NCBI RefSeq assembly: GCF_000407485.1
Contig: NZ_ASWD01000001.1
Location: 1,116,001 to 1,180,000 of the forward strand
Length of the DNA stretch: 64,000 bases
Direction: 5' to 3'
DNA from: Enterococcus pallens ATCC BAA-351
GTDB taxonomy: Bacteria; Bacillota; Bacilli; Lactobacillales; Enterococcaceae
Shown here: piece after piece, positions 1 through 64,000 of the stretch
How the letters are laid out: each line of letters opens with the position of its first letter
Numbering within the stretch: position 1 is the first letter of the stretch
The notes under the pieces: generated by a model
What the model was told of the DNA's origin: nothing
Databases searched by the model: none
Seen by the model: only the letters and a program-made list of their open reading frames with translations
Made by a program: the position numbers and the translations under genes

Positions 1-28
1 GTGAATTGAAGCAGTCTTTATTTGCTAA

Positions 29-898
29 TTACTCATGGTCAACGAGGGAAGCAGAATGTTCAAATAATTTTTGTCGGTCCTGTTCACTTTTGCGATATTG
101 GGAGGGAGTCTTGCCAAATTTTCTTTTAAAAGCTTTAGCAAAAACTAGTGGGTCCTTATACCCACTGTATTCTGAAACATCCTCAATCCGTAATTGGCTA
201 ATCCCTAATAATTCAGCAGCTCTTGTTAAACGATACTCGGTGATGTATTGCTGTAGGGTAGTCTGCATTTCACTTTTAAAGATGGTTGAAAGGTAGCTTC
301 GATTTAAGGATAAGGCTTCAGCCAAGTTTTTGACTGTTAAATCAGTGGCATAATTCGATTTAATGTAGTCAATCGCATACTGGACATGGGGATTAACGGA
401 CTTGTTGACAGCAACGGTACTGATATGTGATTGTTGCAGTAAAGATAGGAATTTGTAAAGCAGCGAAGAAAGCATCAGCTCTGATTGAACCGAAGTGTCT
501 TCAAAAGAAAAAGTAGTTTCAATGATGGAGACTAATTGTTCCATCTGGTCAATTTTAAAGATGGGATGCTTGGCATCTAGGCCTAAGCCTTCTAAATAGA
601 AGGTTGCCATTTCACCAGAAAAGGCCATCCAATAGTAACTCCAGGGGGACTCTCTATCTGCTTGATAAAAGGTTCGCTTATCTGGAGAAATCAAAAATCC
701 TTGACCTTCTTTTACAGGATAAACCTGTCCGTCCACATGATAACTCCCCTTACCGTTGGTTACAATATGCACAATATGATTAGGTCTGACTGCGGGTCCA
801 AAGCTGTGCAAGGCGCCACAAACCGCTTTTCCCGTGTACAAAAGGCGCAAATCTTTTTGTGTATCAAAGGCGTAAGTCTTTACAAAGGTTTTCTCCAT
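29..898 (-). CDS. AraC-family transcriptional regulator with cupin sensor
   Basis: A 289-residue AraC-type activator. The N-terminal ~150 residues look like a sugar-sensing cupin barrel (HIVTNGKGSYHVDG, then DKRTFYQAD), and the C-terminal ~100 residues are a double helix-turn-helix (NLAEALSLNRSYLSTIFK, then YKDPLVFAKAFKRKFGKTPSQYR). An in-frame ATG lies 66 bases further upstream, but I chose the start at 898 because TAGGTGG sits 7 bases before it and the cupin domain begins there. The gene is divergent from a GPH-type symporter, so it probably activates that transporter in response to its sugar or glycoside (RafR/MsmR-like role, inferred). The effector is unknown. Confidence 0.85.
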   Translation of the reverse strand: MEKTFVKTYAFDTQKDLRLLYTGKAVCGALHSFGPAVRPNHIVHIVTNGKGSYHVDGQVYPVKEGQGFLISPDKRTFYQADRESPWSYYWMAFSGEMATFYLEGLGLDAKHPIFKIDQMEQLVSIIETTFSFEDTSVQSELMLSSLLYKFLSLLQQSHISTVAVNKSVNPHVQYAIDYIKSNYATDLTVKNLAEALSLNRSYLSTIFKSEMQTTLQQYITEYRLTRAAELLGISQLRIEDVSEYSGYKDPLVFAKAFKRKFGKTPSQYRKSEQDRQKLFEHSASLVDHE

Positions 899-966
899 TA
901 TTTTCCACCTAACATTCTGACTGTATTTAATCACATTATACTCTGTGGTATCCGCTTTCATCAACC

Positions 967-995
967 TATAATAGATTTATAGGTAAGCGCATACC
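967..995 (+). promoter_or_regulatory. Promoter -10 and cre-like site before the symporter gene
   Basis: A TATAAT -10 box (967-972) is followed at 982-995 by GGTAAGCGCATACC. This imperfect palindrome matches the core of the CcpA cre consensus with about three mismatches and lies near the expected transcription start, where CcpA would act as a roadblock. The -35 is poor, which fits dependence on the divergent AraC activator. Inferred from motif similarity only. Confidence 0.4.
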
Positions 996-1017
996 GAACT
1001 GAAGGGAGAAATGATTA

Positions 1018-2418
1018 ATGAAAGTACCATTTAGAGAGAAATACGCATTCGGTTTAGGTGCGTTGGGAAAAGACGCTATTATCTGTTTTGTCGGCACTTT
1101 TTTAGCTTATTATTTTACAGATGTTTTGTACTTAACACCTGCTTTTGTAGGCGCTTTGTTTTTTGGGGCACGAATTTGGGATGCGATTAATGATCCTGTG
1201 ATGGGCATGATTATTGATAACACTCGAACGAAGCATGGGAAATTTCGAATTTGGCTGGTAATAGGAACGGTATTAAATGCTATTGTATTTGTTTTACTTT
1301 TTTCAACGTTTGGCTTAACTGGGAACAGCTTGTATATCTACGCTACTATCATGTATGTGTTATTTGGGATGACTTATACGATAATGGATGTTCCTTATTG
1401 GTCATGGCTGCCTAATCTAACAAGTGATCCGCAGGAACGGGAAAAAGTTTCAGTTATTCCGAGAATTTTCGCCAGCTTGGCTGGTTTGTTAGTGGGAACG
1501 TTTGGTCTGCAAATCGTGAATAAACTAGGTGGTGGAAATCAGCTTCAAGGTTTTCAAACAATTGCAGTGATTATTGCGGCTATTTTTATTGTATTAATTG
1601 GGATTACCGTAACTAATGTACCTGAGGCTGCTACCCTTGATCAAAAAAATGCACCTAAAATCACCATAAAGATGGCGGTAAATGTTATTAAGAAAAATGA
1701 TCAGCTATTGGCTTTTATCGGTTTACTGTTAACCTTTAATCTGTCGATACAGATTTTAAATGGCTTCATGATTTATTATTTTAAATATGTAGCGGGTAGT
1801 GAACGCTTATTCTCACTATTCTTCTTTACAATTTTTGCAGAGATGTTGGGATTGATGTTTTTTCCTAAAATTAGTCAAAAAATCAGCAGAGAGAAGACGT
1901 ATATTCTTGCCTGTGCTTTACCCGTTGCTGGCTTGACTCTTTTACTGGTGTCGGGCTTTATTGCACCAACAAATGTAGTTTTAACGATGGCTTCTGGTTT
2001 GATTTTGAAATTTGGTTCAGGCCTTTCATTGGGAGTAACGACTGTTTCCATTGCAGATTGTATTGATTATGGTGAAATTAAATTTGGCACTCGAAATGAA
2101 AGTATTATTTGCTCTGCACAAACCTTTTTAATGAAATCTGCACAAGCAGTTGCTGGTTTACTTACTGGGGTTGGGCTATCGATTGTTGGATATGTTCCGA
2201 ATGTAGCACAATCGGCTACAGCGATTTGGGGTATTCGGATATTGACTTGTATCATCCCGATTGTGTTTGTGATCATCAGTTATATTGTATATCACAAATT
2301 CTACAAGCTAAAAGGAAGCCGACTGATTGATCTGTCTAAACAGGTTTCAGATATTCATAATGAAAGGGAAAGTAAAGCTGAGGCCCAGCTTTACAGTAAT
2401 CTTCCTAATGAAGCATAA
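1018..2418 (+). CDS. GPH-family sugar:cation symporter (MelB-like)
   Basis: A 466-residue, 12-helix permease of the glycoside-pentoside-hexuronide:cation symporter family. The family signature is clear near residues 55-80 (DAINDPVMGMIIDNTRTKHG, followed by KFRIW). The second half carries the usual loop and helix pattern, and the tail is short and charged with no EIIA-like domain. The ATG at 1018 has GAAGGGAG about 9 bases upstream; an ATG at 1011 is out of frame. It is divergent from the AraC regulator and overlaps the next membrane gene. No glycosidase lies next to it, so the substrate cannot be assigned. Confidence 0.88.
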   Translation: MKVPFREKYAFGLGALGKDAIICFVGTFLAYYFTDVLYLTPAFVGALFFGARIWDAINDPVMGMIIDNTRTKHGKFRIWLVIGTVLNAIVFVLLFSTFGLTGNSLYIYATIMYVLFGMTYTIMDVPYWSWLPNLTSDPQEREKVSVIPRIFASLAGLLVGTFGLQIVNKLGGGNQLQGFQTIAVIIAAIFIVLIGITVTNVPEAATLDQKNAPKITIKMAVNVIKKNDQLLAFIGLLLTFNLSIQILNGFMIYYFKYVAGSERLFSLFFFTIFAEMLGLMFFPKISQKISREKTYILACALPVAGLTLLLVSGFIAPTNVVLTMASGLILKFGSGLSLGVTTVSIADCIDYGEIKFGTRNESIICSAQTFLMKSAQAVAGLLTGVGLSIVGYVPNVAQSATAIWGIRILTCIIPIVFVIISYIVYHKFYKLKGSRLIDLSKQVSDIHNERESKAEAQLYSNLPNEA

Positions 2419-3046
2419 TTTAGTTAATCGGACTTTTACAACGATAACTGGTGTGATGATTATTTCGGTGGGGATTGCCTGGATGCGCTTCAGCAGCTTT
2501 GGAACAGATCCATTTGTAACAATGAATATCGGTATTGTTCAGTCTTTATCCTTGCCTTTTGGCACCATTCAAATGATAATGAACCTAATATTTTTACTTT
2601 TCATGCTGCGTTTTAGCAAGCGGTCTATTCATTTAGGAACAGCACTGGGAATTTTCTTAGTCGGCTATTTGTCGGACTTTGTCCTATCTCTGCTTACTTT
2701 GCTGCCGCTTAATATGTATTTTCGAATATTTGCAATGTGCATCGGCTTACTTTGCTGCACGTTAGGAGTAGCGATTTACATGCGAGCTGACTTAGGGATT
2801 TCCCCATATGATGCTGCGGCAAAGATTATTGAAGAACAGAGCAAGACCAAATTAAAATATCGGGAAATAAGAGTTTTAACCGATTTAGGATGTGTAACAG
2901 TCGGATTTCTATTAGGAGCTCCGATAGGTATTGGTACGGTTTTGACTGCATTTTTTACTGGACCATTAATCAACTTCTTTAGTGAAAAAATTGAACAAAT
3001 TATTTCAATTAAAAAGAATGTACCTGTTACTGAAATAAATAAATGA
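2408..3046 (+). CDS. YczE/YitT-like integral membrane protein
   Basis: A 212-residue protein with about five or six membrane helices. It resembles the YczE family (B. subtilis YczE has about 215 residues): GTDPFVTMNIGI near residue 30 and RADLGISPYDAAAKIIEE near residue 130. The start at ATG 2408 overlaps the end of the symporter gene by 11 bases, which suggests translational coupling. An upstream in-frame start would add 27 residues that do not look like family sequence. Function of the family is poorly defined. Confidence 0.7.
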   Translation: MKHNLVNRTFTTITGVMIISVGIAWMRFSSFGTDPFVTMNIGIVQSLSLPFGTIQMIMNLIFLLFMLRFSKRSIHLGTALGIFLVGYLSDFVLSLLTLLPLNMYFRIFAMCIGLLCCTLGVAIYMRADLGISPYDAAAKIIEEQSKTKLKYREIRVLTDLGCVTVGFLLGAPIGIGTVLTAFFTGPLINFFSEKIEQIISIKKNVPVTEINK

Positions 3047-3099
3047 TTTTTTGAAGTGGTTCTAAATATGAGGATAAAGAAATACGCAAAGCTAAGTTT

Positions 3100-3130
3100 A
3101 GCCCCTACTTTTTGGAAAGTAGGGGCTTTT
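3100..3130 (+). terminator. Rho-independent terminator, probably bidirectional
   Basis: Perfect 12-bp stem (AGCCCCTACTTT / AAAGTAGGGGCT) with a 4-base loop and a T run. It lies between the convergent YczE-like gene and queH. Confidence 0.9.
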
Positions 3131-3135
3131 AGCAA

Positions 3136-3885
3136 CTATACTTCTATTTTATTCGCAGACGTATTCTGCTGTAAAATATATTCCTTCGCCTCTTTATTCA
3201 CCGTCTTCAGATCACAGCCCTGCTGCTTAGCTGCAAACACACAGCCACAGTAGCACTGGCGGTATACATCGTATTCTTTGCACATTTCGATGGATCGTTG
3301 ATACCCGGAATTTTTCTTGAAATCACTTGGCAGATAATTGGTATCGTAGATTTTTTGAATATCCATCCCGATTTGATTAATTAACTGGCTATTTTTCTTA
3401 GGAGAAATCGTTAAGGCACTGCCAAAATAATCGTACCCTCGTTGGAGCGCTTCTTTAGCTGCTAAGTCCAACCGCATGTTAAAGCAAGCGGTACAACGTT
3501 TTCCTCCCTCTTTTTCTTCAGTTAATTGATTTTCCTGTACCATCTGGACAAAGGCATTCGGTTTATATTCATCAACAATTAGATCAACCTGTTGACCAGT
3601 CGCTTCATTAAAGTCATCAATAAACTTTTTCTGCACCAGCATCCGTCGTTGGTACTCACTGGCAGGATGAATGTTGGAGTTTGAAAAAAAGATCGTCACA
3701 TCGGCATATTGAGTCAAAAATTCTAAGGTATACGTGCTGCAGGGGGCACAGCAGGAATGGACTAGAATTTTAGGCCGAGTGTTTTGCTGCTGCCAGACAC
3801 TAATCATTTTTTGTAATACCCGGTCATAGTTTATTTTTTGATTGGTCATCTTATCAACAATTTCATTCGCATTAATAGGGGTCAT
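3136..3885 (-). CDS. queH: Epoxyqueuosine reductase QueH
   Basis: A 249-residue QueH (former DUF208), the non-homologous replacement for QueG. It reduces epoxyqueuosine to queuosine in tRNA at the last step of the pathway. Seen: the N-terminal HSCCAPC motif (Cys45, Cys46, Cys49), a second cysteine group in GGKRCTACFNMR, and a C-terminal CYCGCVF group. These are expected to bind Fe-S and a second metal site. The start at 3885 has GAAGGAAG about 8 bases upstream; a further upstream ATG has no comparable site. It stands alone between terminators. Confidence 0.92.
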   Translation of the reverse strand: MTPINANEIVDKMTNQKINYDRVLQKMISVWQQQNTRPKILVHSCCAPCSTYTLEFLTQYADVTIFFSNSNIHPASEYQRRMLVQKKFIDDFNEATGQQVDLIVDEYKPNAFVQMVQENQLTEEKEGGKRCTACFNMRLDLAAKEALQRGYDYFGSALTISPKKNSQLINQIGMDIQKIYDTNYLPSDFKKNSGYQRSIEMCKEYDVYRQCYCGCVFAAKQQGCDLKTVNKEAKEYILQQNTSANKIEV

Positions 3886-3979
3886 TGTTTCACTTCCTTC
3901 TCGATGATTATAACGGATTTTCATTAGATAAAAAAGTTTAGGTTAACATTGGGGAAGAAAATGTACGATGATCAGCAGA

Positions 3980-4019
3980 AAAAGACGAGCTTTCAGAAGA
4001 TATACGAGAGCTCGTTTTT
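3980..4019 (-). terminator. Terminator after the GNAT gene
   Basis: Inverted repeat ACGAGCT (3985-3991) / AGCTCGT (4009-4015) with T-rich flanks on both strands, downstream of the minus-strand acetyltransferase. Confidence 0.6.
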
Positions 4020-4057
4020 ATGAAGACTGAGGTCATTAGAATTTTTCAGGAAGCTTT

Positions 4058-4510
4058 TTACACATCAATTTGGTAAATTCGACTACTCTCACCCCATGGA
4101 TGGAAACCGTCACCGATATATTCAAAGCCCATTTTTTCATAAAGTCCATTATGATCGGTGCTCAAATAAAGCTTTTGAAAGCCTAATTTTTGTGTATCCT
4201 GCTTGATTTGATCGATTAGCAGCTGGCTCAATCTTTGTCCGCGATAGTCTTCGTCAATAAATAATGCACAAAGCCAAGGCATCAAATCCATCCGGCTGAT
4301 GAAATCGTTCGGCACTAAGCCAGCACAGCCGATGATTTTGTTTCTATCTTGTAATGCGTACCACATAGGCAAGGCTAGTTCAGAGTCAATGGCGTGCTCC
4401 AAACAGTCGCGGTAGACTTCGTTACTTTCATCGCTACCCCATTTGTCCTGCAGATAGTTAGTTAACTCGTTTTTGATTTCCGGAACTTGTCGTAGATTTA
4501 ACAGCTTCAT
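4058..4510 (-). CDS. GNAT-family N-acetyltransferase
   Basis: A 150-residue GCN5-related acetyltransferase. The acetyl-CoA binding segment is visible (LFIDEDYRGQRLSQLLIDQI, matching the RxxGxG/A pattern), followed by LYLSTDHNGLYEKMGFEYIG, the typical C-terminal strand and helix. The start at 4510 is preceded by AAAGGGAT. The acceptor substrate is unknown. It is a single-gene unit. Confidence 0.85.
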   Translation of the reverse strand: MKLLNLRQVPEIKNELTNYLQDKWGSDESNEVYRDCLEHAIDSELALPMWYALQDRNKIIGCAGLVPNDFISRMDLMPWLCALFIDEDYRGQRLSQLLIDQIKQDTQKLGFQKLYLSTDHNGLYEKMGFEYIGDGFHPWGESSRIYQIDV

Positions 4511-4647
4511 TTTTATCCCTTTTTCTTTGATAAATTTTGTTTTCTGAGATCGTACTACCATTTTAGTGCGTATATTATATGGAAGCAATAGCTAGCTTGC
4601 CGCCGCCAGTAGGGTGGATAATTTAAATAATAGAAGAATTAAATTTA

Positions 4648-4676
4648 TTGCCAGTAGCACGTGCAACACGTATAAT
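4648..4676 (+). promoter_or_regulatory. Promoter with palindromic operator, first HicAB module
   Basis: TTGCCA (4648-4653) and TATAAT (4671-4676) are separated by exactly 17 bases. The spacer holds GCACGTGC, a perfect 8-base palindrome and a likely HicB operator. The promoter remains intact although the toxin gene behind it is interrupted. Confidence 0.6.
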
Positions 4677-4697
4677 TAATGATAGGAGATTAATAGG

Positions 4698-4886
4698 ATG
4701 CCGATGACGCAAAAATAAATGGTAAATCTTCTTAGAAAGCATGGATGGGTAGAGTTATCAGGTAAGCGAGGGAAAGGATCACATAAAATGATGTGTAAAC
4801 ACAACAAACGACCTATAACCATTCCACATGGAGAACTCAATAAGTACACCCAGCAGGCAATATTGAAAAAGGCTGGACTTAGATAA
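4698..4886 (+). pseudogene. hicA: HicA toxin gene interrupted by an early stop codon
   Basis: Reads as a HicA mRNA interferase from ATG 4698 (MPMTQK, stop, MVNLLRKHGWVEL), ending AILKKAGLR and TAA at 4884-4886. Codon 7 is TAA (4716-4718) where relatives usually have Glu, so one base change may be responsible. The rest, including the GSHK segment with the catalytic His, is intact. An ATG follows the stop directly (TAAATG), so re-initiation could give a 55-residue HicA lacking only the first few residues. The gene is therefore either dead or attenuated. A hicB follows. Confidence 0.8.
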
Positions 4887-4911
4887 TTTCAATTTTGAAA
4901 GGAGCAAGAAG

Positions 4912-5349
4912 ATGTTACTTACTTACCCAGCAATCTTTTTTATGACTGAAAATGAGACATCAATTCCCTATTATATTGTTTTTCCCGATGTTGGAGGGGT
5001 GGGCACACAGGGGGAAGATATTTCCGATGGTATGGCCATGGCTAGCGATTATCTTGGTTTAATGCTGGCAGATTTATTGGAGCATAATCAAACATTACCT
5101 GTACCTTCTAAAATTAATAAGGTTGATATAGCACATGTAGCAGCCCAAGCTGAGATTCCTTATCAACTGGAGGAGTCCTTTGTAACGTTGGTTTCAGTAA
5201 AGATTGATGAATATTTATCTATGAATGAACCAAAGAAAAAAACATTGACAATTCCAAAATGGGCGGACAAATTAGGAATGGATTTACGGATCAATTTTTC
5301 TCAAACATTAGTAGAAGCTATTGTTGAGAAGGCTCAAAAAGGACAATGA
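4912..5349 (+). CDS. hicB: HicB antitoxin
   Basis: A 145-residue HicB-family antitoxin. It has the N-terminal degenerate RNase H-like fold (YPAIFFMTE, YYIVFPDVGG, MAMASDYLGLMLADLLE) and a C-terminal segment (KTLTIPKWADKLGMDLRINFSQTLVEAI) that looks like a DNA-binding ribbon-helix-helix or HTH element. It would neutralise HicA and autorepress the promoter. A good RBS (AAAGGAG) precedes the ATG. Its toxin partner is interrupted, so it may now act mainly as a free antitoxin. Confidence 0.88.
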   Translation: MLLTYPAIFFMTENETSIPYYIVFPDVGGVGTQGEDISDGMAMASDYLGLMLADLLEHNQTLPVPSKINKVDIAHVAAQAEIPYQLEESFVTLVSVKIDEYLSMNEPKKKTLTIPKWADKLGMDLRINFSQTLVEAIVEKAQKGQ

Positions 5350-5389
5350 AAGACCGAATAAGGCCGTGGGCAGCTTATTCGGTCTTTTT
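5349..5389 (+). terminator. Terminator after hicB
   Basis: 14-bp stem AAAGACCGAATAAG / CTTATTCGGTCTTT with an 11-base loop and a T run. The stem begins at the stop codon of hicB. Confidence 0.9.
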
Positions 5390-5457
5390 GTCGAGAAAGA
5401 TTTTCTAAGTTCGTAGATTTTTCTCTGTTTTGCGTATTTTAAATAGTAAGAAAAAAA

Positions 5458-5487
5458 TTTACATAGTGTAGCAAGCATGCTACACTA
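5458..5487 (+). promoter_or_regulatory. higBA promoter and operator
   Basis: -35 TTTACA (5458-5463) and -10 TACACT (5481-5486) are spaced by 17. A perfect inverted repeat, TAGTGTAGC (5464-5472) and GCTACACTA (5479-5487) around AAGCAT, fills the spacer and covers the -10. This is a textbook position for autorepression by the HigA antitoxin. Confidence 0.75.
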
Positions 5488-5512
5488 AAAATAACTCAGG
5501 GGGATCAAGAAA

Positions 5513-5533
5513 ATGAGTGAATTACGTCTATGA
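5513..5533 (+). CDS. Possible six-residue leader peptide before higB
   Basis: A tiny reading frame (MSELRL, stop) begins at ATG 5513 behind CAGGGGGA and ends with a TGA that overlaps the higB start codon (ATGA). higB itself has no clear RBS, so its translation may depend on coupling to this leader. Alternatively it is a chance frame. Confidence 0.35.
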   Translation: MSELRL

Positions 5534-5877
5534 TTAGGCCAGAATTTGATTGGGGAGAAGAGTTTGAAAAGTTTTTATATTCATTGAGTGATAAAGATGA
5601 AGCAAAGCTAAGAGCAATGATAGAGCGAATTGAAAGTACAAGTTTACAAGATTCGATTCGTAAAGAACGAGTGAAAAAACTTACCAAAGATATTTATGAA
5701 CTTCGTACACAAACTGATGAACACTGGTTGAGAGGCTGCTATTTCCAAATTAAAGGGAATAATTATTGGATTACCCATGGTTTTAGCAAGAAGACGAATA
5801 AAACACCAAAAAAAGAAATCCAGAGAGCAAATACACTTCGAACTACTTTTTTTATAAGGAGAAAAAATGATGAGTAA
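5530..5877 (+). CDS. higB: HigB-like (RelE/Gp49 family) mRNA interferase toxin
   Basis: A 115-residue toxin of the Gp49/HigB branch of the RelE superfamily, expected to cut mRNA on the ribosome. Seen: the core pattern KLTKDIYELRTQTDEHWLRG, then YWITHGFSKKTNKTPKKEIQRA, which is typical of this family. Length is normal. It is transcribed from the inverted-repeat promoter at 5458-5487 and overlaps the antitoxin gene by 11 bases. Toxin-first order is usual for HigBA. Confidence 0.85.
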   Translation: MIRPEFDWGEEFEKFLYSLSDKDEAKLRAMIERIESTSLQDSIRKERVKKLTKDIYELRTQTDEHWLRGCYFQIKGNNYWITHGFSKKTNKTPKKEIQRANTLRTTFFIRRKNDE

Positions 5878-6157
5878 AAACAGTGAAGCAATCACGAAAC
5901 GCTCAGCCGAAAGTGAAGAGTTTAAAGCAGCGTTTATAAAAGAAGTCCAAAAGCTTGATCTTGCGGACTTAATTTTTCAACTAAGAGAAGACACCGGATT
6001 GAATCAAACGGATTTTGCCAAAAAAGTGAATAAGTCACGATCAACAATTGCCCGGATTGAAAGTGGCCGAGTCGAACCTACGATTTCGTTGCTGGAGGAT
6101 ATTGCTCAAGCGCTGGGGAAACAATTAGATATACGGTTTATCGAAAAGCAGCGATAA
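5867..6157 (+). CDS. higA: HigA-like XRE antitoxin
   Basis: A 96-residue antitoxin with an XRE helix-turn-helix at about residues 38-88 (LREDTGLNQTDFAKKVNKSR, then STIARIESG). It would bind HigB and repress the promoter at 5464-5487. Two ATGs in tandem (5867 and 5870) follow AAGGAG; the second has the better spacing. It overlaps the toxin gene by 11 bases, which keeps toxin and antitoxin synthesis coupled. Confidence 0.87.
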   Translation: MMSKNSEAITKRSAESEEFKAAFIKEVQKLDLADLIFQLREDTGLNQTDFAKKVNKSRSTIARIESGRVEPTISLLEDIAQALGKQLDIRFIEKQR

Positions 6158-6456
6158 GATTATTGCACAGTTATGCATGTAATGGAAGAAACTGAAATCA
6201 ACTGATCCAATAAACAAACTCGGTAATTCTACATTTTTTGTAGGGTTACCGGGTTTGTTTGTCTGTTGCTTCAATACTCATTCGACAGTGGGAGGGATCG
6301 CCAATTACGACTAGCTTTTAGTTCTTTATCATTAAGAAATCGCTATTAGATAGGTTTGAGGGACTTATCAGATCCATTGATACTTTTTGTATTAGTGTAA
6401 GATAGTTCTCTGGCAAAATACGTATATTAGAGAGAGGTACATAAAATCAACATGTA
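6158..6456. other. Intergenic region between higA and the second hicA
   Basis: It holds the higA terminator (6212-6262). I see no gene or clear RNA in the remaining ~190 bases; it leads into the hicA promoter region. Confidence 0.5.
6212..6262 (+). terminator. Terminator after higA
   Basis: Long interrupted stem: AAACAAAC, CGGTAA and CTAC on the 5' side pair with GTAG, TTACCG and GTTTGTTT around a T-rich loop. Confidence 0.8.
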
Positions 6457-6478
6457 AAGTATATAAAAATATATACTT
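6457..6478 (+). promoter_or_regulatory. Inverted-repeat operator of the second HicAB module
   Basis: Perfect 9-base arms AAGTATATA / TATATACTT around four A, 36 bases before the hicA start. It is a likely HicB binding site overlapping an AT-rich promoter. Confidence 0.55.
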
Positions 6479-6513
6479 TTATAGTAAAATAATTATGAAG
6501 TTGGAGGATAATT

Positions 6514-6705
6514 ATGCCAATGACAGGTAAAGATCTTTTGCGGTTAGCAAGGAAAAATGGTTGGCGAATTGTTAGACAAAAGGGGCCCCATGTTAGATTG
6601 AAGCATTTTGAAACTAGGGAAAAGGTACCGATTGCTATTCATGCAAATAAAGATTTGCCTAAAGGGACTGAGCAAGCACTACTAAAACTGTTGAAATTAA
6701 ACTAA
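6514..6705 (+). CDS. hicA: HicA mRNA interferase toxin
   Basis: A 63-residue HicA toxin with the double-stranded-RNA-binding-like fold. MPMTGKDLLRLARKNGW is the usual start, GPHVRLKH contains the catalytic His, and GTEQALLKLLKL is the usual C-terminal helix. Good RBS (TTGGAGG). It is unrelated at the nucleotide level to the interrupted hicA at 4698 and is apparently complete. It forms an operon with the hicB 20 bases downstream. Confidence 0.9.
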   Translation: MPMTGKDLLRLARKNGWRIVRQKGPHVRLKHFETREKVPIAIHANKDLPKGTEQALLKLLKLN

Positions 6706-6725
6706 AGTTTACAAGGAGGTTTACC

Positions 6726-7145
6726 ATGAACTCAAAAGAATTTGTATTTGCTATGCGTATTAGCAGATTGGCTGAAAATGATTATTTCATTGATTATCCT
6801 TTTGATGGTATGACAATTAGCGGAAGCGCGGAGACGTTAACGGAAGCAGTTGAGTTGGCGAAGAGCTCATTAGAATTTACGTTGTTTGATATATATGAGG
6901 CCAAGGAGTCTTTTCCAGAGATGGATGAAGGGGCTCTTTCAGAGTTGGAAAAAAAGAAGGAAGCTAATCAATACATTACATTGGTGGCGACAAACTTAAC
7001 AGCAATTTTAAAAAGGTTCAGTGAAGAACCGGTTAAGCGCATGGTATCAATCAAAAAATATCAGGATTTTTATTTGAATAACAATAATATTAGTATTTCT
7101 AAATACGTGCAGGAAAAAATTGATCAGGATATTCAAAAAGTATAA
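6726..7145 (+). CDS. hicB: HicB-family antitoxin
   Basis: A 139-residue partner of the upstream HicA. The N-terminal half has the HicB fold (FAMRISRLAENDYFIDYPFDGM, with AETLTEAVELAKSSLEFTLFD). The C-terminal part (VKRMVSIKKYQDFYLNNNNISISKYVQEKIDQ) looks like a ribbon-helix-helix DNA-binding end. It has an AAGGAGG RBS. It should neutralise HicA and bind the repeat at 6457-6478. Confidence 0.82.
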   Translation: MNSKEFVFAMRISRLAENDYFIDYPFDGMTISGSAETLTEAVELAKSSLEFTLFDIYEAKESFPEMDEGALSELEKKKEANQYITLVATNLTAILKRFSEEPVKRMVSIKKYQDFYLNNNNISISKYVQEKIDQDIQKV

Positions 7146-7227
7146 CACTGAGTTAGGTGTACCGAATCTTCTTAAAATTAGCGAATTGTTTTTGGTCGAT
7201 AATGAGCTAATTGATGGCAGCCTAAGA

Positions 7228-7277
7228 AACAGCCTAAGCAACCTATACTTTTCTTATAGGTTGCTTAGGCTGTTTTG
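7228..7277 (+). terminator. Terminator after the second hicB
   Basis: About 20-bp near-perfect stem (AACAGCCTAAGCAACCTATA / TATAGGTTGCTTAGGCTGTT) and a T run. It lies between hicB and the convergent XRE-cupin gene and can act in both directions. Confidence 0.9.
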
Positions 7278-7282
7278 CCTTC

Positions 7283-7825
7283 TTAATAATCATTTGGGAA
7301 ATGTACCACAATGAACTTGACCACCTTATTTGTTTGGTTATCCCAGTTGTGATCCAAGGTTGAAAAGTATTGGGCGGAGTCGCCAGGGTACATCTGATAA
7401 CTTTTACCGTCCAGCTCCAGTGTAAGAATTCCTTCTAATATATAAACAAATTCTTCACCGTGGTGAGGATAGGAAGCCGGGAATTCACGATCCTCGTGAG
7501 GCATGATTTCAATTAGCTTTGGTGCCATTTGCTTGTCCTCCGGCGCCGGGCTAAGCTTTTTGTAGATCATATTATTTAAAATTCGCAGGACTGGTTGATC
7601 ATAGCCGCGAATAATGGGTTCACTCTCCTTCACATCCTCAAAAAAATAATTGATTTTTACGTCAAATATTTCAGCGATATTTGATAGATGCTCGACGGCA
7701 ATCGTAGTAATTCCTCGTTCAAACTGGGACAAAAAGCCGGTGGACAGGCCTGTAGCCTCAGAAAGCTGCTTCAAGGTAAAGCCTCGTTCAGTACGCAATG
7801 CCTTCACTTTATCTCCGATATTCAT
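7283..7825 (-). CDS. XRE-family regulator with C-terminal cupin
   Basis: A 180-residue regulator. An XRE helix-turn-helix occupies residues ~5-62 (LRTERGFTLKQLSEATGLST, then GFLSQFERG) and a cupin_2 barrel residues ~105-178 (HHGEEFVYILEGILTLELDG, YPGDSAQY, HNWDNQ). Good RBS (AAGGAGG). It is divergent from the glycyl-radical activase gene, so it is the likely local regulator of that operon and may sense its substrate through the cupin (inference). Confidence 0.88.
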   Translation of the reverse strand: MNIGDKVKALRTERGFTLKQLSEATGLSTGFLSQFERGITTIAVEHLSNIAEIFDVKINYFFEDVKESEPIIRGYDQPVLRILNNMIYKKLSPAPEDKQMAPKLIEIMPHEDREFPASYPHHGEEFVYILEGILTLELDGKSYQMYPGDSAQYFSTLDHNWDNQTNKVVKFIVVHFPNDY

Positions 7826-7900
7826 GGTGTTCCTCCTTGAAGTTATTACTATTAGTATAACGCAAAATGGCCTAAATGCCTATGCGGTCACTCTCGTGAA

Positions 7901-7977
7901 TGGAATCGCTTTAAAAATCAAAAAAATTCATTATTGTGAAAAAACCGCTTGCAAAGATTTGTCTTTGTGATTATAAT
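7901..7977 (+). promoter_or_regulatory. Promoter and cre-like site of the glycyl radical enzyme operon
   Basis: -35 TTGCAA (7949-7954) and -10 TATAAT (7972-7977) are spaced by exactly 17, a strong sigma-A promoter. TGGAATCGCTTTAA (7901-7914) fits the CcpA cre consensus with one mismatch, and a weaker cre-like sequence overlaps the -35. This suggests carbon catabolite control in addition to the divergent XRE-cupin regulator. Confidence 0.6.
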
Positions 7978-8002
7978 TACAAGTGAGTAGGAGGGGAATA
8001 AC

Positions 8003-8785
8003 GTGAAAAAAAATCCGACCATTTTTAACATTCAGAAATTCTCTACCCATGATGGTCCAGGTATACGAACAACTATTTTTTTCAAAGGGTGTCCCATTAG
8101 ATGTGAATGGTGTCACAATCCAGAAAGCCAAGTCTTTGGACCTGAGATCATGCTGAACAAGTATGGCAAAGAGGAGCTAATCGGCAAAGATTATTCCATT
8201 CGAGAGCTGGTCAAAAAAATCCTGGCTGATCAAATATTTTATGATCAATCTGGTGGTGGCGTTACCTTCTCTGGTGGGGAAGTCATGGCGCAGAACATGG
8301 ATTATGTAGTTGAATTGGCAAAGGAATGTCAGCGAATGGGTATTTCGGTGGCAATAGACACGTGTGGCGTAGCCCCTCAAGAAAATTATGAACGAATTCT
8401 ACCCTATGCTGATCTGTTTTTATATGATTTAAAGTTCATAAATTCACAAAAACATCAGCTCTATACTGGCGTGGGAAATGATTTGGTTTTATCAAATCTG
8501 CGTTACTTATCCGATCAAAAAGCAGTAATCGATTTGCGATTGATTCTGTTGGAGGAAATTAACGCTGATGAACAGACAGCTAAAAATATTGTCGGTTGGC
8601 TTCATGAGCAAGGAATTCATGTGAGTGAAATTTCATTATTGCCGTATCATGATTTTGGGCGAGATAAATACAAACGTTTGAACCGAGAATGTACCCAGAA
8701 TTTTATCAAACCATCGGATGAGCAGGTTGAGCAGATTCAAAAAGTTTACGAAACAGCCGGTTATCAAGTGACAATCGGAGGATAA
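8003..8785 (+). CDS. Glycyl-radical enzyme activating enzyme (radical SAM)
   Basis: A 260-residue radical SAM activase that installs the glycyl radical on the enzyme encoded next. Seen: the CxxxCxxC cluster motif (Cys30, Cys34, Cys37 in KGCPIRCEWCHNP), GGGVTFSGGE for SAM binding, and the N-terminal STHDGPGIRT motif. Unlike many activases of this clade it lacks the ferredoxin-like insert with extra cysteines after NPES, so it should carry only the one SAM-binding 4Fe-4S cluster. GTG start at 8003 with AGGAGGGG. It lies 19 bases before the GRE gene. Confidence 0.93.
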   Translation: MKKNPTIFNIQKFSTHDGPGIRTTIFFKGCPIRCEWCHNPESQVFGPEIMLNKYGKEELIGKDYSIRELVKKILADQIFYDQSGGGVTFSGGEVMAQNMDYVVELAKECQRMGISVAIDTCGVAPQENYERILPYADLFLYDLKFINSQKHQLYTGVGNDLVLSNLRYLSDQKAVIDLRLILLEEINADEQTAKNIVGWLHEQGIHVSEISLLPYHDFGRDKYKRLNRECTQNFIKPSDEQVEQIQKVYETAGYQVTIGG

Positions 8786-8804
8786 TAATTTAGGAGGAAG
8801 AGAA

Positions 8805-11207
8805 ATGGCTGAATTAACACTGGAACCAACGAGAAGAGGCAGTACAGAACGAATCAAGCGTTTAAGAGAAATTAGTGAAAAAGAGTGTGAACCTAGAATT
8901 TCCATGGAACGGGCAGTTTTACTGACAGAAGCATACAAGCAGTGGGAAGGCAAAGTTTCGGCACCAGTTTTACGTGGGTTAGCATTTAAGTATATTATGG
9001 AAAACCGCACCAATTACATTGAAAAAGGCAGCCTGGTCTTGGGTGAAAAAGGCCATGCACCATGGGCAGCTCCTACTTTCCCTGAATTATGCTGCCATAC
9101 TTTGGACGATTTTGAGAATATGAATAATCGTGAAAAGGTATTTTTCAAGGTATCTGAGGAAGATCGTAAAATTCAGGAAGAAGTCATTATTCCTTACTGG
9201 CATGATCGGGCGATGATGACGCGTATGAACAAATTATTGCCGGAAGAATGGCATTTGTTGTTTGATGCTGGTTTATATACTGAATTTTTGATGCAGCGGG
9301 GACCTGGCCATACGGTTGCGGATGGAAAAATGTATCAAAAGGGCTTTGCTGATTTCAAAGCAGACATCCAACGAGAAATTGATAACCTCGATTACAACAA
9401 TGATATGGAAGCGTTAAACAAACGCGAAGAATTAGAAGGTATGAAGCTGGTTTGTGAAGCGATGATTATCTTCGGCAAACGCTATGCACAACAATGCCGT
9501 GAGATGGCTGAAACCGAAACCGATCCTCAATGGAAGAAAGAATTGCTGGAATTGGCTGAAGTCTGTGATGTGGTACCGGAGCATGCACCGCAAACCTTCC
9601 GCCAAGCAATCCAAATGTACTGGTTTGTACACATTGGGGTAACCGTTGAAATGAATAACTGGGATGCTTATTCTCCAGGTAAATTGGATCAGCATTTAGA
9701 ACCGTTTTATGAAAAAGACATTGAAGAAGGCCGCTTAACTCGGGAAGAAGCACGGGAGCTTTTAGAAAATCTGTGGATTCAATTTAACAATCAGCCGGCA
9801 CCGCCAAAAGTTGGTATTACGTTGAAGGAAAGCGGTACGTATACCGATTTCTGTAACTTAAATACTGGAGCACTGCGTCCAGACGGAACTAGCGGCGTTA
9901 GTGAAGTCAGCTATTTGATTTTGGAAGTTATGGATGAGATGAAGCTGCTGCAGCCAAGCTCAAATGTGCAAATTTCGAAAAAATCACCGGAGAAATTCTT
10001 GCGTGAAGCGTTGCGGGTCTCTCGTAAAGGCTGGGGACAACCGGCGCTTTATAATTCAGAAGCGATTTTGAATGAATTGGCCTACTTAGGTAAATCAGTC
10101 GATGATGCTAGAGAAAGCGGTATTTGTTCAGGCTGTGTGGAAGTGGGGGTTGCTGGTAAAGAAGCGTATGTTCTGACTGGCTACTTAAACATTCCGAAGG
10201 TCTTTGAATTGGCGATGTATCGTGGGTACGATCATTATACTGGTAAACAAGTTGGTATTGATGTGGGCGATTTCCGGGAAATGACAACATACGAAGAGAT
10301 GTATCAGGCGTTTTATGACGAATTGAAATATGTGGTGGACGTGAAGGTTGCCGGCAACAACATGATTGAACGGATGTACATGGAATTTATGCCGGTGCCA
10401 TTGCTATCGGTCATGAGCGATGACTGTATTTCAGTTGGAAAAGACTATAATGCTGGTGGTGCGCGGTACAACACTAGTTACATTCAGTGTGTAGGGGTTG
10501 CGACGATTACCGATTCGCTAGCAGCCATGAAATACAATGTGTTCGAACAAAAGACCATGACAATGGATGAAATGATTCAAGCCTGCTCAGATGATTTTGA
10601 AGGGCACGATGATATTTACGACATGGTTTACAATGAAACACCGAAGTACGGAAATGACGATGACTATGCAGATGATTTGTTAAAAGATGTGGATCAAACC
10701 TTACAAGATATTATTGCAGGTCGTCCAACGCCTAAAGGGTCAAAAACAGTGGTAGAATTCTTGCCGACTACTTGTCACGTATACTTTGGTCAAGTAATGG
10801 AGGCTTCACCAAATGGCCGCCACAAAGGCATTCCATTGCCAGATGGGATTTCACCTGAAAAGGGTGCTGACCGCAACGGACCAACGGCTGTAATTAAATC
10901 GGCTTCTAAGCTGGATCAAACCAAAACCGGCGGGGCGCTTTTGAATCAGAAGTTTACACCAAGTGTAGTGGCTGGTGAACAAGGGATTATTAATATGGCT
11001 TCGTTGGTACGCAGCTACTTTGCACTGGATGGACACCATATTCAATTTAATGTTATCAACAAGGATGTTCTGCTGAAGGCGCAAAAACATCCGAAGGAAT
11101 ACGAAAATCTGATTGTACGGGTAGCCGGTTATAGTGACTACTTCAACAATTTGGAAAAAGCGTTGCAGGATGAGATTATTGCGCGAACAGAACAAGATTT
11201 TGGTTAA
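8805..11207 (+). CDS. Glycyl radical enzyme, HypD (hydroxyproline dehydratase)-like
   Basis: An 800-residue glycyl radical enzyme with thiyl Cys444 and Glu446 (SGCVEVG) and the radical Gly775 (VRVAGYSDYF). From memory, C. difficile trans-4-hydroxy-L-proline dehydratase HypD uses F152, H160, S334, D339, F340, C434, E436, T645 and G765. All have counterparts here (F161, H169, S343, D348, F349, C444, E446, T655, G775) at a constant offset of 9-10, so a HypD-like pocket is likely. No proC is adjacent, whereas HypD loci often carry pyrroline-5-carboxylate reductase. The true substrate could be hydroxyproline or a related cyclic or amino compound. Strictly anaerobic function is expected. Confidence 0.85.
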   Translation: MAELTLEPTRRGSTERIKRLREISEKECEPRISMERAVLLTEAYKQWEGKVSAPVLRGLAFKYIMENRTNYIEKGSLVLGEKGHAPWAAPTFPELCCHTLDDFENMNNREKVFFKVSEEDRKIQEEVIIPYWHDRAMMTRMNKLLPEEWHLLFDAGLYTEFLMQRGPGHTVADGKMYQKGFADFKADIQREIDNLDYNNDMEALNKREELEGMKLVCEAMIIFGKRYAQQCREMAETETDPQWKKELLELAEVCDVVPEHAPQTFRQAIQMYWFVHIGVTVEMNNWDAYSPGKLDQHLEPFYEKDIEEGRLTREEARELLENLWIQFNNQPAPPKVGITLKESGTYTDFCNLNTGALRPDGTSGVSEVSYLILEVMDEMKLLQPSSNVQISKKSPEKFLREALRVSRKGWGQPALYNSEAILNELAYLGKSVDDARESGICSGCVEVGVAGKEAYVLTGYLNIPKVFELAMYRGYDHYTGKQVGIDVGDFREMTTYEEMYQAFYDELKYVVDVKVAGNNMIERMYMEFMPVPLLSVMSDDCISVGKDYNAGGARYNTSYIQCVGVATITDSLAAMKYNVFEQKTMTMDEMIQACSDDFEGHDDIYDMVYNETPKYGNDDDYADDLLKDVDQTLQDIIAGRPTPKGSKTVVEFLPTTCHVYFGQVMEASPNGRHKGIPLPDGISPEKGADRNGPTAVIKSASKLDQTKTGGALLNQKFTPSVVAGEQGIINMASLVRSYFALDGHHIQFNVINKDVLLKAQKHPKEYENLIVRVAGYSDYFNNLEKALQDEIIARTEQDFG

Positions 11208-11217
11208 AAAAATCTGG

Positions 11218-11258
11218 ACCTAGAAAGATAACGGGAAATGCTTTCTAGGTTCTCTTTT
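11218..11258 (+). terminator. Intercistronic terminator or attenuator
   Basis: 10-bp perfect stem ACCTAGAAAG / CTTTCTAGGT followed by TCTCTTTT, between the GRE and the permease genes. It probably lets a fraction of transcripts through and lowers expression of the downstream genes. Confidence 0.65.
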
Positions 11259-11272
11259 GGAGGAAGATAAGT

Positions 11273-12157
11273 ATGAAACAAATTGTTTTGGGGATGTTGG
11301 TTCTTTTTATTGGTTTGCACATTAGTGTGTTGGGACGAGATTTGTTTAAAAACAAGAAAGACCTTGGCAGCGGAAGTATGCCGATTTCAATTGGGATTGG
11401 TTTTATTACCGATTTCCTGGACACATTGGGCATTGGTGCCTTTGCGCCAACCACTTTATTGATGAACATTACGAAGCAGCTGGATGACGATCGTAAGTTG
11501 CCGGGGACCTTGAATGTGAGTCATGCGTTGTCCTGCTTACTTGAGGCAATCATCTTTATTACAGTGGTTAAGGTTGAACCGTTGACGTTGTTTTCTTTGG
11601 TGGCTGCGGCAACAGTCGGTTCATGGATTGGCTCGAAATTTGTTACCAAGCTGCCGGAGCAGAAGGTGCAATTTGTTATGGGCTGTGCGTTAATTTTGAC
11701 GGCGATCTTGATGGCCTTGAAACAAAGCGGCATGATCAACATTTTGGGTGAAGGGAATACCGCGACTGGGTTAACCGGTATTAAACTGCTTATCGGAATT
11801 GTCGGTAATTTTGGTCTGGGTGCTTTAATGACAATGGGTGTGGGTCTTTATGCACCGTGTATGGCGATGGTGTATATGCTGGGCTTAAGTCCTTTAGTGG
11901 CTTTTCCGATTATGTCTGCTTCCTGTGGTGCATTGATGCCGGTAGCGAGTATCAACTTTGTTCGAACAGGTGAATATGCTCGTAAGGTTAGCTTAGGAAT
12001 CACAATTGGTGGAATTATTGGGGTTATTATTGCTGCGAAGTTCGTCACGGGGCTAGATATTACCGTCTTAACTTGGATTGTCATCGTGGTGATTATTTAC
12101 TCTGGCTTCACCTACATTCAAAAGAGTCGTAAGCTGGCGATTGCACAAAAAGCATAG
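11273..12157 (+). CDS. TauE/SafE (TSUP) family membrane permease
   Basis: A 294-residue protein with about eight membrane helices in two similar halves, as in TauE/SafE exporters (GFITDFLDTLGIGAFAPTTL in the first half, GNFGLGALMTMGVGLYAPC in the second). The family moves anions such as sulfite, sulfoacetate or other organic acids, usually outward. It follows the GRE after an attenuator, so it may export a by-product or take up the substrate of that pathway. Good RBS (TTGGAGGA). Substrate unknown. Confidence 0.82.
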   Translation: MKQIVLGMLVLFIGLHISVLGRDLFKNKKDLGSGSMPISIGIGFITDFLDTLGIGAFAPTTLLMNITKQLDDDRKLPGTLNVSHALSCLLEAIIFITVVKVEPLTLFSLVAAATVGSWIGSKFVTKLPEQKVQFVMGCALILTAILMALKQSGMINILGEGNTATGLTGIKLLIGIVGNFGLGALMTMGVGLYAPCMAMVYMLGLSPLVAFPIMSASCGALMPVASINFVRTGEYARKVSLGITIGGIIGVIIAAKFVTGLDITVLTWIVIVVIIYSGFTYIQKSRKLAIAQKA

Positions 12158-12182
12158 AATTGAAAAAAGGGGATAATTTGTT

Positions 12183-12494
12183 GTGATAAAAAATGTCGAT
12201 GCAGTGAAGAAAGCCAATATTTATTTTGATGGCAAGGTAACCAGCCGAACGCTCCAACAAGCAGATGGCAGCAAGGTTACTTTAGGGTTCATGCTAGCAG
12301 GGGAGTATACCTTTAATACAAATGAAAAAGAATTAATGACTGTTTTACAAGGGGCAATGACTGTGTTGCTGCCAGGTGAAACGGAATGGAAAACCATTAC
12401 TGAAGGGGAAGAGTTTGTAGTTTCCGGAAAGAGTGCGTTTCAAGTGAAAGTAACCGAATATGCTGATTACAGCTGTTCGTACCTTGCGGAGTAA
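12183..12494 (+). CDS. ppnP: Pyrimidine/purine nucleoside phosphorylase PpnP
   Basis: A 103-residue single-domain cupin of the PpnP family (DUF1255, E. coli YaiE). Seen: AGEYTFNTNEKELMTVLQG, LLPGETEWKT, FVVSGKSAFQVKV, all close to the E. coli protein. It catalyses phosphorolysis of diverse nucleosides. The start is a GTG at 12183 about 10 bases behind AAAAGGGG. Its place behind a GRE and a permease is unexpected; whether it takes part in the same pathway is unknown. Confidence 0.9.
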   Translation: MIKNVDAVKKANIYFDGKVTSRTLQQADGSKVTLGFMLAGEYTFNTNEKELMTVLQGAMTVLLPGETEWKTITEGEEFVVSGKSAFQVKVTEYADYSCSYLAE

Positions 12495-12503
12495 CTGAAT
12501 TAG

Positions 12504-12580
12504 GCTGGCTCGATCTGTTATTGTGGAACGAGTCAGCTTTTTTGATGAAAGGAGCCGTGGTGAGACGCGGCTTCTTTTTT
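12504..12580 (+). terminator. Two consecutive terminators after ppnP
   Basis: First: GCTGGCTCG / CGAGTCAGC with TTTTTT (12504-12543). Second: AGCCGTG / CGCGGCT with a run of eight T directly after. They close the GRE operon. Confidence 0.8.
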
Positions 12581-12678
12581 TTGTAAATAGATTTTTTTAC
12601 CAATCAAAGAAAAAGTCCGCTCAAAATGTCGTGAAGTATGATAAATTAGACATAGACAAATTTATTGAGGAGCTATTT

Positions 12679-14103
12679 ATGACAACCACTCAACTTCGAT
12701 CGGAGAAAAGACCAGAAAATCCGATCTTTCAACCAATAAAAAAGCTGGAATTTCCAGTTGCTTTCTTTTTAGTTTTTGCGATGGTATTTGGTCTTATTTT
12801 TATCAAAACTATTCCACCGCTGCAAGCACCGGATGAAGTCGGACATTTAGTAAAGGCCTATTCTCTTTCCCGGTTTAAGGTGCGACCAGAAACTCGAACA
12901 GGAGATGAGCCGAAAAAATCCGATCAAACCTGGGGATTCTATGGCTTTGAAGTTTCTGACGAGATTTATCGCATGAATGAATATGCTATCCAAAAATGGG
13001 GCGAAAATGAAAAGTATCCCTATATGATTAAATCAGATGGTGATGATTCGGATAAATTTATCGGGACAGGCGGCATGACCAATTACAGCTTTGTCAATTA
13101 TATCCCACAAATAACCGGAATTTGGGTGGGGAAGCTGTTTAATCAACGGCCGTTGAATCAGTATTATATTGCTAGGTATTTTAATTTGTTTGCTTATATA
13201 TTTGTTGTGTTTGCTGCCTTGGCTATTTTCCCTTTTTCAAAATGGGGCGGGGTAGTTATTGGTCTTAACCCGATGGCGATGTTTCTAGCCTCTACGGTTT
13301 CTGGGGATGCCATGATTATTGCTGGCGGTTTTTTCTTTACTTCTTGGATCTTACATCTTAGGGAGAAAAAACGAATCAGTTCGCCAGCTATGCTAATCAG
13401 CATGATTATGATGATCGGCCTAGTTCTAATGAAGCCGACGATGATCACCTTAGGCCTGCTGTTTTTCTTGTTGCCGAATAGAGCCTTAAATATAAGAAGG
13501 AAAATTGTTTGGGGACTATTGATTTTGGCTTTATCCGTTGGTTTTTATCTGTGGTGGAATAGTTTCATGGTTGATCAACAAATTCTCTATCGCGATTTTG
13601 CCAGTCCATCGAAGCAAGTAGCAGCCTTTTTCAAGGATCCATCAATTTTCTTGACCAATTTCTATGAAAATTATGTTTTAGGAATCAAAGGGGATTATAT
13701 TACCCGCTCAGCTGTTGGAGATTTTGGCTTATTGGATGCACCGATGGCAACTCACTGGATCATTTTTTACTTTTCTATTTTGATAGTGGGTTCGTTGCTG
13801 CAAAAAGAAGATGGCGGAACTCTGGCTCTTTATCAAAAGGGAATTATTGTGTTGTTGCTGGTTCTGTACACTTTGCTTACCTTCTTTGCGCTCTATCAAA
13901 TTTGGAATCCGGTGAATGCTAAGAAAACGATTGAGGGACTTCAGGGGCGCTACTTTATTCCGGTAGGATTGACGATGGTTCCGCTGTTTAGCAGCCATGG
14001 TAAAGGTTTGGATGTCAGCAAACGTTCGATGAATGTGATTTTGAGTGTTAGTCTGGTTATATTATTCTTAGTAGCCTTGACTGTGTTGGATAAACGGTAT
14101 TAA
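12679..14103 (+). CDS. DUF2142-like polytopic membrane protein
   Basis: A 474-residue protein with about 10-12 membrane helices. The segment IPPLQAPDEVGHLVKAYSLS near residue 45 matches the characteristic proline/acidic motif of DUF2142, a family with GT-C glycosyltransferase-like topology. A long extracytoplasmic loop follows (residues ~60-155). The start at ATG 12679 has a GAGGAG RBS. It is monocistronic. A role in cell-envelope glycan assembly is possible but not shown. Confidence 0.7.
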   Translation: MTTTQLRSEKRPENPIFQPIKKLEFPVAFFLVFAMVFGLIFIKTIPPLQAPDEVGHLVKAYSLSRFKVRPETRTGDEPKKSDQTWGFYGFEVSDEIYRMNEYAIQKWGENEKYPYMIKSDGDDSDKFIGTGGMTNYSFVNYIPQITGIWVGKLFNQRPLNQYYIARYFNLFAYIFVVFAALAIFPFSKWGGVVIGLNPMAMFLASTVSGDAMIIAGGFFFTSWILHLREKKRISSPAMLISMIMMIGLVLMKPTMITLGLLFFLLPNRALNIRRKIVWGLLILALSVGFYLWWNSFMVDQQILYRDFASPSKQVAAFFKDPSIFLTNFYENYVLGIKGDYITRSAVGDFGLLDAPMATHWIIFYFSILIVGSLLQKEDGGTLALYQKGIIVLLLVLYTLLTFFALYQIWNPVNAKKTIEGLQGRYFIPVGLTMVPLFSSHGKGLDVSKRSMNVILSVSLVILFLVALTVLDKRY

Positions 14104-14112
14104 GCATAAAAA

Positions 14113-14148
14113 GCTTGTCTTCGTTGAAAAATGAAGACAAGTTTTTTT
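14113..14148 (+). terminator. Terminator after the DUF2142-like gene
   Basis: 9-bp stem CTTGTCTTC / GAAGACAAG and seven T. Confidence 0.85.
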
Positions 14149-14180
14149 CAAGAAAAATTTCATCTCTATATAAATGAAAA

Positions 14181-14210
14181 TAAGACCGCTGCGGTTAAGC
14201 GACGGTCTTA
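14181..14210 (-). terminator. Terminator of the DUF5648 gene
   Basis: TAAGACCG / CGGTCTTA inverted repeat just past the stop of the minus-strand gene, with T residues following on that strand. Confidence 0.75.
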
Positions 14211-14219
14211 TAAGGATTA

Positions 14220-14732
14220 CTATTGTTCTGCTAAGACAGCTGCATCTGGTCCGGAATACATGGCAACTCCTTCATATTTCCAGCCAGCTTTTACTAAAAT
14301 ATCTTTTTCATCGCCATTAATTGTCAGGTGATGAGTACCGGTCTTGGCATTTGGATTGTACAAACGGTGAACAGGAGTGCCGCCGCCGGAGTTCCAAGCA
14401 ATCCCTTCAAAATTCCAACCGGCATCGACTAACATATTGACTTCGTTCATATTCACAGTGTAATGGTGATCTCCGCCGTTGTTTGGATTGAATACACGAT
14501 AAACTGGAATACCTAGAGTATCTGGAACTTCCCAAGCTAAGGCTTCATCTCGCCAGCCAGCTTTGACCACAAAGGGAATTTCGTTGTAATTGGCAGTATA
14601 CAGGTGCTCACCAGTGTTAGGGTTGTAGGCACGATAGAGCATTGCGGCATCTGCTGCTTCACTCGCTACTGAAAAACTAGCAACCCCCATGCCTGCTAAT
14701 AGTGCTGCTTTGATAAATTTAGACTTGTTCAT
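14220..14732 (-). CDS. Secreted protein with three DUF5648-type repeats
   Basis: A 170-residue protein with a signal peptide (Lys-rich start, hydrophobic core, cleavage near AEAAD-A). The mature part has three ~45-residue repeats with the pattern Y-NPN-G-H-YT, then E, VxAGW, and EG/EA-AW (RAYNPNTGEHLYTANYNE, RVFNPNNGGDHHYTVNMNE, RLYNPNAKTGTHHLTINGDE). This repeat (DUF5648) is often attached to secreted hydrolases; here it stands alone. It could bind cell wall or a glycan; no enzyme domain is seen. Good RBS and a terminator of its own. Confidence 0.82.
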   Translation of the reverse strand: MNKSKFIKAALLAGMGVASFSVASEAADAAMLYRAYNPNTGEHLYTANYNEIPFVVKAGWRDEALAWEVPDTLGIPVYRVFNPNNGGDHHYTVNMNEVNMLVDAGWNFEGIAWNSGGGTPVHRLYNPNAKTGTHHLTINGDEKDILVKAGWKYEGVAMYSGPDAAVLAEQ

Positions 14733-14961
14733 AGTTAGCCTCCTTTTGTAATTGCTTACATTAATATTGTATCATTATTTAGAGTGAGCTGAAAAGGAAA
14801 ACCATCTTTAAATTGAAATTTTTGTATTATTGGATTGTTTAATAAACGGCGACCGATGTAATGGTTCCTCTAAAAGCGACTTTTCAGATAAAATATTATT
14901 CCCTCTTGTAAGCGCAAACTTTTGTGAATATACTAACATTAGTAGGGAAAGGGAGGATAGC

Positions 14962-16161
14962 ATGTTTTTATTAAAAGCGGCAAAAGTAATTATCGGTGAT
15001 GGAAAAACAGTCATTGAAAATGGCGGTGTAGTCTATCAAAAGGATCAAATTTTGGCAGTGGGACCTGCTTCAGAATTGCAGGAAAAATATCCAGAGGCTG
15101 AGGTTCGTGATTATGGCGAGGGAACGATTTTGCCTGGTTTAATGGATGCCCATATTCATTTAGGTTATTATTGGACGCAGCCGGATTTGCATCGCTACAA
15201 TGATTTCATGATTGCTTATTATGCTCAAAAACAAGCGGAGACCTGTTTGAAGAAGGGGGTAACAACTATTCGTGACTGCTGCGGGCCGCAGTTTCTGTTG
15301 GAGACGTTGCGGTTAGCTGCGGAAAAAGGTTTTGTCAAAGCGCCAAGGATTTTGCACACGGATCGGGGAATTTGTATTACGGGTGGTCATGGTCATGAGG
15401 ATGGCATTGAAGAGGTGGATGGCGTGGAGAACATTCGTCACACCATTCGTCGTCAGAAACGTGATGGTGCAGATTGGATCAAGCTGTTGACTACAAACCG
15501 TGATGATATCTGTGAATTTACCCAAGAAGAGTTGAACGCTGGCGTAGAAGAAGCTCACCGTTTGGGGATGAAATGTGTGGTACATTCCGGCACGCAGCCA
15601 GGCATTCAAATGTGTATTGATGCCGGCTTTGATACGATTGAACACGGCAACTTTTTGACAGTAGAGCAAGGAAAACAAATGGCGGTGAATCAACAGTCTT
15701 GGACGCCTACTATGTTTGCGTATCATTTTCTGGCTGATTATAACAAAAAGGTACAGGAGGTTGGGATTGATCATTCCAATCAATCCACTGAAACGTATTC
15801 TCATCATCTTGATTTCTTTGAAGCTTCGGTTGAGGCATACTCAAAGAATTTCAAGCCGATTTACGATGAAGGCGTAACGATTTTAGCTGGTACCGATATG
15901 GTGATGCTGGAGGCTCCGGATGTGCCGATTGTTGAGGAGCTTGAGTTGATGGTTCGCTATGGTTTGACGCCTATCGAAGCGATTCAAACGGCTACTCAAA
16001 ATCCAGCACGCGTTTTTGATTTAGCCGAAGTAACGGGGCAGCTTCAAGCCGGTTTGCAGGCAGATATTTTAGTAGTAGCTGGCGATGTTACGCAAGATAT
16101 TGAGCAGCTGCGGAATGTGCAGCAGGTTTTTCTGGCCGGGGAAATGATTGACCAGAACTAA
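14962..16161 (+). CDS. Metal-dependent amidohydrolase (imidazolonepropionase/prolidase-like)
   Basis: A 399-residue amidohydrolase-superfamily enzyme. Metal ligands are visible: HIHLG (HxH after strand 1), VVHSGTQPG, EHGNFLT, and the final Asp in AGTDMVML. A small beta-sandwich made of N- and C-terminal strands is typical (MFLLKAAKVIIGDGKTVIENG; ADILVVAGDVTQDIEQL). The start at ATG 14962 follows GGGAGGATAGC; a longer frame from 14830 has no RBS. Hydrolysis of a cyclic amide or dipeptide-like substrate is likely but unspecified. Monocistronic with its own terminator. Confidence 0.85.
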   Translation: MFLLKAAKVIIGDGKTVIENGGVVYQKDQILAVGPASELQEKYPEAEVRDYGEGTILPGLMDAHIHLGYYWTQPDLHRYNDFMIAYYAQKQAETCLKKGVTTIRDCCGPQFLLETLRLAAEKGFVKAPRILHTDRGICITGGHGHEDGIEEVDGVENIRHTIRRQKRDGADWIKLLTTNRDDICEFTQEELNAGVEEAHRLGMKCVVHSGTQPGIQMCIDAGFDTIEHGNFLTVEQGKQMAVNQQSWTPTMFAYHFLADYNKKVQEVGIDHSNQSTETYSHHLDFFEASVEAYSKNFKPIYDEGVTILAGTDMVMLEAPDVPIVEELELMVRYGLTPIEAIQTATQNPARVFDLAEVTGQLQAGLQADILVVAGDVTQDIEQLRNVQQVFLAGEMIDQN

Positions 16162-16180
16162 AGCTACTTAATCAATTATG

Positions 16181-16226
16181 AAGACAAGAAATGAGGCTTT
16201 TGCCTGAAGTTCTTGTCTTTTTTTTC
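16181..16226 (+). terminator. Terminator after the amidohydrolase gene
   Basis: AAGACAAGAA / TTCTTGTCTT stem with eight T. Confidence 0.9.
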
Positions 16227-16960
16227 TATTATCAGAAAACGGCTTGACGATTATGTGAAGAAAGAGACTGTAAAAGGAAGAATATGAAAATAATTAATAT
16301 CCTTATTGCCGATTGCATATGAAGATAGAATCATTGTCAGGCCAAACATGTATTATTTTAAGTAGAAAGAAAATAGGCTAAAATCACCTGCTGAACCGTA
16401 AAAGATATCCCTATTGTACTTCTTTTTTCCTTTGATATAATGGTATTAATCAAGCAAATACGCAAAAAAGTTAATTGGTAAAAAAAAGGAAAAAGTAGTA
16501 TGGATACTGATGTGAAATGTTTTTTGTTGTAATTTTACCAACTCTTTTTTTCTTTAATTTTGTTGTTTTTATTTATTATAAATTTTGTTCGTGTGAGGGT
16601 CACCTCACTCATTTTAGCAATGGACAAGCAAGAAGCTTCTGTTATAGAAATATAAACGACAGTTAGCATCAGTAAGAACTATTTTTGAGTGCTATTGATT
16701 TAGTTAAATATTGGGGATATTCTCATGTGCAAAGAGAACTTTAGTTTTTTTGTAATAGGTTCTAGAACCTATACGTATAATTAAGTGGATGAAAATTCCC
16801 TCGAAAGATTTGAGGATGAATTGAGAAAAAAAGTATCATTATCCTAGTGATCAGCGATGCAAGCAGGTTTCTCTGAGTATGAGGCTGCTAATGGGTAAAT
16901 AAAAGAGTAAATTTTTTCATCATCACCGTGTACAATTTAAGGAAAAGTTAGGTAGATAAA
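16227..16960. other. Long AT-rich intergenic region
   Basis: About 730 bases without a convincing gene. It contains a perfect 16-base palindrome TAGGTTCTAGAACCTA (16756-16771) followed five bases later by TATAAT (16776-16781), a possible operator-promoter. The short frames after it (about 20 codons each, frequent stops) look like chance or decayed coding sequence. Confidence 0.5.
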
Positions 16961-17959
16961 ATGAAAGGTTTAGTTTGTAAATACTGTGGCAGTAATCAAT
17001 TTCAAGAAACTGAAACGGGGTATCAATGCTCCTACTGTCATGCAGAATATGATTTTGATGATGCAGCAGCTATGTCTAAGAAATCGTCTGTACTCACCAA
17101 AGAAAAGCGTGTTTCAAAGATCATAATAATTAGTCTTTTCTTTGTATTATTCGTTTTTTGTCTTGTGCCTTTTTTTTCAGGAGAGCGTAAGCCTTTAGGT
17201 CAAGGCACTGATAGTAAAACAGATCCGCCAAAGTCGGACTATTCGCCCAGTCGGCTGAGCAATCCTGAACGTAATGTTCGAATCGCAGAGCTCTCCTTAA
17301 ATTCTGAGGATATTAAGGTTGCCAAAGCTTCCATTGCTGAATATGGTGGAGATAAAACCAAGGAATTTGAAAGACGGTTGGCTGAAGCACAAAAAGAGCA
17401 CGATACGCTGAAAAAGAAACGAGGAAGAAAGCCTCCTAAAAAAGACATGATCATTGAAAATCCCAATTCGGAATTTGCAGTAACCACCTATTATCGCGAA
17501 GCAGGTTATTTAGCTGCTTATGGTCCAGAGTTCGACCAATATTCTAGCGCAGATATTGTGCGGATTTGGGGGAAACCTGATGAAATCATCACTGATTCTA
17601 AAGAAATCCAGCAGAATATTAAACTTGAATTTGATGAGGAGAATAACCCGGTCAGCTATGAAGCAAAAGTCTTGAGGGAACAATGGGAAACGGGCCAGTT
17701 GACTTGGCGAGAGGTTCGAGCGTTTATTGTAATCCTTCATGACAAATCCTATGCAGGCTATTCGAAGCAGTTCGTTTATGAGAAACAAGGAAAACCAAAT
17801 GTTTATTTTAAAAATGATCGAGTGGGTCATGTGACACCAATCGTGCGTTATGTATCTTTTACTCGATTACCAGAAAAATATTCACGGGAAGGCTTGGGAA
17901 AATACCCAGATGATTTTCCTGAAGAATATGGATCGGATGGGCTCTATCATGAAAACTAA
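16961..17959 (+). CDS. Zinc-ribbon, single-pass membrane protein of unknown function
   Basis: A 332-residue protein. An N-terminal zinc ribbon (CKYCGSNQF, then CSYCHAEYDF; two CxxC pairs, residues 6-26) is followed by one membrane helix (residues ~52-72) and an extracytoplasmic part with a charged, probably helical stretch (EFERRLAEAQKEHDTLKKKRG) and a C-terminal domain containing ADIVRIWGKPDEIITD, which resembles SmpA/BamE-like small folds. Cytoplasmic zinc ribbon plus external domain suggests an envelope sensor. A paralogue follows with an 11-base overlap. Function unknown. Confidence 0.7.
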   Translation: MKGLVCKYCGSNQFQETETGYQCSYCHAEYDFDDAAAMSKKSSVLTKEKRVSKIIIISLFFVLFVFCLVPFFSGERKPLGQGTDSKTDPPKSDYSPSRLSNPERNVRIAELSLNSEDIKVAKASIAEYGGDKTKEFERRLAEAQKEHDTLKKKRGRKPPKKDMIIENPNSEFAVTTYYREAGYLAAYGPEFDQYSSADIVRIWGKPDEIITDSKEIQQNIKLEFDEENNPVSYEAKVLREQWETGQLTWREVRAFIVILHDKSYAGYSKQFVYEKQGKPNVYFKNDRVGHVTPIVRYVSFTRLPEKYSREGLGKYPDDFPEEYGSDGLYHEN

Positions 17960-18539
17960 AGAATGTACAAACTGTGGCAGTACTCAATTCCATCAAGTAA
18001 AGGATGGCTGGAAATGCGAGTATTGCGGCACACTTTATTTGAATCCGAAAAAAAACAGGGAGATTCATCAGGCCGATGAGCCGACTGTGAACAAAAAGAA
18101 AAAAATATTGCCACCTATCTTTACCATAATCCCGATTATTATCATGTTAGTGGGGCTCTTAGGCTATTCAATGGTTCAAACCAATAAACGTGCGACGAAC
18201 TACAAACCAATTGAACCAGGCATTGAAAAACCTTCTGACAAAGTGGAATTTCCTGGCAATTGGACACAAGATATTTATAATTCGATAAAGGTAGCCACAC
18301 AAATTTACAATGGGGACACCGAAAAGTATTCTTTTGAAAATGGCTCAAGCTACGAAGAGCTAGAAAAGCTGGTTGGTAAGCCGGATACGGTTACTAGCTG
18401 GGAAAAAGAATCTTACGGGATGCCGCCAAGATCAATGGCAACGTGGAATAAAAACAGCGATGGCGACCATATGCCTCATTCAGTGACAGTCACTTACGAA
18501 AAGGATACACTGATGATTACTGACAAAAATCACTATTAA
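17949..18539 (+). CDS. Second zinc-ribbon membrane protein, paralogue of the upstream gene
   Basis: A 196-residue protein with the same layout as its neighbour: zinc ribbon (CTNCGSTQFHQ, CEYCGTLYLN), a membrane helix (PPIFTIIPIIIMLVGLLGYS) and an external domain ending in the shared motif YEELEKLVGKPDTVTSW. The start at ATG 17949 overlaps the preceding gene's end by 11 bases, so the two are co-translated. Probably a shortened tandem duplicate. Function unknown. Confidence 0.7.
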   Translation: MKTKECTNCGSTQFHQVKDGWKCEYCGTLYLNPKKNREIHQADEPTVNKKKKILPPIFTIIPIIIMLVGLLGYSMVQTNKRATNYKPIEPGIEKPSDKVEFPGNWTQDIYNSIKVATQIYNGDTEKYSFENGSSYEELEKLVGKPDTVTSWEKESYGMPPRSMATWNKNSDGDHMPHSVTVTYEKDTLMITDKNHY

Positions 18540-18841
18540 TTGTTAACAAATTCATTTGTTTTGGATAAGTCTGTTTATCAAGAGAAGCCTCAATCAATTA
18601 TCAAAAATGGGAGCTAAACCGTAGAAATGATAGGGTATATCTAGTTGTAATTTAAACTTAACGGGCTAAATTTATGCCAAACTTCTTCAAATACTATATT
18701 TAACCGCTCTACTGAAGGATTTTTTTGCAGAAATCATTAAAGAAAAAAGAAAAAATGCTGATAAAGCTTCTGAGGCCAAGTCTTCTTATTACAAGGATCA
18801 CATGGGTGTGACTTATAATGGAAAACGAGGAGTTGGTTTTC
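18540..18841. other. Intergenic region before the large membrane protein
   Basis: About 300 bases. An open stretch of about 55 codons runs from 18730 into the next gene in another frame, but it has no start codon or RBS and I do not recognise it. No terminator is obvious. Confidence 0.4.
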
Positions 18842-20527
18842 ATGAAAAGAAACTATCCGTACTTGGTCATTCCCCTTATGGCAGTTTTATTTATTTTGCC
18901 TAACGTGATCACTCACAATATGATCGTTGGTTCGGATGCAGTATTCCACTTTAATCGCTTTTATGACACGGCGATGCAAATTAAAAACGGAAATTTTGAA
19001 TATTTTATTACACTCTATGGTTTTCAGCAGTCTGGTCGAATTGTTAACGCCCTATATGGTCCATTATGGGCGTATTTAAATGGCTTATTGGTATTGATTG
19101 GCGGTACTTGGTTTAGGTATCAAGTATTGGCGAACTTTTTGATTTATTTATTGTCAGGCAGTTCAATGTATTGTTTGCTGAAGCGGGCTGGGGTTTCCAA
19201 GAGCTTAGCGGTTACCGTGGCAATCTTCTTTATGACGACCTTTTCGATCCAATATTGGATTCAGCGTCAAGGGTTTACTAGCTGGGGCACAGCGGTGTTG
19301 CCATTGTGTTTGCTGCCACTGTTGGATATGGTGGAAAAAGGACGGATTCCAGTGGTGAAGCTGGCTGTTTTAATGGCATTGATGACGCAGATTCATCTAT
19401 TTTCAAGTTTGCTGCTGGCAGTGATTTATGCCTTTTATTTTGTTTATACTTTCATTCGCAGTGAAGAAAAAGTGAAGCTGATGAAGGATGTCAGCTTGGC
19501 GGTGCTGTTGTTTCTAGGCTTGACAGCCAACCTGGTAAGCTCGCTTTTCTATCTGTACACTAACAATCAATTGATTCCGCCTTTCGTGAATCAGCAAATG
19601 TCTAATTTTGCGGTGGATAGCGGGAGTGATTATTGGCTGTTTTATCCGTACACCTTTGTGCCTTTGATGGGGGCGATGCTGGCAATCTATTTAGTGAATC
19701 GCAAAAGGATGACGCCGTTGATTCATTTAACGGGAGCCTTAGCGCTGCTTTTCTTGATATTATCCAGTGATATTCTGCCTTGGACAGCCTGGGTGAAGGA
19801 GCAAGTGCCTTTTGTTTCCTTGATTCAGTTTCCCTTTCGTTTTTTTGCCCCATTCACGGTGCTTTTTGCCTTCTTTATGGCTCAGGTTTACAGCACAACT
19901 AATTGGTCGAAGCATTTGAAGCAGGTCGTTCCGATAGTGGTGGTTTTGATCGGTGCAGGACAGATTTTGTACGCTACGAACCAGACCTTGCAGCGTTGGC
20001 ACACGGATCGTTATACGAATAAGGAAGGCATTCATACCTATGTTTATGGGGATGATCAACAGGTTCGCGATTCTTTTTACAGTGGTGATTTGAAGAAAAG
20101 CTTAGAGCTGTTGCAAAAAGGTACACCGGACTATTTGCCGGTTTATGATGAAACGGGACGCAACAATTATAATTTATACAAGGAAAAAGTAGTTGATCCC
20201 AATCCTGATTTCCAGAAAATTGCGGCGGGTACTTCCTTGATTGTGAAATGGAACCAAGCTGAAGCGAGACAAGCACAATTGCCGATTGTTCTGTATCATG
20301 GTTCGGAAATAGCTGTAAACGGAAAGAAGGTCTCCCCTTCGTTATCTGAAATTGGTACGCCAACTGTTCAGGCAAAAAGTGGAGAAAACAAAGTACGTTT
20401 ATGGTTTAACCCACCACTGTATGTAAATGCCGGTATCTGGCTGGCGATCCTCTTTTGGTTGTTCTGTCCGATGTATTATGTAATAAAACAATGGCGAAAC
20501 AAAAAAGCGTTCAAAGCTCTTAACTAA
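18842..20527 (+). CDS. Large polytopic membrane protein, GT-C/PTPS-related type
   Basis: A 561-residue protein with about 11-13 membrane helices and a C-terminal extracytoplasmic region before a last helix (PPLYVNAGIWLAILFWLFC). An early acidic motif (GSDAVFHFNRFYD, residues ~25-40) is typical of the GT-C-like 6-pyruvoyl-tetrahydropterin-synthase-related membrane family, and related to YfhO-type proteins. I chose ATG 18842, 9 bases after GAGGAG. It probably uses a lipid-linked sugar in envelope glycosylation; this is inferred from topology. Confidence 0.65.
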   Translation: MKRNYPYLVIPLMAVLFILPNVITHNMIVGSDAVFHFNRFYDTAMQIKNGNFEYFITLYGFQQSGRIVNALYGPLWAYLNGLLVLIGGTWFRYQVLANFLIYLLSGSSMYCLLKRAGVSKSLAVTVAIFFMTTFSIQYWIQRQGFTSWGTAVLPLCLLPLLDMVEKGRIPVVKLAVLMALMTQIHLFSSLLLAVIYAFYFVYTFIRSEEKVKLMKDVSLAVLLFLGLTANLVSSLFYLYTNNQLIPPFVNQQMSNFAVDSGSDYWLFYPYTFVPLMGAMLAIYLVNRKRMTPLIHLTGALALLFLILSSDILPWTAWVKEQVPFVSLIQFPFRFFAPFTVLFAFFMAQVYSTTNWSKHLKQVVPIVVVLIGAGQILYATNQTLQRWHTDRYTNKEGIHTYVYGDDQQVRDSFYSGDLKKSLELLQKGTPDYLPVYDETGRNNYNLYKEKVVDPNPDFQKIAAGTSLIVKWNQAEARQAQLPIVLYHGSEIAVNGKKVSPSLSEIGTPTVQAKSGENKVRLWFNPPLYVNAGIWLAILFWLFCPMYYVIKQWRNKKAFKALN

Positions 20528-20546
20528 GGAGCCTTGAACGTTTTTT
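20501..20546. terminator. Bidirectional terminator overlapping two convergent gene ends
   Basis: CGTTCAAAGCTC / GAGCCTTGAACG with A and T runs on the two sides. It covers the last codons of both the membrane protein and the Lrp regulator, which overlap by 4 bases. Confidence 0.8.
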
Positions 20547-20952
20547 GATTGTAATGGGAAGAAAAAACAATTTGTGTTGAGGGATGGCCATATTTCAATG
20601 TTTGATCAATAAAAGTCTCTAAGGTGGCCATCGATTCTGTCGCAAATTTAACTAAATAGCTGTATTTTCCGGCGATACGATGGCATTCGATTACATCCGG
20701 ATGACTCCAACAAAACTCGCGAAAAGCTTGGCAGTTAATGGTCTCCATTAAAATAAAAACTTCAATCTCTTTCCCAAGTTTTGGGTAATTAATTTTTGTC
20801 GTATAGCCTTCGATAATGCCTTGCTCCTCCAGCTTCAAGATTCTTTCCTTTACCGCAGGAGTGCTTAAGTTCACCTTGCTAGAAAGCTCCTTCAGTGATA
20901 GTCGCGCATTTTCTTCCAGCAGAGCAAGAATGTGCCAATCTGTTTGATCCAT
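20524..20952 (-). CDS. Lrp/AsnC-family transcriptional regulator
   Basis: A 142-residue Lrp-type regulator. The N-terminal winged HTH (MDQTDWHILALLEENARLSL, then STPAVKERILKLEEQGII) is followed by the C-terminal RAM/AsnC effector domain (EVFILMETI, IECHRIAGKYSYLVKF). Good RBS (AAGGAGG). It is divergent from a DJ-1/PfpI gene, its probable target. The amino-acid effector is unknown. Confidence 0.9.
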   Translation of the reverse strand: MDQTDWHILALLEENARLSLKELSSKVNLSTPAVKERILKLEEQGIIEGYTTKINYPKLGKEIEVFILMETINCQAFREFCWSHPDVIECHRIAGKYSYLVKFATESMATLETFIDQTLKYGHPSTQIVFSSHYNQKTFKAP

Positions 20953-21095
20953 AATACCCTCCTTTTTTTAGGTATATGAGCTATTTTACCTTGATAAACG
21001 AGGTGGAATAGTTTAAATACCTTATTTTGTGCATAGAAGTAAGTGTTTTTCCATTATATGCTATTAATAGAGAGAAGGAAAGGCAGGAACGAAAA

Positions 21096-21680
21096 ATGAC
21101 AAAAACATTATTATTGTTAGCGAATGGGTTTGAAGCATATGAAGCAAGTGTTTTTACTGATGTTTTAGGCTGGAATTTATATGAAGGAGATGGATCCACC
21201 GAACTGGTCTCAGTGGGACTGCATTCAGAGCTGACTTGTACTTGGGGACCGAAATGGATTCCTGATGTCTTATTGGATGACATTCAGTTGGAATCTTATG
21301 ATGCTTTAGCAATTCCAGGAGGCTTTGAGGAAGCTGATTTCTATACAGATGCGTTTGATGAACGTTTTCTAGCGGTTATTCGTCATTTTGCAGCGGAGGA
21401 AAAACCAATCGCTTCAATTTGTGTGGCTGCTTTAAGTTTAGCGAAAAGTGGCGTTTTAGCCGGAAGAAAAGCAACAACTTATGCTCATCCCGATAGCCCG
21501 CGGCAAGATCAGCTGGCTGCTTTGGGTGCGGAGGTGCAACGTCAGCAGCCCTTTGTTCAGGATGGGAATATTGTTACTTCTTCCTCACCGGCAACTGCTT
21601 TGGCTGTAGCATTTTGGCTGCTTGAACAATTAACAACTCAAGAAAATGTTCAACAGGTAAAGAAACGAATGGGCTTTTAA
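21096..21680 (+). CDS. DJ-1/PfpI-family protein
   Basis: A 194-residue member of the DJ-1/ThiJ/PfpI superfamily. The nucleophile elbow is seen at IASICVAALSLAKSG, with the conserved acidic residue in the first strand region (LANGFEAYEASVFTDVLGW). It could be a glyoxalase or deglycase-like stress protein, or an amidotransferase-like hydrolase. The start at ATG 21096 follows GGAACG; upstream in-frame codons lack an RBS. Divergent from the Lrp regulator. Confidence 0.85.
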   Translation: MTKTLLLLANGFEAYEASVFTDVLGWNLYEGDGSTELVSVGLHSELTCTWGPKWIPDVLLDDIQLESYDALAIPGGFEEADFYTDAFDERFLAVIRHFAAEEKPIASICVAALSLAKSGVLAGRKATTYAHPDSPRQDQLAALGAEVQRQQPFVQDGNIVTSSSPATALAVAFWLLEQLTTQENVQQVKKRMGF

Positions 21681-21688
21681 GTGATGCG

Positions 21689-21738
21689 ATGAAACTAAAA
21701 AAACTCTCCAACCTAAGTGGGTCAGAGAAGTTTTAGTT
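21689..21738. terminator. Bidirectional terminator
   Basis: AACTAAAA and CTCTC on one side pair with GAGA and TTTTAGTT on the other. It lies between the convergent DJ-1 and DUF2316 genes. Confidence 0.7.
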
Positions 21739-21743
21739 ACTCA

Positions 21744-22043
21744 TTAGCTTAGCTTCATTTTAGCAATTGTTTCAGCATCCAAGAACCAGTATTGGTGATA
21801 ATCACCCGCCAGAGCGGTGAAAGGGACTGGCGCTTGCCCAGCTTCTTCAACTTTCTTGGTTAAATATTCCTTTAGAATCCAGGGATCTTCTATCGAATTT
21901 TGTTGAAGCTGGAGAATGCGGGTAATTTTTTCTGGAGGGACTTGAAAAGCTTCGGCGACTGCTTCAATGGTCAGATTTGCTAGAGACATATTTTCTTGAA
22001 ATTCCAAAATGGTGTCTAATTTTTGTTGTTGCGTTAATGACAT
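21744..22043 (-). CDS. DUF2316-family small protein
   Basis: A 99-residue protein of the DUF2316 type: an N-terminal HTH-like part (FQENMSLANLTIEAVAEAFQ, then VPPEKITRILQL) followed by the family's C-terminal signature (DPWILKEYLTKKVEEAG, VPFTALAGDYHQYWFLD). The start at 22043 follows AAGGAAG; a longer frame begins without an RBS. Probably a small DNA-binding protein of unknown target. Confidence 0.75.
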   Translation of the reverse strand: MSLTQQQKLDTILEFQENMSLANLTIEAVAEAFQVPPEKITRILQLQQNSIEDPWILKEYLTKKVEEAGQAPVPFTALAGDYHQYWFLDAETIAKMKLS

Positions 22044-22152
22044 GCAGATCACTTCCTTGGGGGATAGTTTACTACCATCTGCAAGAAATGTCGAAGCATT
22101 GGTTGATAAGAATAGCACTTGCTTCTTCTTATCGAGTTCGGTAAACTAAACG

Positions 22153-22357
22153 TGATCGTTGATTAAAGGAAGTGGATTCAGTCCGGCGCACTATACATTA
22201 CAAATAAAGTAATTTAGTGAAACGTGGAAAAGCCATCTAAGACAACTAAACTGAAAAAATTTCATGGTGAAATCAGTTTATTTGTTGTGGGTAGATGTAG
22301 GCTTTTTCAGGTTTTTTTGTGTTGTCTTTTTTTGTAGCTAAAACCAATCAACGATCA
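22153..22357 (+). other. Nested inverted repeats with terminator-like hairpin upstream of a methyltransferase gene
   Basis: Perfect 12-base arms TGATCGTTGATT (22153-22164) and AATCAACGATCA (22346-22357) enclose a long imperfect hairpin (22227-22308: AAAAGCC, ATCTA and AAACTGA pair with TCAGTTT, TAGAT and GGCTTTTT). A T7 run (22312-22318) follows. The two structures share nearly the same centre. It may be an attenuating 5' leader of the methyltransferase gene, a small RNA, or a miniature inverted-repeat element. Confidence 0.45.
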
Positions 22358-22382
22358 ATTACTAAAAAGGAGAAGTTTAAAA

Positions 22383-23207
22383 ATGGATGTAAATAAATTA
22401 ATACAGGACGTTCCTTTGTTCGCAGAAAGTGCGGCAAATATTTGGCTCGATCCTTATGTCGCTAAACAGATGCTGACTGCTCATTTAAATGAGCAAGAGG
22501 ATGGAGCTACGCGTAACAAAGCTTTCGTTGAAAAATCGGTGGCTTGGCTGACCGAAAAATTTCCGTCGAAGGACTATCCAAAGGTATTGGATTTAGGCTG
22601 CGGTCCGGGAATCTATGCTGAAAAGTTTTCACGAGCAGGTTATCAAGTGACGGGAATTGATTTTTCCCCAAATAGTATTAACTATGCCAGTCAATCTGCT
22701 GAAAAGGAGAACCTGCCGATTCGTTATATTCAGAGGGATTATATCGAAATTGACTGGCAGGAGGAATCCTATGATCTGATTGTTATGATTTATTGTGACT
22801 TGGGTGTTTTATCCCATGAGAACCGCCGACTGATTTTGGAGAAGGCTTATCAGGCATTGAAGCCTAATGGTCGATTGATTTTTGATGTGTTTACGCCTGC
22901 TCGTTATCAAGATTTTGAGTCAACTCAAACCTGGCAGGTGGAAGACAACAGTTTTTGGAGCCAAGAGCCATGTCTCCATCTGGAGCGCGCCGAGCAATAT
23001 GGTTCAACCTATTTAGCAGCGCACCATTTGCTGAATCGAGAAGAGCAAAAGACTTTTTATATTTGGGAGACCGTTTTTACGCCAAAAGAAATGACTGAAG
23101 AGTTGAAAGGGCGGGGTTTTACCCAGGTTGAGCATTATAAAAATATTGCAGGTGAAGCTTGGGAAGACACTTCTGATACCGCCTGTTTTGTAGCCAGCAA
23201 ATCGTAA
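22383..23207 (+). CDS. Class I SAM-dependent methyltransferase
   Basis: A 274-residue methyltransferase. Motif I is VLDLGCGPGIYAEKFSRAGY (residues ~64-83), motif II is VTGIDFS, and motif IV is YDLIVMIYCDLGVL. A ~60-residue N-terminal extension precedes the fold. RBS AAGGAG. An XRE regulator gene follows 66 bases downstream. Substrate unknown. Confidence 0.85.
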   Translation: MDVNKLIQDVPLFAESAANIWLDPYVAKQMLTAHLNEQEDGATRNKAFVEKSVAWLTEKFPSKDYPKVLDLGCGPGIYAEKFSRAGYQVTGIDFSPNSINYASQSAEKENLPIRYIQRDYIEIDWQEESYDLIVMIYCDLGVLSHENRRLILEKAYQALKPNGRLIFDVFTPARYQDFESTQTWQVEDNSFWSQEPCLHLERAEQYGSTYLAAHHLLNREEQKTFYIWETVFTPKEMTEELKGRGFTQVEHYKNIAGEAWEDTSDTACFVASKS

Positions 23208-23273
23208 AACTCTACGTTGCGTTGGTTGTTTTGCCTGGGGGAATCACGTAGTCTTAAGGTAAGAGGTGAGAAG

Positions 23274-23876
23274 ATGGATAGTATACAAACTGGCCGGTTA
23301 ATTCGTAATTTACGAAATGAACGCGGCTGGACACAAAAAGAATTAGCCGAGGCCCTGATGATTAGTGATCGGACAGTTTCCAAATGGGAGCGGGGGCGAG
23401 GCTATCCGGATGTATCACTGGTGACGCAGCTTTCCCAGCTGTTTCAAGTAGAGACCAATCAGCTATTGGCTGGAGAATTAGTTCAAAACCAGCTGAATAA
23501 TGGGAATATCAATAATATTAGTTTCTTCGTTTGTCCAACGTGTCAAACCATCAATTTTTCATTTGGAAAAACTGAAATGACTTGTTGTGGAAGACATTTG
23601 GAACCGTTAATCCCTCAGACAGAGCAAGCAGAGCATCGGGTAAAGGTAGCAGAAGTTGAAGCTGATTGGTATGCTACATTTGATCATGAGATGAAAAAGG
23701 AGCACTCGCTGTCGTTTTTAGCGTTAGTTTCTGGAGATCAGATCCAGCTTAAAAAGCTCTATCCTGAACAGGAGCCGGCAGTTCGACTGCCGCGCATGTG
23801 TCACGCAACCATGTATTTTTATTGTACTAAGCACGGATTGTTCAAAAAGGAGCAAATTAATGGGTACTTTTTATAA
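23274..23876 (+). CDS. XRE regulator with C-terminal desulfoferrodoxin-like domain
   Basis: A 200-residue protein. The N-terminal XRE HTH (residues ~5-62; RNERGWTQKELAEALMISDR, then TVSKWERG) is followed by a CPTC/CCGRH zinc-ribbon-like segment and a C-terminal domain with DHEMKKEHSLSFLALVSGDQ and YFYCTKHGLFK. That domain matches the layout of superoxide reductase/desulfoferrodoxin, with His and Cys at the iron-site positions. Proteins of this type are often annotated as HTH with SOR-like domain and may sense oxidants or metals. It overlaps the CAT-like gene by 17 bases, so the two are translationally coupled. Confidence 0.75.
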   Translation: MDSIQTGRLIRNLRNERGWTQKELAEALMISDRTVSKWERGRGYPDVSLVTQLSQLFQVETNQLLAGELVQNQLNNGNINNISFFVCPTCQTINFSFGKTEMTCCGRHLEPLIPQTEQAEHRVKVAEVEADWYATFDHEMKKEHSLSFLALVSGDQIQLKKLYPEQEPAVRLPRMCHATMYFYCTKHGLFKKEQINGYFL

Positions 23877-24516
23877 ACAACCGCTGGAAAACTGGCCTAG
23901 AGCAGAATCCTTTTATTATTATTCGCAAATGGCACCTACCAGCTACTCCATTACAGTAAAGCTTCGGGTGACTAAGCTGCGCCAACAAACTAAACAAAAA
24001 CAGATCAAATTTTTTCCGACGTATCTGTATGCGGTAAGTCGTGTGATAAGTCAGCTGCAGGAATTAAAAATGGCGATAAAGGATGAAACTTTAGGTTTTT
24101 GGGACTATCTGAATCCTGTTTATCCGCAGTTTCATCCGGAAGATCAGACAGTTTCTCTGCTGTGGACTGAATATTCGCCTGATTTTTCGAAATTTTATCT
24201 GCGTTATTTAACGGATGTTGAAACATTTGGGGCTGATCGTGGCATGCTGACGAAAAAAGGACCTCCACCGGAGAATGCGTATGTAATTTCTTGTATCCCT
24301 TGGTTCAGCTTTGATAGTTTTTCTTTGCAGCATCATCAACTAAAAGATTACTATTTTCCCAGTTTTGAGGCTGGAAAATTTATACGGCTGGATGGCGAAT
24401 GGTACATGCCATTGGCGATTAATGCGCATCATGCAACAACGGATGGTTATCAGCTGAAGGTATTCTTGGAGCAGCTGCAGGAAGTAATGGATCATGCAGG
24501 GGTGTGGCTAGGATAA
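23860..24516 (+). CDS. Chloramphenicol acetyltransferase-like protein (CatA family)
   Basis: A 218-residue protein with the trimeric CAT fold. The catalytic HHxxxDG motif is present (HHATTDG, residues 190-196), as is the SCIPWFSFDSF segment that corresponds to the CAT motif around the transition-state Ser. Length is normal. Sequence differs from the classical resistance enzymes, so a chromosomal acetyltransferase for another acceptor is as likely as chloramphenicol resistance. It overlaps and is coupled to the upstream regulator. Confidence 0.8.
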   Translation: MGTFYKQPLENWPRAESFYYYSQMAPTSYSITVKLRVTKLRQQTKQKQIKFFPTYLYAVSRVISQLQELKMAIKDETLGFWDYLNPVYPQFHPEDQTVSLLWTEYSPDFSKFYLRYLTDVETFGADRGMLTKKGPPPENAYVISCIPWFSFDSFSLQHHQLKDYYFPSFEAGKFIRLDGEWYMPLAINAHHATTDGYQLKVFLEQLQEVMDHAGVWLG

Positions 24517-24521
24517 TAATT

Positions 24522-24561
24522 AAAGCTCAAATCTATGTTGAAAAATAGATTTGGGCTTTTT
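24522..24561 (+). terminator. Terminator after the CAT-like gene
   Basis: AAAGCTCAAATCTAT / ATAGATTTGGGCTTT stem with a T run. Confidence 0.9.
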
Positions 24562-24717
24562 GGTGTTGCTTAAAGAAATATGTATCTATTCTAAAAATAG
24601 AGTGCAGCACATAACTATTTTTGCGATATTGTATACGAATTATACTATAAATAATTCTTTATATTAATTATTTATATGTATGATCATCTTAAATGCCTTT
24701 AATAATATTCTAATTGT

Positions 24718-24754
24718 TGCTATAATATGATGCGAACGTACCTTCGCATTTTTT
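24718..24754 (+). promoter_or_regulatory. Extended -10 promoter overlapped by a terminator-like inverted repeat
   Basis: TGCTATAAT (24718-24726) is an extended -10 box with a weak -35. Starting four bases after it, ATGCGAA / TTCGCAT (24730-24736 and 24743-24749) with a six-base loop and six T forms a terminator-like hairpin over the expected transcription start. It could be an operator for a repressor, or a terminator that shields the helicase cassette from read-through. Confidence 0.45.
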
Positions 24755-24826
24755 GCAGAAAGTGAAACTAAAGAGCGTTTCATTGAATAAATCAATATCA
24801 AGATACTTGAGAAAGTAGGAGTGAAT

Positions 24827-27800
24827 ATGAATGTATTTGATTTAATAAAAATTATTGAAAAAGCTAGATTAGGTTTAAATTTGATTGATGCAAGAACTGG
24901 AACAGGAAAGTCTTATGCTGCAGCTGAGGCCATGTTTTTATCCAGGGGAAAAGTTAAACGATTTTTTTCTATTACGAACTTTAAGAAAAATCTGGCAACC
25001 GCTGATTTGAAGAGATTTTATATCCACTCGGGTTTAACAGAAGAGGATTTCAATCGCGAAGTTTGTCTCTTAAGAAGTAACGCAGATCAAATGATTGAGT
25101 GTTTAATTGGTACCGACATACCAAAAGAACTAAAAACAAATAACTATTTGCGCCTCGAAAAGTCAGTTAGGTTGTATAAGGAAGCTAAAGATTCCGTGAT
25201 AAGAAATATATTGCGGGAACGCATAAACGTGGAGGAGCGGAGTTATCGTCAAGAATTAAAAATTTTTTTCAAGAAAAAGTTGGGAAAAATAAGCTTCGAA
25301 GATAAACAAGCCAAGGTAAAAAAGAATTATTCATGGCTAATTAATCTATATCCAGCTTCTATCATCAATGAATATAAAATAGTAGTTATGACAATGGATA
25401 AGTTTTTGACAAACTATGATTCTATTATTGGTCCTAGTGGAAAATTTCTACAAAGTGACTTATTAGATGACTCAGTCATTATGATTGATGAGTTCGATGC
25501 AACGAAGGAGCGAATTCTCAATCAGATTATTCAGCGGGCAGTTAAGATAGATGTAGAGTATTTAAACCTGTTTAAAACACTTTATTATAATCTGAATACT
25601 AGAGAGTTTTCACAAATTTCAACGGATTATTTAACTGATGGTTTGAAAAAGTGGCAGGAAAATATAAAAGAAAGATCAGCCCAGATCTTTGATGAATATT
25701 ACTTATATTATGACTATGTTTCCGAAGAGCGGAACACCGACATGAATAACTTTATGTTTCATGATGGTGATTTTATCACTGAGTACGTCAATGAGGCTCG
25801 ATTTACTAAAGGGATTGTAGATAAAGAGAAGAAGCAGGTGACAATAACTTTTTCTAAATCTGAAGCTAAGGAAGCTAATGAGGTTGAAGAAATTAGCATT
25901 CTCTCTCTTATGAATGGGATTTTCCGCTTTTTGACACAAGTGCAAAAATATGCACAAACAGCTGCTGGTAGATTAGTCTCAGCTGAGAATGGTCGAAGGT
26001 TGCATTTGGAGACAGAAATGCAATTTGAAGATGCCCTTCATACCATTTACCATGAAATGGGCTTAGCTCAGTCACAAAAGGAGTTAATGATGCAAGAGTT
26101 GATTACTCGTGCATCACCAGAAAAAGTATCTAGAAGATGGGATAATGTTAGTCAATTTTATCATTCTGGTTTCCAATTGTTTGAATTTGCTGATGGTGAC
26201 AGGCATGTACACGATACTGAGATCAAATATCTTCGTATACAAGATATTCCTGAAAAAATTATCTTGCATCTTGCCAATAAGGCTTGCGTCGTAGGTTTTT
26301 CTGCAACGGCGACAATTCCAAGTGTTTTAGCTAATTATGATTTAGGCTATTTAAAGAATAAATTAGGCAAAGCTTACAAAGAAGGAAACGAGTTATTATC
26401 GCAAGAAACTATCCAAAAGATTGAAACTTTTGATAAGAACTATTCTGAAAGTAAAGCAAGCACCAAAGTTTTTCCGTTTAATGTGACTTTGGAGCAAAAG
26501 TCCATTAAACAACGGTTGGAAATAATCCTTCAGAACAGCCCACTTTCTGATTGGAAAAAGGTAATCAAAAACTGGGCGGTAGAAATTGAGGCAAAAGCTT
26601 ATCAGTCTGATGAGGCGGAGAAAGGTAAAATACGGGAGGATGTTGTAAACAAATATTTAGACATGATCCAGTTATATGACAACTATTTAAAAACGGGAGA
26701 AATTTACTCTCTACTGGCGCTTAACATGGCTTTTCCGAGGAAAGAATATGCCCCTTTTGATCTTGAATTTTTGGAAGAAACTTTTGATGCACTAAAGAAA
26801 GCTCATCAAGCGGATGCTAGCATGATAGTTTTAAAAAGTGAAAATTTTGAAAAAAGTAAAAGCGTTATCCTCAAAAAGCTTTCCCAAGGTGAGCGTGTGC
26901 TAGTTATGAGTACTTATCAAACTATTGGAGCTGGGCAAAATTTGCAATATGCTGTTCCCGAAAAAGTCTCAGTAGTTGAACTTCCACCTTTTCATCCAAT
27001 TGAAAATAAAGCAGTCGAGAAAGATTTCGATGCGTTATATTTGGGGGAAATTACTCATGTAGTAACCAACATCAAAACTGAGAAAAAACTTGAACAAGAA
27101 AGTATTATGAACTATTTCATGGAGATTGAGTATTTGTATCACACTGGCGAAATTACTCATCACGACCACCAATTAGCGATTAAGGCTGGGATGCAAAGAA
27201 TTTCAGGGCAAAAGAAAAATGTTCATTACCCGCAAACAAACATTTTGTCCTCAACTAGCGGCTTAAATAAACAGATGCAAATGGTTATTCAAGCCGTCGG
27301 TCGGTTAACAAGATCACACATTAAGCCATTAGCAACGTACATTTTTATTTCACAGAAACTTCTCTATCAATTAGCAAATTCAACTTGTGAAATTAAACAG
27401 CCTGCACCAGAAATGGCAGAATTATTGAAGGTTTGTCGCAATGAAAGCCAGTGGAAATCATTGGAAGAAAAAAGAGCTCACGAGGAACTTCAGAAAAAAG
27501 GAATTATGGCAGATCGCGCCACCAAAAACATGTTGCGCCTATCTAGCTTATTGAGAAAAGGTTATCGAGATAAAGAGGACTTGAAGCAACGGTGGGAAGA
27601 GGTAAGAAGCGTCATTTTACAAAAACCGGTGGTCGGGTTGACAGATTTCCAAAAAGAGGTATTTCTTCAAACGTACTATTTTGAAACAGAAGGGGCAAAT
27701 AAATATTGTCTGGCTTTGCCACCGAAGGAGAAGGGACAGTTTGAATGGGATTGGAGTAAAACAGAATATGATTTAGTTTACCAACCGACGCTTTTAAAAA

Positions 27801-28345
27801 CTCGAAAAGGGAAGGATCACACCATTCTAGAATTTTCCGAGTCAACCTCTGAATTGAAATTATTCATGAAAAATGAAGTGATTCGAACATACTTCGAATC
27901 AAAAGGGTATGCCACCTCTTTTGCTGATGAAAGGTTTGTAATGAATCCAGTGATGTTCTTGTATTTTTATCGAGCTGGATTAGGTGAGGCTGCAGGAACT
28001 GCTTTGTTGCAATCTTTTGGAATTGAAACAGAAGAGATTCGGAACCTAGCATATTTTGAATTTTTTGACTGCCAAATTGGAGAGAATACGTATATTGACT
28101 TTAAAAACTGGCTAGGAACATTTGATGTGCCAGCTGAAAAATATCGTAATGATGTATTAAAAAAGCTGAATGAGGTTGGAGGTAAAAAAGCGATCATAAT
28201 TAATATTTTTGAGCGTGATGAGCAACACTTAGTGCAGTCGGCAGCCAACAGCCGACTTGTAACCATCCCGTTTCTCATTAACCATCAAGGTAAAGTAAGC
28301 GAAAAAATGAAAAAAAGACTATTGGAGGCTATATATGAAAACTAA
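24827..28345 (+). CDS. SF2/DinG-like helicase protein of a two-gene cassette
   Basis: A 1172-residue ATPase. Walker A ARTGTGKS lies near residues 23-30, a DEAD-like Walker B IDEFDA near 220-225, motif III FSATATIPS near 492, motif V STYQTIGAGQNLQ near 695, and motif VI QAVGRLTRS near 822. The Walker A sits at the very N terminus, as in DinG/XPD-like helicases, but no four-Cys Fe-S cluster is seen. About 300 residues after motif VI have no recognisable domain. I chose ATG 24827 (AGTAGGAG six bases before) over GTG 24821. The next gene overlaps by 11 bases. It is probably part of an anti-phage or anti-plasmid system (inferred). Confidence 0.75.
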   Translation: MNVFDLIKIIEKARLGLNLIDARTGTGKSYAAAEAMFLSRGKVKRFFSITNFKKNLATADLKRFYIHSGLTEEDFNREVCLLRSNADQMIECLIGTDIPKELKTNNYLRLEKSVRLYKEAKDSVIRNILRERINVEERSYRQELKIFFKKKLGKISFEDKQAKVKKNYSWLINLYPASIINEYKIVVMTMDKFLTNYDSIIGPSGKFLQSDLLDDSVIMIDEFDATKERILNQIIQRAVKIDVEYLNLFKTLYYNLNTREFSQISTDYLTDGLKKWQENIKERSAQIFDEYYLYYDYVSEERNTDMNNFMFHDGDFITEYVNEARFTKGIVDKEKKQVTITFSKSEAKEANEVEEISILSLMNGIFRFLTQVQKYAQTAAGRLVSAENGRRLHLETEMQFEDALHTIYHEMGLAQSQKELMMQELITRASPEKVSRRWDNVSQFYHSGFQLFEFADGDRHVHDTEIKYLRIQDIPEKIILHLANKACVVGFSATATIPSVLANYDLGYLKNKLGKAYKEGNELLSQETIQKIETFDKNYSESKASTKVFPFNVTLEQKSIKQRLEIILQNSPLSDWKKVIKNWAVEIEAKAYQSDEAEKGKIREDVVNKYLDMIQLYDNYLKTGEIYSLLALNMAFPRKEYAPFDLEFLEETFDALKKAHQADASMIVLKSENFEKSKSVILKKLSQGERVLVMSTYQTIGAGQNLQYAVPEKVSVVELPPFHPIENKAVEKDFDALYLGEITHVVTNIKTEKKLEQESIMNYFMEIEYLYHTGEITHHDHQLAIKAGMQRISGQKKNVHYPQTNILSSTSGLNKQMQMVIQAVGRLTRSHIKPLATYIFISQKLLYQLANSTCEIKQPAPEMAELLKVCRNESQWKSLEEKRAHEELQKKGIMADRATKNMLRLSSLLRKGYRDKEDLKQRWEEVRSVILQKPVVGLTDFQKEVFLQTYYFETEGANKYCLALPPKEKGQFEWDWSKTEYDLVYQPTLLKTRKGKDHTILEFSESTSELKLFMKNEVIRTYFESKGYATSFADERFVMNPVMFLYFYRAGLGEAAGTALLQSFGIETEEIRNLAYFEFFDCQIGENTYIDFKNWLGTFDVPAEKYRNDVLKKLNEVGGKKAIIINIFERDEQHLVQSAANSRLVTIPFLINHQGKVSEKMKKRLLEAIYEN

Positions 28346-30389
28346 TTCGGCAAACTTAACGATTAACTTTGAAGCTGTTGACCGTGATTTCACAATTTAT
28401 CGAGTCGACCCGTACGATAAAGACACCAACACTGAAGTGTTAAAATTAATAGCAGAAATGCCATCGGAGTTAATGGCAGTGTCACGAACGAAGGACTCAA
28501 AGAAAAAAGGCGGCAAGCTCCATATTTATTTACTATTTGAGAAAAACTTTGACAAGACTTGCTTAAAAGATATAGAAAATCAAACTGGCTGTTTCGCAAC
28601 AAGAATTTACCCAGCAGGCAAGGGTAATGGTTTTTATTCAAATAATTTGGCACAGCTGCTAATTAATTCACTCCATGAGAAGGCGATCAAACGTGATTAT
28701 GGCAATGGTGATGGGATGTTGTTATATTCTCATCCCAAATGGACAAATGATTACAAAGGAGAATTTTATCGCTACGGGATTCAAGTGAAGGTTGAGTTTA
28801 ACAACATTATCGCTTTGCCAGTAGTAACCTTCAAACGAAGTGAGAAGGGTAATTTCTTCTGGGATGATAAACACAGTAAGATGACTAAAATGAAATCAGT
28901 CAGCCAGAATAAAATGGAAAAATATGAACAGAAAGAGCATCCAGAGGTTAGAAACTCTGTTCCTTTCTTTAGTATTGAAGATCGACAAAAGTTTGAACGA
29001 AGCAAAAACGGAATTTTTGTGAATTTGTTAGAGGATATTGAGACCTATTTATCAGATTATCTGCAAGTAACGTTGCGTGAAGCTGAACCCTCCACTAAAA
29101 AAGTGGTCAGGTACAAAAAAGAAAAATTAATTGAGAGACTGGTCAACGATTTGGAACATCAAACGATTCACTTTATTGATTTGACTGAAACAAAAGAAGG
29201 CAGCGAGACGAATCGTATTCTGGCGAAAAAATTGCAGCAGGAAATTCCTGATTTAGTTATCAAGTGCGAGAGCAAACCACAAATAGGATTCAATTTGTGC
29301 TACCTTTTACCTAAAGAAGAATATGAAAAAGGCGACCTAAAGGATCCACATTTAGCACCACAACCTGGAAAGGTTATTCAACACTTTACTAGAGAATCCT
29401 TATCAAAGGAAAAACTGGAAAAATTGAATGGAAATATCTTGAATTGCCCAGAAGTTTTGATGATTTTATTGGAACTTATTGTTAAACAGGATATCCAAGC
29501 CCATCAAATGAATCCAGACAGGCTAGTTCTTTTAGAGGGGCAGCTGCCGATTAGTTTTGTCAAAAGAACTGGAGCAAAAGAAGAAGTTAAGCTGGTAGCC
29601 ATGACAATTGAAAAAAGTGGAACCATTATTTTTGATCAAATTGATGAGGAAACGTTTAAAAAAGGTGGGGACTTTGAAAATCCTTTATGGTGTTCTTACG
29701 AAAAACATTTGGCCAGTAGTAAGATTAGTAAAGAGCAACTTTGGTCAATTGAAACATTTATTCAATTTTCCAATGGGTGTACGACAACTGTTAAAAGTAC
29801 TAAATTACTGTTGTTGCCTGATGGTCAACGTTTACACAGGAGATTATCCGAAGTCAGAAATAGCAATGTGCCCACTAAGCATTTAATTGAAGCAATTTCT
29901 AACATACAGCAAAAATCGAATGAAAAAATTGATCCTCATGCCTTAGCTGAGATAAAAGAAAAGCTGATGGGAGGATTGGCCACTTGTCATTTAAAAGACT
30001 ATAAGGATTACTTCACAGGGAAGACGGCTATCGGCAAAGAAATGAATGCTGAGATTGTTAAGTTATTCGGCTATCGTTTGTATTCAAATATTCGTGCAGG
30101 CGAATTTAAAATGGAATATGATCCATTTTTTAATATCAATTATTTTGAGCGAATTGATTTTATGTATGATAAAAATCCGCATTATTCTGTCGGGAGTCCA
30201 AAGGGTTCTACTCAGGTTAAGTATGAGCGTGCAAATACGGTTAGAGAGATCAAGTATATTGGCGAAGTATTTCCTAAAGAGTTTTTTCTCAAGATGATGG
30301 AAGTAGATTTTGTGCGTATTGGCAAGCTGACTGTTTGGCCGTTTCCACTTAAATACTTGAATACGTATATTAGTGAAAAAAAACTATAA
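28335..30389 (+). CDS. Large uncharacterised partner of the helicase, possibly PIWI/Argonaute-like
   Basis: A 684-residue protein I cannot assign. The layout is suggestive of a prokaryotic Argonaute-like protein: an N-terminal beta-rich part (GIQVKVEFNNIIALPVVTFK, ~148-167), a middle Rossmann-like segment (IHFIDLTE ... ILAKKLQQEIPDLVIKC ... GFNLCYLL, ~278-325), then KDPHLAPQPGKVIQHFT and a beta-rich C-terminal half ending in VDFVRIGKLTVWPFPLKYL. I do not see a confident DEDX tetrad. Helicase plus PIWI partner occurs in pPIWI-RE cassettes, which would fit. A GGAGG RBS and an 11-base overlap show co-translation with the helicase. Confidence 0.6.
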   Translation: MKTNSANLTINFEAVDRDFTIYRVDPYDKDTNTEVLKLIAEMPSELMAVSRTKDSKKKGGKLHIYLLFEKNFDKTCLKDIENQTGCFATRIYPAGKGNGFYSNNLAQLLINSLHEKAIKRDYGNGDGMLLYSHPKWTNDYKGEFYRYGIQVKVEFNNIIALPVVTFKRSEKGNFFWDDKHSKMTKMKSVSQNKMEKYEQKEHPEVRNSVPFFSIEDRQKFERSKNGIFVNLLEDIETYLSDYLQVTLREAEPSTKKVVRYKKEKLIERLVNDLEHQTIHFIDLTETKEGSETNRILAKKLQQEIPDLVIKCESKPQIGFNLCYLLPKEEYEKGDLKDPHLAPQPGKVIQHFTRESLSKEKLEKLNGNILNCPEVLMILLELIVKQDIQAHQMNPDRLVLLEGQLPISFVKRTGAKEEVKLVAMTIEKSGTIIFDQIDEETFKKGGDFENPLWCSYEKHLASSKISKEQLWSIETFIQFSNGCTTTVKSTKLLLLPDGQRLHRRLSEVRNSNVPTKHLIEAISNIQQKSNEKIDPHALAEIKEKLMGGLATCHLKDYKDYFTGKTAIGKEMNAEIVKLFGYRLYSNIRAGEFKMEYDPFFNINYFERIDFMYDKNPHYSVGSPKGSTQVKYERANTVREIKYIGEVFPKEFFLKMMEVDFVRIGKLTVWPFPLKYLNTYISEKKL

Positions 30390-30431
30390 AAAGGGTACCG
30401 TAATCGGAAGTTTCGATTTTTTGAAATAATT

Positions 30432-30470
30432 CAGAGTCTATTTTATGATAGACTCTGATGTTTTTTATTT
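30432..30470 (+). terminator. Terminator of the helicase cassette
   Basis: CAGAGTCTAT / ATAGACTCTG stem with a T-rich tail, about 40 bases after the last stop. Confidence 0.85.
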
Positions 30471-30707
30471 AAAATCGGAAAATGGGTCTATCAGCTAGTA
30501 TTGTCAGGTAGTTTTAAGAGGGAAAATGGACGTCTTGGAATTTAAAATGGAATAGGGCTATATCCTTGATTTATCAGGGTTTCACAATGATTAACTATAG
30601 TTTTTAAAGCTGTAGAAAGCTAGTCTCAGTAATTGGACAAGTAGGGCTGGGTTTCAGAGTGTATTGGTATAGCTAACAATTATTTAATAAAAATTCCATT
30701 TTTCTCA
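30471..30707. other. Intergenic region between the cassette and the attenuated leader
   Basis: About 240 AT-rich bases. I see no gene or structure that I can support. Confidence 0.4.
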
Positions 30708-30736
30708 TTTACATTTAATTTATCCTGTTGTATACT
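30708..30736 (+). promoter_or_regulatory. Promoter of the substrate-binding protein gene
   Basis: -35 TTTACA (30708-30713) and -10 TATACT (30731-30736), spacing 17. Transcription would start near 30743, about 280 bases before the structural gene. Confidence 0.75.
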
Positions 30737-30767
30737 ATGTTCAACTCATCGGTTGGAGGTCATTATT

Positions 30768-30824
30768 ATGACAAAGAATAAACTCTCACAACTGAATAAC
30801 CGCTATTACGTTAGCTATTATTAG
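30768..30824 (+). CDS. Tyr-rich leader peptide
   Basis: An 18-residue peptide (MTKNKLSQLNNRYYVSYY) behind a strong RBS (GGTTGGAGGT). Four of its last six codons encode Tyr, and the stop lies four bases before the first strand of an attenuator structure. This is the design of ribosome-mediated attenuation that senses charged tRNA-Tyr. Inferred from layout; no homologue was recalled. Confidence 0.6.
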   Translation: MTKNKLSQLNNRYYVSYY

Positions 30825-30827
30825 ATA

Positions 30828-31005
30828 CGTTTGTATTCATCAGGATACAAACGGACAGGTTTGTATCTATGATGGCTAATGTGCTTCAACGCGTCACCAG
30901 CCACGTAGGTAACTCTAAGTGGCTGCGAATAGTGCGAAAATAGGTATTGATTTCTTTCGTAATTTTCAATCGTCCACTTAGACTATCTAAGTGGACGATT
31001 TTTTT
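30828..31005 (+). promoter_or_regulatory. Transcription attenuator with mutually exclusive hairpins
   Basis: Strand 2 (30844-30853) can pair perfectly with strand 1 (CGTTTGTAT, 30828-30836) or strand 3 (GTTTGTATC, 30859-30867). Further down, AGCCAC (30899-30904) / GTGGCT (30919-30924) forms a hairpin that hides TCTAAGTGG (30914-30922). When free, this segment pairs with CCACTTAGA (30974-30982), the 5' arm of a strong terminator (30968-31005: ATCGTCCACTTAG / CTAAGTGGACGAT and seven T). No T-box sequence is seen. Confidence 0.7.
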
Positions 31006-31026
31006 ATTCGAAAGGAAGAGGAAATA

Positions 31027-31989
31027 ATGAAAAAAGTATTAGCAGGAATTGGTATTTTAAGTTTGATGGTCTTAGGCGCATGTGGTCAAGGAGAATCGGC
31101 TGAGGATGAAATGAAAACAGTCGGAGCTTTGCAATTTGTGGAACATGAATCCTTGGATGATTCCTACAAAGGATTTGTTCGTGGGCTGAAGGAAGAGGGC
31201 TTTATTGATGGCGAAACGGTCAAGATCGACTACCACAATGCTCAAGGCAGTCAGGATAATTTAAAGAGTATCAGTGAAAAAATGGTGAAGTCAGATCCAG
31301 ATTTGATGCTGGGTGTAACGACTGTAGCAGGTCAATCACTGTTGACAGCAACAACGGATATTCCGATTGTCGTAACCTGTGTGACTGATTTGAAGGAAGC
31401 GAAACTAGTGAAGAGCTACGACAAGCCTGGTGGAAATGTAACTGGAACAACCAACATGTCACCAGTGGCTAAACAAATTAAATTACTGCTATCAATCGTA
31501 CCAGATGCGAAAAAAGTAGGAATTATGTACAATTCTGGTGAAATTAATTCAAAAATTCAAGCAGATTTAGCAATTGAGGCCTTGGAAAAAGCTGGAGTGG
31601 AGCCAGTTGTCCGCACGGTTACTAGTACCAATGATGTGCAGCAGGTTTCTCAAACGGTTGCTGATGAAGTCGATGGGATTTACCTGCCAACGGATAACAC
31701 GTTTGCTAGTGCAAAAACATTGGTTGGAGATGTGATGAAAGAGAAAAAGGTTCCGCTGGTTGCTGGGGCAATCAACGATGCAAAAGAAGCAGGCATTGCC
31801 ACTATTGGGATTAATTACGAAGAATTAGGGGCGCAAACAGGAAGAATGGCTGCCAAAATTTTGCGAGGAGAAGCAACACCAGCTGATATGCCAGTAGAGG
31901 AATCGGAAAATCTGGAATTCTTCGTTAATGAAGAAATGTGTGAAGCTTTAGGGATTGACCCTGCAAGCATCAAAAATCCAGAGGAATAA
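31027..31989 (+). CDS. ABC-type substrate-binding lipoprotein (TrpX-like family)
   Basis: A 320-residue lipoprotein with lipobox LGAC (Cys19) and the periplasmic-binding fold of the TrpX/DUF534 family (VGALQFVEHESLDDSYKGF, GVTTVAGQSLLTATTDIPIV, GNVTGTTNMSP, GINYEELGAQTGRMAAKILRG). Relatives bind aromatic amino acids or similar ligands and normally lie with a permease and an ATPase; here both are missing, so it must use a transporter encoded elsewhere. ATG 31027 has a GGAAGAGGA RBS. A Tyr-rich attenuator upstream suggests an aromatic amino acid, probably tyrosine. Confidence 0.85.
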   Translation: MKKVLAGIGILSLMVLGACGQGESAEDEMKTVGALQFVEHESLDDSYKGFVRGLKEEGFIDGETVKIDYHNAQGSQDNLKSISEKMVKSDPDLMLGVTTVAGQSLLTATTDIPIVVTCVTDLKEAKLVKSYDKPGGNVTGTTNMSPVAKQIKLLLSIVPDAKKVGIMYNSGEINSKIQADLAIEALEKAGVEPVVRTVTSTNDVQQVSQTVADEVDGIYLPTDNTFASAKTLVGDVMKEKKVPLVAGAINDAKEAGIATIGINYEELGAQTGRMAAKILRGEATPADMPVEESENLEFFVNEEMCEALGIDPASIKNPEE

Positions 31990-31999
31990 ATGAAGAAAG

Positions 32000-32031
32000 C
32001 AAAAGGTCGGCTTAACTAGTCGGCCTTTTGT
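32000..32031 (+). terminator. Terminator after the binding-protein gene
   Basis: CAAAAGGTCGG paired imperfectly with CGGCCTTTTG. Confidence 0.75.
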
Positions 32032-32104
32032 GAGAAGCAAGCCGGTAACTTGACACAACTGCTGCAAAGAATCTATTCTTAACTAAAAGGATCGGAGGCA
32101 GCAT

Positions 32105-32725
32105 ATGGCTACTTTATATTTTGTAAGGCACGGTATAACAGAAAATAATCGTCAGCAACTGTTTAATGGAAGCCGTTCTAATCCTGATCTCACAGCAGAG
32201 GGCATTCAGCAGGCTAAAAAGCTGGGGAAGCATTTAAAGGAGATTGATTTTGCCACTATTTATGTTAGTCCGACCCAACGAACGATTAAAACGATGCAAG
32301 CTATTTTGAGCGAAAATCAATACAGTCAATTGGAAATTATCATTAGCGATACGCTAAAGGAAATGGATTTTGGTGACTGGGATGGAACCACCATTCAAGC
32401 GCAACGAAGTCATGAACAATTTGACCATTTAATGAATCAACCTGAACGATATGATCCTTCTGGATTTGATGGGGAAAGCTATCAAACGTTGTTAGACCGA
32501 GGCATGACCTTTTTGAGTTCGTTAGATTATCAAGGGGAGAAGAATTATTTAATTGTTGGTCATGGTGTGATGCTGTCGTCCCTATTAGCTTATTTAAAAG
32601 AGCCGGATTTGAGTAAGATTCGACAAGAGGGTTTGCTAAAAAATACCAGCTTAAGTATTTTCTCATCAGCTGATGGAAGGACCTTTCAGCAAGAGGTTTG
32701 GAATTATTCTAGACATTTAGAATAA
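32105..32725 (+). CDS. Histidine phosphatase family protein
   Basis: A 206-residue enzyme of the phosphoglycerate-mutase-like clan. The catalytic RHG motif is near residue 8 (LYFVRHGITENN), the second arginine is in SPTQRTIKTMQ, the acid residue is in LKEMDFGDWDG, and the second His is in LIVGHGVML. A small-molecule phosphatase rather than the glycolytic mutase is likely. RBS ATCGGAGG. Single-gene unit. Confidence 0.87.
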   Translation: MATLYFVRHGITENNRQQLFNGSRSNPDLTAEGIQQAKKLGKHLKEIDFATIYVSPTQRTIKTMQAILSENQYSQLEIIISDTLKEMDFGDWDGTTIQAQRSHEQFDHLMNQPERYDPSGFDGESYQTLLDRGMTFLSSLDYQGEKNYLIVGHGVMLSSLLAYLKEPDLSKIRQEGLLKNTSLSIFSSADGRTFQQEVWNYSRHLE

Positions 32726-32868
32726 AAGGTATCGATAGAAAGTATTTAGGTTTGGTACGGCGGGCCCCGCAATCTTCTCAACCAATTAGTCTGAGTTACA
32801 AAGCCTTTATCTATGGCATTTTGTGAAATATAATCTGCTATAATAAATAAAGGAAGAGGGTGTGGGAG

Positions 32869-33606
32869 ATGGAGGATCGTTATCAACTGTTTGCTTATGA
32901 TTATGATGAGTTTGGCAGTATCGAAAATTATCTAGGTAGTGAGCAAAGATTTTTTAAAGAGCTTTTTGCTGAGCATCAAGTTGAAACCGTTTTAGATTGT
33001 GCCTGTGGAACGGGGCAGCACGTATACATGTTGTCAGAACTTGGTCTAGAGGTAGAAGGTTCCGATTATTCTATTTCAATGCTTGAAGTTGCTGAGAAGA
33101 ATTTAGCAAATGTCGGGAAAAAAATTCCCCTGCGACAAGGAGATTTCAGGTATTTGGAACAGGTTTTTACCGAAACATTTGATGGCATAGTCTGTCTGAC
33201 AACTTCATTGCCGCATTTGCATACTGAGGAAGACTTAGTGACTGCCCTTAAATCAATGAAAAATCGATTGAATGAGCAAGGATTGCTGGTTTTGACGCAA
33301 GGTACGACCCATTATAATTTACAGCTGCCGCCGATTGAGGTTGTGGTGAATCGGGAAAATTTTTCACGAATATTTGTAAAGGAACAGGATGAAAAATTTC
33401 AAACGATCCATGTGCTGGATTTGTATCACTCGCAACAACGGATGGAAAACCATCAGTATGACATTGTTTATCGGATTCTTCTTGATGAAGATTATCACCG
33501 ATTGTTGGCAAAAGCCGGTTTCAGAGAGATACAGATATATGGGGATTACCAAAGAAACCCTTATGATCACTCAAGTCGCCGTTTAATTGTAGTTGCAAAA
33601 GTCTAA
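32869..33606 (+). CDS. Class I SAM-dependent methyltransferase
   Basis: A 245-residue methyltransferase. Motif I is VLDCACGTGQHVYMLSELGL, followed by VEGSDYS and the acidic segment in TFDGIVCLTTSLPHL. It resembles glycine/sarcosine N-methyltransferase-like small-molecule enzymes. ATG 32869 has better spacing to GGAAGAGGG than the GTG nine bases upstream. Terminated directly downstream. Confidence 0.85.
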   Translation: MEDRYQLFAYDYDEFGSIENYLGSEQRFFKELFAEHQVETVLDCACGTGQHVYMLSELGLEVEGSDYSISMLEVAEKNLANVGKKIPLRQGDFRYLEQVFTETFDGIVCLTTSLPHLHTEEDLVTALKSMKNRLNEQGLLVLTQGTTHYNLQLPPIEVVVNRENFSRIFVKEQDEKFQTIHVLDLYHSQQRMENHQYDIVYRILLDEDYHRLLAKAGFREIQIYGDYQRNPYDHSSRRLIVVAKV

Positions 33607-33629
33607 AAAGCAGCCTTGCTGCTTTTTTA
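33605..33629 (+). terminator. Terminator after the methyltransferase gene
   Basis: AAAAAGCAG / CTGCTTTTTT stem with short loop. Confidence 0.85.
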
Positions 33630-33800
33630 GTTTAACTAAAAGGTCTTCTGGAAAGAATTGAGGGTCGTCAGCGCTTAATTTTCGTTGTTTAATAGACCAT
33701 TATCAATAACTAAAGTGTATTATTTGAATGAGTAATTTGAATAATTTGAAAAAATGAAAAAAGCGCTTTATTTTTTTGAAATTTATCGTATAATTAGATT

Positions 33801-33933
33801 ATCAGGTACAGGGGATGTTTATAAGCATTAAGTGAGTATCTCATTTAATGAAGTCTTTTGGGGAAGAGTCTTGTACTTATAAACCTTCACCTGTATCGTC
33901 AAAAAAGTCTGCGGTTTTCCGCAGGCTTTTTTA
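33801..33933 (+). ncRNA. Candidate structured RNA with three-way junction and terminator
   Basis: A -10 TATAAT at 33789-33794 precedes a compact structure. The closing stem is TACAGG (33807-33812) / CCTGTA (33890-33895), continuing as GTTTATAAG (33817-33825) / CTTATAAAC (33876-33884). It encloses an 11-bp hairpin (33826-33850, loop TAT) and a 5-bp hairpin with loop GGGG (33855-33868). A terminator follows (33905-33933: CTGCGG / CCGCAG, then six T). No coding frame is seen in it. It is either an independent small RNA or a leader of the downstream oad genes. I do not recognise a known Rfam family. Confidence 0.6.
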
Positions 33934-34187
33934 TTTGCCTTTGTTTGTATAAAGGGGATCAAAATTTTTTAATAAACAAGAATAATTCAATTGAAAAATT
34001 GCTGCAGAAAACTTTTAATCTTTATTGTGAAACATATGAAACAAAAAGCGTTTTCGTGCTGGTGTTTAGCTAATTTGTAAGGGAAGTATGGTAAAATAAT
34101 TAATATAATAAGTAGGATCTTTAAGCTGTTTTAAACTATTTTTGCTAAATGGAGGAATGGACAAATTTTTTGATGGAGGGGATGTTT
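33934..34187. other. Region between the structured RNA and oadA
   Basis: About 250 AT-rich bases. A sequence resembling a separate -10 region (TATAATA near 34104) suggests that the oad operon has its own promoter. Nothing else seen. Confidence 0.4.
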
Positions 34188-35585
34188 ATGGCGAGAAAAA
34201 TTGGAATTACCGATACGATTTTACGGGATGCCCATCAGAGCTTGATGGCTACTCGCATGTCGATCGAAGATATGAAGCCGATTTTACCATTACTGGATGA
34301 AATCGGCTATGTTTCGTTGGAATGCTGGGGTGGGGCTACCTTTGATGCCTGTATCCGATTTTTGAATGAAAACCCGTGGGAACGGCTAAGAACCATGAAA
34401 AAGCTGGCACCTAATACACCCTTGCAGATGTTGCTGCGAGGACAGAATTTATTGGGTTATCGCCATTATGCGGATGATGTAGTGGAGCGCTTTGTGGAGT
34501 TGGCAGCGAAAAATGGTGTCGATATTTTCCGTATTTTTGATGCATTAAATGATCCTCGTAATCTAGAAACCGCGCTGAGAGCAGTTAAGAAAACAGGTAA
34601 GGAGGCACAGCTGGCAATTGCCTATACAATCAGTGATGTGCACACGGCTGATTATTTTGAAGAATTGGGTGGAACATTTGCTGAAATGGGCGCTGATTCT
34701 ATTTGCATTAAGGACATGGCAGGGATTTTGACACCGACAGCCTGCGGTGATTTGGTGAAACGCTTGATTGCCAAAACGCAGCTGCCGATTATTGTGCATA
34801 CCCATTGTACGAGTGGTATTGCCCAGCTGACTTATCAAGCAGCCATTGAGGCAGGTGCAGCTCGCATCGACACAGCCTTGTCGCCCCTGAGTGAAGGAAC
34901 CAGTCAACCGGCGACGGAATCCTTGGTATTAAATTTTCAGGAAGAGGGCTACACCACAGGAATTGATGTAAAAAAAATGGGAGAAGCAGCTAATTATTTT
35001 CGCGCAGTCCGAGACAAGTATTTGGAGAATGGCCTGCTGGGACCGAAGATGCTGATGCCTGATCCGCGAGCTCTGATTTACCAAGTTCCTGGCGGCATGC
35101 TGTCGAATATGTACTCTCAATTAAAACAAGCCAACGCCACAGATCGCTACGAGGAGGTTTTGCAGGAGGTGCCGCAGGTTCGAGAGGATCTAGGTTTTCC
35201 GCCGTTGGTGACACCATTAAGTCAAATGGTAGGAACTCAGGCAGCGATGAATGTTTTAACAGGTGAGCGCTACAAAATGGTTTCTAATGAAGTGAAGGCG
35301 TATCTTTTAGGGGAATACGGCAAATCGCCGGTACCGATTGACGCAGCATTTATTAATAAAATTGTCGGGGACAAGCCTCGAATTACGGATCGTCCGGCCA
35401 ATCATATTCCCCCTGAGTTTGAAAGGTTGAAGCAGGAAATAGGTTCTTTGGCGGAAAACGATGAAGAGGTTCTGACTTATGCATTGTTTCCACAGGTGGG
35501 CAAAGATTTCTTGACAGCCCAAAAACAACCAGAGCTTAAAGCTTCAACGGAACCGATCAAAATATTTGGGTATACGAGGAGATAG
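34188..35585 (+). CDS. oadA: Oxaloacetate decarboxylase alpha (carboxyltransferase) subunit
   Basis: A 465-residue carboxyltransferase subunit that moves CO2 from oxaloacetate to biotin. Seen: ITDTILRDAHQSLMATRM (TIM-barrel start with the metal-binding Asp), IFRIFDALNDPRN, SICIKDMAGILTP with the conserved Lys, HTHCTSGIA with the metal-binding His pair, and the conserved C-terminal PASTA-like helical part (LMPDPRALIYQVPGGMLSN). The biotin domain is encoded separately downstream, unlike Klebsiella OadA. ATG 34188 has the best spacing to GGAGGGG. First gene of a four-gene operon. Confidence 0.9.
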   Translation: MARKIGITDTILRDAHQSLMATRMSIEDMKPILPLLDEIGYVSLECWGGATFDACIRFLNENPWERLRTMKKLAPNTPLQMLLRGQNLLGYRHYADDVVERFVELAAKNGVDIFRIFDALNDPRNLETALRAVKKTGKEAQLAIAYTISDVHTADYFEELGGTFAEMGADSICIKDMAGILTPTACGDLVKRLIAKTQLPIIVHTHCTSGIAQLTYQAAIEAGAARIDTALSPLSEGTSQPATESLVLNFQEEGYTTGIDVKKMGEAANYFRAVRDKYLENGLLGPKMLMPDPRALIYQVPGGMLSNMYSQLKQANATDRYEEVLQEVPQVREDLGFPPLVTPLSQMVGTQAAMNVLTGERYKMVSNEVKAYLLGEYGKSPVPIDAAFINKIVGDKPRITDRPANHIPPEFERLKQEIGSLAENDEEVLTYALFPQVGKDFLTAQKQPELKASTEPIKIFGYTRR

Positions 35586-35588
35586 CTT

Positions 35589-35876
35589 ATGGAATTTAAT
35601 TTGATGAATTCATTAGAGTTAACAGTTGTCGCTATGGTCATTGTGTTTCTTGTTTTAACCGGCTTAATGCTGTTGATGCAAGTAACTGCAAAATTTGCTC
35701 AAATGATTGAGAAAAAAGCTGTACCTGAAGTATCGGCTCCAGCAGTAACGGTTAAGGAAAACTTGGCGCATGATGAAGAACTGGAGCGAGTAGCTGTTCT
35801 AGTAGCTTTGGCTGAAGCAGCGCAGGAAAATGCCAACAAGCATTATGAGATTGAGGAAATAAAACGAATAAAGTGA
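35589..35876 (+). CDS. oadG: Oxaloacetate decarboxylase gamma-like (OadG) membrane subunit
   Basis: A 95-residue protein with one N-terminal membrane helix (LTVVAMVIVFLVLTGLMLLM) and a charged C-terminal tail, the layout of OadG/OadH, which assembles the alpha and beta subunits. It starts 3 bases after the oadA stop codon. Assignment rests on topology, size and position. Confidence 0.75.
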   Translation: MEFNLMNSLELTVVAMVIVFLVLTGLMLLMQVTAKFAQMIEKKAVPEVSAPAVTVKENLAHDEELERVAVLVALAEAAQENANKHYEIEEIKRIK

Positions 35877-35889
35877 GGGAGATGGTGAA

Positions 35890-36243
35890 ATGAAGCGTTA
35901 TGAGATTACAGTCGACGGACAAGTGTATCAGGTTACGTTAAGGGAAATTAGCGAAGAGGAGGCTGCCCAAAAAACAGCAGCTGCCCAACAAAGTACACCA
36001 GCAAAACCAATCCCAGCCGCTCCAGTGTCGCAGGGTACGGAAGTTCCAGCTCCCATGGCCGGAAATGTTTTGTCGGTGAAGGTGAAGGTTGGCGATGCGG
36101 TACAGGCGGGAGATACGCTGTTAGTATTAGAAGCGATGAAAATGGAGAATGAAATTGTCGCACCGGTTCAAGGCGTAGTTTCGGCACTAATGGTGGAGGC
36201 TGGCCAGTCGGTGGAGTCGGGACAGCTGTTGATTACAATGTAG
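35890..36243 (+). CDS. Biotin carboxyl carrier protein of the decarboxylase
   Basis: A 117-residue biotinyl protein. A C-terminal biotin domain with the EAMKMEN motif (biotin on Lys84) follows an Ala/Pro/Gln-rich flexible linker (residues ~24-50) and an N-terminal strand pair. It carries CO2 from OadA to OadB; equivalent to OadD of enterococci. RBS GAGGGAGATGG. Position fits the operon. Confidence 0.9.
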   Translation: MKRYEITVDGQVYQVTLREISEEEAAQKTAAAQQSTPAKPIPAAPVSQGTEVPAPMAGNVLSVKVKVGDAVQAGDTLLVLEAMKMENEIVAPVQGVVSALMVEAGQSVESGQLLITM

Positions 36244-36259
36244 CATTGGAGGAATTTGT

Positions 36260-37393
36260 ATGGGAAAGATCATTCAGACAATGCTGGAAACTTCCGGTTT
36301 TGCGAATCTGACATTCAATAATTTATTTATGCTTGTATTGGCGTGCTTTTTCTTATATTTAGGGATTCGCCGCGGCTATGAACCGTATTTAATGGTTCCG
36401 ATTGCTTTTGGAATTTTGCTGGTCAATTTGCCGTTAGCGGGTTTAATGAACGAAGCCATAGGGAATAACCCCGGCGGATTATTGTATTATTTGTATCAAG
36501 GCACTAATTTAGGTATTTATCCGCCGCTTATTTTTCTTTGCTTAGGGGCTTCTACCGATTTTGGACCGCTAATTGCCAATCCTAAAACGATCTTGTTAGG
36601 AGGCGCTGCTCAATTTGGCATTTTTGCGGCTTTCTTTTTAGCTACGGCTTTAGGCATGACCCCAGCTGAATCCGGATCAGTCGGGATTATTGGCGGGGCA
36701 GATGGACCGACAGCTATTTTTGTTACTACACGTCTGGCTCCTCATTTATTATCAGCAATTGCATTAGCGGCTTATTCTTATATGGCGCTGGTGCCGATTA
36801 TACAGCCGCCGATCATTCGTTTCTTGACTACAGAGAAGGAACGAAAGGTGGTCATGACTCAAACCCGACATGTGTCTTCTATCGAGAAAATTTTGTTTCC
36901 GATTGTAACCACGATCTTTATTAGCTTGGTGGTTCCTAGTGCAACAACTTTAATTGGATGCCTAATGCTAGGAAATCTAATTCGGGAGATAAAGGTGGTT
37001 CCCAAGCTGACGGAAACCTTGCAAAACGCCATGATGTATATTGTGACGATTTTGTTGGGAGTAACCGTTGGTGCCAAAGCGGATGGGGATCTGTTTTTGT
37101 CGCCAACCACCTTGAAAATTATCTTCTTGGGTTTGCTGGCCTTTGGTATAGGAACAGCTTCTGGCGTCTTGTTGGGCAAGGTGATGTACAAGCTCTCCGG
37201 TGGGGAAATCAATCCGATGATCGGTGCGGCGGGTGTGTCAGCTGTTCCAATGGCAGCTCGAGTGGTTCAAAAGGAAGGACAGAAAGAGAATCCTGGGAAC
37301 TATTTACTAATGCATGCGATGGGACCTAATGTGGCGGGTGTGATCGGTTCAGCAGTAGCGGCCGGTGTTTTACTGGCATTTTTCGGGGCGTAG
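36260..37393 (+). CDS. oadB: Na+-translocating oxaloacetate decarboxylase beta subunit
   Basis: A 377-residue integral membrane subunit with 9-11 helices that decarboxylates carboxybiotin and exports Na+. The family motifs are seen: LIFLCLGASTDFGPLIANP, GIIGGADGPTAIFVTTRLAPHL and the Asn-rich ending NYLLMHAMGPNVAGVIGSAVAAGV. RBS TTGGAGG. It is the last gene of the operon and is followed by a terminator. No citrate lyase or citrate transporter genes are near, so the oxaloacetate source must be elsewhere. Confidence 0.92.
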   Translation: MGKIIQTMLETSGFANLTFNNLFMLVLACFFLYLGIRRGYEPYLMVPIAFGILLVNLPLAGLMNEAIGNNPGGLLYYLYQGTNLGIYPPLIFLCLGASTDFGPLIANPKTILLGGAAQFGIFAAFFLATALGMTPAESGSVGIIGGADGPTAIFVTTRLAPHLLSAIALAAYSYMALVPIIQPPIIRFLTTEKERKVVMTQTRHVSSIEKILFPIVTTIFISLVVPSATTLIGCLMLGNLIREIKVVPKLTETLQNAMMYIVTILLGVTVGAKADGDLFLSPTTLKIIFLGLLAFGIGTASGVLLGKVMYKLSGGEINPMIGAAGVSAVPMAARVVQKEGQKENPGNYLLMHAMGPNVAGVIGSAVAAGVLLAFFGA

Positions 37394-37397
37394 TTGA

Positions 37398-37437
37398 AAA
37401 GTCTTCGTTTGTATAAAGATGCAGACGGAGGCTTTTT
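37398..37437 (+). terminator. Terminator after oadB
   Basis: AAGTCTTCGT and TGT pair with GCA and ACGGAGGCTT (G-U pairs included) and a T run follows. Confidence 0.7.
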
Positions 37438-37641
37438 ACAGCGAATAGGTAATGTGAAGTAAAAGTTAACTAGTTAGTGGTAAGAGATAATAAAGAGCCT
37501 GTTTCATATATAAAGCTAACCTAAATCATCAATAGACTTTTCAGCTATTTATCGCTTTTGTGGCAGAGAAATGAAAGGTCTAGTGGTGTCAGTGATAGGT
37601 AGAAGCGGGAAGGTATTCTTATAGAAAAGGATGAGCAAAAA

Positions 37642-37811
37642 ATGAAAAGCTCTGAATTTGTGACCGTCACTCCTAAACATAAAGGAGTCGTTATTGGTGA
37701 AATGACTGAGCATCGGGAAATTATAAAGAAATATGCCGAAAAAGGATATTGTTTTGTCACAGCTATCCCAACGGCTACCCACGAAAATTCGATTTAGTTT
37801 TTGAAAAATAA
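37642..37811 (+). pseudogene. DUF4177-like small protein with a late frameshift
   Basis: From ATG 37642 (AAGGA upstream) the frame reads MKSSEFVTVTPKHKGVVIGE, then EHREIIKKYAEKGYCFVTAIP, and stops at 37795-37797. Shifting the frame by one base at about 37791 gives DLVFEK and a stop at 37809-37811, which is the usual end of DUF4177 proteins (IDLIFEK). So one base appears to be missing or extra. The result is a 51-residue product lacking the last strand, or a sequencing artefact. Confidence 0.6.
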
Positions 37812-37967
37812 ATGATACGAAGTAGTTATTTTTGTAGCTAAGGGAAAATATTCTTAGCTGCTGTTTGATTAGTAGAACCCTTTTGAGAATCTTCTCGTAG
37901 TGGCGAATGATGTTTGTTACAATTATGAAAAGTGTTTTTTTGCGAATAAAATGAGAGAAGTGTAGAA

Positions 37968-38681
37968 ATGAAATTAGTGTTAAATAATATTGCCAAAAAA
38001 TTTGATGATAAAACTATTTTTGATGAAGCCAATTTTACTTTTGAGACGGGTAAGATTTATGGTTTGCTGGGAAGAAATGGTTCCGGAAAGACGACACTGT
38101 TCAATTGCATTGCTAAAAATATGCAGCTGGACAATGGAGAGATTCTATTGGATCAGGGAGCGGGTCCGAGGGACTATTTTAATACGGATATCGGCTATGT
38201 TTATACGATTCCACATTTGCCGGCTTTTATGACAGCAACAGAGTTCGTGAAATTTTTTATGGACATTAATGCTGACCGTGTGACTAGCAGTAAAACTCCT
38301 GCTGAATATTTGACAATGGTAGGCATTAAGCAAGAAGATCAGCATCGGTTACTGAAGGATTTTTCTCATGGTATGCAAAATAAGGTGCAAATGGTGGTTT
38401 CTTTAATGATTACTCCGCCGGTTCTCTTAATGGATGAACCGCTGACCTCCTTTGATGTGGTGGCTGCTCATGAAATGAAAGAATTGATTTTGTCTGCTAA
38501 AAAGAATTCGATTGTGGTCTTCTCTACGCATATTTTACAATTGGCACAAGATTTGTGTGATGAGATTGTTTTATTGAATCATCATCAGCTGCAGTCCATT
38601 CCGGCAGAAAAAATTCATGATGCAGATTTTGAAGAAGAGATTATTCAGCTGCTGCAGGATCCGCAGGAGGATCAGGTATGA
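37968..38681 (+). CDS. ABC transporter ATP-binding protein
   Basis: A 237-residue ABC ATPase. Walker A is GRNGSGKTT, Walker B is VLLMDEPLTSFD, and the H-loop is FSTHI. The signature is degenerate (FSHGMQNKV instead of LSGGQ), as is common in export-type or bacteriocin-related ABC proteins. It overlaps the permease gene by 4 bases (ATGA). Confidence 0.9.
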   Translation: MKLVLNNIAKKFDDKTIFDEANFTFETGKIYGLLGRNGSGKTTLFNCIAKNMQLDNGEILLDQGAGPRDYFNTDIGYVYTIPHLPAFMTATEFVKFFMDINADRVTSSKTPAEYLTMVGIKQEDQHRLLKDFSHGMQNKVQMVVSLMITPPVLLMDEPLTSFDVVAAHEMKELILSAKKNSIVVFSTHILQLAQDLCDEIVLLNHHQLQSIPAEKIHDADFEEEIIQLLQDPQEDQV

Positions 38682-40306
38682 TTGAGATAATCAGAATTTC
38701 TTGGATCTTTTCGGTGGTTAAAACAACCCAAAAGGTCAACGGCTTACTGTACTATTTGCGAAAGCTGCCGGTCATTGGTCAAAAGATTCCTGGGACAGTC
38801 TTTAAAAGCTATGAATTGAAAAAGATTCTGACTGTGCTGCTTTTCATTTGGAAGGCTGTCATGACGTTAGGAGCAAAATTCTTATGGCTAGGGTTAAGCT
38901 ATGGGATTGCCTTTTTTAGCATTCGTTTTTTGTCAGGTGGGTCATTTGATTTGTTTCCATTCGATCCGAATATTGTAAAGCAGGGTCTATTGTTTTGGAT
39001 AGGCTGGCTGGGAATCGTGAGTATTTTCGATGGTATATGGTATTCGATGGATAACAATGAAGTGAATTTTTTGGATCAGTTTTCTTTACCTCGACAACGT
39101 TTTGTTCGGGGGCGGTTAGTGCTGCTAATTGTTGTTGAAGCGGTGAAATACTGGCCGGCATTTTTTGTTTATGGCTTGCTGCTGCGTAATCCGCTGGCAG
39201 TGATGGTTGTAGGCAGTTTCTCTTATTTGGCTATCAATTTGTTTTTTTACTGGTTGGGAAGAAAAACCTATACCTTGACCCCAAGTCAGCGTCGCATGAT
39301 GACTTGGACAATCTTTTTTGCTATCATTTTACTGGTGGCGGCAGATTTTTGGTTTGACCCAACAGCTAAACTCATGACTGGTCTGCTACATCCGGTTTGC
39401 TGGATTCCATTACTTATTTTGGCGATTTTCTGTGGTGATAGGTTCTTATGCTTTGATGATGAGGGCGGCTATTTGATTTGGCAGGTTGAACGGCTCCGTA
39501 AAGCGACAGCTGCTGCACCAGCAGCCAAGAATTCGCAGTATCTGGGACAAGGTTTGTCAATGCAAAAGAAATTGGAGCTGGAAGCAGAAAGTAATGAGAC
39601 ACTTTTTGGGAGTCAGTATTTAAACGATCTTCTGTTCAAACGCTATCGCCGTATTTTGCAGCGAAGCTTGCTTATCCGTCTGGCAGTGATCGGGATTACT
39701 TGGTTGCTGGTGATTGCTGGGTCACTGTTTGGCGTATTGAAAGATGCAACAGAAACTGGATTGATCGGTTTATTACCATTATTGTTTTTTATGATGTATT
39801 TGGCTTCCTTTGGCAAAACGATTGTGCAGATGGTTTTTGTAAATTGTGATATGGCGATGTTGTATTATCCTTTTTATCGGGAAGCTTCAACGATACTGTC
39901 GGGTTTTTTCTATCGCTTTCGGAAAACTTTGTTTTACAACGGAACAATTATTTTAGGTATTTTACTGATTTTTGTAACCTTTACTTTGTTAAATCCAGGA
40001 ATTCTATCGCTGCAATTTTTTACGGTGTTGGTACTGCTACTGTTCAGCTTGGCGATTTTATTTTCCTTCCATGAGCTGTTTATCTATTATGTGCTGCAGC
40101 CTTTCACTAGCGAGCTGGAGGTGACGAATCCTCTGTACAAAATTATTTCCGGTATTTTCTACGGAATTGCCTATTTGAACCTGCAGCTGGATGTCACTGG
40201 TTTGAGCTATGCTCTGCTGGTCTCCGCTTTAAGTTTAGTCTATATAGCAATTGGATTAGTCATTTTATGGAAGAAGGCACCTCAGACTTTTCGCATAAAA
40301 GGATAA
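38678..40306 (+). CDS. ABC transporter permease
   Basis: A 542-residue membrane protein with about 12 predicted helices, with a cytoplasmic loop rich in charged residues near residues 260-330. No solute-binding partner is present, so it is probably an exporter or an envelope-active ABC system with the overlapping ATPase. Substrate cannot be deduced. Confidence 0.8.
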   Translation: MIEIIRISWIFSVVKTTQKVNGLLYYLRKLPVIGQKIPGTVFKSYELKKILTVLLFIWKAVMTLGAKFLWLGLSYGIAFFSIRFLSGGSFDLFPFDPNIVKQGLLFWIGWLGIVSIFDGIWYSMDNNEVNFLDQFSLPRQRFVRGRLVLLIVVEAVKYWPAFFVYGLLLRNPLAVMVVGSFSYLAINLFFYWLGRKTYTLTPSQRRMMTWTIFFAIILLVAADFWFDPTAKLMTGLLHPVCWIPLLILAIFCGDRFLCFDDEGGYLIWQVERLRKATAAAPAAKNSQYLGQGLSMQKKLELEAESNETLFGSQYLNDLLFKRYRRILQRSLLIRLAVIGITWLLVIAGSLFGVLKDATETGLIGLLPLLFFMMYLASFGKTIVQMVFVNCDMAMLYYPFYREASTILSGFFYRFRKTLFYNGTIILGILLIFVTFTLLNPGILSLQFFTVLVLLLFSLAILFSFHELFIYYVLQPFTSELEVTNPLYKIISGIFYGIAYLNLQLDVTGLSYALLVSALSLVYIAIGLVILWKKAPQTFRIKG

Positions 40307-40407
40307 AAACAACTGAGAGATTTCTGAAACAATCGAATAAGTTAAATGATTAACTATTTATGAAACTGAGGATGAGACATAAGCTATCATCATATAAATT
40401 TTCTCGT

Positions 40408-40436
40408 AGCACCTGACAAAATCAGGTGCTTTTTTA
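40408..40436 (+). terminator. Terminator after the ABC transporter operon
   Basis: AGCACCTGA / TCAGGTGCT stem and six T. Confidence 0.9.
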
Positions 40437-41393
40437 CGTGTACATATGAAATTAAACAGCTATCGTATAGAGTGTCAAGATGTTCAATTGGATAACTTTT
40501 TTATTAGCGAGGAAGGGTGTAAAAATAGAGTGGCGCTATGTTTTCTCTACATGAATCAGTGAGTGCCTTAACGTGAAATTTTCACATAAGTTCATTTAAA
40601 CAACAAATACATAAAGATTAATATTTTTCGAAAATTAGTTTTTTGATAGAAGTCATCTGGTTTTATACATTTTATTAGCTTTAAAGAATTTGAAAGTTTA
40701 TAGGAAAGGTCATAATAATGATGTTATGCGCGATATAGTTCTGTATATTATGCATAAAAAGATTGAATTAAAGAAAAGTGTATAGTAAAATTAGATTTAA
40801 TAAAGTTATATTATGTTTTTATACGATATGTTTTGTTTGAAAGAATTTTTTGAAATTCAATTATTTGTTCTGGACCTGAACAATTCATATCTTTTAATTT
40901 AACGTTTTTTCTCGAATAGTCACGGATTGATCTGTTCCTTATTGCCCTTTTTACCTTCGCCTCTACCGAATGAGCTCAGCGAAGTTCATTTCATAAGAAA
41001 GCTCTAAAAAAGAGTGTACACATGTATAGGTTGAGCAATAAAAAAATTCGATTCGATTAATAAAGCGGAAAGATTTGGATTCGATAGAGAACCTGCCAGA
41101 ATAGGCGATCAAAGGCCTTCGTGCTGGATAAATGAAATCACTTTTCGAGCGTGGAAAGTCACTTTTGAAACCACGCGAAACAGCTTGAAGCGAATCGTGG
41201 AAATCGTCGCTAGTTAGTGGTATTTCTTAGTGTTAAGTAAAGAATAAATTCACAGTAATGAAATTTAGTTAATAAGGTGATTCTTTTAATGAAGGAGACT
41301 GAACATGGCTGGGAATTTTTGTAATCAATTTATGAATTCTTTGTCATGTAATTAGTTACCCCCAAATAAGGTAGTCGATAGCTAGAAAGAGAG
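40437..41393. other. Long intergenic region before the pilus locus
   Basis: About 950 AT-rich bases. The part 41055-41216 is open in one frame for more than 50 codons but has no start codon. A 16-residue frame with a good RBS lies at 41305-41355. No transposase remnant or regulator gene is recognised. The pilus promoter must be in this region but I could not place it. Confidence 0.45.
41305..41355 (+). CDS. Possible short peptide upstream of the pilin gene
   Basis: ATG 41305 follows AAGGAG by about 8 bases and encodes MAGNFCNQFMNSLSCN. It could be a leader peptide in the 5' region of the pilin transcript. No homology is recognised. Confidence 0.25.
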   Translation: MAGNFCNQFMNSLSCN

Positions 41394-43085
41394 ATGGAAA
41401 AAATGAAAAAGAAATTAAAGAAAATTGTCGCACTGTTGTTTGTTGGATTTACGCTAGTTGCTGGCGGACTGCAAGGAGTTGCTGAAGATACAACGCAACC
41501 TCAACCTCGACCAGAAAAAGGAAACTTATTTATTCATAAGCATTGGGCAGATGATAAAACACCGATTGGGAATGAAGGCGATGGTACAGAGATTTTAAAT
41601 CCAGGAATTTCAAATCCAGCGATTAAAGGGGTTCAATTTGATGTCTGGCTGTTGACTCCAGATAGTGGGGCACCTGCAATCCCGCCGTCAGATAAGGATG
41701 GCTGGACTTATTCACGAAATGGCACTAGTTTAACCGTTTCAAAGGCTGGTAAGGATTACACGTATACTTTGACTCCAAAACAATCTGATATAGGTGCGAA
41801 TGGAAAAACAAATGAACATGGGCTTCTAAAATATTCTAACTTAGATGCTGGTTACTATTACGTTGAGGAAAACCTAGGGGCATCGACTGGTTATCAAGTT
41901 CAAGGGGTAGGAAACGAAGATAAAACCATTGCTTCTGGAGCACGCCCTTTTATTGTAGCCGTCCCGATGACTACTCCTGATGGAACAGGCTGGAATAAGA
42001 ATGTCCATGTCTATCCTAAAAATGTAGGATTAGACCCAGAAAAAACATCAGATAAAGAGACGATCATGGTAGGGGACACTGTAAAGTGGACGATTCGTGC
42101 CAATGTGCCATCGGATTTTGAGACATATAGTAGGTTCGAAGTGACAGATATATTGGATGCACGCTTAGATTATGCCGGTGATAGTAGTGTAATAGTTGCA
42201 GGTACCAATAGCGGTGGTGGAATAGAAGTAACGTTAACTGCGGGTGATGATTATAATATTGCATATACGGGTGCTGACCGAACATTAAAAATCAGTTTAA
42301 CGGCAAAAGGTATTGCAAAACTCGCAACTGCCGCTGATGTGACAAAAATCACGATCAGTTTTGATACGAAGGTCAATGGCAATATTAATAATGGTAAAGA
42401 TGATGAAAACATCATCGAGAATGAAGCAACAATTGAATTTGAAAATGAACACGGGACAGACAGTGACCAAACTCCCAAATCAAAAGTTTGGACTGGTGAG
42501 ATCAAGGTAGATAAAACTTATACTGGTGTTGTAGCGGAATTAAAAGGCCGGGCGGAATTCCAACTAGCAGCAACAGAGGATGATGCTGGAAATGCTAAAT
42601 ACCTCAAGGTTGTTTTAGACAAAACTAATAGCTACATCGTGGCGATTTTAGAACCAGATGGATCATTCACAGATGTGGAAGGAACGACTACTGCTTATGC
42701 AGACGCGAAAGATTGGGTAATGGTTCCAAATACCACCGACTTGGATCCAGTGCCAAATTATGGCTTAGACGGAAACACATTTTACGTGCCGTCGTTTGAA
42801 GGACTGCTTGCTTGGGATGACAAGACAGCTAGTACTTCCTATTGGTTAGTGGAAACGAAAACGGCAGAAGGGTATAACTTGTTGGATGCTCCTAAAAAGA
42901 TCACATTCGTGAAAGACGGGACTACTGAAAAATATGTCATAACCGAACCAATCAAGAACTCACGAGGCTTTACTTTACCCAAAACAGGTGGTGTCGGCAC
43001 GTTGCTTTTGACTGTTATCGGGATCGTGCTAGTAGGATTGGCGATTATTTTTAACCTAAATAAGAAAAAAGGGGCACATAAATAG
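41394..43085 (+). CDS. Major backbone pilin, LPXTG-anchored
   Basis: A 563-residue pilus shaft protein. An N-terminal signal peptide is followed by the pilin motif VHVYPKN (Lys209, the site of sortase-made polymer links), two or three Cna_B/SpaA-like domains with the E-box YWLVETKTAEGYNLL, and a C-terminal sorting signal LPKTG, a hydrophobic helix and KKKGAHK. These features match class C sortase substrates. The start may also be the second ATG at 41403, which has better RBS spacing. It lies first in a pilin-sortase-adhesin operon. Confidence 0.92.
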   Translation: MEKMKKKLKKIVALLFVGFTLVAGGLQGVAEDTTQPQPRPEKGNLFIHKHWADDKTPIGNEGDGTEILNPGISNPAIKGVQFDVWLLTPDSGAPAIPPSDKDGWTYSRNGTSLTVSKAGKDYTYTLTPKQSDIGANGKTNEHGLLKYSNLDAGYYYVEENLGASTGYQVQGVGNEDKTIASGARPFIVAVPMTTPDGTGWNKNVHVYPKNVGLDPEKTSDKETIMVGDTVKWTIRANVPSDFETYSRFEVTDILDARLDYAGDSSVIVAGTNSGGGIEVTLTAGDDYNIAYTGADRTLKISLTAKGIAKLATAADVTKITISFDTKVNGNINNGKDDENIIENEATIEFENEHGTDSDQTPKSKVWTGEIKVDKTYTGVVAELKGRAEFQLAATEDDAGNAKYLKVVLDKTNSYIVAILEPDGSFTDVEGTTTAYADAKDWVMVPNTTDLDPVPNYGLDGNTFYVPSFEGLLAWDDKTASTSYWLVETKTAEGYNLLDAPKKITFVKDGTTEKYVITEPIKNSRGFTLPKTGGVGTLLLTVIGIVLVGLAIIFNLNKKKGAHK

Positions 43086-43099
43086 GCAAGGAACACGTT

Positions 43100-43134
43100 A
43101 AAGGGTCGAGGGGGAAACTTACCTCGGCCTTTAT
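43100..43134 (+). terminator. Intercistronic terminator-like hairpin between pilin and sortase
   Basis: AAAGGGTCGAGG pairs with CCTCGGCCTTT, followed by AT-rich sequence. It likely allows partial read-through, giving more pilin than sortase. Confidence 0.65.
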
Positions 43135-43162
43135 TACATAGCGAAGGAAATGGAGTGAAAGA

Positions 43163-43993
43163 ATGAAACGAAAACTATTGACGCTCATTCTTTTAATCAC
43201 AGGATTTGGAGTTCTAGGATACCCGTACATTAGTAACTATCTGAATCAGCAAAATGGCACAAAAACATTGAACAACTATCAGCAGTCAGTTGACCAACTT
43301 AGCAAAGAGGAGAAAGCTCAAGAATGGCGAAAAGCGGAAGTCTATAATGAAAATCTGACTGGACAACCTGCTCATGATCCTTTTATTCCTGGATCAGGGA
43401 TTGCGATGCCGCAAAATTACTATAAAGTGTTAAATATTGAGGGGACGATGGGGAAGATTGAAATCCCTAAAATAGCGGTTGAATTACCGATTTATCATGG
43501 GACCAGTGATAAAGTATTAAAAAAAGCGGTCGGACATTTAGAAGGGTCAACGATGCCTGTTGGCGGTACGGGAACGCATGCTGTTTTAACAGGGCATACG
43601 GGTCTTACTAATGCAAGACTATTTACTGATTTAACAGAACTGAAAACAGGAGATCAATTTTATATCACGGTGTTAGAGAAAACATTGGCCTATCAAGTAG
43701 ATCAAATTACCGTTATTGAACCAGAGCAAACTGGACATTTGCGAACCTATAAAGGAAAAGACTATGTAACTCTTATGACTTGTACACCTTATGGGGTTAA
43801 TTCTCATCGCTTATTGGTTCGGGGAAAGAGAGTTCCTTATCAACCAAGTCAAAAACAAAAGGCCCAAAAAGTTGGGTTGACTGAGGAACAGAAAATACTA
43901 ATTTTAACAGCAGTGATTACATCAGTACTCATGTTGATACTAATACTGCTAACAATTCTACGCAATCGTCGATCAGAGAGATTGCATAAATGA
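43163..43993 (+). CDS. srtC: Class C (pilus) sortase
   Basis: A 276-residue membrane-bound transpeptidase that polymerises the pilin. Catalytic residues: His145 (LTGHTGL), Cys207 (TLMTCTPYG) and Arg216 (SHRLLVRGKR). It has an N-terminal membrane helix and a C-terminal one (ILILTAVITSVLMLILILLTIL), as in class C enzymes. A lid-like region (HDPFIPG, residues ~71-77) replaces the usual DPF/W lid motif; DPF is present. It overlaps the next gene's upstream region. Confidence 0.93.
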   Translation: MKRKLLTLILLITGFGVLGYPYISNYLNQQNGTKTLNNYQQSVDQLSKEEKAQEWRKAEVYNENLTGQPAHDPFIPGSGIAMPQNYYKVLNIEGTMGKIEIPKIAVELPIYHGTSDKVLKKAVGHLEGSTMPVGGTGTHAVLTGHTGLTNARLFTDLTELKTGDQFYITVLEKTLAYQVDQITVIEPEQTGHLRTYKGKDYVTLMTCTPYGVNSHRLLVRGKRVPYQPSQKQKAQKVGLTEEQKILILTAVITSVLMLILILLTILRNRRSERLHK

Positions 43994-44025
43994 AATTACG
44001 CTGCATGATAGAAAGGAAGGTGTGT

Positions 44026-47000
44026 ATGATGAGGTGGAACTGGATTAAATGTACTAAGCTATTTAGTTTCTTACTGATTGTGTTACTACTGCTTCAACTT
44101 GTACCGCCGATCGTGCAAGCACAGCAGCAACTATCGAATGAAACAACGATGGCTGAATCAACTAGTGAACAAACTAAAAATACAATTGAACGATCAAATG
44201 AACCAATTGTTAGTAGTGACACAGGTGAACAGCAGGTAAAGAACATAACCGTACCAAGCACAGAAAAAGAAGCAGCCTCAACAAAAGATAGTCAGCAGAA
44301 GGAAAAGGTATCATCCCAACAACGAGCTGGTGAACAGAAGAATTCAAAGGATATATCGCAATTCGTGACTGTCCATGATTGGTCTATCTATCAAGATGTC
44401 AATCAACCACTGTCTCAAACTACACCTGCTAAATCTGGCGAGAATTATACCTTCGATTTTACTTGGTCATTATCAGGCTTGTCTGGGTTACAAGCAGGCG
44501 ATGAGTTCAAACTTAAGTTGCCAGAAAATGAACACTGGGGTTTTTGGTCGGTTGTCTCTAGTACACCTGTGAATTTTACAGCTAAAGTAAAAATTGATGG
44601 CGTAGAAAAAGATGTGATTCTCGGTCAGTGGTATTGGCAGGGGATTAGTGCGACTGAATACGCTATTGTAGTCGAGTTTGGTGCGGGAGTTGAAACAACA
44701 GGACTCGACATCACCTCCATTACAGGAGTAAAGTTTACAATTCCAGATTCTTTGAAAAATCAAACCGTCATTGGGGAAGACAAAATTCAACAGGTGACCT
44801 TTGGTGGTAGCGCAAAAACCATCAAGTTTGAAAAGCTGAATGAGGAGCCTAATAAAGGCTATGAATTCAAATATTCACCCAATCAGTCAAACAATAATAT
44901 TATTTATGATATCAATGTCAATTTGGCGAATGCAATTGAATTAGGGGGAGATTATGTCAATTGGGATGATAATCCAACTGGTTTTTATTTAGATGGTAGT
45001 TATCGTAACTATTGGGGAGAAAAGATATCAAAGCTGGATTCTCAGATGTACGTTGAAGATCAATTAGATCCACAGGTAGTTGTCAACAGTTTAGATATTT
45101 CAGCATTGGCTTATCGACCGATTCAAATGGATGCAGATATTCATAATCAGCAAAAGGGTGGAATAACAGATGGATATGCTGTTTATCGCTCTTATGTCTT
45201 GAAAGATAATGGACTTGGGCCAGTGTATCGACAGGCAGGTGGAGCTGAGGATGTTCAGCTACCTAAAAGTGAGTATTCATTTATTAAATTGGAACAGGAA
45301 AACATGTCAAAAACAGAATTTCGTCACGCAATCCAGACGAATCCGTATCAATACGGGATCTATGAGGAAAAGATCAATGATCAGCCCGTTCGTACAATTA
45401 TGATTAATTTTGGAAATGTATCGGAAAAAAATGATCGAATTCCTTCCTTGAGTCAAATGACAGATACACAATATGCAGCAGGAACACGGACGATTACACG
45501 GAAATCTAGTAATACCAATGTACAGGTGCCAGAGTTCGCTGTAAAAGCGGCTGACTTTTGTATTCGTAATAATCTAAATTCAGAAGACCAACGTGAATGG
45601 CTGGAGGATTATTTTACATTGGTCTACGGGGATTCCAACGTAGTGGACGGTCAAGCCCTTACGTATAATATCTCGATGAATTTGGGGTATCGACCAGAAG
45701 ATATTCAGTATGATGATAAGGGAGATCCCATAGCAAAACAGAATACGGCTCATCTTTGGTATAAATATGAAGCTGGGGGCTTACGCACAGATTTTGAAGA
45801 AGGTACTACGCTTCCGGTCAAGGCGGAGGGAACCGTAAAAAATCCTTATGGTGAAATTGCGATTAATGCAAGTACTGCTCGATTAGTCAAGCTAGACCAA
45901 GATACGTATGAACCAATGAATGACGTTGCCTTCAGACTTGAAAAGGAGACAAGTAATAATCAGTGGGACGCGGTGGGCACGTATACTACAGAAAATTATA
46001 AAGAATTAAAAGGTGTTATTCAAACGGGCGTTTTAGAGGATGGGACGTATCGTTTCGTCGAAGTCACCACTCCTGAAGGTTACGATAAAACCCTTTCGAT
46101 AAATTACGATAAAGTTTTGAAAGAAGTAGTTTCTGAAAAATTTGAGATTTCTGCTAGTAGTAACGGACAAATGGTTTATGTCTATAATAAAAAGAAAGCC
46201 CAAGCCCAGTATCGCGAACAACATTGGGTTCAAAGTGAAGGAACTGGAGAAAGCCAGTCTGATTTCTCTCTCCGCTTGGAAGAATCAAAGGTGGGGTTTG
46301 TAGGAGAAACAGTGGAAGGTATACCCAAAAATTTTGTTGGGTACCAGTACAAAGATATTGAGGGAATGACTGTAAAATCAGGTGAAGTCACAACCGCTGC
46401 TGATGGTACATTGGTCTTAAAACTTTATTACGTCAAGGACGATGAGGCTATTCCTTTCACTATCAACAAATTAGATGCCTTCAATCAGCCAATGCCCTCA
46501 GTGAATGATGTGGGGGAACCCTTGGCACAAGGGGCTGCTGTGTTCGATGTCTATTTGCTGGTGGGCTGGCCTGATAGTGGAGGCAGTCCAGCTAATATGA
46601 GCCCCCCATCAGCTTATGATAGCGAAGATAAAAAATATCAAAACGCTTATTGGCAACGATTGACTACCGATGAGAATCCTGTTGAAACTGACGCTTTAGG
46701 CCGAATTCGGCTGGATGTTCCATTGGAAGAAAATGGAAATCCGAGAACCTTCGCATTGGTGGAAAGAACAGTCACTTATCCTCATTACGAGCAGTTGTCG
46801 GAAAACAAAGTTTGGTGGGTCTTGTGGACAGGGGACGGCAATAATACGCCATTGGGGAAATTCTCTGGAATTCAGACTGTGGGGGACAATTATTCCGACA
46901 CGGGCTTTGGTGTTGATCAAAGTGATAAGAGTCAAGAACTTTATATCAAAAATCGGTTAACACCGTTGACTGAGCATTTTAAAGTTTATAAATATGATGA

Positions 47001-47943
47001 GGATAAAAAAACGGCCTTAAAGAGTATTCCTAGTGGTCCAAATGTTAACTTTGTTTTGTACAACTACCTTGGTGGTAGTGATCTATCCGGGTTGAAGATA
47101 AAACCTGGTAGTACTGGCAGTGAGGTGTATTGGAACAAATTGGGGGATTATTGGGGCGAGGATGATGCCAGCATTAAATTGTTCAATGTCCAAGCTTCAA
47201 AAGAAGATTCGTATTATGCATTAGTTGAGCAAAATAATTATCATCCAGGGTATCAATTGCCGACTGGTCATTGGACTTTTAAATCAACCGCCAATAATGA
47301 AAAAGGCTATCACCTAGCTGATTTTAATTATCATGGAGCCGATGATCCTGGTCTGATAACACCTGACGACCCTGATAACCCTGAACCAGGACACTATGTC
47401 TTACTAAACCAAAAGAAGAGTGTCGATTTTTCATTCTGGAAAATTAATCCAGAAGAAAAGCGGCTTGCGTTGGCTCAGTTTGAGCTCTATCAGATTGATC
47501 CAGAAAATCCTGATGGTGATCAAGATCCTACGAAACCCAATACACGATGGAAACTATTGGATCAGGCAGTGAGCCAAGACGGCGGAACAAATCACGGAAA
47601 GGTAACTTTTTCTAGCTTAAAAGCAGGAGATTATCTCTTGCTCGAAAAAAAATCTCCTGAAGGTTATGAATTACCAGGAGGCTGGTGGACGTTTACGATT
47701 GATCCAACAGGTGCAACTATTCAAGCTCAAATAAAAAATCTAACCGGTCATGGAGACTATCAACCAGCATTTTCAATAAACGCCAATGATGAAGTCCCTC
47801 ACAGTGTACAAAATTTTCGTAAAATGACGATTCCTAGAGCTGGGAGAGCTGGTTTGATTCTGCCGACAGTATTGGGGATTGTTATAGTGGGATTAGGTAT
47901 TTTGACCGCTATATACAAACCTAAGAAATCAAAAATAGACTAA
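44026..47943 (+). CDS. Large pilus tip/adhesin-like surface protein with unusual IPRAG anchor
   Basis: A 1305-residue surface protein. Signal peptide (LFSFLLIVLLLLQLVPPIVQA), a Ser/Thr/Gln-rich stretch, an adhesin-like N-terminal half (~120-600) with collagen-binding-type folds (FDFTWSLSGLSGLQAGDEFK), then several SpaA/Cna_B-type domains (ARLVKLDQDTYEPMNDVAFR; GDYLLLEKKSPEGYELPGG) with E-boxes. At the end IPRAG replaces LPXTG, followed by a hydrophobic helix and KPKKSK. I chose ATG 44026 (GGAAGG RBS). It is the likely tip protein of the pilus. Confidence 0.85.
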   Translation: MMRWNWIKCTKLFSFLLIVLLLLQLVPPIVQAQQQLSNETTMAESTSEQTKNTIERSNEPIVSSDTGEQQVKNITVPSTEKEAASTKDSQQKEKVSSQQRAGEQKNSKDISQFVTVHDWSIYQDVNQPLSQTTPAKSGENYTFDFTWSLSGLSGLQAGDEFKLKLPENEHWGFWSVVSSTPVNFTAKVKIDGVEKDVILGQWYWQGISATEYAIVVEFGAGVETTGLDITSITGVKFTIPDSLKNQTVIGEDKIQQVTFGGSAKTIKFEKLNEEPNKGYEFKYSPNQSNNNIIYDINVNLANAIELGGDYVNWDDNPTGFYLDGSYRNYWGEKISKLDSQMYVEDQLDPQVVVNSLDISALAYRPIQMDADIHNQQKGGITDGYAVYRSYVLKDNGLGPVYRQAGGAEDVQLPKSEYSFIKLEQENMSKTEFRHAIQTNPYQYGIYEEKINDQPVRTIMINFGNVSEKNDRIPSLSQMTDTQYAAGTRTITRKSSNTNVQVPEFAVKAADFCIRNNLNSEDQREWLEDYFTLVYGDSNVVDGQALTYNISMNLGYRPEDIQYDDKGDPIAKQNTAHLWYKYEAGGLRTDFEEGTTLPVKAEGTVKNPYGEIAINASTARLVKLDQDTYEPMNDVAFRLEKETSNNQWDAVGTYTTENYKELKGVIQTGVLEDGTYRFVEVTTPEGYDKTLSINYDKVLKEVVSEKFEISASSNGQMVYVYNKKKAQAQYREQHWVQSEGTGESQSDFSLRLEESKVGFVGETVEGIPKNFVGYQYKDIEGMTVKSGEVTTAADGTLVLKLYYVKDDEAIPFTINKLDAFNQPMPSVNDVGEPLAQGAAVFDVYLLVGWPDSGGSPANMSPPSAYDSEDKKYQNAYWQRLTTDENPVETDALGRIRLDVPLEENGNPRTFALVERTVTYPHYEQLSENKVWWVLWTGDGNNTPLGKFSGIQTVGDNYSDTGFGVDQSDKSQELYIKNRLTPLTEHFKVYKYDEDKKTALKSIPSGPNVNFVLYNYLGGSDLSGLKIKPGSTGSEVYWNKLGDYWGEDDASIKLFNVQASKEDSYYALVEQNNYHPGYQLPTGHWTFKSTANNEKGYHLADFNYHGADDPGLITPDDPDNPEPGHYVLLNQKKSVDFSFWKINPEEKRLALAQFELYQIDPENPDGDQDPTKPNTRWKLLDQAVSQDGGTNHGKVTFSSLKAGDYLLLEKKSPEGYELPGGWWTFTIDPTGATIQAQIKNLTGHGDYQPAFSINANDEVPHSVQNFRKMTIPRAGRAGLILPTVLGIVIVGLGILTAIYKPKKSKID

Positions 47944-48290
47944 TAGTTAGTGGTGGTTTCCTAGGTGAAATTTTTCGAGTTGTAAGGACTTTATAGATAT
48001 CAGGTTAGATTGTAATTGGCAGTGCTTAGATCAAGCCTTCATAGGAGTGGGAGCTCAATTTTATAACTTGAAAGGTTTGAAACGGAAAAGTGAAGAAGAA
48101 CTTCTAGCGGTATTTTAAGAAGCAGCTTAGTAAAGAAGATGACGCTTTTGAGCGACTATCTTGTTGTTTCGCAGGGCATGATGTGCCGAAAAGTCAATAG
48201 AGATTATGGCAAATATCGTTCACTTGTGATATGGGAGCCGTGTCATAGGCGGCTCTAAGTCATATAGTGTTGTTTTAATCAAATTACCTT
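47944..48290. other. Intergenic region after the pilus operon
   Basis: About 350 bases. A stretch near 48020-48120 is open for ~30 codons but has no start codon. I see no supported gene. Confidence 0.4.
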
Positions 48291-48319
48291 AAGGAAACGC
48301 TTTGGCGTTTCCTTTTTTT
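48291..48319. terminator. Terminator between pilus locus and RpiR gene
   Basis: GGAAACGC / GCGTTTCC stem with a 4-base loop and seven T; convergent position between the pilus operon and the minus-strand regulator. Confidence 0.85.
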
Positions 48320-48366
48320 GCATAATTTGAATGTAAATGTCTGATAGGACGTTTACATGGTTTTTA

Positions 48367-49134
48367 CTACAGTTCGGGCTGCTCTGTTGCCAGCAGTTCT
48401 TTACTAGCCAATTCGATAATTAATTGAACCAAACTCAGCATGTTGATCCGTGAATTCACATCAGTTTCATTATAGGTTAAGGGCAAGTCATTGCTAAACA
48501 AGCAATAATCGGCTAATTTTTCGGTTTGTTTCGTTCTTTCTGAGGTAATCAAAATGGTTTTGGCCTGATTTTTGCGGCTATTGTCGAAAACCTCTTGATA
48601 AATTTCCGTGGGTACATTGACTGAAGTGATCAAAATAGTCGAGCCTGGCTGAATCGTGCGGCTGATACTTTTTACCAAATGCAGATCCTCAACCAAAATA
48701 CATCGGCGATTCAGCGTGTTTAAAACGGTGTGCAAATATTTGGCAGGGATCGAACTAAGACTTCGGCCGTGAATGTACAGGGGCTGGTCGTTGCAAAGCA
48801 GCTGTACGATCGTATGAAGCTGATCCAGTGGCGCAAAGGTCAAAAAATACTTGAAGTCATTGATTTGCTGGTCAATTTGTTCACGAAAAACGGTATGACG
48901 TTTCTTCTCCAGCGCCAATTCACTTTTGATTAAATATTTCAGTTCGCTAAAGCCGGCTAATCCCAGCTTTTGACAAAAACGGACGACGATGGTGTCTGAT
49001 ACAAACAATTTGCTGGCTAAGTCATGCAGGTTCATCCGTGCAATCAGACTCAGATTTTCTTGAATATATTGCAGCATCGCTCGTTCATTTTCTGACAGGT
49101 TTTCTACCTCCAGCTTTGCAAAGAGCTTATTCAT
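48367..49134 (-). CDS. RpiR/MurR-family regulator (second of a tandem pair)
   Basis: A 255-residue regulator. The N-terminal HTH_6 (LSENERAMLQYIQENL, LASKLFVSDTIVVRFCQKLG) is followed by a SIS phosphosugar-binding domain (residues ~100-240; QPLYIHGRSLSSIPAKYL, STILITSVN). The SIS core is less conserved than in its neighbour. The start at 49134 follows GGAGGG and overlaps the end of the upstream regulator gene by 8 bases. Probably controls the divergent maltose-type operon with its paralogue. Confidence 0.88.
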   Translation of the reverse strand: MNKLFAKLEVENLSENERAMLQYIQENLSLIARMNLHDLASKLFVSDTIVVRFCQKLGLAGFSELKYLIKSELALEKKRHTVFREQIDQQINDFKYFLTFAPLDQLHTIVQLLCNDQPLYIHGRSLSSIPAKYLHTVLNTLNRRCILVEDLHLVKSISRTIQPGSTILITSVNVPTEIYQEVFDNSRKNQAKTILITSERTKQTEKLADYCLFSNDLPLTYNETDVNSRINMLSLVQLIIELASKELLATEQPEL

Positions 49135-49906
49135 GAGTGTCTCCCTCCTTTGAAGCAAGATAGGCTTTGAAAATTGTATCAATCACAAAGAATATGGGCA
49201 GCCGTGAAGTGAACTCCGTATTCTTATTTTGTCGCGGTCGTCCGAAGAAGCGAAAATTCAGATCAGCGATGGTGGCCAAAACGTTATCGGTATAAGGGGT
49301 GATCGCAGCTACAGTAGCGCCCCGCATCTTGGCTAGGTTAGCCATACGAATCGTTGGCTCATAGGTTCCGCTGCAGCTAATGACAAACAGCACATCTTGA
49401 TCGGTCAAAGTTTCAGCAATGTGAAAGGCCAAACGGGAGGCTTCGTAGCGGTAGACATTTTGCCGACCATAGGAAAACAACATCTTTTCCCAGTAGTCCA
49501 GCACCCGTGCTGAAATGCCGCCGCCGCTATAAAGATGGATGTGCTTGGTACTATTTAACAGCTCAATCATTTGATAAACACTCTGTTCTTTCATTAACAG
49601 CAGGGTGTTTTCGATGTCCTGTGACAGCTCCTGCAGCAGTGCCGCATCCTGCTTCTGCTCAGGTGGCGGTTGCAGAATTGAAGAGTTGGCTTGCTTCATT
49701 AAATATTTTAATTCGCTATAGCCAGACAAGCCGATTTTTTTGCAGAAGCGCAAGATCGTGGTGGTGGAAACGGCCAGCTGTTCCGCCAATTCACGAATGG
49801 TCGCTGCTTCAACTACCTGAGGATGAGTATAAATATATTGCAAAATGAGTTGCTCGTTGGGGTTTAGGCTGGTCATGGTTTGATTGTCTAAGATATCAGC
49901 TAACAT
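49127..49906 (-). CDS. RpiR-family regulator (GlvR-like)
   Basis: A 259-residue regulator with HTH_6 (LNPNEQLILQYIYTHPQVV; LAEQLAVSTTTILRFCKKIG) and a SIS domain (HIHLYSGGGISARVLDYWEK; DVLFVISCSGTYEPTIRMA). In Bacillus and relatives, GlvR-type RpiR proteins activate glvA/malA operons in response to phosphorylated maltose. It is divergent from the GH4 gene, which supports this role. Confidence 0.9.
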   Translation of the reverse strand: MLADILDNQTMTSLNPNEQLILQYIYTHPQVVEAATIRELAEQLAVSTTTILRFCKKIGLSGYSELKYLMKQANSSILQPPPEQKQDAALLQELSQDIENTLLLMKEQSVYQMIELLNSTKHIHLYSGGGISARVLDYWEKMLFSYGRQNVYRYEASRLAFHIAETLTDQDVLFVISCSGTYEPTIRMANLAKMRGATVAAITPYTDNVLATIADLNFRFFGRPRQNKNTEFTSRLPIFFVIDTIFKAYLASKEGDTHE

Positions 49907-49939
49907 CTGATCGCTCCTTTATTGTTTAGTCTATTTGAA

Positions 49940-50018
49940 ATTTGTTACATATTGTGTGACAAATCACTAGATTGGTGATCGCTTAGTAAAATAATACAGG
50001 ATATTGTATTCGTTTTCA
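49940..50018 (+). promoter_or_regulatory. Operator-like repeat and cre site before the GH4 gene
   Basis: TGTATTCGTTTTCA (50005-50018) fits the cre consensus with one mismatch and overlaps a weak -35; a -10-like TATATT lies at 50038-50043. Upstream, ATTTGT (49940-49945) and ACAAAT (49959-49964) form an inverted repeat that could bind an RpiR protein. Together they suggest CcpA repression with RpiR control. Confidence 0.55.
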
Positions 50019-50092
50019 ATCGGTGGCATAGTAAGACTATATTAAATGGCCATTAATAATAAAACGAGTTCAAGCTAAGGGGAATGTAAATC

Positions 50093-51418
50093 ATGAGAGA
50101 ATTTAACGTATGTATCGTCGGTGGAGGCAGCACCTTCACTTTAGGATTTTTGAAATCATTTGTTCGAATGAAAAAGGACTTTCCACTAAAAAAATTAGTG
50201 TTGTTTGATATTGATCAGGAGCGTCAGGATGTCGTCGGCAAATTTGGTGACATTTTGTATCGGGAACAATTTCCAGAGCTGGACTTTTCTTATACGACTG
50301 ACAGCAAGGAAGCCTATGAAGGCATGGATTTTGTGTTTATGCAAATGCGGGCAGGCGGGTTGCCGATGCGGGCACAGGATGAGCACATCCCATTAAGTAT
50401 GGGAATGGTTGGTCAGGAAACCTGTGGAGCAGGAGGCATGGCTTATGGCTTACGTTCGATTGTTGAAATGATTAAGGCCGTTCATGAAATTCGGGAATAT
50501 GCACCGGATGCGTGGATTTTAAATTACTCTAATCCGGCAGCCATCGTGGCCGAGGCGTTGCGCCGAGAATTTCCAGCGGATCACCGTATTTTAAATATTT
50601 GCGATCAGCCGGAAAATGTTGTTCGCTCATGCAGCCGCTTGCTAGGCTGTTCTTGGGAGGATTTGGACCCTGTTTACTTCGGCTTGAATCACTACGGCTG
50701 GTTCACCCACATTTATGACAAACATACCGGAGAGGATTTATTGCCGAAGATTAAAGAACTAATCAAGAAGCAAGGGTTTCTGCCGCAGGATGCCGAGCAG
50801 CGTGATCCTTCTTGGCTGGATACCTATGGCATGGTGGAAACCATGATGAAGGACTTCCCAGAATTTTTACCGAATACCTATGATCAATATTATCTGTATC
50901 CTGATTACAAAGCAGAGACCTTAGATCCTAACTTTACGCGGGCAGATGAAGTCATGGCCGGTCGGGAAAAACGGGTGTTTGCAGAATGCGAGGAAATTAT
51001 TGCTGCCGGAACCTTGGGAGACAAGTTTGATGACATTAGTGATGCCCACGCGGAAATGATGATTGAAGTAGCTGTAGCAATTGCCTTCAACAAAAACAAT
51101 CGGCATATTTTAATTGTTGAAAATAATGGAGCAATTGCCAACATCCAAGACGATGCGATGGTAGAGGTAGTCTGTGAATTAGGTGCTAATGGCCCGCGTC
51201 CAATGGGAGTCGGCAATATCCCGCAATTTTATCTAGGTCTATTGGTCAACCAAGTCTCCAGCGAAAAGCTTTTAGTGGATGCTTATTATGAAAATTCTTA
51301 CCAGAAAGCGCTAGAGGCCTTCACTCTGAACCGTTTAGTCAACGATGGGAAAAAAGCACGCAAGGTTTTGGATGCTTTAATCGAAGTCAATCAAGGTATG
51401 TGGCCTGAGTTACGATAA
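50093..51418 (+). CDS. glvA: GH4 6-phospho-alpha-glucosidase (GlvA/MalH-like)
   Basis: A 441-residue NAD- and metal-dependent glycosidase that hydrolyses maltose 6'-phosphate and related 6-phospho-alpha-glucosides. Seen: the NAD motif VGGGSTFTLGF, the metal ligands Cys170 in NICDQPEN (as in GlvA, Cys171) and His200 in GLNHYGW, and SMGMVGQETCGAGG near the substrate site. Length equals B. subtilis GlvA. It is followed closely by an EIICB transporter that would supply the phosphorylated disaccharide. Confidence 0.92.
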   Translation: MREFNVCIVGGGSTFTLGFLKSFVRMKKDFPLKKLVLFDIDQERQDVVGKFGDILYREQFPELDFSYTTDSKEAYEGMDFVFMQMRAGGLPMRAQDEHIPLSMGMVGQETCGAGGMAYGLRSIVEMIKAVHEIREYAPDAWILNYSNPAAIVAEALRREFPADHRILNICDQPENVVRSCSRLLGCSWEDLDPVYFGLNHYGWFTHIYDKHTGEDLLPKIKELIKKQGFLPQDAEQRDPSWLDTYGMVETMMKDFPEFLPNTYDQYYLYPDYKAETLDPNFTRADEVMAGREKRVFAECEEIIAAGTLGDKFDDISDAHAEMMIEVAVAIAFNKNNRHILIVENNGAIANIQDDAMVEVVCELGANGPRPMGVGNIPQFYLGLLVNQVSSEKLLVDAYYENSYQKALEAFTLNRLVNDGKKARKVLDALIEVNQGMWPELR

Positions 51419-51444
51419 AGCCGGCGAGGCGAGGAGGAAAAGCA

Positions 51445-52962
51445 ATGAAAAAGAATAAAATAATGGATTTTTTCTCGACATTAGGTAGCAGCTTGATGAT
51501 GCCCATCGCCGCTTTGGCAGCCTGTGGGATTCTCTTAGGAATCTCAGGGGCTTTGCTGAAGGATCAGGTGGTGGCAGCATTGCCGTTTTTGGAAAATCCG
51601 GCTGTTTTTTATGTCATCGATACGCTGCGCACCATTTCCGGGGTTGTGTTTACTTTAATTCCTGTGCTGTTTGCGATTTCGATTTCGTTGGGGATGGCTA
51701 AAGAGGACAAGGGGATTGCTGCATTTGCTGGTTTTATTGGCTATTATACGTTTTTGGTAAGTGCCAGTACGGTGGTGAATTCTGGCTTTGGCAATTTTGA
51801 TTCGCTGCGAGTTGCCCCGATTTTGGGTGTCGAGACGATTGATATGGGAGCAGTTGCCGGCATCTTAACAGGGATTATTGTGGCCTTTTTACACAATAAA
51901 TACCACAAAATTCAATTTCCAGTAGCGATTGCCTTTTATGGAGGGAAACGATTCGTTGCTATTGTGGTCATTTTGGTTATGGGTCTCTTGGGACAAGTTG
52001 CCCCGTTTGTTTGGCAGCCGATTTCAGCCGGAATTACGGCTTTAGGTACGCTGATTGGCAGCGCCGGTTCATTGGGGGTCTTCTTCTTTGGATTCCTGGA
52101 ACGCCTGCTGATTCCGACAGGGCTGCATCATGTGTTGAATAGTATCTTCCGAACCACTGCGGTAGGTGGCGTGTACGAAGGAGTGGAAGGCTGCTTGAAT
52201 ATCTTCCTGCAATTCTTTGACAAGGTGGATATTGATACGCTGCGTCCGTTTACGCAATTTTTAGGGCAGGGAAAAATGCCGTTTATGATGTTCGGTTTGC
52301 CGGCAGCGGCATTAGCTATTTATCGTTCCAGTCCTTCTGAGAAAAAGGATCGGGTGAAAGCATTGATGATTGCCGGTGTGGCTGCCAGCATTATTTCTGG
52401 AATCACTGAACCGTTGGAATTCTCCTTTATGTTCATTGCACCACTGCTGTTTTTGTTCCATGCGTTTATGGGTGGAGTATCCTTCTTGTTAATGTCGGTT
52501 CTAGGCGTAGCAATCGGAAATACTGGCGGCGGTTTAATTGATTATATTGTATGGGGTGTCATGCAGCCAGGCTCACGCTGGTACATGGTGCTGGTAGTGG
52601 GACCAATTTATGCTGTGCTTTACTATTTTGTCTTCAAGAAATATTTAACGGCGAAAAATCTGTCGATTGATGTTGCGGAGGAAATTGATGAGGATGAACC
52701 AGTTGCGGGTGCTCCGGTGGAGGGTGAAGATTCCTTGGCACTGCAGGTCATTGCCGGCTTAGGCGGACGTGAGAATATTAAGGTGGTCAATAATTGTATT
52801 TCTCGCTTGCGGGTAGATGTTGATGACATGAATCTGGTGCAGGAAAATATTCTGAAGCAAACGGGAAGTATGGGGATCATCAAACCTTCAGATACCCATA
52901 TCCAAGTAGTTTATGGACCGAAAATTGAAAAAATTGCCGATGCCGTTCGCAAGGCGTTGTAG
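51445..52962 (+). CDS. PTS EIICB transporter, maltose/alpha-glucoside type
   Basis: A 505-residue PTS transporter of the glucose superfamily. An N-terminal EIIC domain (ten helices; FGFLERLLIPTGLHHVLNSI, GITEPLEFSFMFIAPLL) is fused to a C-terminal EIIB (VVNNCISRLRVDV, phosphocysteine near residue 451). There is no EIIA domain, so a cytoplasmic glucose-type EIIA must serve it. It pairs with the GH4 enzyme, as GlvC does with GlvA. Confidence 0.92.
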   Translation: MKKNKIMDFFSTLGSSLMMPIAALAACGILLGISGALLKDQVVAALPFLENPAVFYVIDTLRTISGVVFTLIPVLFAISISLGMAKEDKGIAAFAGFIGYYTFLVSASTVVNSGFGNFDSLRVAPILGVETIDMGAVAGILTGIIVAFLHNKYHKIQFPVAIAFYGGKRFVAIVVILVMGLLGQVAPFVWQPISAGITALGTLIGSAGSLGVFFFGFLERLLIPTGLHHVLNSIFRTTAVGGVYEGVEGCLNIFLQFFDKVDIDTLRPFTQFLGQGKMPFMMFGLPAAALAIYRSSPSEKKDRVKALMIAGVAASIISGITEPLEFSFMFIAPLLFLFHAFMGGVSFLLMSVLGVAIGNTGGGLIDYIVWGVMQPGSRWYMVLVVGPIYAVLYYFVFKKYLTAKNLSIDVAEEIDEDEPVAGAPVEGEDSLALQVIAGLGGRENIKVVNNCISRLRVDVDDMNLVQENILKQTGSMGIIKPSDTHIQVVYGPKIEKIADAVRKAL

Positions 52963-52986
52963 CTATTTTTAACTAAGTAAATGAGG

Positions 52987-53034
52987 AAGAGCAGTGTGGG
53001 ATTGTGTGCCAAAAAATCCTAGACTGCTCTTTTT
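52987..53034 (+). terminator. Terminator after the EIICB gene
   Basis: AAGAGCAGT / ACTGCTCTT stem closing a longer loop, then five T. Confidence 0.75.
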
Positions 53035-53612
53035 GATTTCGGAATAGTTTTTGAACGGTAGGCACACTCCAACTTTTCGTTCAGCCAAAAGGGTTGTAAC
53101 GGGTATCAAATAACGAATGATCAATTTTTCACAATGAAACTAAGCTTATCGATCACTTGTTTTTATAACGAAATAACAGAAGTTAGACAAGTTTTTGATG
53201 CTTGTGAAGCAGCGGTTATCAGCAGATTGATTTTGTAGAAGGGAGCGCTAACTTCATTAAAAATCTATAGTGAGTACTTGTTCGTTTTCAATTATTTATC
53301 AGGTAAAGATGAATAATTTTTCGTAGCTGGAGGGCGTTCTGTGCAATAATGTTTGTACGGGAGGTTCCTTTTTTTGTAGGGGAAAAGCAATTTTATCAGT
53401 TATCGATGGGACTAATTTTTATTTTAATACTAAGAAATAGATAGCGAACATCACAATCTTTATTGTTATTTTTATTTTTTAGGTAGAAAAGTTGGGCTGA
53501 ATCATTCTTTACCTTTTGACCAAATTGAAAATATAATGTGAGTGTAAAGAAAATGTTTTTCGAAATTCGGCGCTGAATAATGAGAACCTTTACATTTATA
53601 GGAGGGATGGTC
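53035..53612. other. Intergenic region with promoter of the PTS/RuBisCO-like operon
   Basis: About 580 bases without a gene. A promoter is seen close to its end: -35 TTTACC (53508-53513) and -10 TATAAT (53532-53537), spacing 18. No strong cre or operator was found. A PRD regulator encoded within the operon probably acts here. Confidence 0.5.
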
Positions 53613-54080
53613 GTGAGTAATTCCCAGTTGTTGGCATTTGATCGTGAGTTAGTGAAGCTTGATGAATATTATGAGAGTCAGGAGGAGCTATTTAATAAAA
53701 TAGCTGCTTGGCTGCATGACAAGGAATTGGTCCATGAAAATTACAGCGAGGCTTTAAAAAAACGGGAATTAGAATTTCCAACAGGCCTGCATACCAAGCT
53801 TTACGATGTTGCGATTCCACATGCAGACCCGATTCATGTAAAAAAACCTTTCATTGCCTTTGTGAGACCGGCAAATGAAATCGTATTCAATGAAATGGCT
53901 ACTAAGAAAGCTGAAGTAAAGCCGAAGATCATTTTATTTTTAGGCTTGATGAAAAGTGAGGAGCAGCTGTCGGTTTTGCAAAAATTAATGAAGCTGTTTT
54001 CCTCAGAGGAATTCATGACGGGCTGTCTGCAGTCAGTCGAGGATGAGAAGGTATTTGAGCTACTGGAAAGTGCATTTTAA
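53613..54080 (+). CDS. PTS EIIA, fructose/mannitol/galactitol type
   Basis: A 155-residue EIIA of the PTS_EIIA_2 family. The phosphorylated His is His70 (VAIPHADP). Residues 1-60 and 95-150 follow the family pattern (LGLMKSEEQLSVLQKLMKLF). I chose GTG 53613, 7 bases after AGGAGGG; upstream ATGs at 53580 and 53607 have wrong spacing. First gene of an operon with EIIB and EIIC. Confidence 0.85.
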   Translation: MSNSQLLAFDRELVKLDEYYESQEELFNKIAAWLHDKELVHENYSEALKKRELEFPTGLHTKLYDVAIPHADPIHVKKPFIAFVRPANEIVFNEMATKKAEVKPKIILFLGLMKSEEQLSVLQKLMKLFSSEEFMTGCLQSVEDEKVFELLESAF

Positions 54081-54099
54081 AAAAGGGGGAGCTTTAAAA

Positions 54100-54399
54100 A
54101 TGAGAACAATCAATGTGTTATCTGTATGCGGGTCAGGCTCGGTGACGAGTTCCATGATCGCAGGAAATGTTCGTGATATGTTGGACGATGAAGGGTATCA
54201 GGCACAAACGGTAGAGTGCAATCCAAACGGGGTGGACGAGCTATTGGCGAATCGTGAATTTGACATTATCGTGCATACCAGTCCGTTAAAACGTGAATAT
54301 GATCTGCCGACGATTAATGCAATTGGTCTTCTGACTGGAACAGATGAAGAGGGGTTCGAAGAAGAATTGATGGAAGCGGTAAAGGGGCTAAGTCTATAA
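54100..54399 (+). CDS. PTS EIIB, galactitol (GatB) type
   Basis: A 99-residue EIIB. The phosphocysteine is Cys10 in LSVCGSGSVTSSM, the P-loop-like pattern of GatB/SgcB. RBS AAAGGGGG. It lies between EIIA and EIIC, the usual order. Gat-type systems transport polyols and some sugar acids. Confidence 0.9.
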   Translation: MRTINVLSVCGSGSVTSSMIAGNVRDMLDDEGYQAQTVECNPNGVDELLANREFDIIVHTSPLKREYDLPTINAIGLLTGTDEEGFEEELMEAVKGLSL

Positions 54400-54426
54400 A
54401 TCCTACAGGAAGGAGATTTCTAAACT

Positions 54427-55869
54427 ATGGATAACTTTTTAAATCTATTATCGGATATTATGAACGCATTTGGGTCGGCTGTAGTGGTTCCAATCGTCCT
54501 TTTCGTTATCTGTCTCTTAATGAAGGTAAAGCCAAAGAAAGCTTTTCAATCTGCTCTGAACTGTGGGATTGGGTTAATTGGGTTTAACTTGCTGATTGGT
54601 GCCTACACACCGATTCTTGCTCCGGTCATTGAACGAATGGTCGAAACAACCGGGATCAACATGAATATTATTGATACTGGCTGGCAGCCGACTGCGGGAA
54701 TTATTTACTCAGCGAAAATCAGCTTAGTCTTCTTGGCACTTGGCTTGGTGATGCAGACATTCCTGTTTGCCATTCGCTTCACCAATATTTTTCAGCCGTC
54801 GGATCTGTGGAACAATTACTCCTACATGATCTGGGGTGCGATGCTTCAGTTAGTGACAGGCAATACATGGCTGGCAATTTTACTGATGGTCTTAACTAAT
54901 TTGTATTGCTTAATGCTTTCTGAAATTACGGAAAAACGGTGGTCCAAATACTATGGTATCCCAGGAGCAACCTTAGCAATTGCCCACGATTCAGCACCGG
55001 TACCGTTAACCTTGGCGATGAACTGGTTATTGGATAAATTAGGTGCCAACAAGATTAAGTTAAATCCTCAAACCATTGAAAAGCGTTTAGGTTTGTTTGG
55101 AGAAGCAACTACACTTGGTTTGCTGTTGGGGCTGATCTTAGGAATCTTAGGGAACTTGACACGTTTAAATACGTTGGAAGGTTGGGGCGAAGCGGTTCAA
55201 CTGGCCGTTGCCACAGCAGCTATCATGGCAATCTTCCCTAAAATTGCGGCAATTTTCAGTTCGGCTTTCTCAAGTATCACCTCGGCTTCTAAGAAAAATG
55301 CGAAGAAGTCTACTAAAGGCGGTCAAAGAGAATGGTACATCGCCATCAATGATGCGGCAGGTTACGGAGAACCAGCAACGTTGCTTTCAGGTATGATTTT
55401 GATTCCTATTATTTTGATCTTAGCGGTTATTCTGCCAGGGAACCAAGCATTGCCGATGATTGACTTGATTGGTATTCCTTATTTGATTCAAGCAATCGTG
55501 GCTATGACCAATGGGAATATTTTCAAGACAGTGATTATTGGTGCGGTTTATCTGTGTGGTGGTTTGTATATGGTAACTGCGGTTGCGCCAATCTTCAATG
55601 ATTTGGCCGTCAGCGTTGGCTATGAGATTCCATCAGGTGCCATGATGATCTTTAGTATTATCCTGCTAGCCAATTGGGTAAATGGACTGCTCTTCTTAAT
55701 CTTCTTGAATGGAAGTCCGCTGCTGATTGGGCTCTCGATTATTGTGTATGTGGGCTGCTACTTATTTGTCCGTACGAAACGCGACAGCATTCATGAATAT
55801 TTAGAAAAACAAGCGCTGGGTGATGAGTATGTTCCAGAGCCGGCTGCGGGTGAAGTATCAACAGAGTAA
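54427..55869 (+). CDS. PTS EIIC, galactitol (GatC/SgcC) type
   Basis: A 480-residue membrane EIIC with about 10-12 helices. Seen: VKPKKAFQSALNCGIGLIGFNLLIG and the GWQPTAGIIYS segment, both typical of the Gat family. Also seen is an internal loop with KKNAKKSTKGG. With EIIA and EIIB it should import and phosphorylate an unidentified polyol, sugar or sugar acid. Confidence 0.9.
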   Translation: MDNFLNLLSDIMNAFGSAVVVPIVLFVICLLMKVKPKKAFQSALNCGIGLIGFNLLIGAYTPILAPVIERMVETTGINMNIIDTGWQPTAGIIYSAKISLVFLALGLVMQTFLFAIRFTNIFQPSDLWNNYSYMIWGAMLQLVTGNTWLAILLMVLTNLYCLMLSEITEKRWSKYYGIPGATLAIAHDSAPVPLTLAMNWLLDKLGANKIKLNPQTIEKRLGLFGEATTLGLLLGLILGILGNLTRLNTLEGWGEAVQLAVATAAIMAIFPKIAAIFSSAFSSITSASKKNAKKSTKGGQREWYIAINDAAGYGEPATLLSGMILIPIILILAVILPGNQALPMIDLIGIPYLIQAIVAMTNGNIFKTVIIGAVYLCGGLYMVTAVAPIFNDLAVSVGYEIPSGAMMIFSIILLANWVNGLLFLIFLNGSPLLIGLSIIVYVGCYLFVRTKRDSIHEYLEKQALGDEYVPEPAAGEVSTE

Positions 55870-55918
55870 AGGAAATCGATTGACTTTTAGATAGAAGAAA
55901 ACTGGGGGAGTGATAGAA

Positions 55919-57997
55919 ATGGATCGTCGAATATTTGATCTTTTGCATGAAATTGTTTCTAGTCAGGAGATTGATTTGTCGGAGCTGTCTGAAAAATACT
56001 CCTTAAATAAAACCCAGATTGATTACTCTTTGAAAAAAGCCAATCAATATTTACTGGAAAACCACATTGCTCCATTAAAAAAAGAGAACAATATGCTGAC
56101 TGGTCGCCTGACCATGGAGCAGCTGAACTTGATTATCGAAAAAGAAAATGACACTGGCTGGCTTTCTGATACTGAACGAAAAACGTTAATTGAATTTATG
56201 CTGATGCTGCAAAACGACACATCATTGGCACATTTTTCGATTGATTTGAAGGCCAGCAAAAATACCATCTTGAATGATTTAAAAGACGTGAAAAAGAATT
56301 TCGAGGAGCAAGGGATTCAGCTGCATTACAACCGTCGAAAGGGCTACTATCTGGAGGGCAATGAAATTACGATCCGCAGAATGCTGTTGAAACGTATTCG
56401 TGAAACTGATCGTATCAAACAGATGGTGGCGACAAATGGCTTTCTTGAGCTGCGGGATGGGAAGTTTTATCATGACTTCTTTAAGCAAATTGAAGAGGGC
56501 ATGAGCATTCGCTTGTCTGACGAGATGATTTATCGTCTGCCCTTCATTATCGAAGCATTATTAAAACGAGCAAATAATCAGCATCAGCTAAAAGAAGCGG
56601 ATCTGATTGATTTAGCTGTATTGAAGCAAGAAGATTCCTTCCAAATTTTGCGCGAGATTTTTGTAAAAAATCTTCCGCTGGAGACGGTCAGCGAGGCGGA
56701 TATTAGTTTTCTGATCATTCAAATTTTGGGTGCCAGCCTGGTACTTAGTCAGGTGAAGCAGGAGACCTATGAAAAAGATCCGTACTATCATCTGATTTGT
56801 GAGATGGTCTGGCGTTTTGAGAACAGCATGGCGATAAAATTTCATCAAAAGGAAGAAATCTACTTGAAGTTTTATCAGCACATTATCCCAGCCATTTATC
56901 GAATCAAGTACGACATCCCCCTTGCTAATGACCTTTCAACGAGAGTGAAGCAGGAATACAGCTATATTCACTCTATCGTACGCAAGGTAATTGATCCAAT
57001 TGAGCAGGAGCTGCAGACCAGCTTTCCAGAAAATGAATTAGCCTATTTAACCATGCTGTTTGTAGGACTGATTTTTTCACAAAATGCCCACATTGAAAAC
57101 AAACCTAAAGCAGTTGTTTTGTGTGAAAACGGCCTGACAGAATCGTTGCTGCTGACCAATGTCCTACGCGAAATTTTTCCGGAGTTTGTCTTTATTGGCT
57201 ACATGTCTAAACGGGATTTTGTCAAAAATGAGGTGCCCGCAGATGTGATCTTTTCCACTGTGTATTTTGACACCGAGCAGTTTCTCTTTGTGGTTGATCC
57301 AGTAATTAACGATGAGAAAAAACTGTGGCTGCGAAAAAATGTACTGAAGAAAATCCGTTTTTATGGACCCAAACAGGAATTAATGAAAAAGGAACAGATT
57401 AATCAATTTATTGAAAGTAATGAACCTTTTGTAACGATCAAGGATAAAAAAGGGTTGGAGGCTTTTCTAGATATTACCCTGCAACCATTTTCTCTACAAT
57501 TATCAACACTGTCGTACTATAACAAACCATCCTTATTACAATTATTGCCGATTGATCATATTCAGGTAAGCAATGATCCGCTCTCATTAGAGGAGGCGAT
57601 TGTTTTGTGCAGTCAGCCGCTAGTTAAAAATAGAATAGTGGAAGCCTCCTATGCAGAGCGAATTGTTGCCAACTATCCTAAAGGGGAATCTTATTTCTCG
57701 ATTGCACCTAAAGTGGCGTTGCCCCACACAACGGGTATGAATGATGTTCACAGTGTCGGCATGAGCTTGCTGAAGCTGAAGGAACCCATTTATTTTCCAA
57801 ATGAAAAACGCTGGGTTTCACTTCTGATGGTAGTGGCGCCCTTGAATAATGACATGCATATCAATGCGGTTACTCAGTTTCATAAAATTGTTTTGGATGA
57901 CAAAAATGTTGAAAGGCTGCTGAAGTGTCGGGAGCCAGAAGAATTACGCGACATCATTAATCAAAAGGTATTAGAGCTTGAGGATGCAAGAAAATAA
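55919..57997 (+). CDS. PRD-containing transcriptional regulator (MtlR/LicR-like)
   Basis: A 692-residue multidomain activator. N-terminal HTH domains (residues ~1-160), two PTS regulation domains (~180-390), a GatB-like EIIB module (VLCENGLTESLLL, Cys near residue 402) and a C-terminal EIIA_2 module (VALPHTTG, His near residue 602). Phosphorylation by HPr and the cognate EIIs would tune its activity. I chose ATG 55919 behind GGGGGAG rather than a GTG 9 bases earlier. It sits between the PTS and the RuBisCO-like gene and is the likely operon regulator. Confidence 0.9.
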   Translation: MDRRIFDLLHEIVSSQEIDLSELSEKYSLNKTQIDYSLKKANQYLLENHIAPLKKENNMLTGRLTMEQLNLIIEKENDTGWLSDTERKTLIEFMLMLQNDTSLAHFSIDLKASKNTILNDLKDVKKNFEEQGIQLHYNRRKGYYLEGNEITIRRMLLKRIRETDRIKQMVATNGFLELRDGKFYHDFFKQIEEGMSIRLSDEMIYRLPFIIEALLKRANNQHQLKEADLIDLAVLKQEDSFQILREIFVKNLPLETVSEADISFLIIQILGASLVLSQVKQETYEKDPYYHLICEMVWRFENSMAIKFHQKEEIYLKFYQHIIPAIYRIKYDIPLANDLSTRVKQEYSYIHSIVRKVIDPIEQELQTSFPENELAYLTMLFVGLIFSQNAHIENKPKAVVLCENGLTESLLLTNVLREIFPEFVFIGYMSKRDFVKNEVPADVIFSTVYFDTEQFLFVVDPVINDEKKLWLRKNVLKKIRFYGPKQELMKKEQINQFIESNEPFVTIKDKKGLEAFLDITLQPFSLQLSTLSYYNKPSLLQLLPIDHIQVSNDPLSLEEAIVLCSQPLVKNRIVEASYAERIVANYPKGESYFSIAPKVALPHTTGMNDVHSVGMSLLKLKEPIYFPNEKRWVSLLMVVAPLNNDMHINAVTQFHKIVLDDKNVERLLKCREPEELRDIINQKVLELEDARK

Positions 57998-58018
57998 TCT
58001 CAGAAATGGGGAAAAACA

Positions 58019-59251
58019 ATGAAATTTGAAACACTGAAAATGGCAGAAGGCTTAAACAATGAATTTGTAATTGCGACTTACTACATGAAGTCTGAAAAAG
58101 AACCGGATCTTTATGATTGGGTAAAGCTGGTGGCAGCCGATCAAAGTGCTGGAACCTGGACCCATGTTGAAGGTGAAACGCCAGAGGTTATTGCACTGTA
58201 TGGAGCAAAAGTGATTGGCGTTTATCCAATGTCAGATGGGATTTCTTGTATTGCCAGAGTGGCCTTCCCGATTGCCAATTTCCCAGCGTACATGGCGATG
58301 GTCATCAGTACAGTTGCTGGAAATGTGTTAGCCCAGGATGGCATTCGTTTGGTTGATATTGAGTTTCCAGAAGTAATGCTGGAACAATTTACTGGTCCTT
58401 TAATGGGTGTTAGCGGCATTCGCGAATTGCTAGGAATCAAGGAACGGCCATTAGTGGGAGCGATTTTGAAGCCTTGTATCGGTGTTCCTCCTGAAGCCAG
58501 TGCAGCTGGTGCGGCAAAAGCGGCGCTGGGCGGAGCAGATGTAATCAAAGATGATGAGCTGTTAAGTGATCCGGCGTACTCGCCAATGATTGATCGAGTG
58601 AAAACAGTAATGGCCCATTTAAAAGAAGTTGGGAAAGACAAATCTACTTTATATGCTGTAAATATTACCGGCCAAAATGTCATTGAGCGAGCAAAAGCTG
58701 CGATTGATGCCGGTGCCAACTCGATCATGGTCAATTACAATGCGTTAGGCTGGGCAGCAACGGAAGACCTGGTTCGTTTCTTGAAGAAAGAAAACATCAA
58801 AATTCCAATTTTCGGTCACTGTGCTGGAGCCGGCGCGTACTATCGTTCAGCAAACAACGGTATGTCAGCAGCCTTAAGCTGTGGGAAATTGCCGCGTTTA
58901 ATTGGTATGGACATGCCGTTGGTTTATCCAGACACAGGACGTTTTGGAACGACCACTGATGAATTAGTTGAAACCCACAGTGCCTTGTCAACGCCAATGA
59001 AGTCAATTGAGGCAGCCTTTACTACTGTAGCAGGTGGTGTGCATCCAGGCAGTATTGAGTACTTAATGAATCTATTGGGGAATGAAACCATCTTGATGGC
59101 AGGCGGAGGCATTTACGGACATCCAGAAGGCGCCGTCTCTGGTGCGAAAGCCTTGCTGCAAGCAATCGAAGCAGTCATGGAAGAAGTCCCAGTAGTCGAA
59201 GCAGCCAAAAACCATGAAGAATTGGATCAAGCCTTGAAGTTTTGGTCTTAA
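58019..59251 (+). CDS. RuBisCO-like protein (form IV)
   Basis: A 410-residue protein of the RuBisCO superfamily. Compared with RuBisCO: Lys151 matches K175 (GAILKPCIG), but K177 is replaced by Cys153. The carbamylated Lys and metal ligands are kept (Lys177, Asp179, Glu180 in GGADVIKDDELL), His at FGHCAG fits H294, and the phosphate-binding GGGIYGHPEG is kept. The loop 6 Lys334 motif is not found and Ser379 is Ala, so it is not a CO2-fixing RuBisCO. Known relatives act as enolases or isomerases in methionine salvage, or as decarboxylases in apionate pathways; no mtn genes are near. Confidence 0.92.
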   Translation: MKFETLKMAEGLNNEFVIATYYMKSEKEPDLYDWVKLVAADQSAGTWTHVEGETPEVIALYGAKVIGVYPMSDGISCIARVAFPIANFPAYMAMVISTVAGNVLAQDGIRLVDIEFPEVMLEQFTGPLMGVSGIRELLGIKERPLVGAILKPCIGVPPEASAAGAAKAALGGADVIKDDELLSDPAYSPMIDRVKTVMAHLKEVGKDKSTLYAVNITGQNVIERAKAAIDAGANSIMVNYNALGWAATEDLVRFLKKENIKIPIFGHCAGAGAYYRSANNGMSAALSCGKLPRLIGMDMPLVYPDTGRFGTTTDELVETHSALSTPMKSIEAAFTTVAGGVHPGSIEYLMNLLGNETILMAGGGIYGHPEGAVSGAKALLQAIEAVMEEVPVVEAAKNHEELDQALKFWS

Positions 59252-59270
59252 TTGATCGATGTGTGTTGAG

Positions 59271-59624
59271 AAACAAACTCATTTTTCTCAAGAAAAATGA
59301 ATACCTTAATAGGAAATAGGATGTCAGTTCAACTTTTCGCAGGATTAAAAATCAAAAAGGAATAAAGAATTTCAACACAAGCAAGGAATCAATAAGTTAA
59401 GTTGAATGATATACGTACTGAAAAACAAACTCATTTTTCTCAAGAAAAATGAATACCTTAATATGAAGTAGGGTGTCAGTTCAACTTTTCTCAGGATCAA
59501 GAATCAAAAAGGAATAAAGAATTTCAACGCAATCAAGCAACCAATAAGTTAAGCTGAATGATATACGTACTGAAAAACAAACTCATTTTTCCCAAGAAAA
59601 ATGAATACCTTAATAGGAAGTAGG
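59271..59624 (+). repeat. Tandem 152-bp repeat, about 2.3 copies
   Basis: Copies begin at 59271, 59423 and 59575 (each AAACAAACTC); the period is exactly 152 and the third copy stops at 59624. The full copies differ at about a dozen positions. Each contains the hairpin TCATTTTT / AAAAATGA and, in full copies, TTCAACTT paired with AAGTTGAA (the second has one mismatch). The unit looks like a duplicated upstream region of the E1alpha gene. Confidence 0.95.
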
Positions 59625-59634
59625 AGGAATTTCG

Positions 59635-60642
59635 TTGGATACGACTCTTTCAAAAGAAACTTTGTTAAAACTTTATCAAACTATGATCCGTATTCGTGAA
59701 TTTGAAAATGAAGCGATCGAATTAGCCAAAGCCAATATCACTCGCGCGGCCGTTCACACGTACAACGGTGAGGAAGCAATTGCCGTGGGGGTCTGTGCTC
59801 ACTTGAGTGACAAGGATTACATTACCTCAACCCACCGAGGACATGGTCATTGTATTGCTAAAGGTGCTGACTTAAGAAAAATGTTCGCTGAGCTGATGGG
59901 GCGCGAAACTGGCTATTGCAAAGGAAAAGGTGGCTCGATGCACATTGCTGACTTAGCAACCGGAAACTTAGGAGCCAACGGAATTGTTGGTGGCGGGATT
60001 CCCATGGCAATGGGCGCTGGATTGGGCTTGCAGGTTGCTCATGAACCACATTTATCGGTTTCATTTTTTGGCGATGGTGCTTCAAACGAAGGCTCCTTCC
60101 ATGAGTCTTTGAATATGGCCGCGATTTGGAACCTGCCGGTAGTGTTTATTTGCGAAAATAACAAGTACGGTATTTCTACCTCAACAGAAAAGTCGATGAA
60201 CATTAAAAATATTTCGGATCGTGCTAAGGGCTATGGCATTAAAGGCATTACGATTGATGGGAATGATTTGGTGAAGGTGTATGAAACCTTCGCCGAGGTG
60301 AAAGAGTATGTTTTAGCAGGTAAGGGGCCTGTCTTGTTAGAAATGGATACCTATCGCATGTCCGGTCATTATTTTGGTGATAATGAAAATTATCGTGATC
60401 GCGCAGATGTTGAAAAATGGCGGGAAAAAGATCCGATCCTGCGCTGCGAACAGTTGCTGATGAATGACTATGGCGTAACCGAAGACGAATTGAAGGCAAT
60501 TGAAAAGGCAGAAAATAAACGAGTATTAGCTGCTTCGGAACAAGCTAAGCAAGACCCAGAGCCTTCGATTGCCGATATGACGGATGATTTGTATGATCCA
60601 ACCTTTGAAGAAATTGAATGGAAAGTATTTTCTAAAGGATAG
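59635..60642 (+). CDS. TPP-dependent dehydrogenase E1 alpha (acetoin dehydrogenase-like)
   Basis: A 335-residue E1 alpha subunit. Typical acetoin-dehydrogenase (AcoA) features: STHRGHGHCIAKG, GKGGSMHIADLATGNLGANGIVGGG, and the TPP motif GDGASNEGSFHESLN with the closing Asn in FICENNKYG. The start is TTG 59635, 9 bases after GTAGGAGG. Substrate could be acetoin, pyruvate or another 2-keto/acyloin compound produced downstream of the RuBisCO-like protein. Confidence 0.9.
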   Translation: MDTTLSKETLLKLYQTMIRIREFENEAIELAKANITRAAVHTYNGEEAIAVGVCAHLSDKDYITSTHRGHGHCIAKGADLRKMFAELMGRETGYCKGKGGSMHIADLATGNLGANGIVGGGIPMAMGAGLGLQVAHEPHLSVSFFGDGASNEGSFHESLNMAAIWNLPVVFICENNKYGISTSTEKSMNIKNISDRAKGYGIKGITIDGNDLVKVYETFAEVKEYVLAGKGPVLLEMDTYRMSGHYFGDNENYRDRADVEKWREKDPILRCEQLLMNDYGVTEDELKAIEKAENKRVLAASEQAKQDPEPSIADMTDDLYDPTFEEIEWKVFSKG

Positions 60643-60655
60643 GAAGGAGATAATT

Positions 60656-61627
60656 ATGCGGAAACTTTCAATGCGTCAGGCGGTTAACGAAGCATTGCAC
60701 ATTGCTTTTAACAGTGACGAAAATGTACTTACCATCGGGGAGGATATCGCTGTTTACGGCGGTCAGCTGCGCTGCAGCTATGACCTGTTGGACAATTTTG
60801 GCGGCGAACGTGTGAGAGATACGCCGATTTCAGAAATTGCGATTGTCGGTGCCGGGATTGGTTCAGCCATGATTGGCCGACGCCCGATTGTTGAACTGTC
60901 TTATATGGATTTTATCGGAGTGTGCTTTGACCAAATTCTGAATCAGGCAGCGAAAATGCGTTACATGTATGGTGGTCGGGTAAGTATTCCTTTAGTCATT
61001 CGCACACAATGCGGTGCCGGACTGGGAAATGGGGCTCAGCACTCGCAATCGTTGGAAAATATTTTGTCGCATGTCCCGGGTATTCGGGTGGTAATGCCAT
61101 CAAATGCCTATGATGCGAAGGGATTGTTATTACATGCGATTCGTGACAACAATCCAGTGGTCTTTGTAGAGCATAAAGCCTTGTACAAACGTAAATGTGA
61201 AGTACCAGAGGAACCTTATGAAGTCAGTTATGAAAGTGAAGTTAAGGAAGCGGGAGAAGATATTACAATCATTTCCTATTCAGCTATGGTAGATGTTTCC
61301 TTAAAGGCTGCTAAGAAACTCAAGGACGAAGGGATTAGTGCGGAAGTCATTGATATAAAAAGTATTGAACCATTGGATATGGCACCAATTTTAAAATCGG
61401 TAGAAAAAACCGGGCACGCCATTGTGGTCCATGAAGCTGTTAAAAAATCAGGCTTCGGTGGAGAAATTGCGGCACAAATCCAAGAGTTTGCCTTTGATTA
61501 TTTGAAAAAGCCCGTCTTACGAGTGACTGCACCGGATGTACCAGTACCTTTTGCTAGAAACTTGGAAATGGCGTATGTACCTGATGAAGAGCAAGTGATT
61601 GAAGCTGTCAAAAAAACATTGAGCTAA
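60656..61627 (+). CDS. TPP-dependent dehydrogenase E1 beta (acetoin dehydrogenase-like)
   Basis: A 323-residue E1 beta subunit: GEDIAVYGGQLRCSYDLLDNFG at the N terminus, ISEIAIVGAGIGSAMIGRRPIVE, and the C-terminal transketolase fold (SAEVIDIKSIEPLDMAPIL, VVHEAVKKSGFGGEIAA). ATG 60656 has AGGAAGGAG. It forms the E1 heterotetramer with the preceding gene. Confidence 0.93.
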   Translation: MRKLSMRQAVNEALHIAFNSDENVLTIGEDIAVYGGQLRCSYDLLDNFGGERVRDTPISEIAIVGAGIGSAMIGRRPIVELSYMDFIGVCFDQILNQAAKMRYMYGGRVSIPLVIRTQCGAGLGNGAQHSQSLENILSHVPGIRVVMPSNAYDAKGLLLHAIRDNNPVVFVEHKALYKRKCEVPEEPYEVSYESEVKEAGEDITIISYSAMVDVSLKAAKKLKDEGISAEVIDIKSIEPLDMAPILKSVEKTGHAIVVHEAVKKSGFGGEIAAQIQEFAFDYLKKPVLRVTAPDVPVPFARNLEMAYVPDEEQVIEAVKKTLS

Positions 61628-61640
61628 GGAGAGGGTTATC

Positions 61641-62690
61641 ATAAAACTACTAATTACGACTTATATAGATGAAAAAAATATCCAACGGTTAAAAACCTTA
61701 TTTTCAGAAATTAAATTTGCTGGCATGACTGAATTGGGGCGGATTTTAACGGAGGACGAATTAGCAGATGCACTGGAAGACTGCGATGCCATCATCATTG
61801 AATTTGATCCGTTAACGAAAAAAGTCTTGGATCAGGCTAAGAACCTGAAAGTCATTGCCTCAGTTCGTGGGGGAGCACACGCCAATGTCGATGTGGATGC
61901 TGTGACCAAACGTGGAATTCCTATTTTCAACGTCCCTGGACGGAATCAGGACACGGTAGCAGATTTCACGATTGGCATGATGATTGCCGTCAGCCGTGGA
62001 ATTTCTAAAGGAAATCTTTTGATTAAAAATCGAGTAATCACCGATGACAAAACCTACGTGGAAAATGGTTTTTGTGTAACGGATGTCAACTGGGTCGGTT
62101 CGACACCTGAGAAATTTGCTTATCTGCAGTACAAAGGGCCAACTTTAGCTGGGAAGACGATGGGCTTAGTCGGCTTTGGGGCAATTGGTCGTGAAACGGC
62201 TAAACGAGCATTAGCCTTTGACATGAAGGTTTTGGCTTATGATCCATTTGTTAAGCAAGAGGATATTTCAGCTGATATTCGGTTGGTGGAATTAGAGGAA
62301 TTAATGGCAGAATCTGATTTTGTTTCGATCCATTTGCCAGTAAATGATGGGACGCGGGGAATTGTTTCAGCAGAAATACTGGGTAAAATGAAGCCGACTG
62401 CTTATTTAATCAATACGGCTCGAGCAGCTGTAATGGATTATGACAAATTGATTGAGATGCTGCAAAAGGACGAGCTTGCTGGTGCGGCGTTGGATGTTTA
62501 TCCAGTGGAGCCATTGCCAAATAATCATCCTTTGCTTGAATTAGACAATGTGGTGCTGACCCCCCATATCGGCGGCTGCAGCATGGACCCTTATGACCGC
62601 TCGTATGATAAATTATTCACAGAGTTATCCTTGTTCTTGGATGGCGGCATGCCAGAAAAAGTATACAACCCAGAATTTGCCAACTACTAA
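61641..62690 (+). CDS. D-2-hydroxyacid dehydrogenase, probable non-AUG start
   Basis: An NAD-dependent 2-hydroxyacid dehydrogenase of the SerA-like family: nucleotide motif LVGFGAIGRETAKRAL, catalytic Arg in ASVRGGAHANVD, Glu in the segment TARAAVMDYDKLIEML...ALDVYPVEPLP, and His in LTPHIGGC. The first ATG (61725) would remove the conserved first strand. Coding continues upstream (KLLITTYIDEKNIQRL) to ATC/ATA at 61638-61643, where AAGGAG lies 6-9 bases before. No ATG, GTG or TTG is there. I place the start at ATA 61641 (349 residues). It probably acts on an intermediate of the pathway. Confidence 0.8.
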   Translation: MKLLITTYIDEKNIQRLKTLFSEIKFAGMTELGRILTEDELADALEDCDAIIIEFDPLTKKVLDQAKNLKVIASVRGGAHANVDVDAVTKRGIPIFNVPGRNQDTVADFTIGMMIAVSRGISKGNLLIKNRVITDDKTYVENGFCVTDVNWVGSTPEKFAYLQYKGPTLAGKTMGLVGFGAIGRETAKRALAFDMKVLAYDPFVKQEDISADIRLVELEELMAESDFVSIHLPVNDGTRGIVSAEILGKMKPTAYLINTARAAVMDYDKLIEMLQKDELAGAALDVYPVEPLPNNHPLLELDNVVLTPHIGGCSMDPYDRSYDKLFTELSLFLDGGMPEKVYNPEFANY

Positions 62691-62706
62691 ATTGGAGGAC
62701 TAGCAG

Positions 62707-62949
62707 ATGAGAAAAGAAGTAATTATGCCGAAAATCGGCTTGGATATGGATGAAGGAACCATCATCACTTGGTACAAAAAAGCAGGCGAAGCAGTGAAAA
62801 AGGGTGAGGTTTTGCTGGAAATTGAAACCGATAAAGCGACGACTGATGTGGAGGCAGCCGTTGACGGTGTCTTAGCTGAAATTGTTGAAGAGGAAGATGC
62901 AACAGTAGATATTGGCGAAACCATCGCATGGATTGAAGTCGATGAGTAG
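62707..62949 (+). CDS. Free-standing lipoyl carrier protein
   Basis: An 80-residue single lipoyl domain with the lipoylated Lys43 (EIETDKATTDVEA). In most acetoin or pyruvate dehydrogenase clusters this domain is the N terminus of E2; here it ends with a stop at 62947-62949, which overlaps the start of the E2 catalytic gene by 8 bases. It would carry the acyl group between E1, E2 and E3. RBS TTGGAGG. Confidence 0.92.
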   Translation: MRKEVIMPKIGLDMDEGTIITWYKKAGEAVKKGEVLLEIETDKATTDVEAAVDGVLAEIVEEEDATVDIGETIAWIEVDE

Positions 62950-63619
62950 TGAAGGAAAAAAGCTGACGGGAATCAAAAAAGCCATGGCCAAACAAATGAT
63001 CCGCAGCTGGACCGATGTGCCTCAGTTTCAACTGAGCACAACGGTCCGCTGTGACAACTTGATGGCCTACCGTAAAAATTTACCAGAAAAAGTGTCCTTT
63101 ACAGCGATTATTGCCAAAGCAGTTGCACTGACTTTGAAGGAATTTCCAGAGATCAATCAACGGTTCGTGGATGGTTTGGTGGAGGCGGTAGACTCCGTGA
63201 ACATGGGAATTGCCAGTGACACGAAACGGGGACTGCTGGTACCGGTAATCAATCAAGCCGATGCAAAATCATTAACGGAAATGCAGCAGTCATTAAACGA
63301 AATCAAAGAAAAAAGCAAGCTAGGCAAGTTTTCAATGGAGGAATTAACCGGGGGAACCTTTACAATCAGCAACTTAGGCATGTTTAACATTGAAACTTTT
63401 TCTTCTATTGTAAATACACCGGAATTAGGCATTCTAGCCATCGGAAAAATTGCCAAGAAGCCTTATGTGGATGAAAACGATCAATTGATTGCGGCTTCGG
63501 TTCTGCAGCCGGTTCTAACCTTGGATCATCGCGTTGCTGACGGGGCTACCGGGGCAAGGTTTTTAACCCGCTTGGCAGAAGTGTTGGAAAATCCTACAGA
63601 GCTGCTGCCTTACGAATAG
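62942..63619 (+). CDS. E2 acyltransferase catalytic domain (no lipoyl or E3/E1-binding domain)
   Basis: A 225-residue protein consisting only of the catalytic core of 2-oxoacid dehydrogenase E2: LTGIKKAMAKQMIRSWTDVPQF at the N terminus and the active-site DHRVADG (His196, Asp200). The family's peripheral subunit-binding domain is absent. ATG 62942 overlaps the stop of the lipoyl gene by 8 bases. E2 is therefore split into two proteins. Acyl transfer from the lipoyl protein to CoA is the expected reaction. Confidence 0.9.
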   Translation: MSSEGKKLTGIKKAMAKQMIRSWTDVPQFQLSTTVRCDNLMAYRKNLPEKVSFTAIIAKAVALTLKEFPEINQRFVDGLVEAVDSVNMGIASDTKRGLLVPVINQADAKSLTEMQQSLNEIKEKSKLGKFSMEELTGGTFTISNLGMFNIETFSSIVNTPELGILAIGKIAKKPYVDENDQLIAASVLQPVLTLDHRVADGATGARFLTRLAEVLENPTELLPYE

Positions 63620-63654
63620 AAGCAAGCTAAAACTAGCAATAAGGAGGATGCGAC

Positions 63655-64000
63655 TTGGAAACAACCATTGCAATTATCGGCGGCGGACCGGGTGGATACG
63701 TGGCAGCCATACGTGCAGCACAACTAGGTGGAAAAGTCATTTTAATTGAGAAAGAAAGACTGGGTGGCACCTGCTTGAATGTTGGTTGTATACCTACCAA
63801 AGCTTTACTGCAATCGGCAGAAGCCTTAGAACAAGTTCAGCAGGCCAAAAAATTTGGAATCTCGGCAGCTATAGAAGGCTTCGATTGGTCAACAGTGATG
63901 AAACGCAAGGATCGTGTGGTTAAGCAGCTGGTCAAAGGGGTTCAAGGCTTGATGAAAACCAATCAGATTGAAGTGCTGCAGGGAACCGCAAAATTTTTAG
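63655..64000 (+). CDS. Dihydrolipoamide dehydrogenase (E3), partial
   Basis: The first 115 residues of an FAD-dependent disulfide oxidoreductase: FAD motif IIGGGPGGYVAAIRAAQLG and the redox disulfide GGTCLNVGCIPTK. TTG start at 63655, about 9 bases after AAGGAGG. The gene runs off the window. It would reoxidise the lipoyl protein and completes the complex. Confidence 0.93.
   Translation, partial: METTIAIIGGGPGGYVAAIRAAQLGGKVILIEKERLGGTCLNVGCIPTKALLQSAEALEQVQQAKKFGISAAIEGFDWSTVMKRKDRVVKQLVKGVQGLMKTNQIEVLQGTAKFL

What the first reader, a model, noticed from the sequence alone, without database searches (positions are those of the whole stretch)
53613..64000. PTS, RuBisCO-like protein and acetoin-dehydrogenase-like complex in one locus: a probable undescribed catabolic pathway
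Seen: gat-type EIIA-EIIB-EIIC, PRD regulator, RuBisCO-like protein, E1alpha, E1beta, D-2-hydroxyacid dehydrogenase, lipoyl protein, E2 core and E3, all on one strand. Family knowledge: RuBisCO-like proteins in methionine salvage come with mtn genes and those of apionate catabolism with specific kinases and dehydrogenases; none is here. Inference: an imported, phosphorylated polyol or sugar acid is rearranged or decarboxylated by the RuBisCO-like protein and its product is oxidised to an acyl-CoA. I cannot name the substrate.
Basis: partly seen in the sequence, partly recalled or inferred. Interest (0 to 1): 0.85.

Follow-up and report, generated by a model that had tools for sequence, protein, structure and literature searches.

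The report
RuBisCO-like protein with dehydrogenase complex
A relative of the carbon-fixing enzyme RuBisCO sits in a sugar-uptake operon next to a pyruvate-dehydrogenase-like enzyme complex, and the same pair recurs in distantly related bacteria, pointing to a sugar-breakdown route for which we found no description.

Summary
Window 53580-64000 (E3 runs on to about 65037) encodes EIIA, EIIB, a Gat-type EIIC, a PRD regulator, a RuBisCO-like protein (RLP), E1alpha, E1beta, a D-2-hydroxyacid dehydrogenase (D2HADH), a free 80-aa lipoyl protein, an E2 core and E3. This Enterococcus genome holds a second, paralogous locus (RLP 92% identical). Seventeen loci in 15 genomes (Enterococcus, Clostridia, one Verrucomicrobiota) carry RLPs of at least 63% identity; all 17 have E1alpha and E1beta on the same strand, against 0 of 27 other RLP loci read. 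These RLPs form one clade apart from RuBisCO, MtnW and OiaX; their E1s form one clade apart from acetoin and pyruvate dehydrogenases. RLP, E1 and lipoyl protein are constant; uptake and dehydrogenase vary. Best reading: the RLP isomerises a keto-sugar phosphate into an acyloin-type ketose phosphate, which the E1-E2-E3 complex cleaves to an acyl-CoA (probably acetyl-CoA) and a triose phosphate. The substrate is unknown; a DXP-like intermediate is my best guess. Nothing was assayed. All components belong to known families; the combination and both subfamilies look undescribed, within an open-licence library.

The parts
53580..54080 (+). PTS EIIA (PTS_EIIA_2), 166 aa
54043..54399 (+). PTS EIIB, 118 aa as longest ORF
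   Evidence: PTS_IIB 27.5 bits, cut-off 23.6
54427..55869 (+). PTS EIIC of the Gat family, 480 aa
   Evidence: EIIC-GAT 217.7 bits; 26-29% identical to the shorter EIIC of the ten other clade loci with a PTS apart from L014
55910..57997 (+). PRD/Mga/EIIA transcription regulator, 695 aa
58019..59251 (+). RuBisCO-like protein, 410 aa, of the E1-linked clade; probable metal centre K177/D179/E180, K151 kept, phosphate loop 361-369, Arg308 in the column of the loop-6 Lys
59267..59625 (+). tandem 152-nt repeat (two full copies, 92% identical, plus a 55-nt third) between RLP and E1alpha
59635..60642 (+). E1 alpha, 335 aa
60656..61627 (+). E1 beta, 323 aa from the ATG at 60656 (longest ORF opens at 60584)
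61641..62690 (+). D-2-hydroxyacid dehydrogenase family protein, 349 aa if started at ATA 61641; 321 aa from ATG 61725
62707..62949 (+). free-standing lipoyl protein, 80 aa
   Evidence: found in 17 of 17 loci
62912..63619 (+). E2 acyltransferase core without lipoyl or subunit-binding domain, 235 aa
   Evidence: found in 15 of 17 loci
63655..64000 (+). E3 dihydrolipoyl dehydrogenase, 460 aa, cut by the window end (ends at about 65037 in L004)

Best explanation
The locus is a catabolic operon in which a new RuBisCO-like subfamily hands its product to a dedicated thiamine-diphosphate dehydrogenase complex. Uptake and phosphorylation come first (PTS here). An NAD-linked dehydrogenase (D2HADH here, a zinc MDR enzyme in the paralogous locus) sets the oxidation level. 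The RLP then uses a RuBisCO-type metal centre and a phosphate-binding loop to enolise and isomerise a keto-sugar phosphate, giving an acyloin-type ketose phosphate. E1 cleaves the bond next to the carbonyl, the acyl group passes through the free lipoyl protein and the E2 core to CoA, and E3 makes NADH. Most likely products: acetyl-CoA and a triose phosphate (glyceraldehyde 3-phosphate), i.e. an intermediate like 1-deoxyxylulose 5-phosphate (DXP). Shown here: gene content, conservation, orthology, residues. Inferred: every reaction, the order of steps, the products. Unknown: the substrate.
For: (1) RLP and E1alpha/beta lie together in 17 of 17 clade loci from Enterococcus, several Clostridia and a Verrucomicrobiota MAG, against 0 of 27 other RLP loci with E1alpha. 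(2) Both proteins form single clades with 100/100 support. (3) The RLP keeps the K175-, K201-, D203-, E204- and H294-equivalents and the GGG phosphate loop (17 of 17), but Arg295 is Cys or Ser, Ser379 is Ala and the loop-6 Lys is Arg (17 of 17 each): enolisation with one phosphate site fits better than carboxylation (roles recalled). (4) E1alpha position 39 is Ala/Val in 17 of 17 RLP-locus E1s and Thr in 8 of 8 E1s of DXR-II or other PTS loci, but Phe in 6 of 6 acetoin-context E1s and in this genome's PDH (Leu in the one Phaeobacter row): a roomier pocket (that this position lines the pocket is recalled). (5) Many of the best E1alpha hits on named plasmids lie beside a DXR type II gene (722 bits to PDB 3upl) with sugar or polyol uptake genes in rhizobia; 16 of the 21 listed DXR-II places of at least 50% identity have a listed E1alpha hit next to them, the other 5 were not checked. 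That points to DXP-type substrates for such E1s. (6) L022 carries HPr, EI and GAPDH behind the RLP, as expected if glyceraldehyde 3-phosphate is made. (7) Lipoate ligase near L023, with an orthologue near L019. (8) E. coli PDH mutants raise DXP, and XylB phosphorylates deoxyxylulose (PMC3424233, passages); the FGGY kinase of five loci is XylB-like.
Against: No activity, growth or expression data. The E1 tree puts the RLP-locus E1s nearer the acetoin E1s (89/86) than the DXR-II ones, so the DXP analogy is indirect. GAPDH is in only 1 of 17 loci. D2HADH chemistry does not fit a polyol phosphate easily, since such enzymes normally need a carboxylate next to the hydroxyl (recalled); I cannot say which step it serves. 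E3 was found in 13 of 17 loci and the E2 core in 15 of 17. In L019 and L021-L023 the RLP lies 5-7 kb from E1alpha, though on the same strand. In the window a 383-nt repeat-bearing gap separates RLP from E1alpha. The RLP and E1 trees agree on the Enterococcus group but differ in where L017, L018 and L025 go. The metal and phosphate residues kept are shared by nearly all the RLPs compared, so they do not tell this reaction from others.
Confidence: 0.5

Rival explanations
1. The RLP is a decarboxylase like OiaX: the substrate is a sugar acid, the dehydrogenase makes a beta-keto acid phosphate, the RLP removes CO2 and E1 cleaves the resulting acyloin.
For: Known RLPs decarboxylate 3-oxo-isoapionate 4-phosphate (PMC6302742, passages); a D2HADH fits a hydroxy-acid substrate.
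Against: Nine loci have a zinc polyol/threonine-type dehydrogenase instead of the D2HADH with an RLP up to 94% identical to the window's. The OiaX-labelled rows keep Arg295 and the loop-6 Lys (4 of 4), the clade keeps neither. OiaX model score 184 bits against a cut-off of 700.
Confidence: 0.17
2. E1 is a 2-oxo-acid dehydrogenase: D2HADH oxidises a 2-hydroxy acid (phosphate) to the 2-oxo acid, E1 decarboxylates it oxidatively, and the RLP acts on a separate branch.
For: D2HADH catalytic Arg, Glu and His motifs look intact (sequence; motif meaning recalled). E1beta shares Glu134 and Arg289 with this genome's PDH.
Against: The D2HADH orthologue is absent from 10 of 17 loci, and E1 belongs to the THRGHGH superclade with acetoin-type E1s, far from this genome's PDH.
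Confidence: 0.12
3. 2-C-methylerythritol catabolism: uptake gives MEP, and a dehydrogenase plus RLP replace DXR, making DXP for E1.
For: DXR type I is absent from the two Enterococcus genomes tested; DXR-II plus E1 plus polyol uptake in rhizobia is a parallel; one carrier, E. florum, is by its name plant-associated (inference).
Against: All 6 RLP-positive Enterococcus genomes also match DXR-II-type proteins; the own genome has three such genes, beside gut-type PTS. So no replacement is needed there. In G008 and G010 the only match holds a stop codon; in G008 it lies upstream of the probable start, G010 was not checked. Seven of the eight other carriers tested have DXR-I. The RLP chemistry would have no precedent known to me.
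Confidence: 0.1
4. Two unrelated functions share an operon: the RLP serves sulfur or deoxyadenosine salvage and the complex is an ordinary acetoin or pyruvate dehydrogenase.
For: Nearest solved structures include MtnW enzymes.
Against: 17 of 17 conservation; the MtnW Lys98 column is Asn in 17 of 17; E1 lacks the acetoin-type insert and residues and is remote from PDH; no mtn gene identified in the locus.
Confidence: 0.06

Closest known systems
MtnW, 2,3-diketo-5-methylthiopentyl-1-phosphate enolase
   Same: RuBisCO fold, 29-33% identity, Foldseek TM (query) 0.84-0.87; KDDE metal motif, Gly-rich phosphate loop, no Arg295 and no loop-6 Lys
   Different: The Lys98 column is Asn; KPC instead of KS or KG; loop-6 column Arg instead of Ser; separate clade; no mtn neighbours identified
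5-methylthioribulose-1-phosphate isomerase (RLP of Rhodospirillum rubrum)
   Same: Proposed type of reaction: ketose phosphate isomerisation on the way to DXP (PMC10663253, passages; details recalled)
   Different: Its sequence was not among those compared here; its pathway has a cupin, not a dehydrogenase complex
OiaX, 3-oxo-isoapionate-4-phosphate decarboxylase
   Same: An RLP in sugar catabolism
   Different: The annotated oiaX gene read (L131) sits with a four-carbon acid sugar kinase; three more RLPs that I labelled OiaX for that same neighbour group with it and Form III, not with this clade
Acetoin dehydrogenase (AcoAB-AcoC-AcoL)
   Same: THRGHGH E1alpha motif, same E1 superclade, E1/E2/E3 operon
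   Different: E1alpha Ala39/Ile180 instead of Phe/Glu; no E1beta insert; split E2
DXR-II plus E1-E2 loci of rhizobia
   Same: Sugar or polyol uptake plus an E1 of the same superclade next to an enzyme of the DXP/MEP interconversion
   Different: DXR-II instead of an RLP; one-piece E2 of about 430 aa

Membership tests
RuBisCO (carboxylase) | Loop-6 Lys334 and Arg295 equivalents | tested here: not met
   Arg and Cys/Ser in 17 of 17 clade rows; Lys and Arg in the Form I and Form III rows. The Lys column still holds a basic residue.
RuBisCO (carboxylase) | Carbamylated Lys201 with Asp203 and Glu204 | tested here: met
   KDDE in 17 of 17, as in every other RLP compared; carbamylation itself not testable
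MtnW enolase | Lys98 general base | tested here: not met
   Asn in 17 of 17; Lys in 3 of 3 rows labelled MtnW from neighbour genes; role of Lys98 recalled
MtnW enolase | NCBIfam score over the curated cut-off | tested here: not met
   TIGR03332 228 bits against 513.6; NF007095 273.6 against 409
OiaX | NCBIfam NF042437 over cut-off | tested here: not met
   184.4 bits against 700
OiaX | Four-carbon acid sugar kinase neighbour | tested here: inconclusive
   None seen among the window genes with family matches; the paralogous and other loci were read by eye or cluster only
5-methylthioribulose-1-phosphate isomerase | Orthology to the R. rubrum enzyme | not tested
   No sequence of it was obtained
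RuBisCO superfamily (fold) | N-terminal domain plus TIM barrel | tested here: met
   Pfam PF00016 and PF02788; AlphaFold model pLDDT 83.1, Foldseek to MtnW and Form III
Acetoin dehydrogenase | E1alpha Phe39 and Glu180, E1beta insert after residue 32 (as in 6 of 6 acetoin-context rows, contexts labelled by me) | tested here: not met
   0 of 17 RLP-locus rows
Lipoyl-dependent acyl-CoA-forming complex | E1alpha, E1beta, lipoyl domain, E2 catalytic domain, E3 | tested here: met
   E1alpha, E1beta, lipoyl and E2 by Pfam; E3 read from the ORF in L004 and by tblastn between loci; activity not testable
Galactitol PTS | Galactitol-specific EIIC score | tested here: not met
   TIGR00827 253.9 bits against 542.2; Pfam family EIIC-GAT is met
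D-2-hydroxyacid dehydrogenase | Pfam 2-Hacid_dh and 2-Hacid_dh_C | tested here: met
   substrate not testable

The most novel reading that the evidence does not exclude
A new branch of RuBisCO evolution: an RLP subfamily that isomerises a deoxy- or branched keto-sugar phosphate to DXP or a close analogue, which a dedicated 'deoxyketose-phosphate dehydrogenase' complex with a split E2 oxidatively cleaves to acetyl-CoA and glyceraldehyde 3-phosphate. DXP would then be a catabolic intermediate, also in Enterococcus genomes without type I DXR.
Probability: 0.25. Interest if true: 0.87.

Novelty: new variant of a known kind. Interest (0 to 1): 0.68.

Why it matters
RuBisCO-like proteins have few proven functions (recalled), so one tied in 17 of 17 loci to a thiamine-dependent acyl-CoA-forming complex gives an unusually sharp handle on a new one. 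If the reading holds, it adds a route from sugar-like compounds straight to acetyl-CoA, a new class of E1 substrate (a phosphorylated acyloin) and a naturally split E2 with a free lipoyl carrier. The DXR-II parallel suggests that DXP and MEP, known as isoprenoid precursors, may also be food.

Tried and rejected
Considered and rejected: true RuBisCO, MtnW and OiaX; ordinary acetoin dehydrogenase or PDH; autoinducer-2 catabolism (in L017 the importer ATPase and permease and the kinase score higher to xylose/ribose models than to Lsr models); a B. subtilis YoaC/YoaD-type pair (recalled likeness; the one paper found only guesses at cysteine breakdown); RNA elements in the locus (the only Rfam match in the window is an sRNA at 30811-30990); promoters and terminators (fewer than in shuffles). 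A replacement role for DXR was weakened by the DXR-II matches in the same genomes. Ten literature searches gave nothing in their listings on an RLP with an E1 complex or on methylerythritol catabolism; the library holds open-licence papers only, most listed papers were not opened, and Carter et al. 2018 is not in it.

Limits: the 27 other RLP loci were chosen by me from the hits, not all hits, and some are short (L028 5 kb, L105 8 kb, L086 10 kb). The labels MtnW, OiaX, Tm1, PTS_aldolase and ACO are mine, from neighbour genes; so three of the four OiaX labels rest on the kinase next door. Gene clusters come from a simple ORF caller, which can miss small or overlapping genes. L018 and L026 begin at contig ends, so an ABC importer upstream cannot be excluded there. 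The RLP tree came with warnings of long branches (Form I, one MtnW, one OiaX row, L088) and its outgroup was not one side of a branch. In one search the L153 line was read on the wrong strand and says nothing.


Full report
What is there. The window ends inside an operon that reads EIIA-EIIB-EIIC(Gat)-PRD regulator-RLP-E1alpha-E1beta-D2HADH-lipoyl-E2-E3, all on the + strand. The rest of E3 follows in the genome, then an RpiR-like regulator on the other strand (family read from sequence). The genome is 5.44 Mb, of a genus to which E. florum and E. hulanensis belong (contigs matched). It holds a second RLP locus on contig 6: zinc dehydrogenase (MDR), EIIA, EIIB, EIIC, a sigma-54/PRD/EIIA regulator, RLP (92%), E1alpha, E1beta, lipoyl, E2, E3, with no D2HADH.

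How widespread. A scan of the genome-contig collection (84,980 species) with short exact patterns gave 15 loci: 14 at 63-98% identity and one at 37%. In whole-genome searches, 6 of 105 Enterococcaceae genomes have the gene, all in one of 17 genera. Of 398 Bacillota genomes 49 have some RLP match at E 1e-15 or better, but only 2 at 63% or more; of 397 genomes of the Anaerostipes family 1; of 248 of the Christensenella order 1. The other matches are at 45% or below. The clade is rare and patchy: Bacillota and one Verrucomicrobiota MAG.

Constant and variable parts. In the 17 clade loci (15 genomes): RLP 17, E1alpha 17, E1beta 17, lipoyl protein 17, E2 core 15, E3 13, Gat EIIC 12, EIIA 12; E1alpha and E1beta share a strand in 17 of 17. 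Two dehydrogenases exclude each other: an MDR orthologue (71-96% identical among loci) in 9, a D2HADH orthologue (65-94%) in 7, neither in L021, both in none; L014, L017, L020 and L025 hold other MDR genes at 20-34% to the orthologue group. The exclusion holds genome-wide: the MDR orthologue is in 9 of 9 searched genomes with an MDR-type locus and in 0 of 5 with only a D2HADH-type locus, at E 1e-80; two of the nine, the own genome and E. florum, have both locus types. Five of the 7 D2HADH loci have an FGGY gene (xylulokinase-like where tested, L017) and three of these an ABC sugar importer; the two Enterococcus ones have a PTS instead. So several entry modules feed one core. Because the window's RLP is up to 94% identical to RLPs of the other type, the RLP reaction is probably the same in both.

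Control. Of 27 other RLP loci that I read, 0 have E1alpha. They have class II aldolases (9), UPF0261/Tm-1-like genes (9), TIM-like (7) and RpiB-like (5) isomerases, GlpA-like genes (3), Gat EIIC (8), MDR (5) or D2HADH (4) relatives. Gat PTS with RLP is thus not unique to this clade; the E1 complex is, among the loci read.

RLP residues and phylogeny. Against a Form I, a Form III, four OiaX-labelled and three MtnW-labelled rows, the clade has N102 (Asn123), K151 (Lys175), K177/D179/E180 (Lys201/Asp203/Glu204), H267 (His294) and GGG at 362-364 in 17 of 17. It has Cys153 for Lys177, Cys (16) or Ser (1) for Arg295, Ala338 for Ser379 and Arg308 in the column of the loop-6 Lys334 (RuBisCO numbering and roles recalled). 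The KPC motif is shared with the other Clostridial RLPs. The tree (50 rows) makes it one clade, 100/100, apart from MtnW, the other Clostridial RLPs and OiaX/Form III. The model (pLDDT 83.1, pTM 0.85; under 50 at 45-49, 271-279 and 306-311, near the active-site loops) has the RuBisCO fold, nearest to MtnW structures.

E1. In a tree of 33 E1alpha+E1beta pairs the 17 RLP-locus pairs form one clade (100/100). So do 6 acetoin-context and 5 DXR-II-context pairs; this genome's PDH is remote, on a long branch. RLP joins ACO at 89/86, which is not decisive and slightly against a DXP link. At E1alpha 39 the residue is Ala/Val (RLP 17 of 17), Thr (DXR-II 5, other PTS 3), Phe (acetoin 6, PDH 1), Leu (Phaeobacter 1); at 180 it is Glu only in the 6 acetoin rows and Phaeobacter. 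E1beta of the acetoin rows carries an insert that RLP, DXR-II, PTS and PDH rows lack.

The DXP lead. Among the best plasmid hits for E1alpha are rhizobial genes next to a 441-aa oxidoreductase that matches PDB 3upl along its length (722.5 bits); I recall 3upl/3upy as Brucella DXR-II. Sugar ABC importers with a kinase, or a gut-type PTS, lie beside it. Of 21 listed DXR-II places of at least 50% identity, 16 have a listed E1alpha hit next to them; 5 were not checked; the lists show parts of 111 and 712 records. An E1 downstream of MEP-DXP interconversion would act on DXP, an acyloin with a methyl ketone like acetoin (inference). PDH point mutants raise DXP in E. coli and XylB phosphorylates deoxyxylulose (PMC3424233, passages). 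An RLP and a cupin lead from methylthioadenosine to DXP in R. rubrum (PMC10663253, passages). Together these make DXP-like chemistry the best single guess, at about one in four. Against it: Enterococcus genomes already match DXR-II-type proteins (27 of 105 Enterococcaceae, 6 of 6 RLP carriers), so the RLP must do something else than replace DXR there, and no gene here tells the substrate.

Verdict. Reaction and substrate are open. Literature was seen as passages (PMC6302742, PMC10663253, PMC3847144, PMC3424233, PMC2885750) or search listings only.

Noticed in passing
window 61628-61643; L014 about 13325-13345: The D2HADH gene has ATA, behind GGAGAGG, where orthologue L017 has its ATG (MKLL-TTY); E. 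florum has the same. A probable AUA start codon.
   Followed up: partly
window 59267-59625: Tandem 152-nt repeat with a 22-nt near-palindrome in each copy between RLP and E1alpha; E. florum L014 has only a 100-nt gap there.
   Followed up: partly
L116 (own genome contig 4): Third Gat-PTS-like locus with an E1-E2-E3 complex, here with an SDR and a SorC-type regulator and no RLP (families read from sequence, E1-E3 by tblastn).
   Followed up: partly
L121/L123 (Clostridioides difficile record NZ_CP149674.1): Sugar-binding regulator, E1alpha, E1beta, E2, E3, sigma-54 regulator, PTS IIA/IIB/IIC, class II aldolase and lipoate ligase in a row.
   Followed up: partly
L161, L162 (own genome); L117-L119: DXR-II-type genes beside gut-type PTS with GutM in this genome (Pfam), Listeria and Ligilactobacillus (annotation) and E. 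raffinosus (read from sequence). One own locus also has an MDR and a D2HADH, another lies near a phosphoketolase. Looks like catabolism through MEP/DXP.
   Followed up: partly
L111, L112, L114, L122, L128: DXR-II next to E1alpha and E1beta in rhizobia and Paracoccus: candidate methylerythritol or DXP catabolic operons.
   Followed up: partly
L017 2714-3442, L025 2773-3498: IspD (MEP cytidylyltransferase; Pfam on L017, L025 by cluster) gene close to the RLP locus in two genomes; may be chance.
   Followed up: no
L083-L085, L081/L098/L103, L095: Other RLPs (33-45%) with Gat PTS plus class II aldolase, with GlpA-like genes, or with UPF0261 and PEP-hydrolase-like genes: more uncharacterised RLP pathways.
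   Followed up: partly
window 30811-30990: Rfam match to Enterococcus sRNA_2410.
   Followed up: no
window 43990-47943: A 1317-aa protein with a signal-like start and a C-terminal membrane stretch, reminiscent of pilin or adhesin proteins (from sequence only).
   Followed up: no
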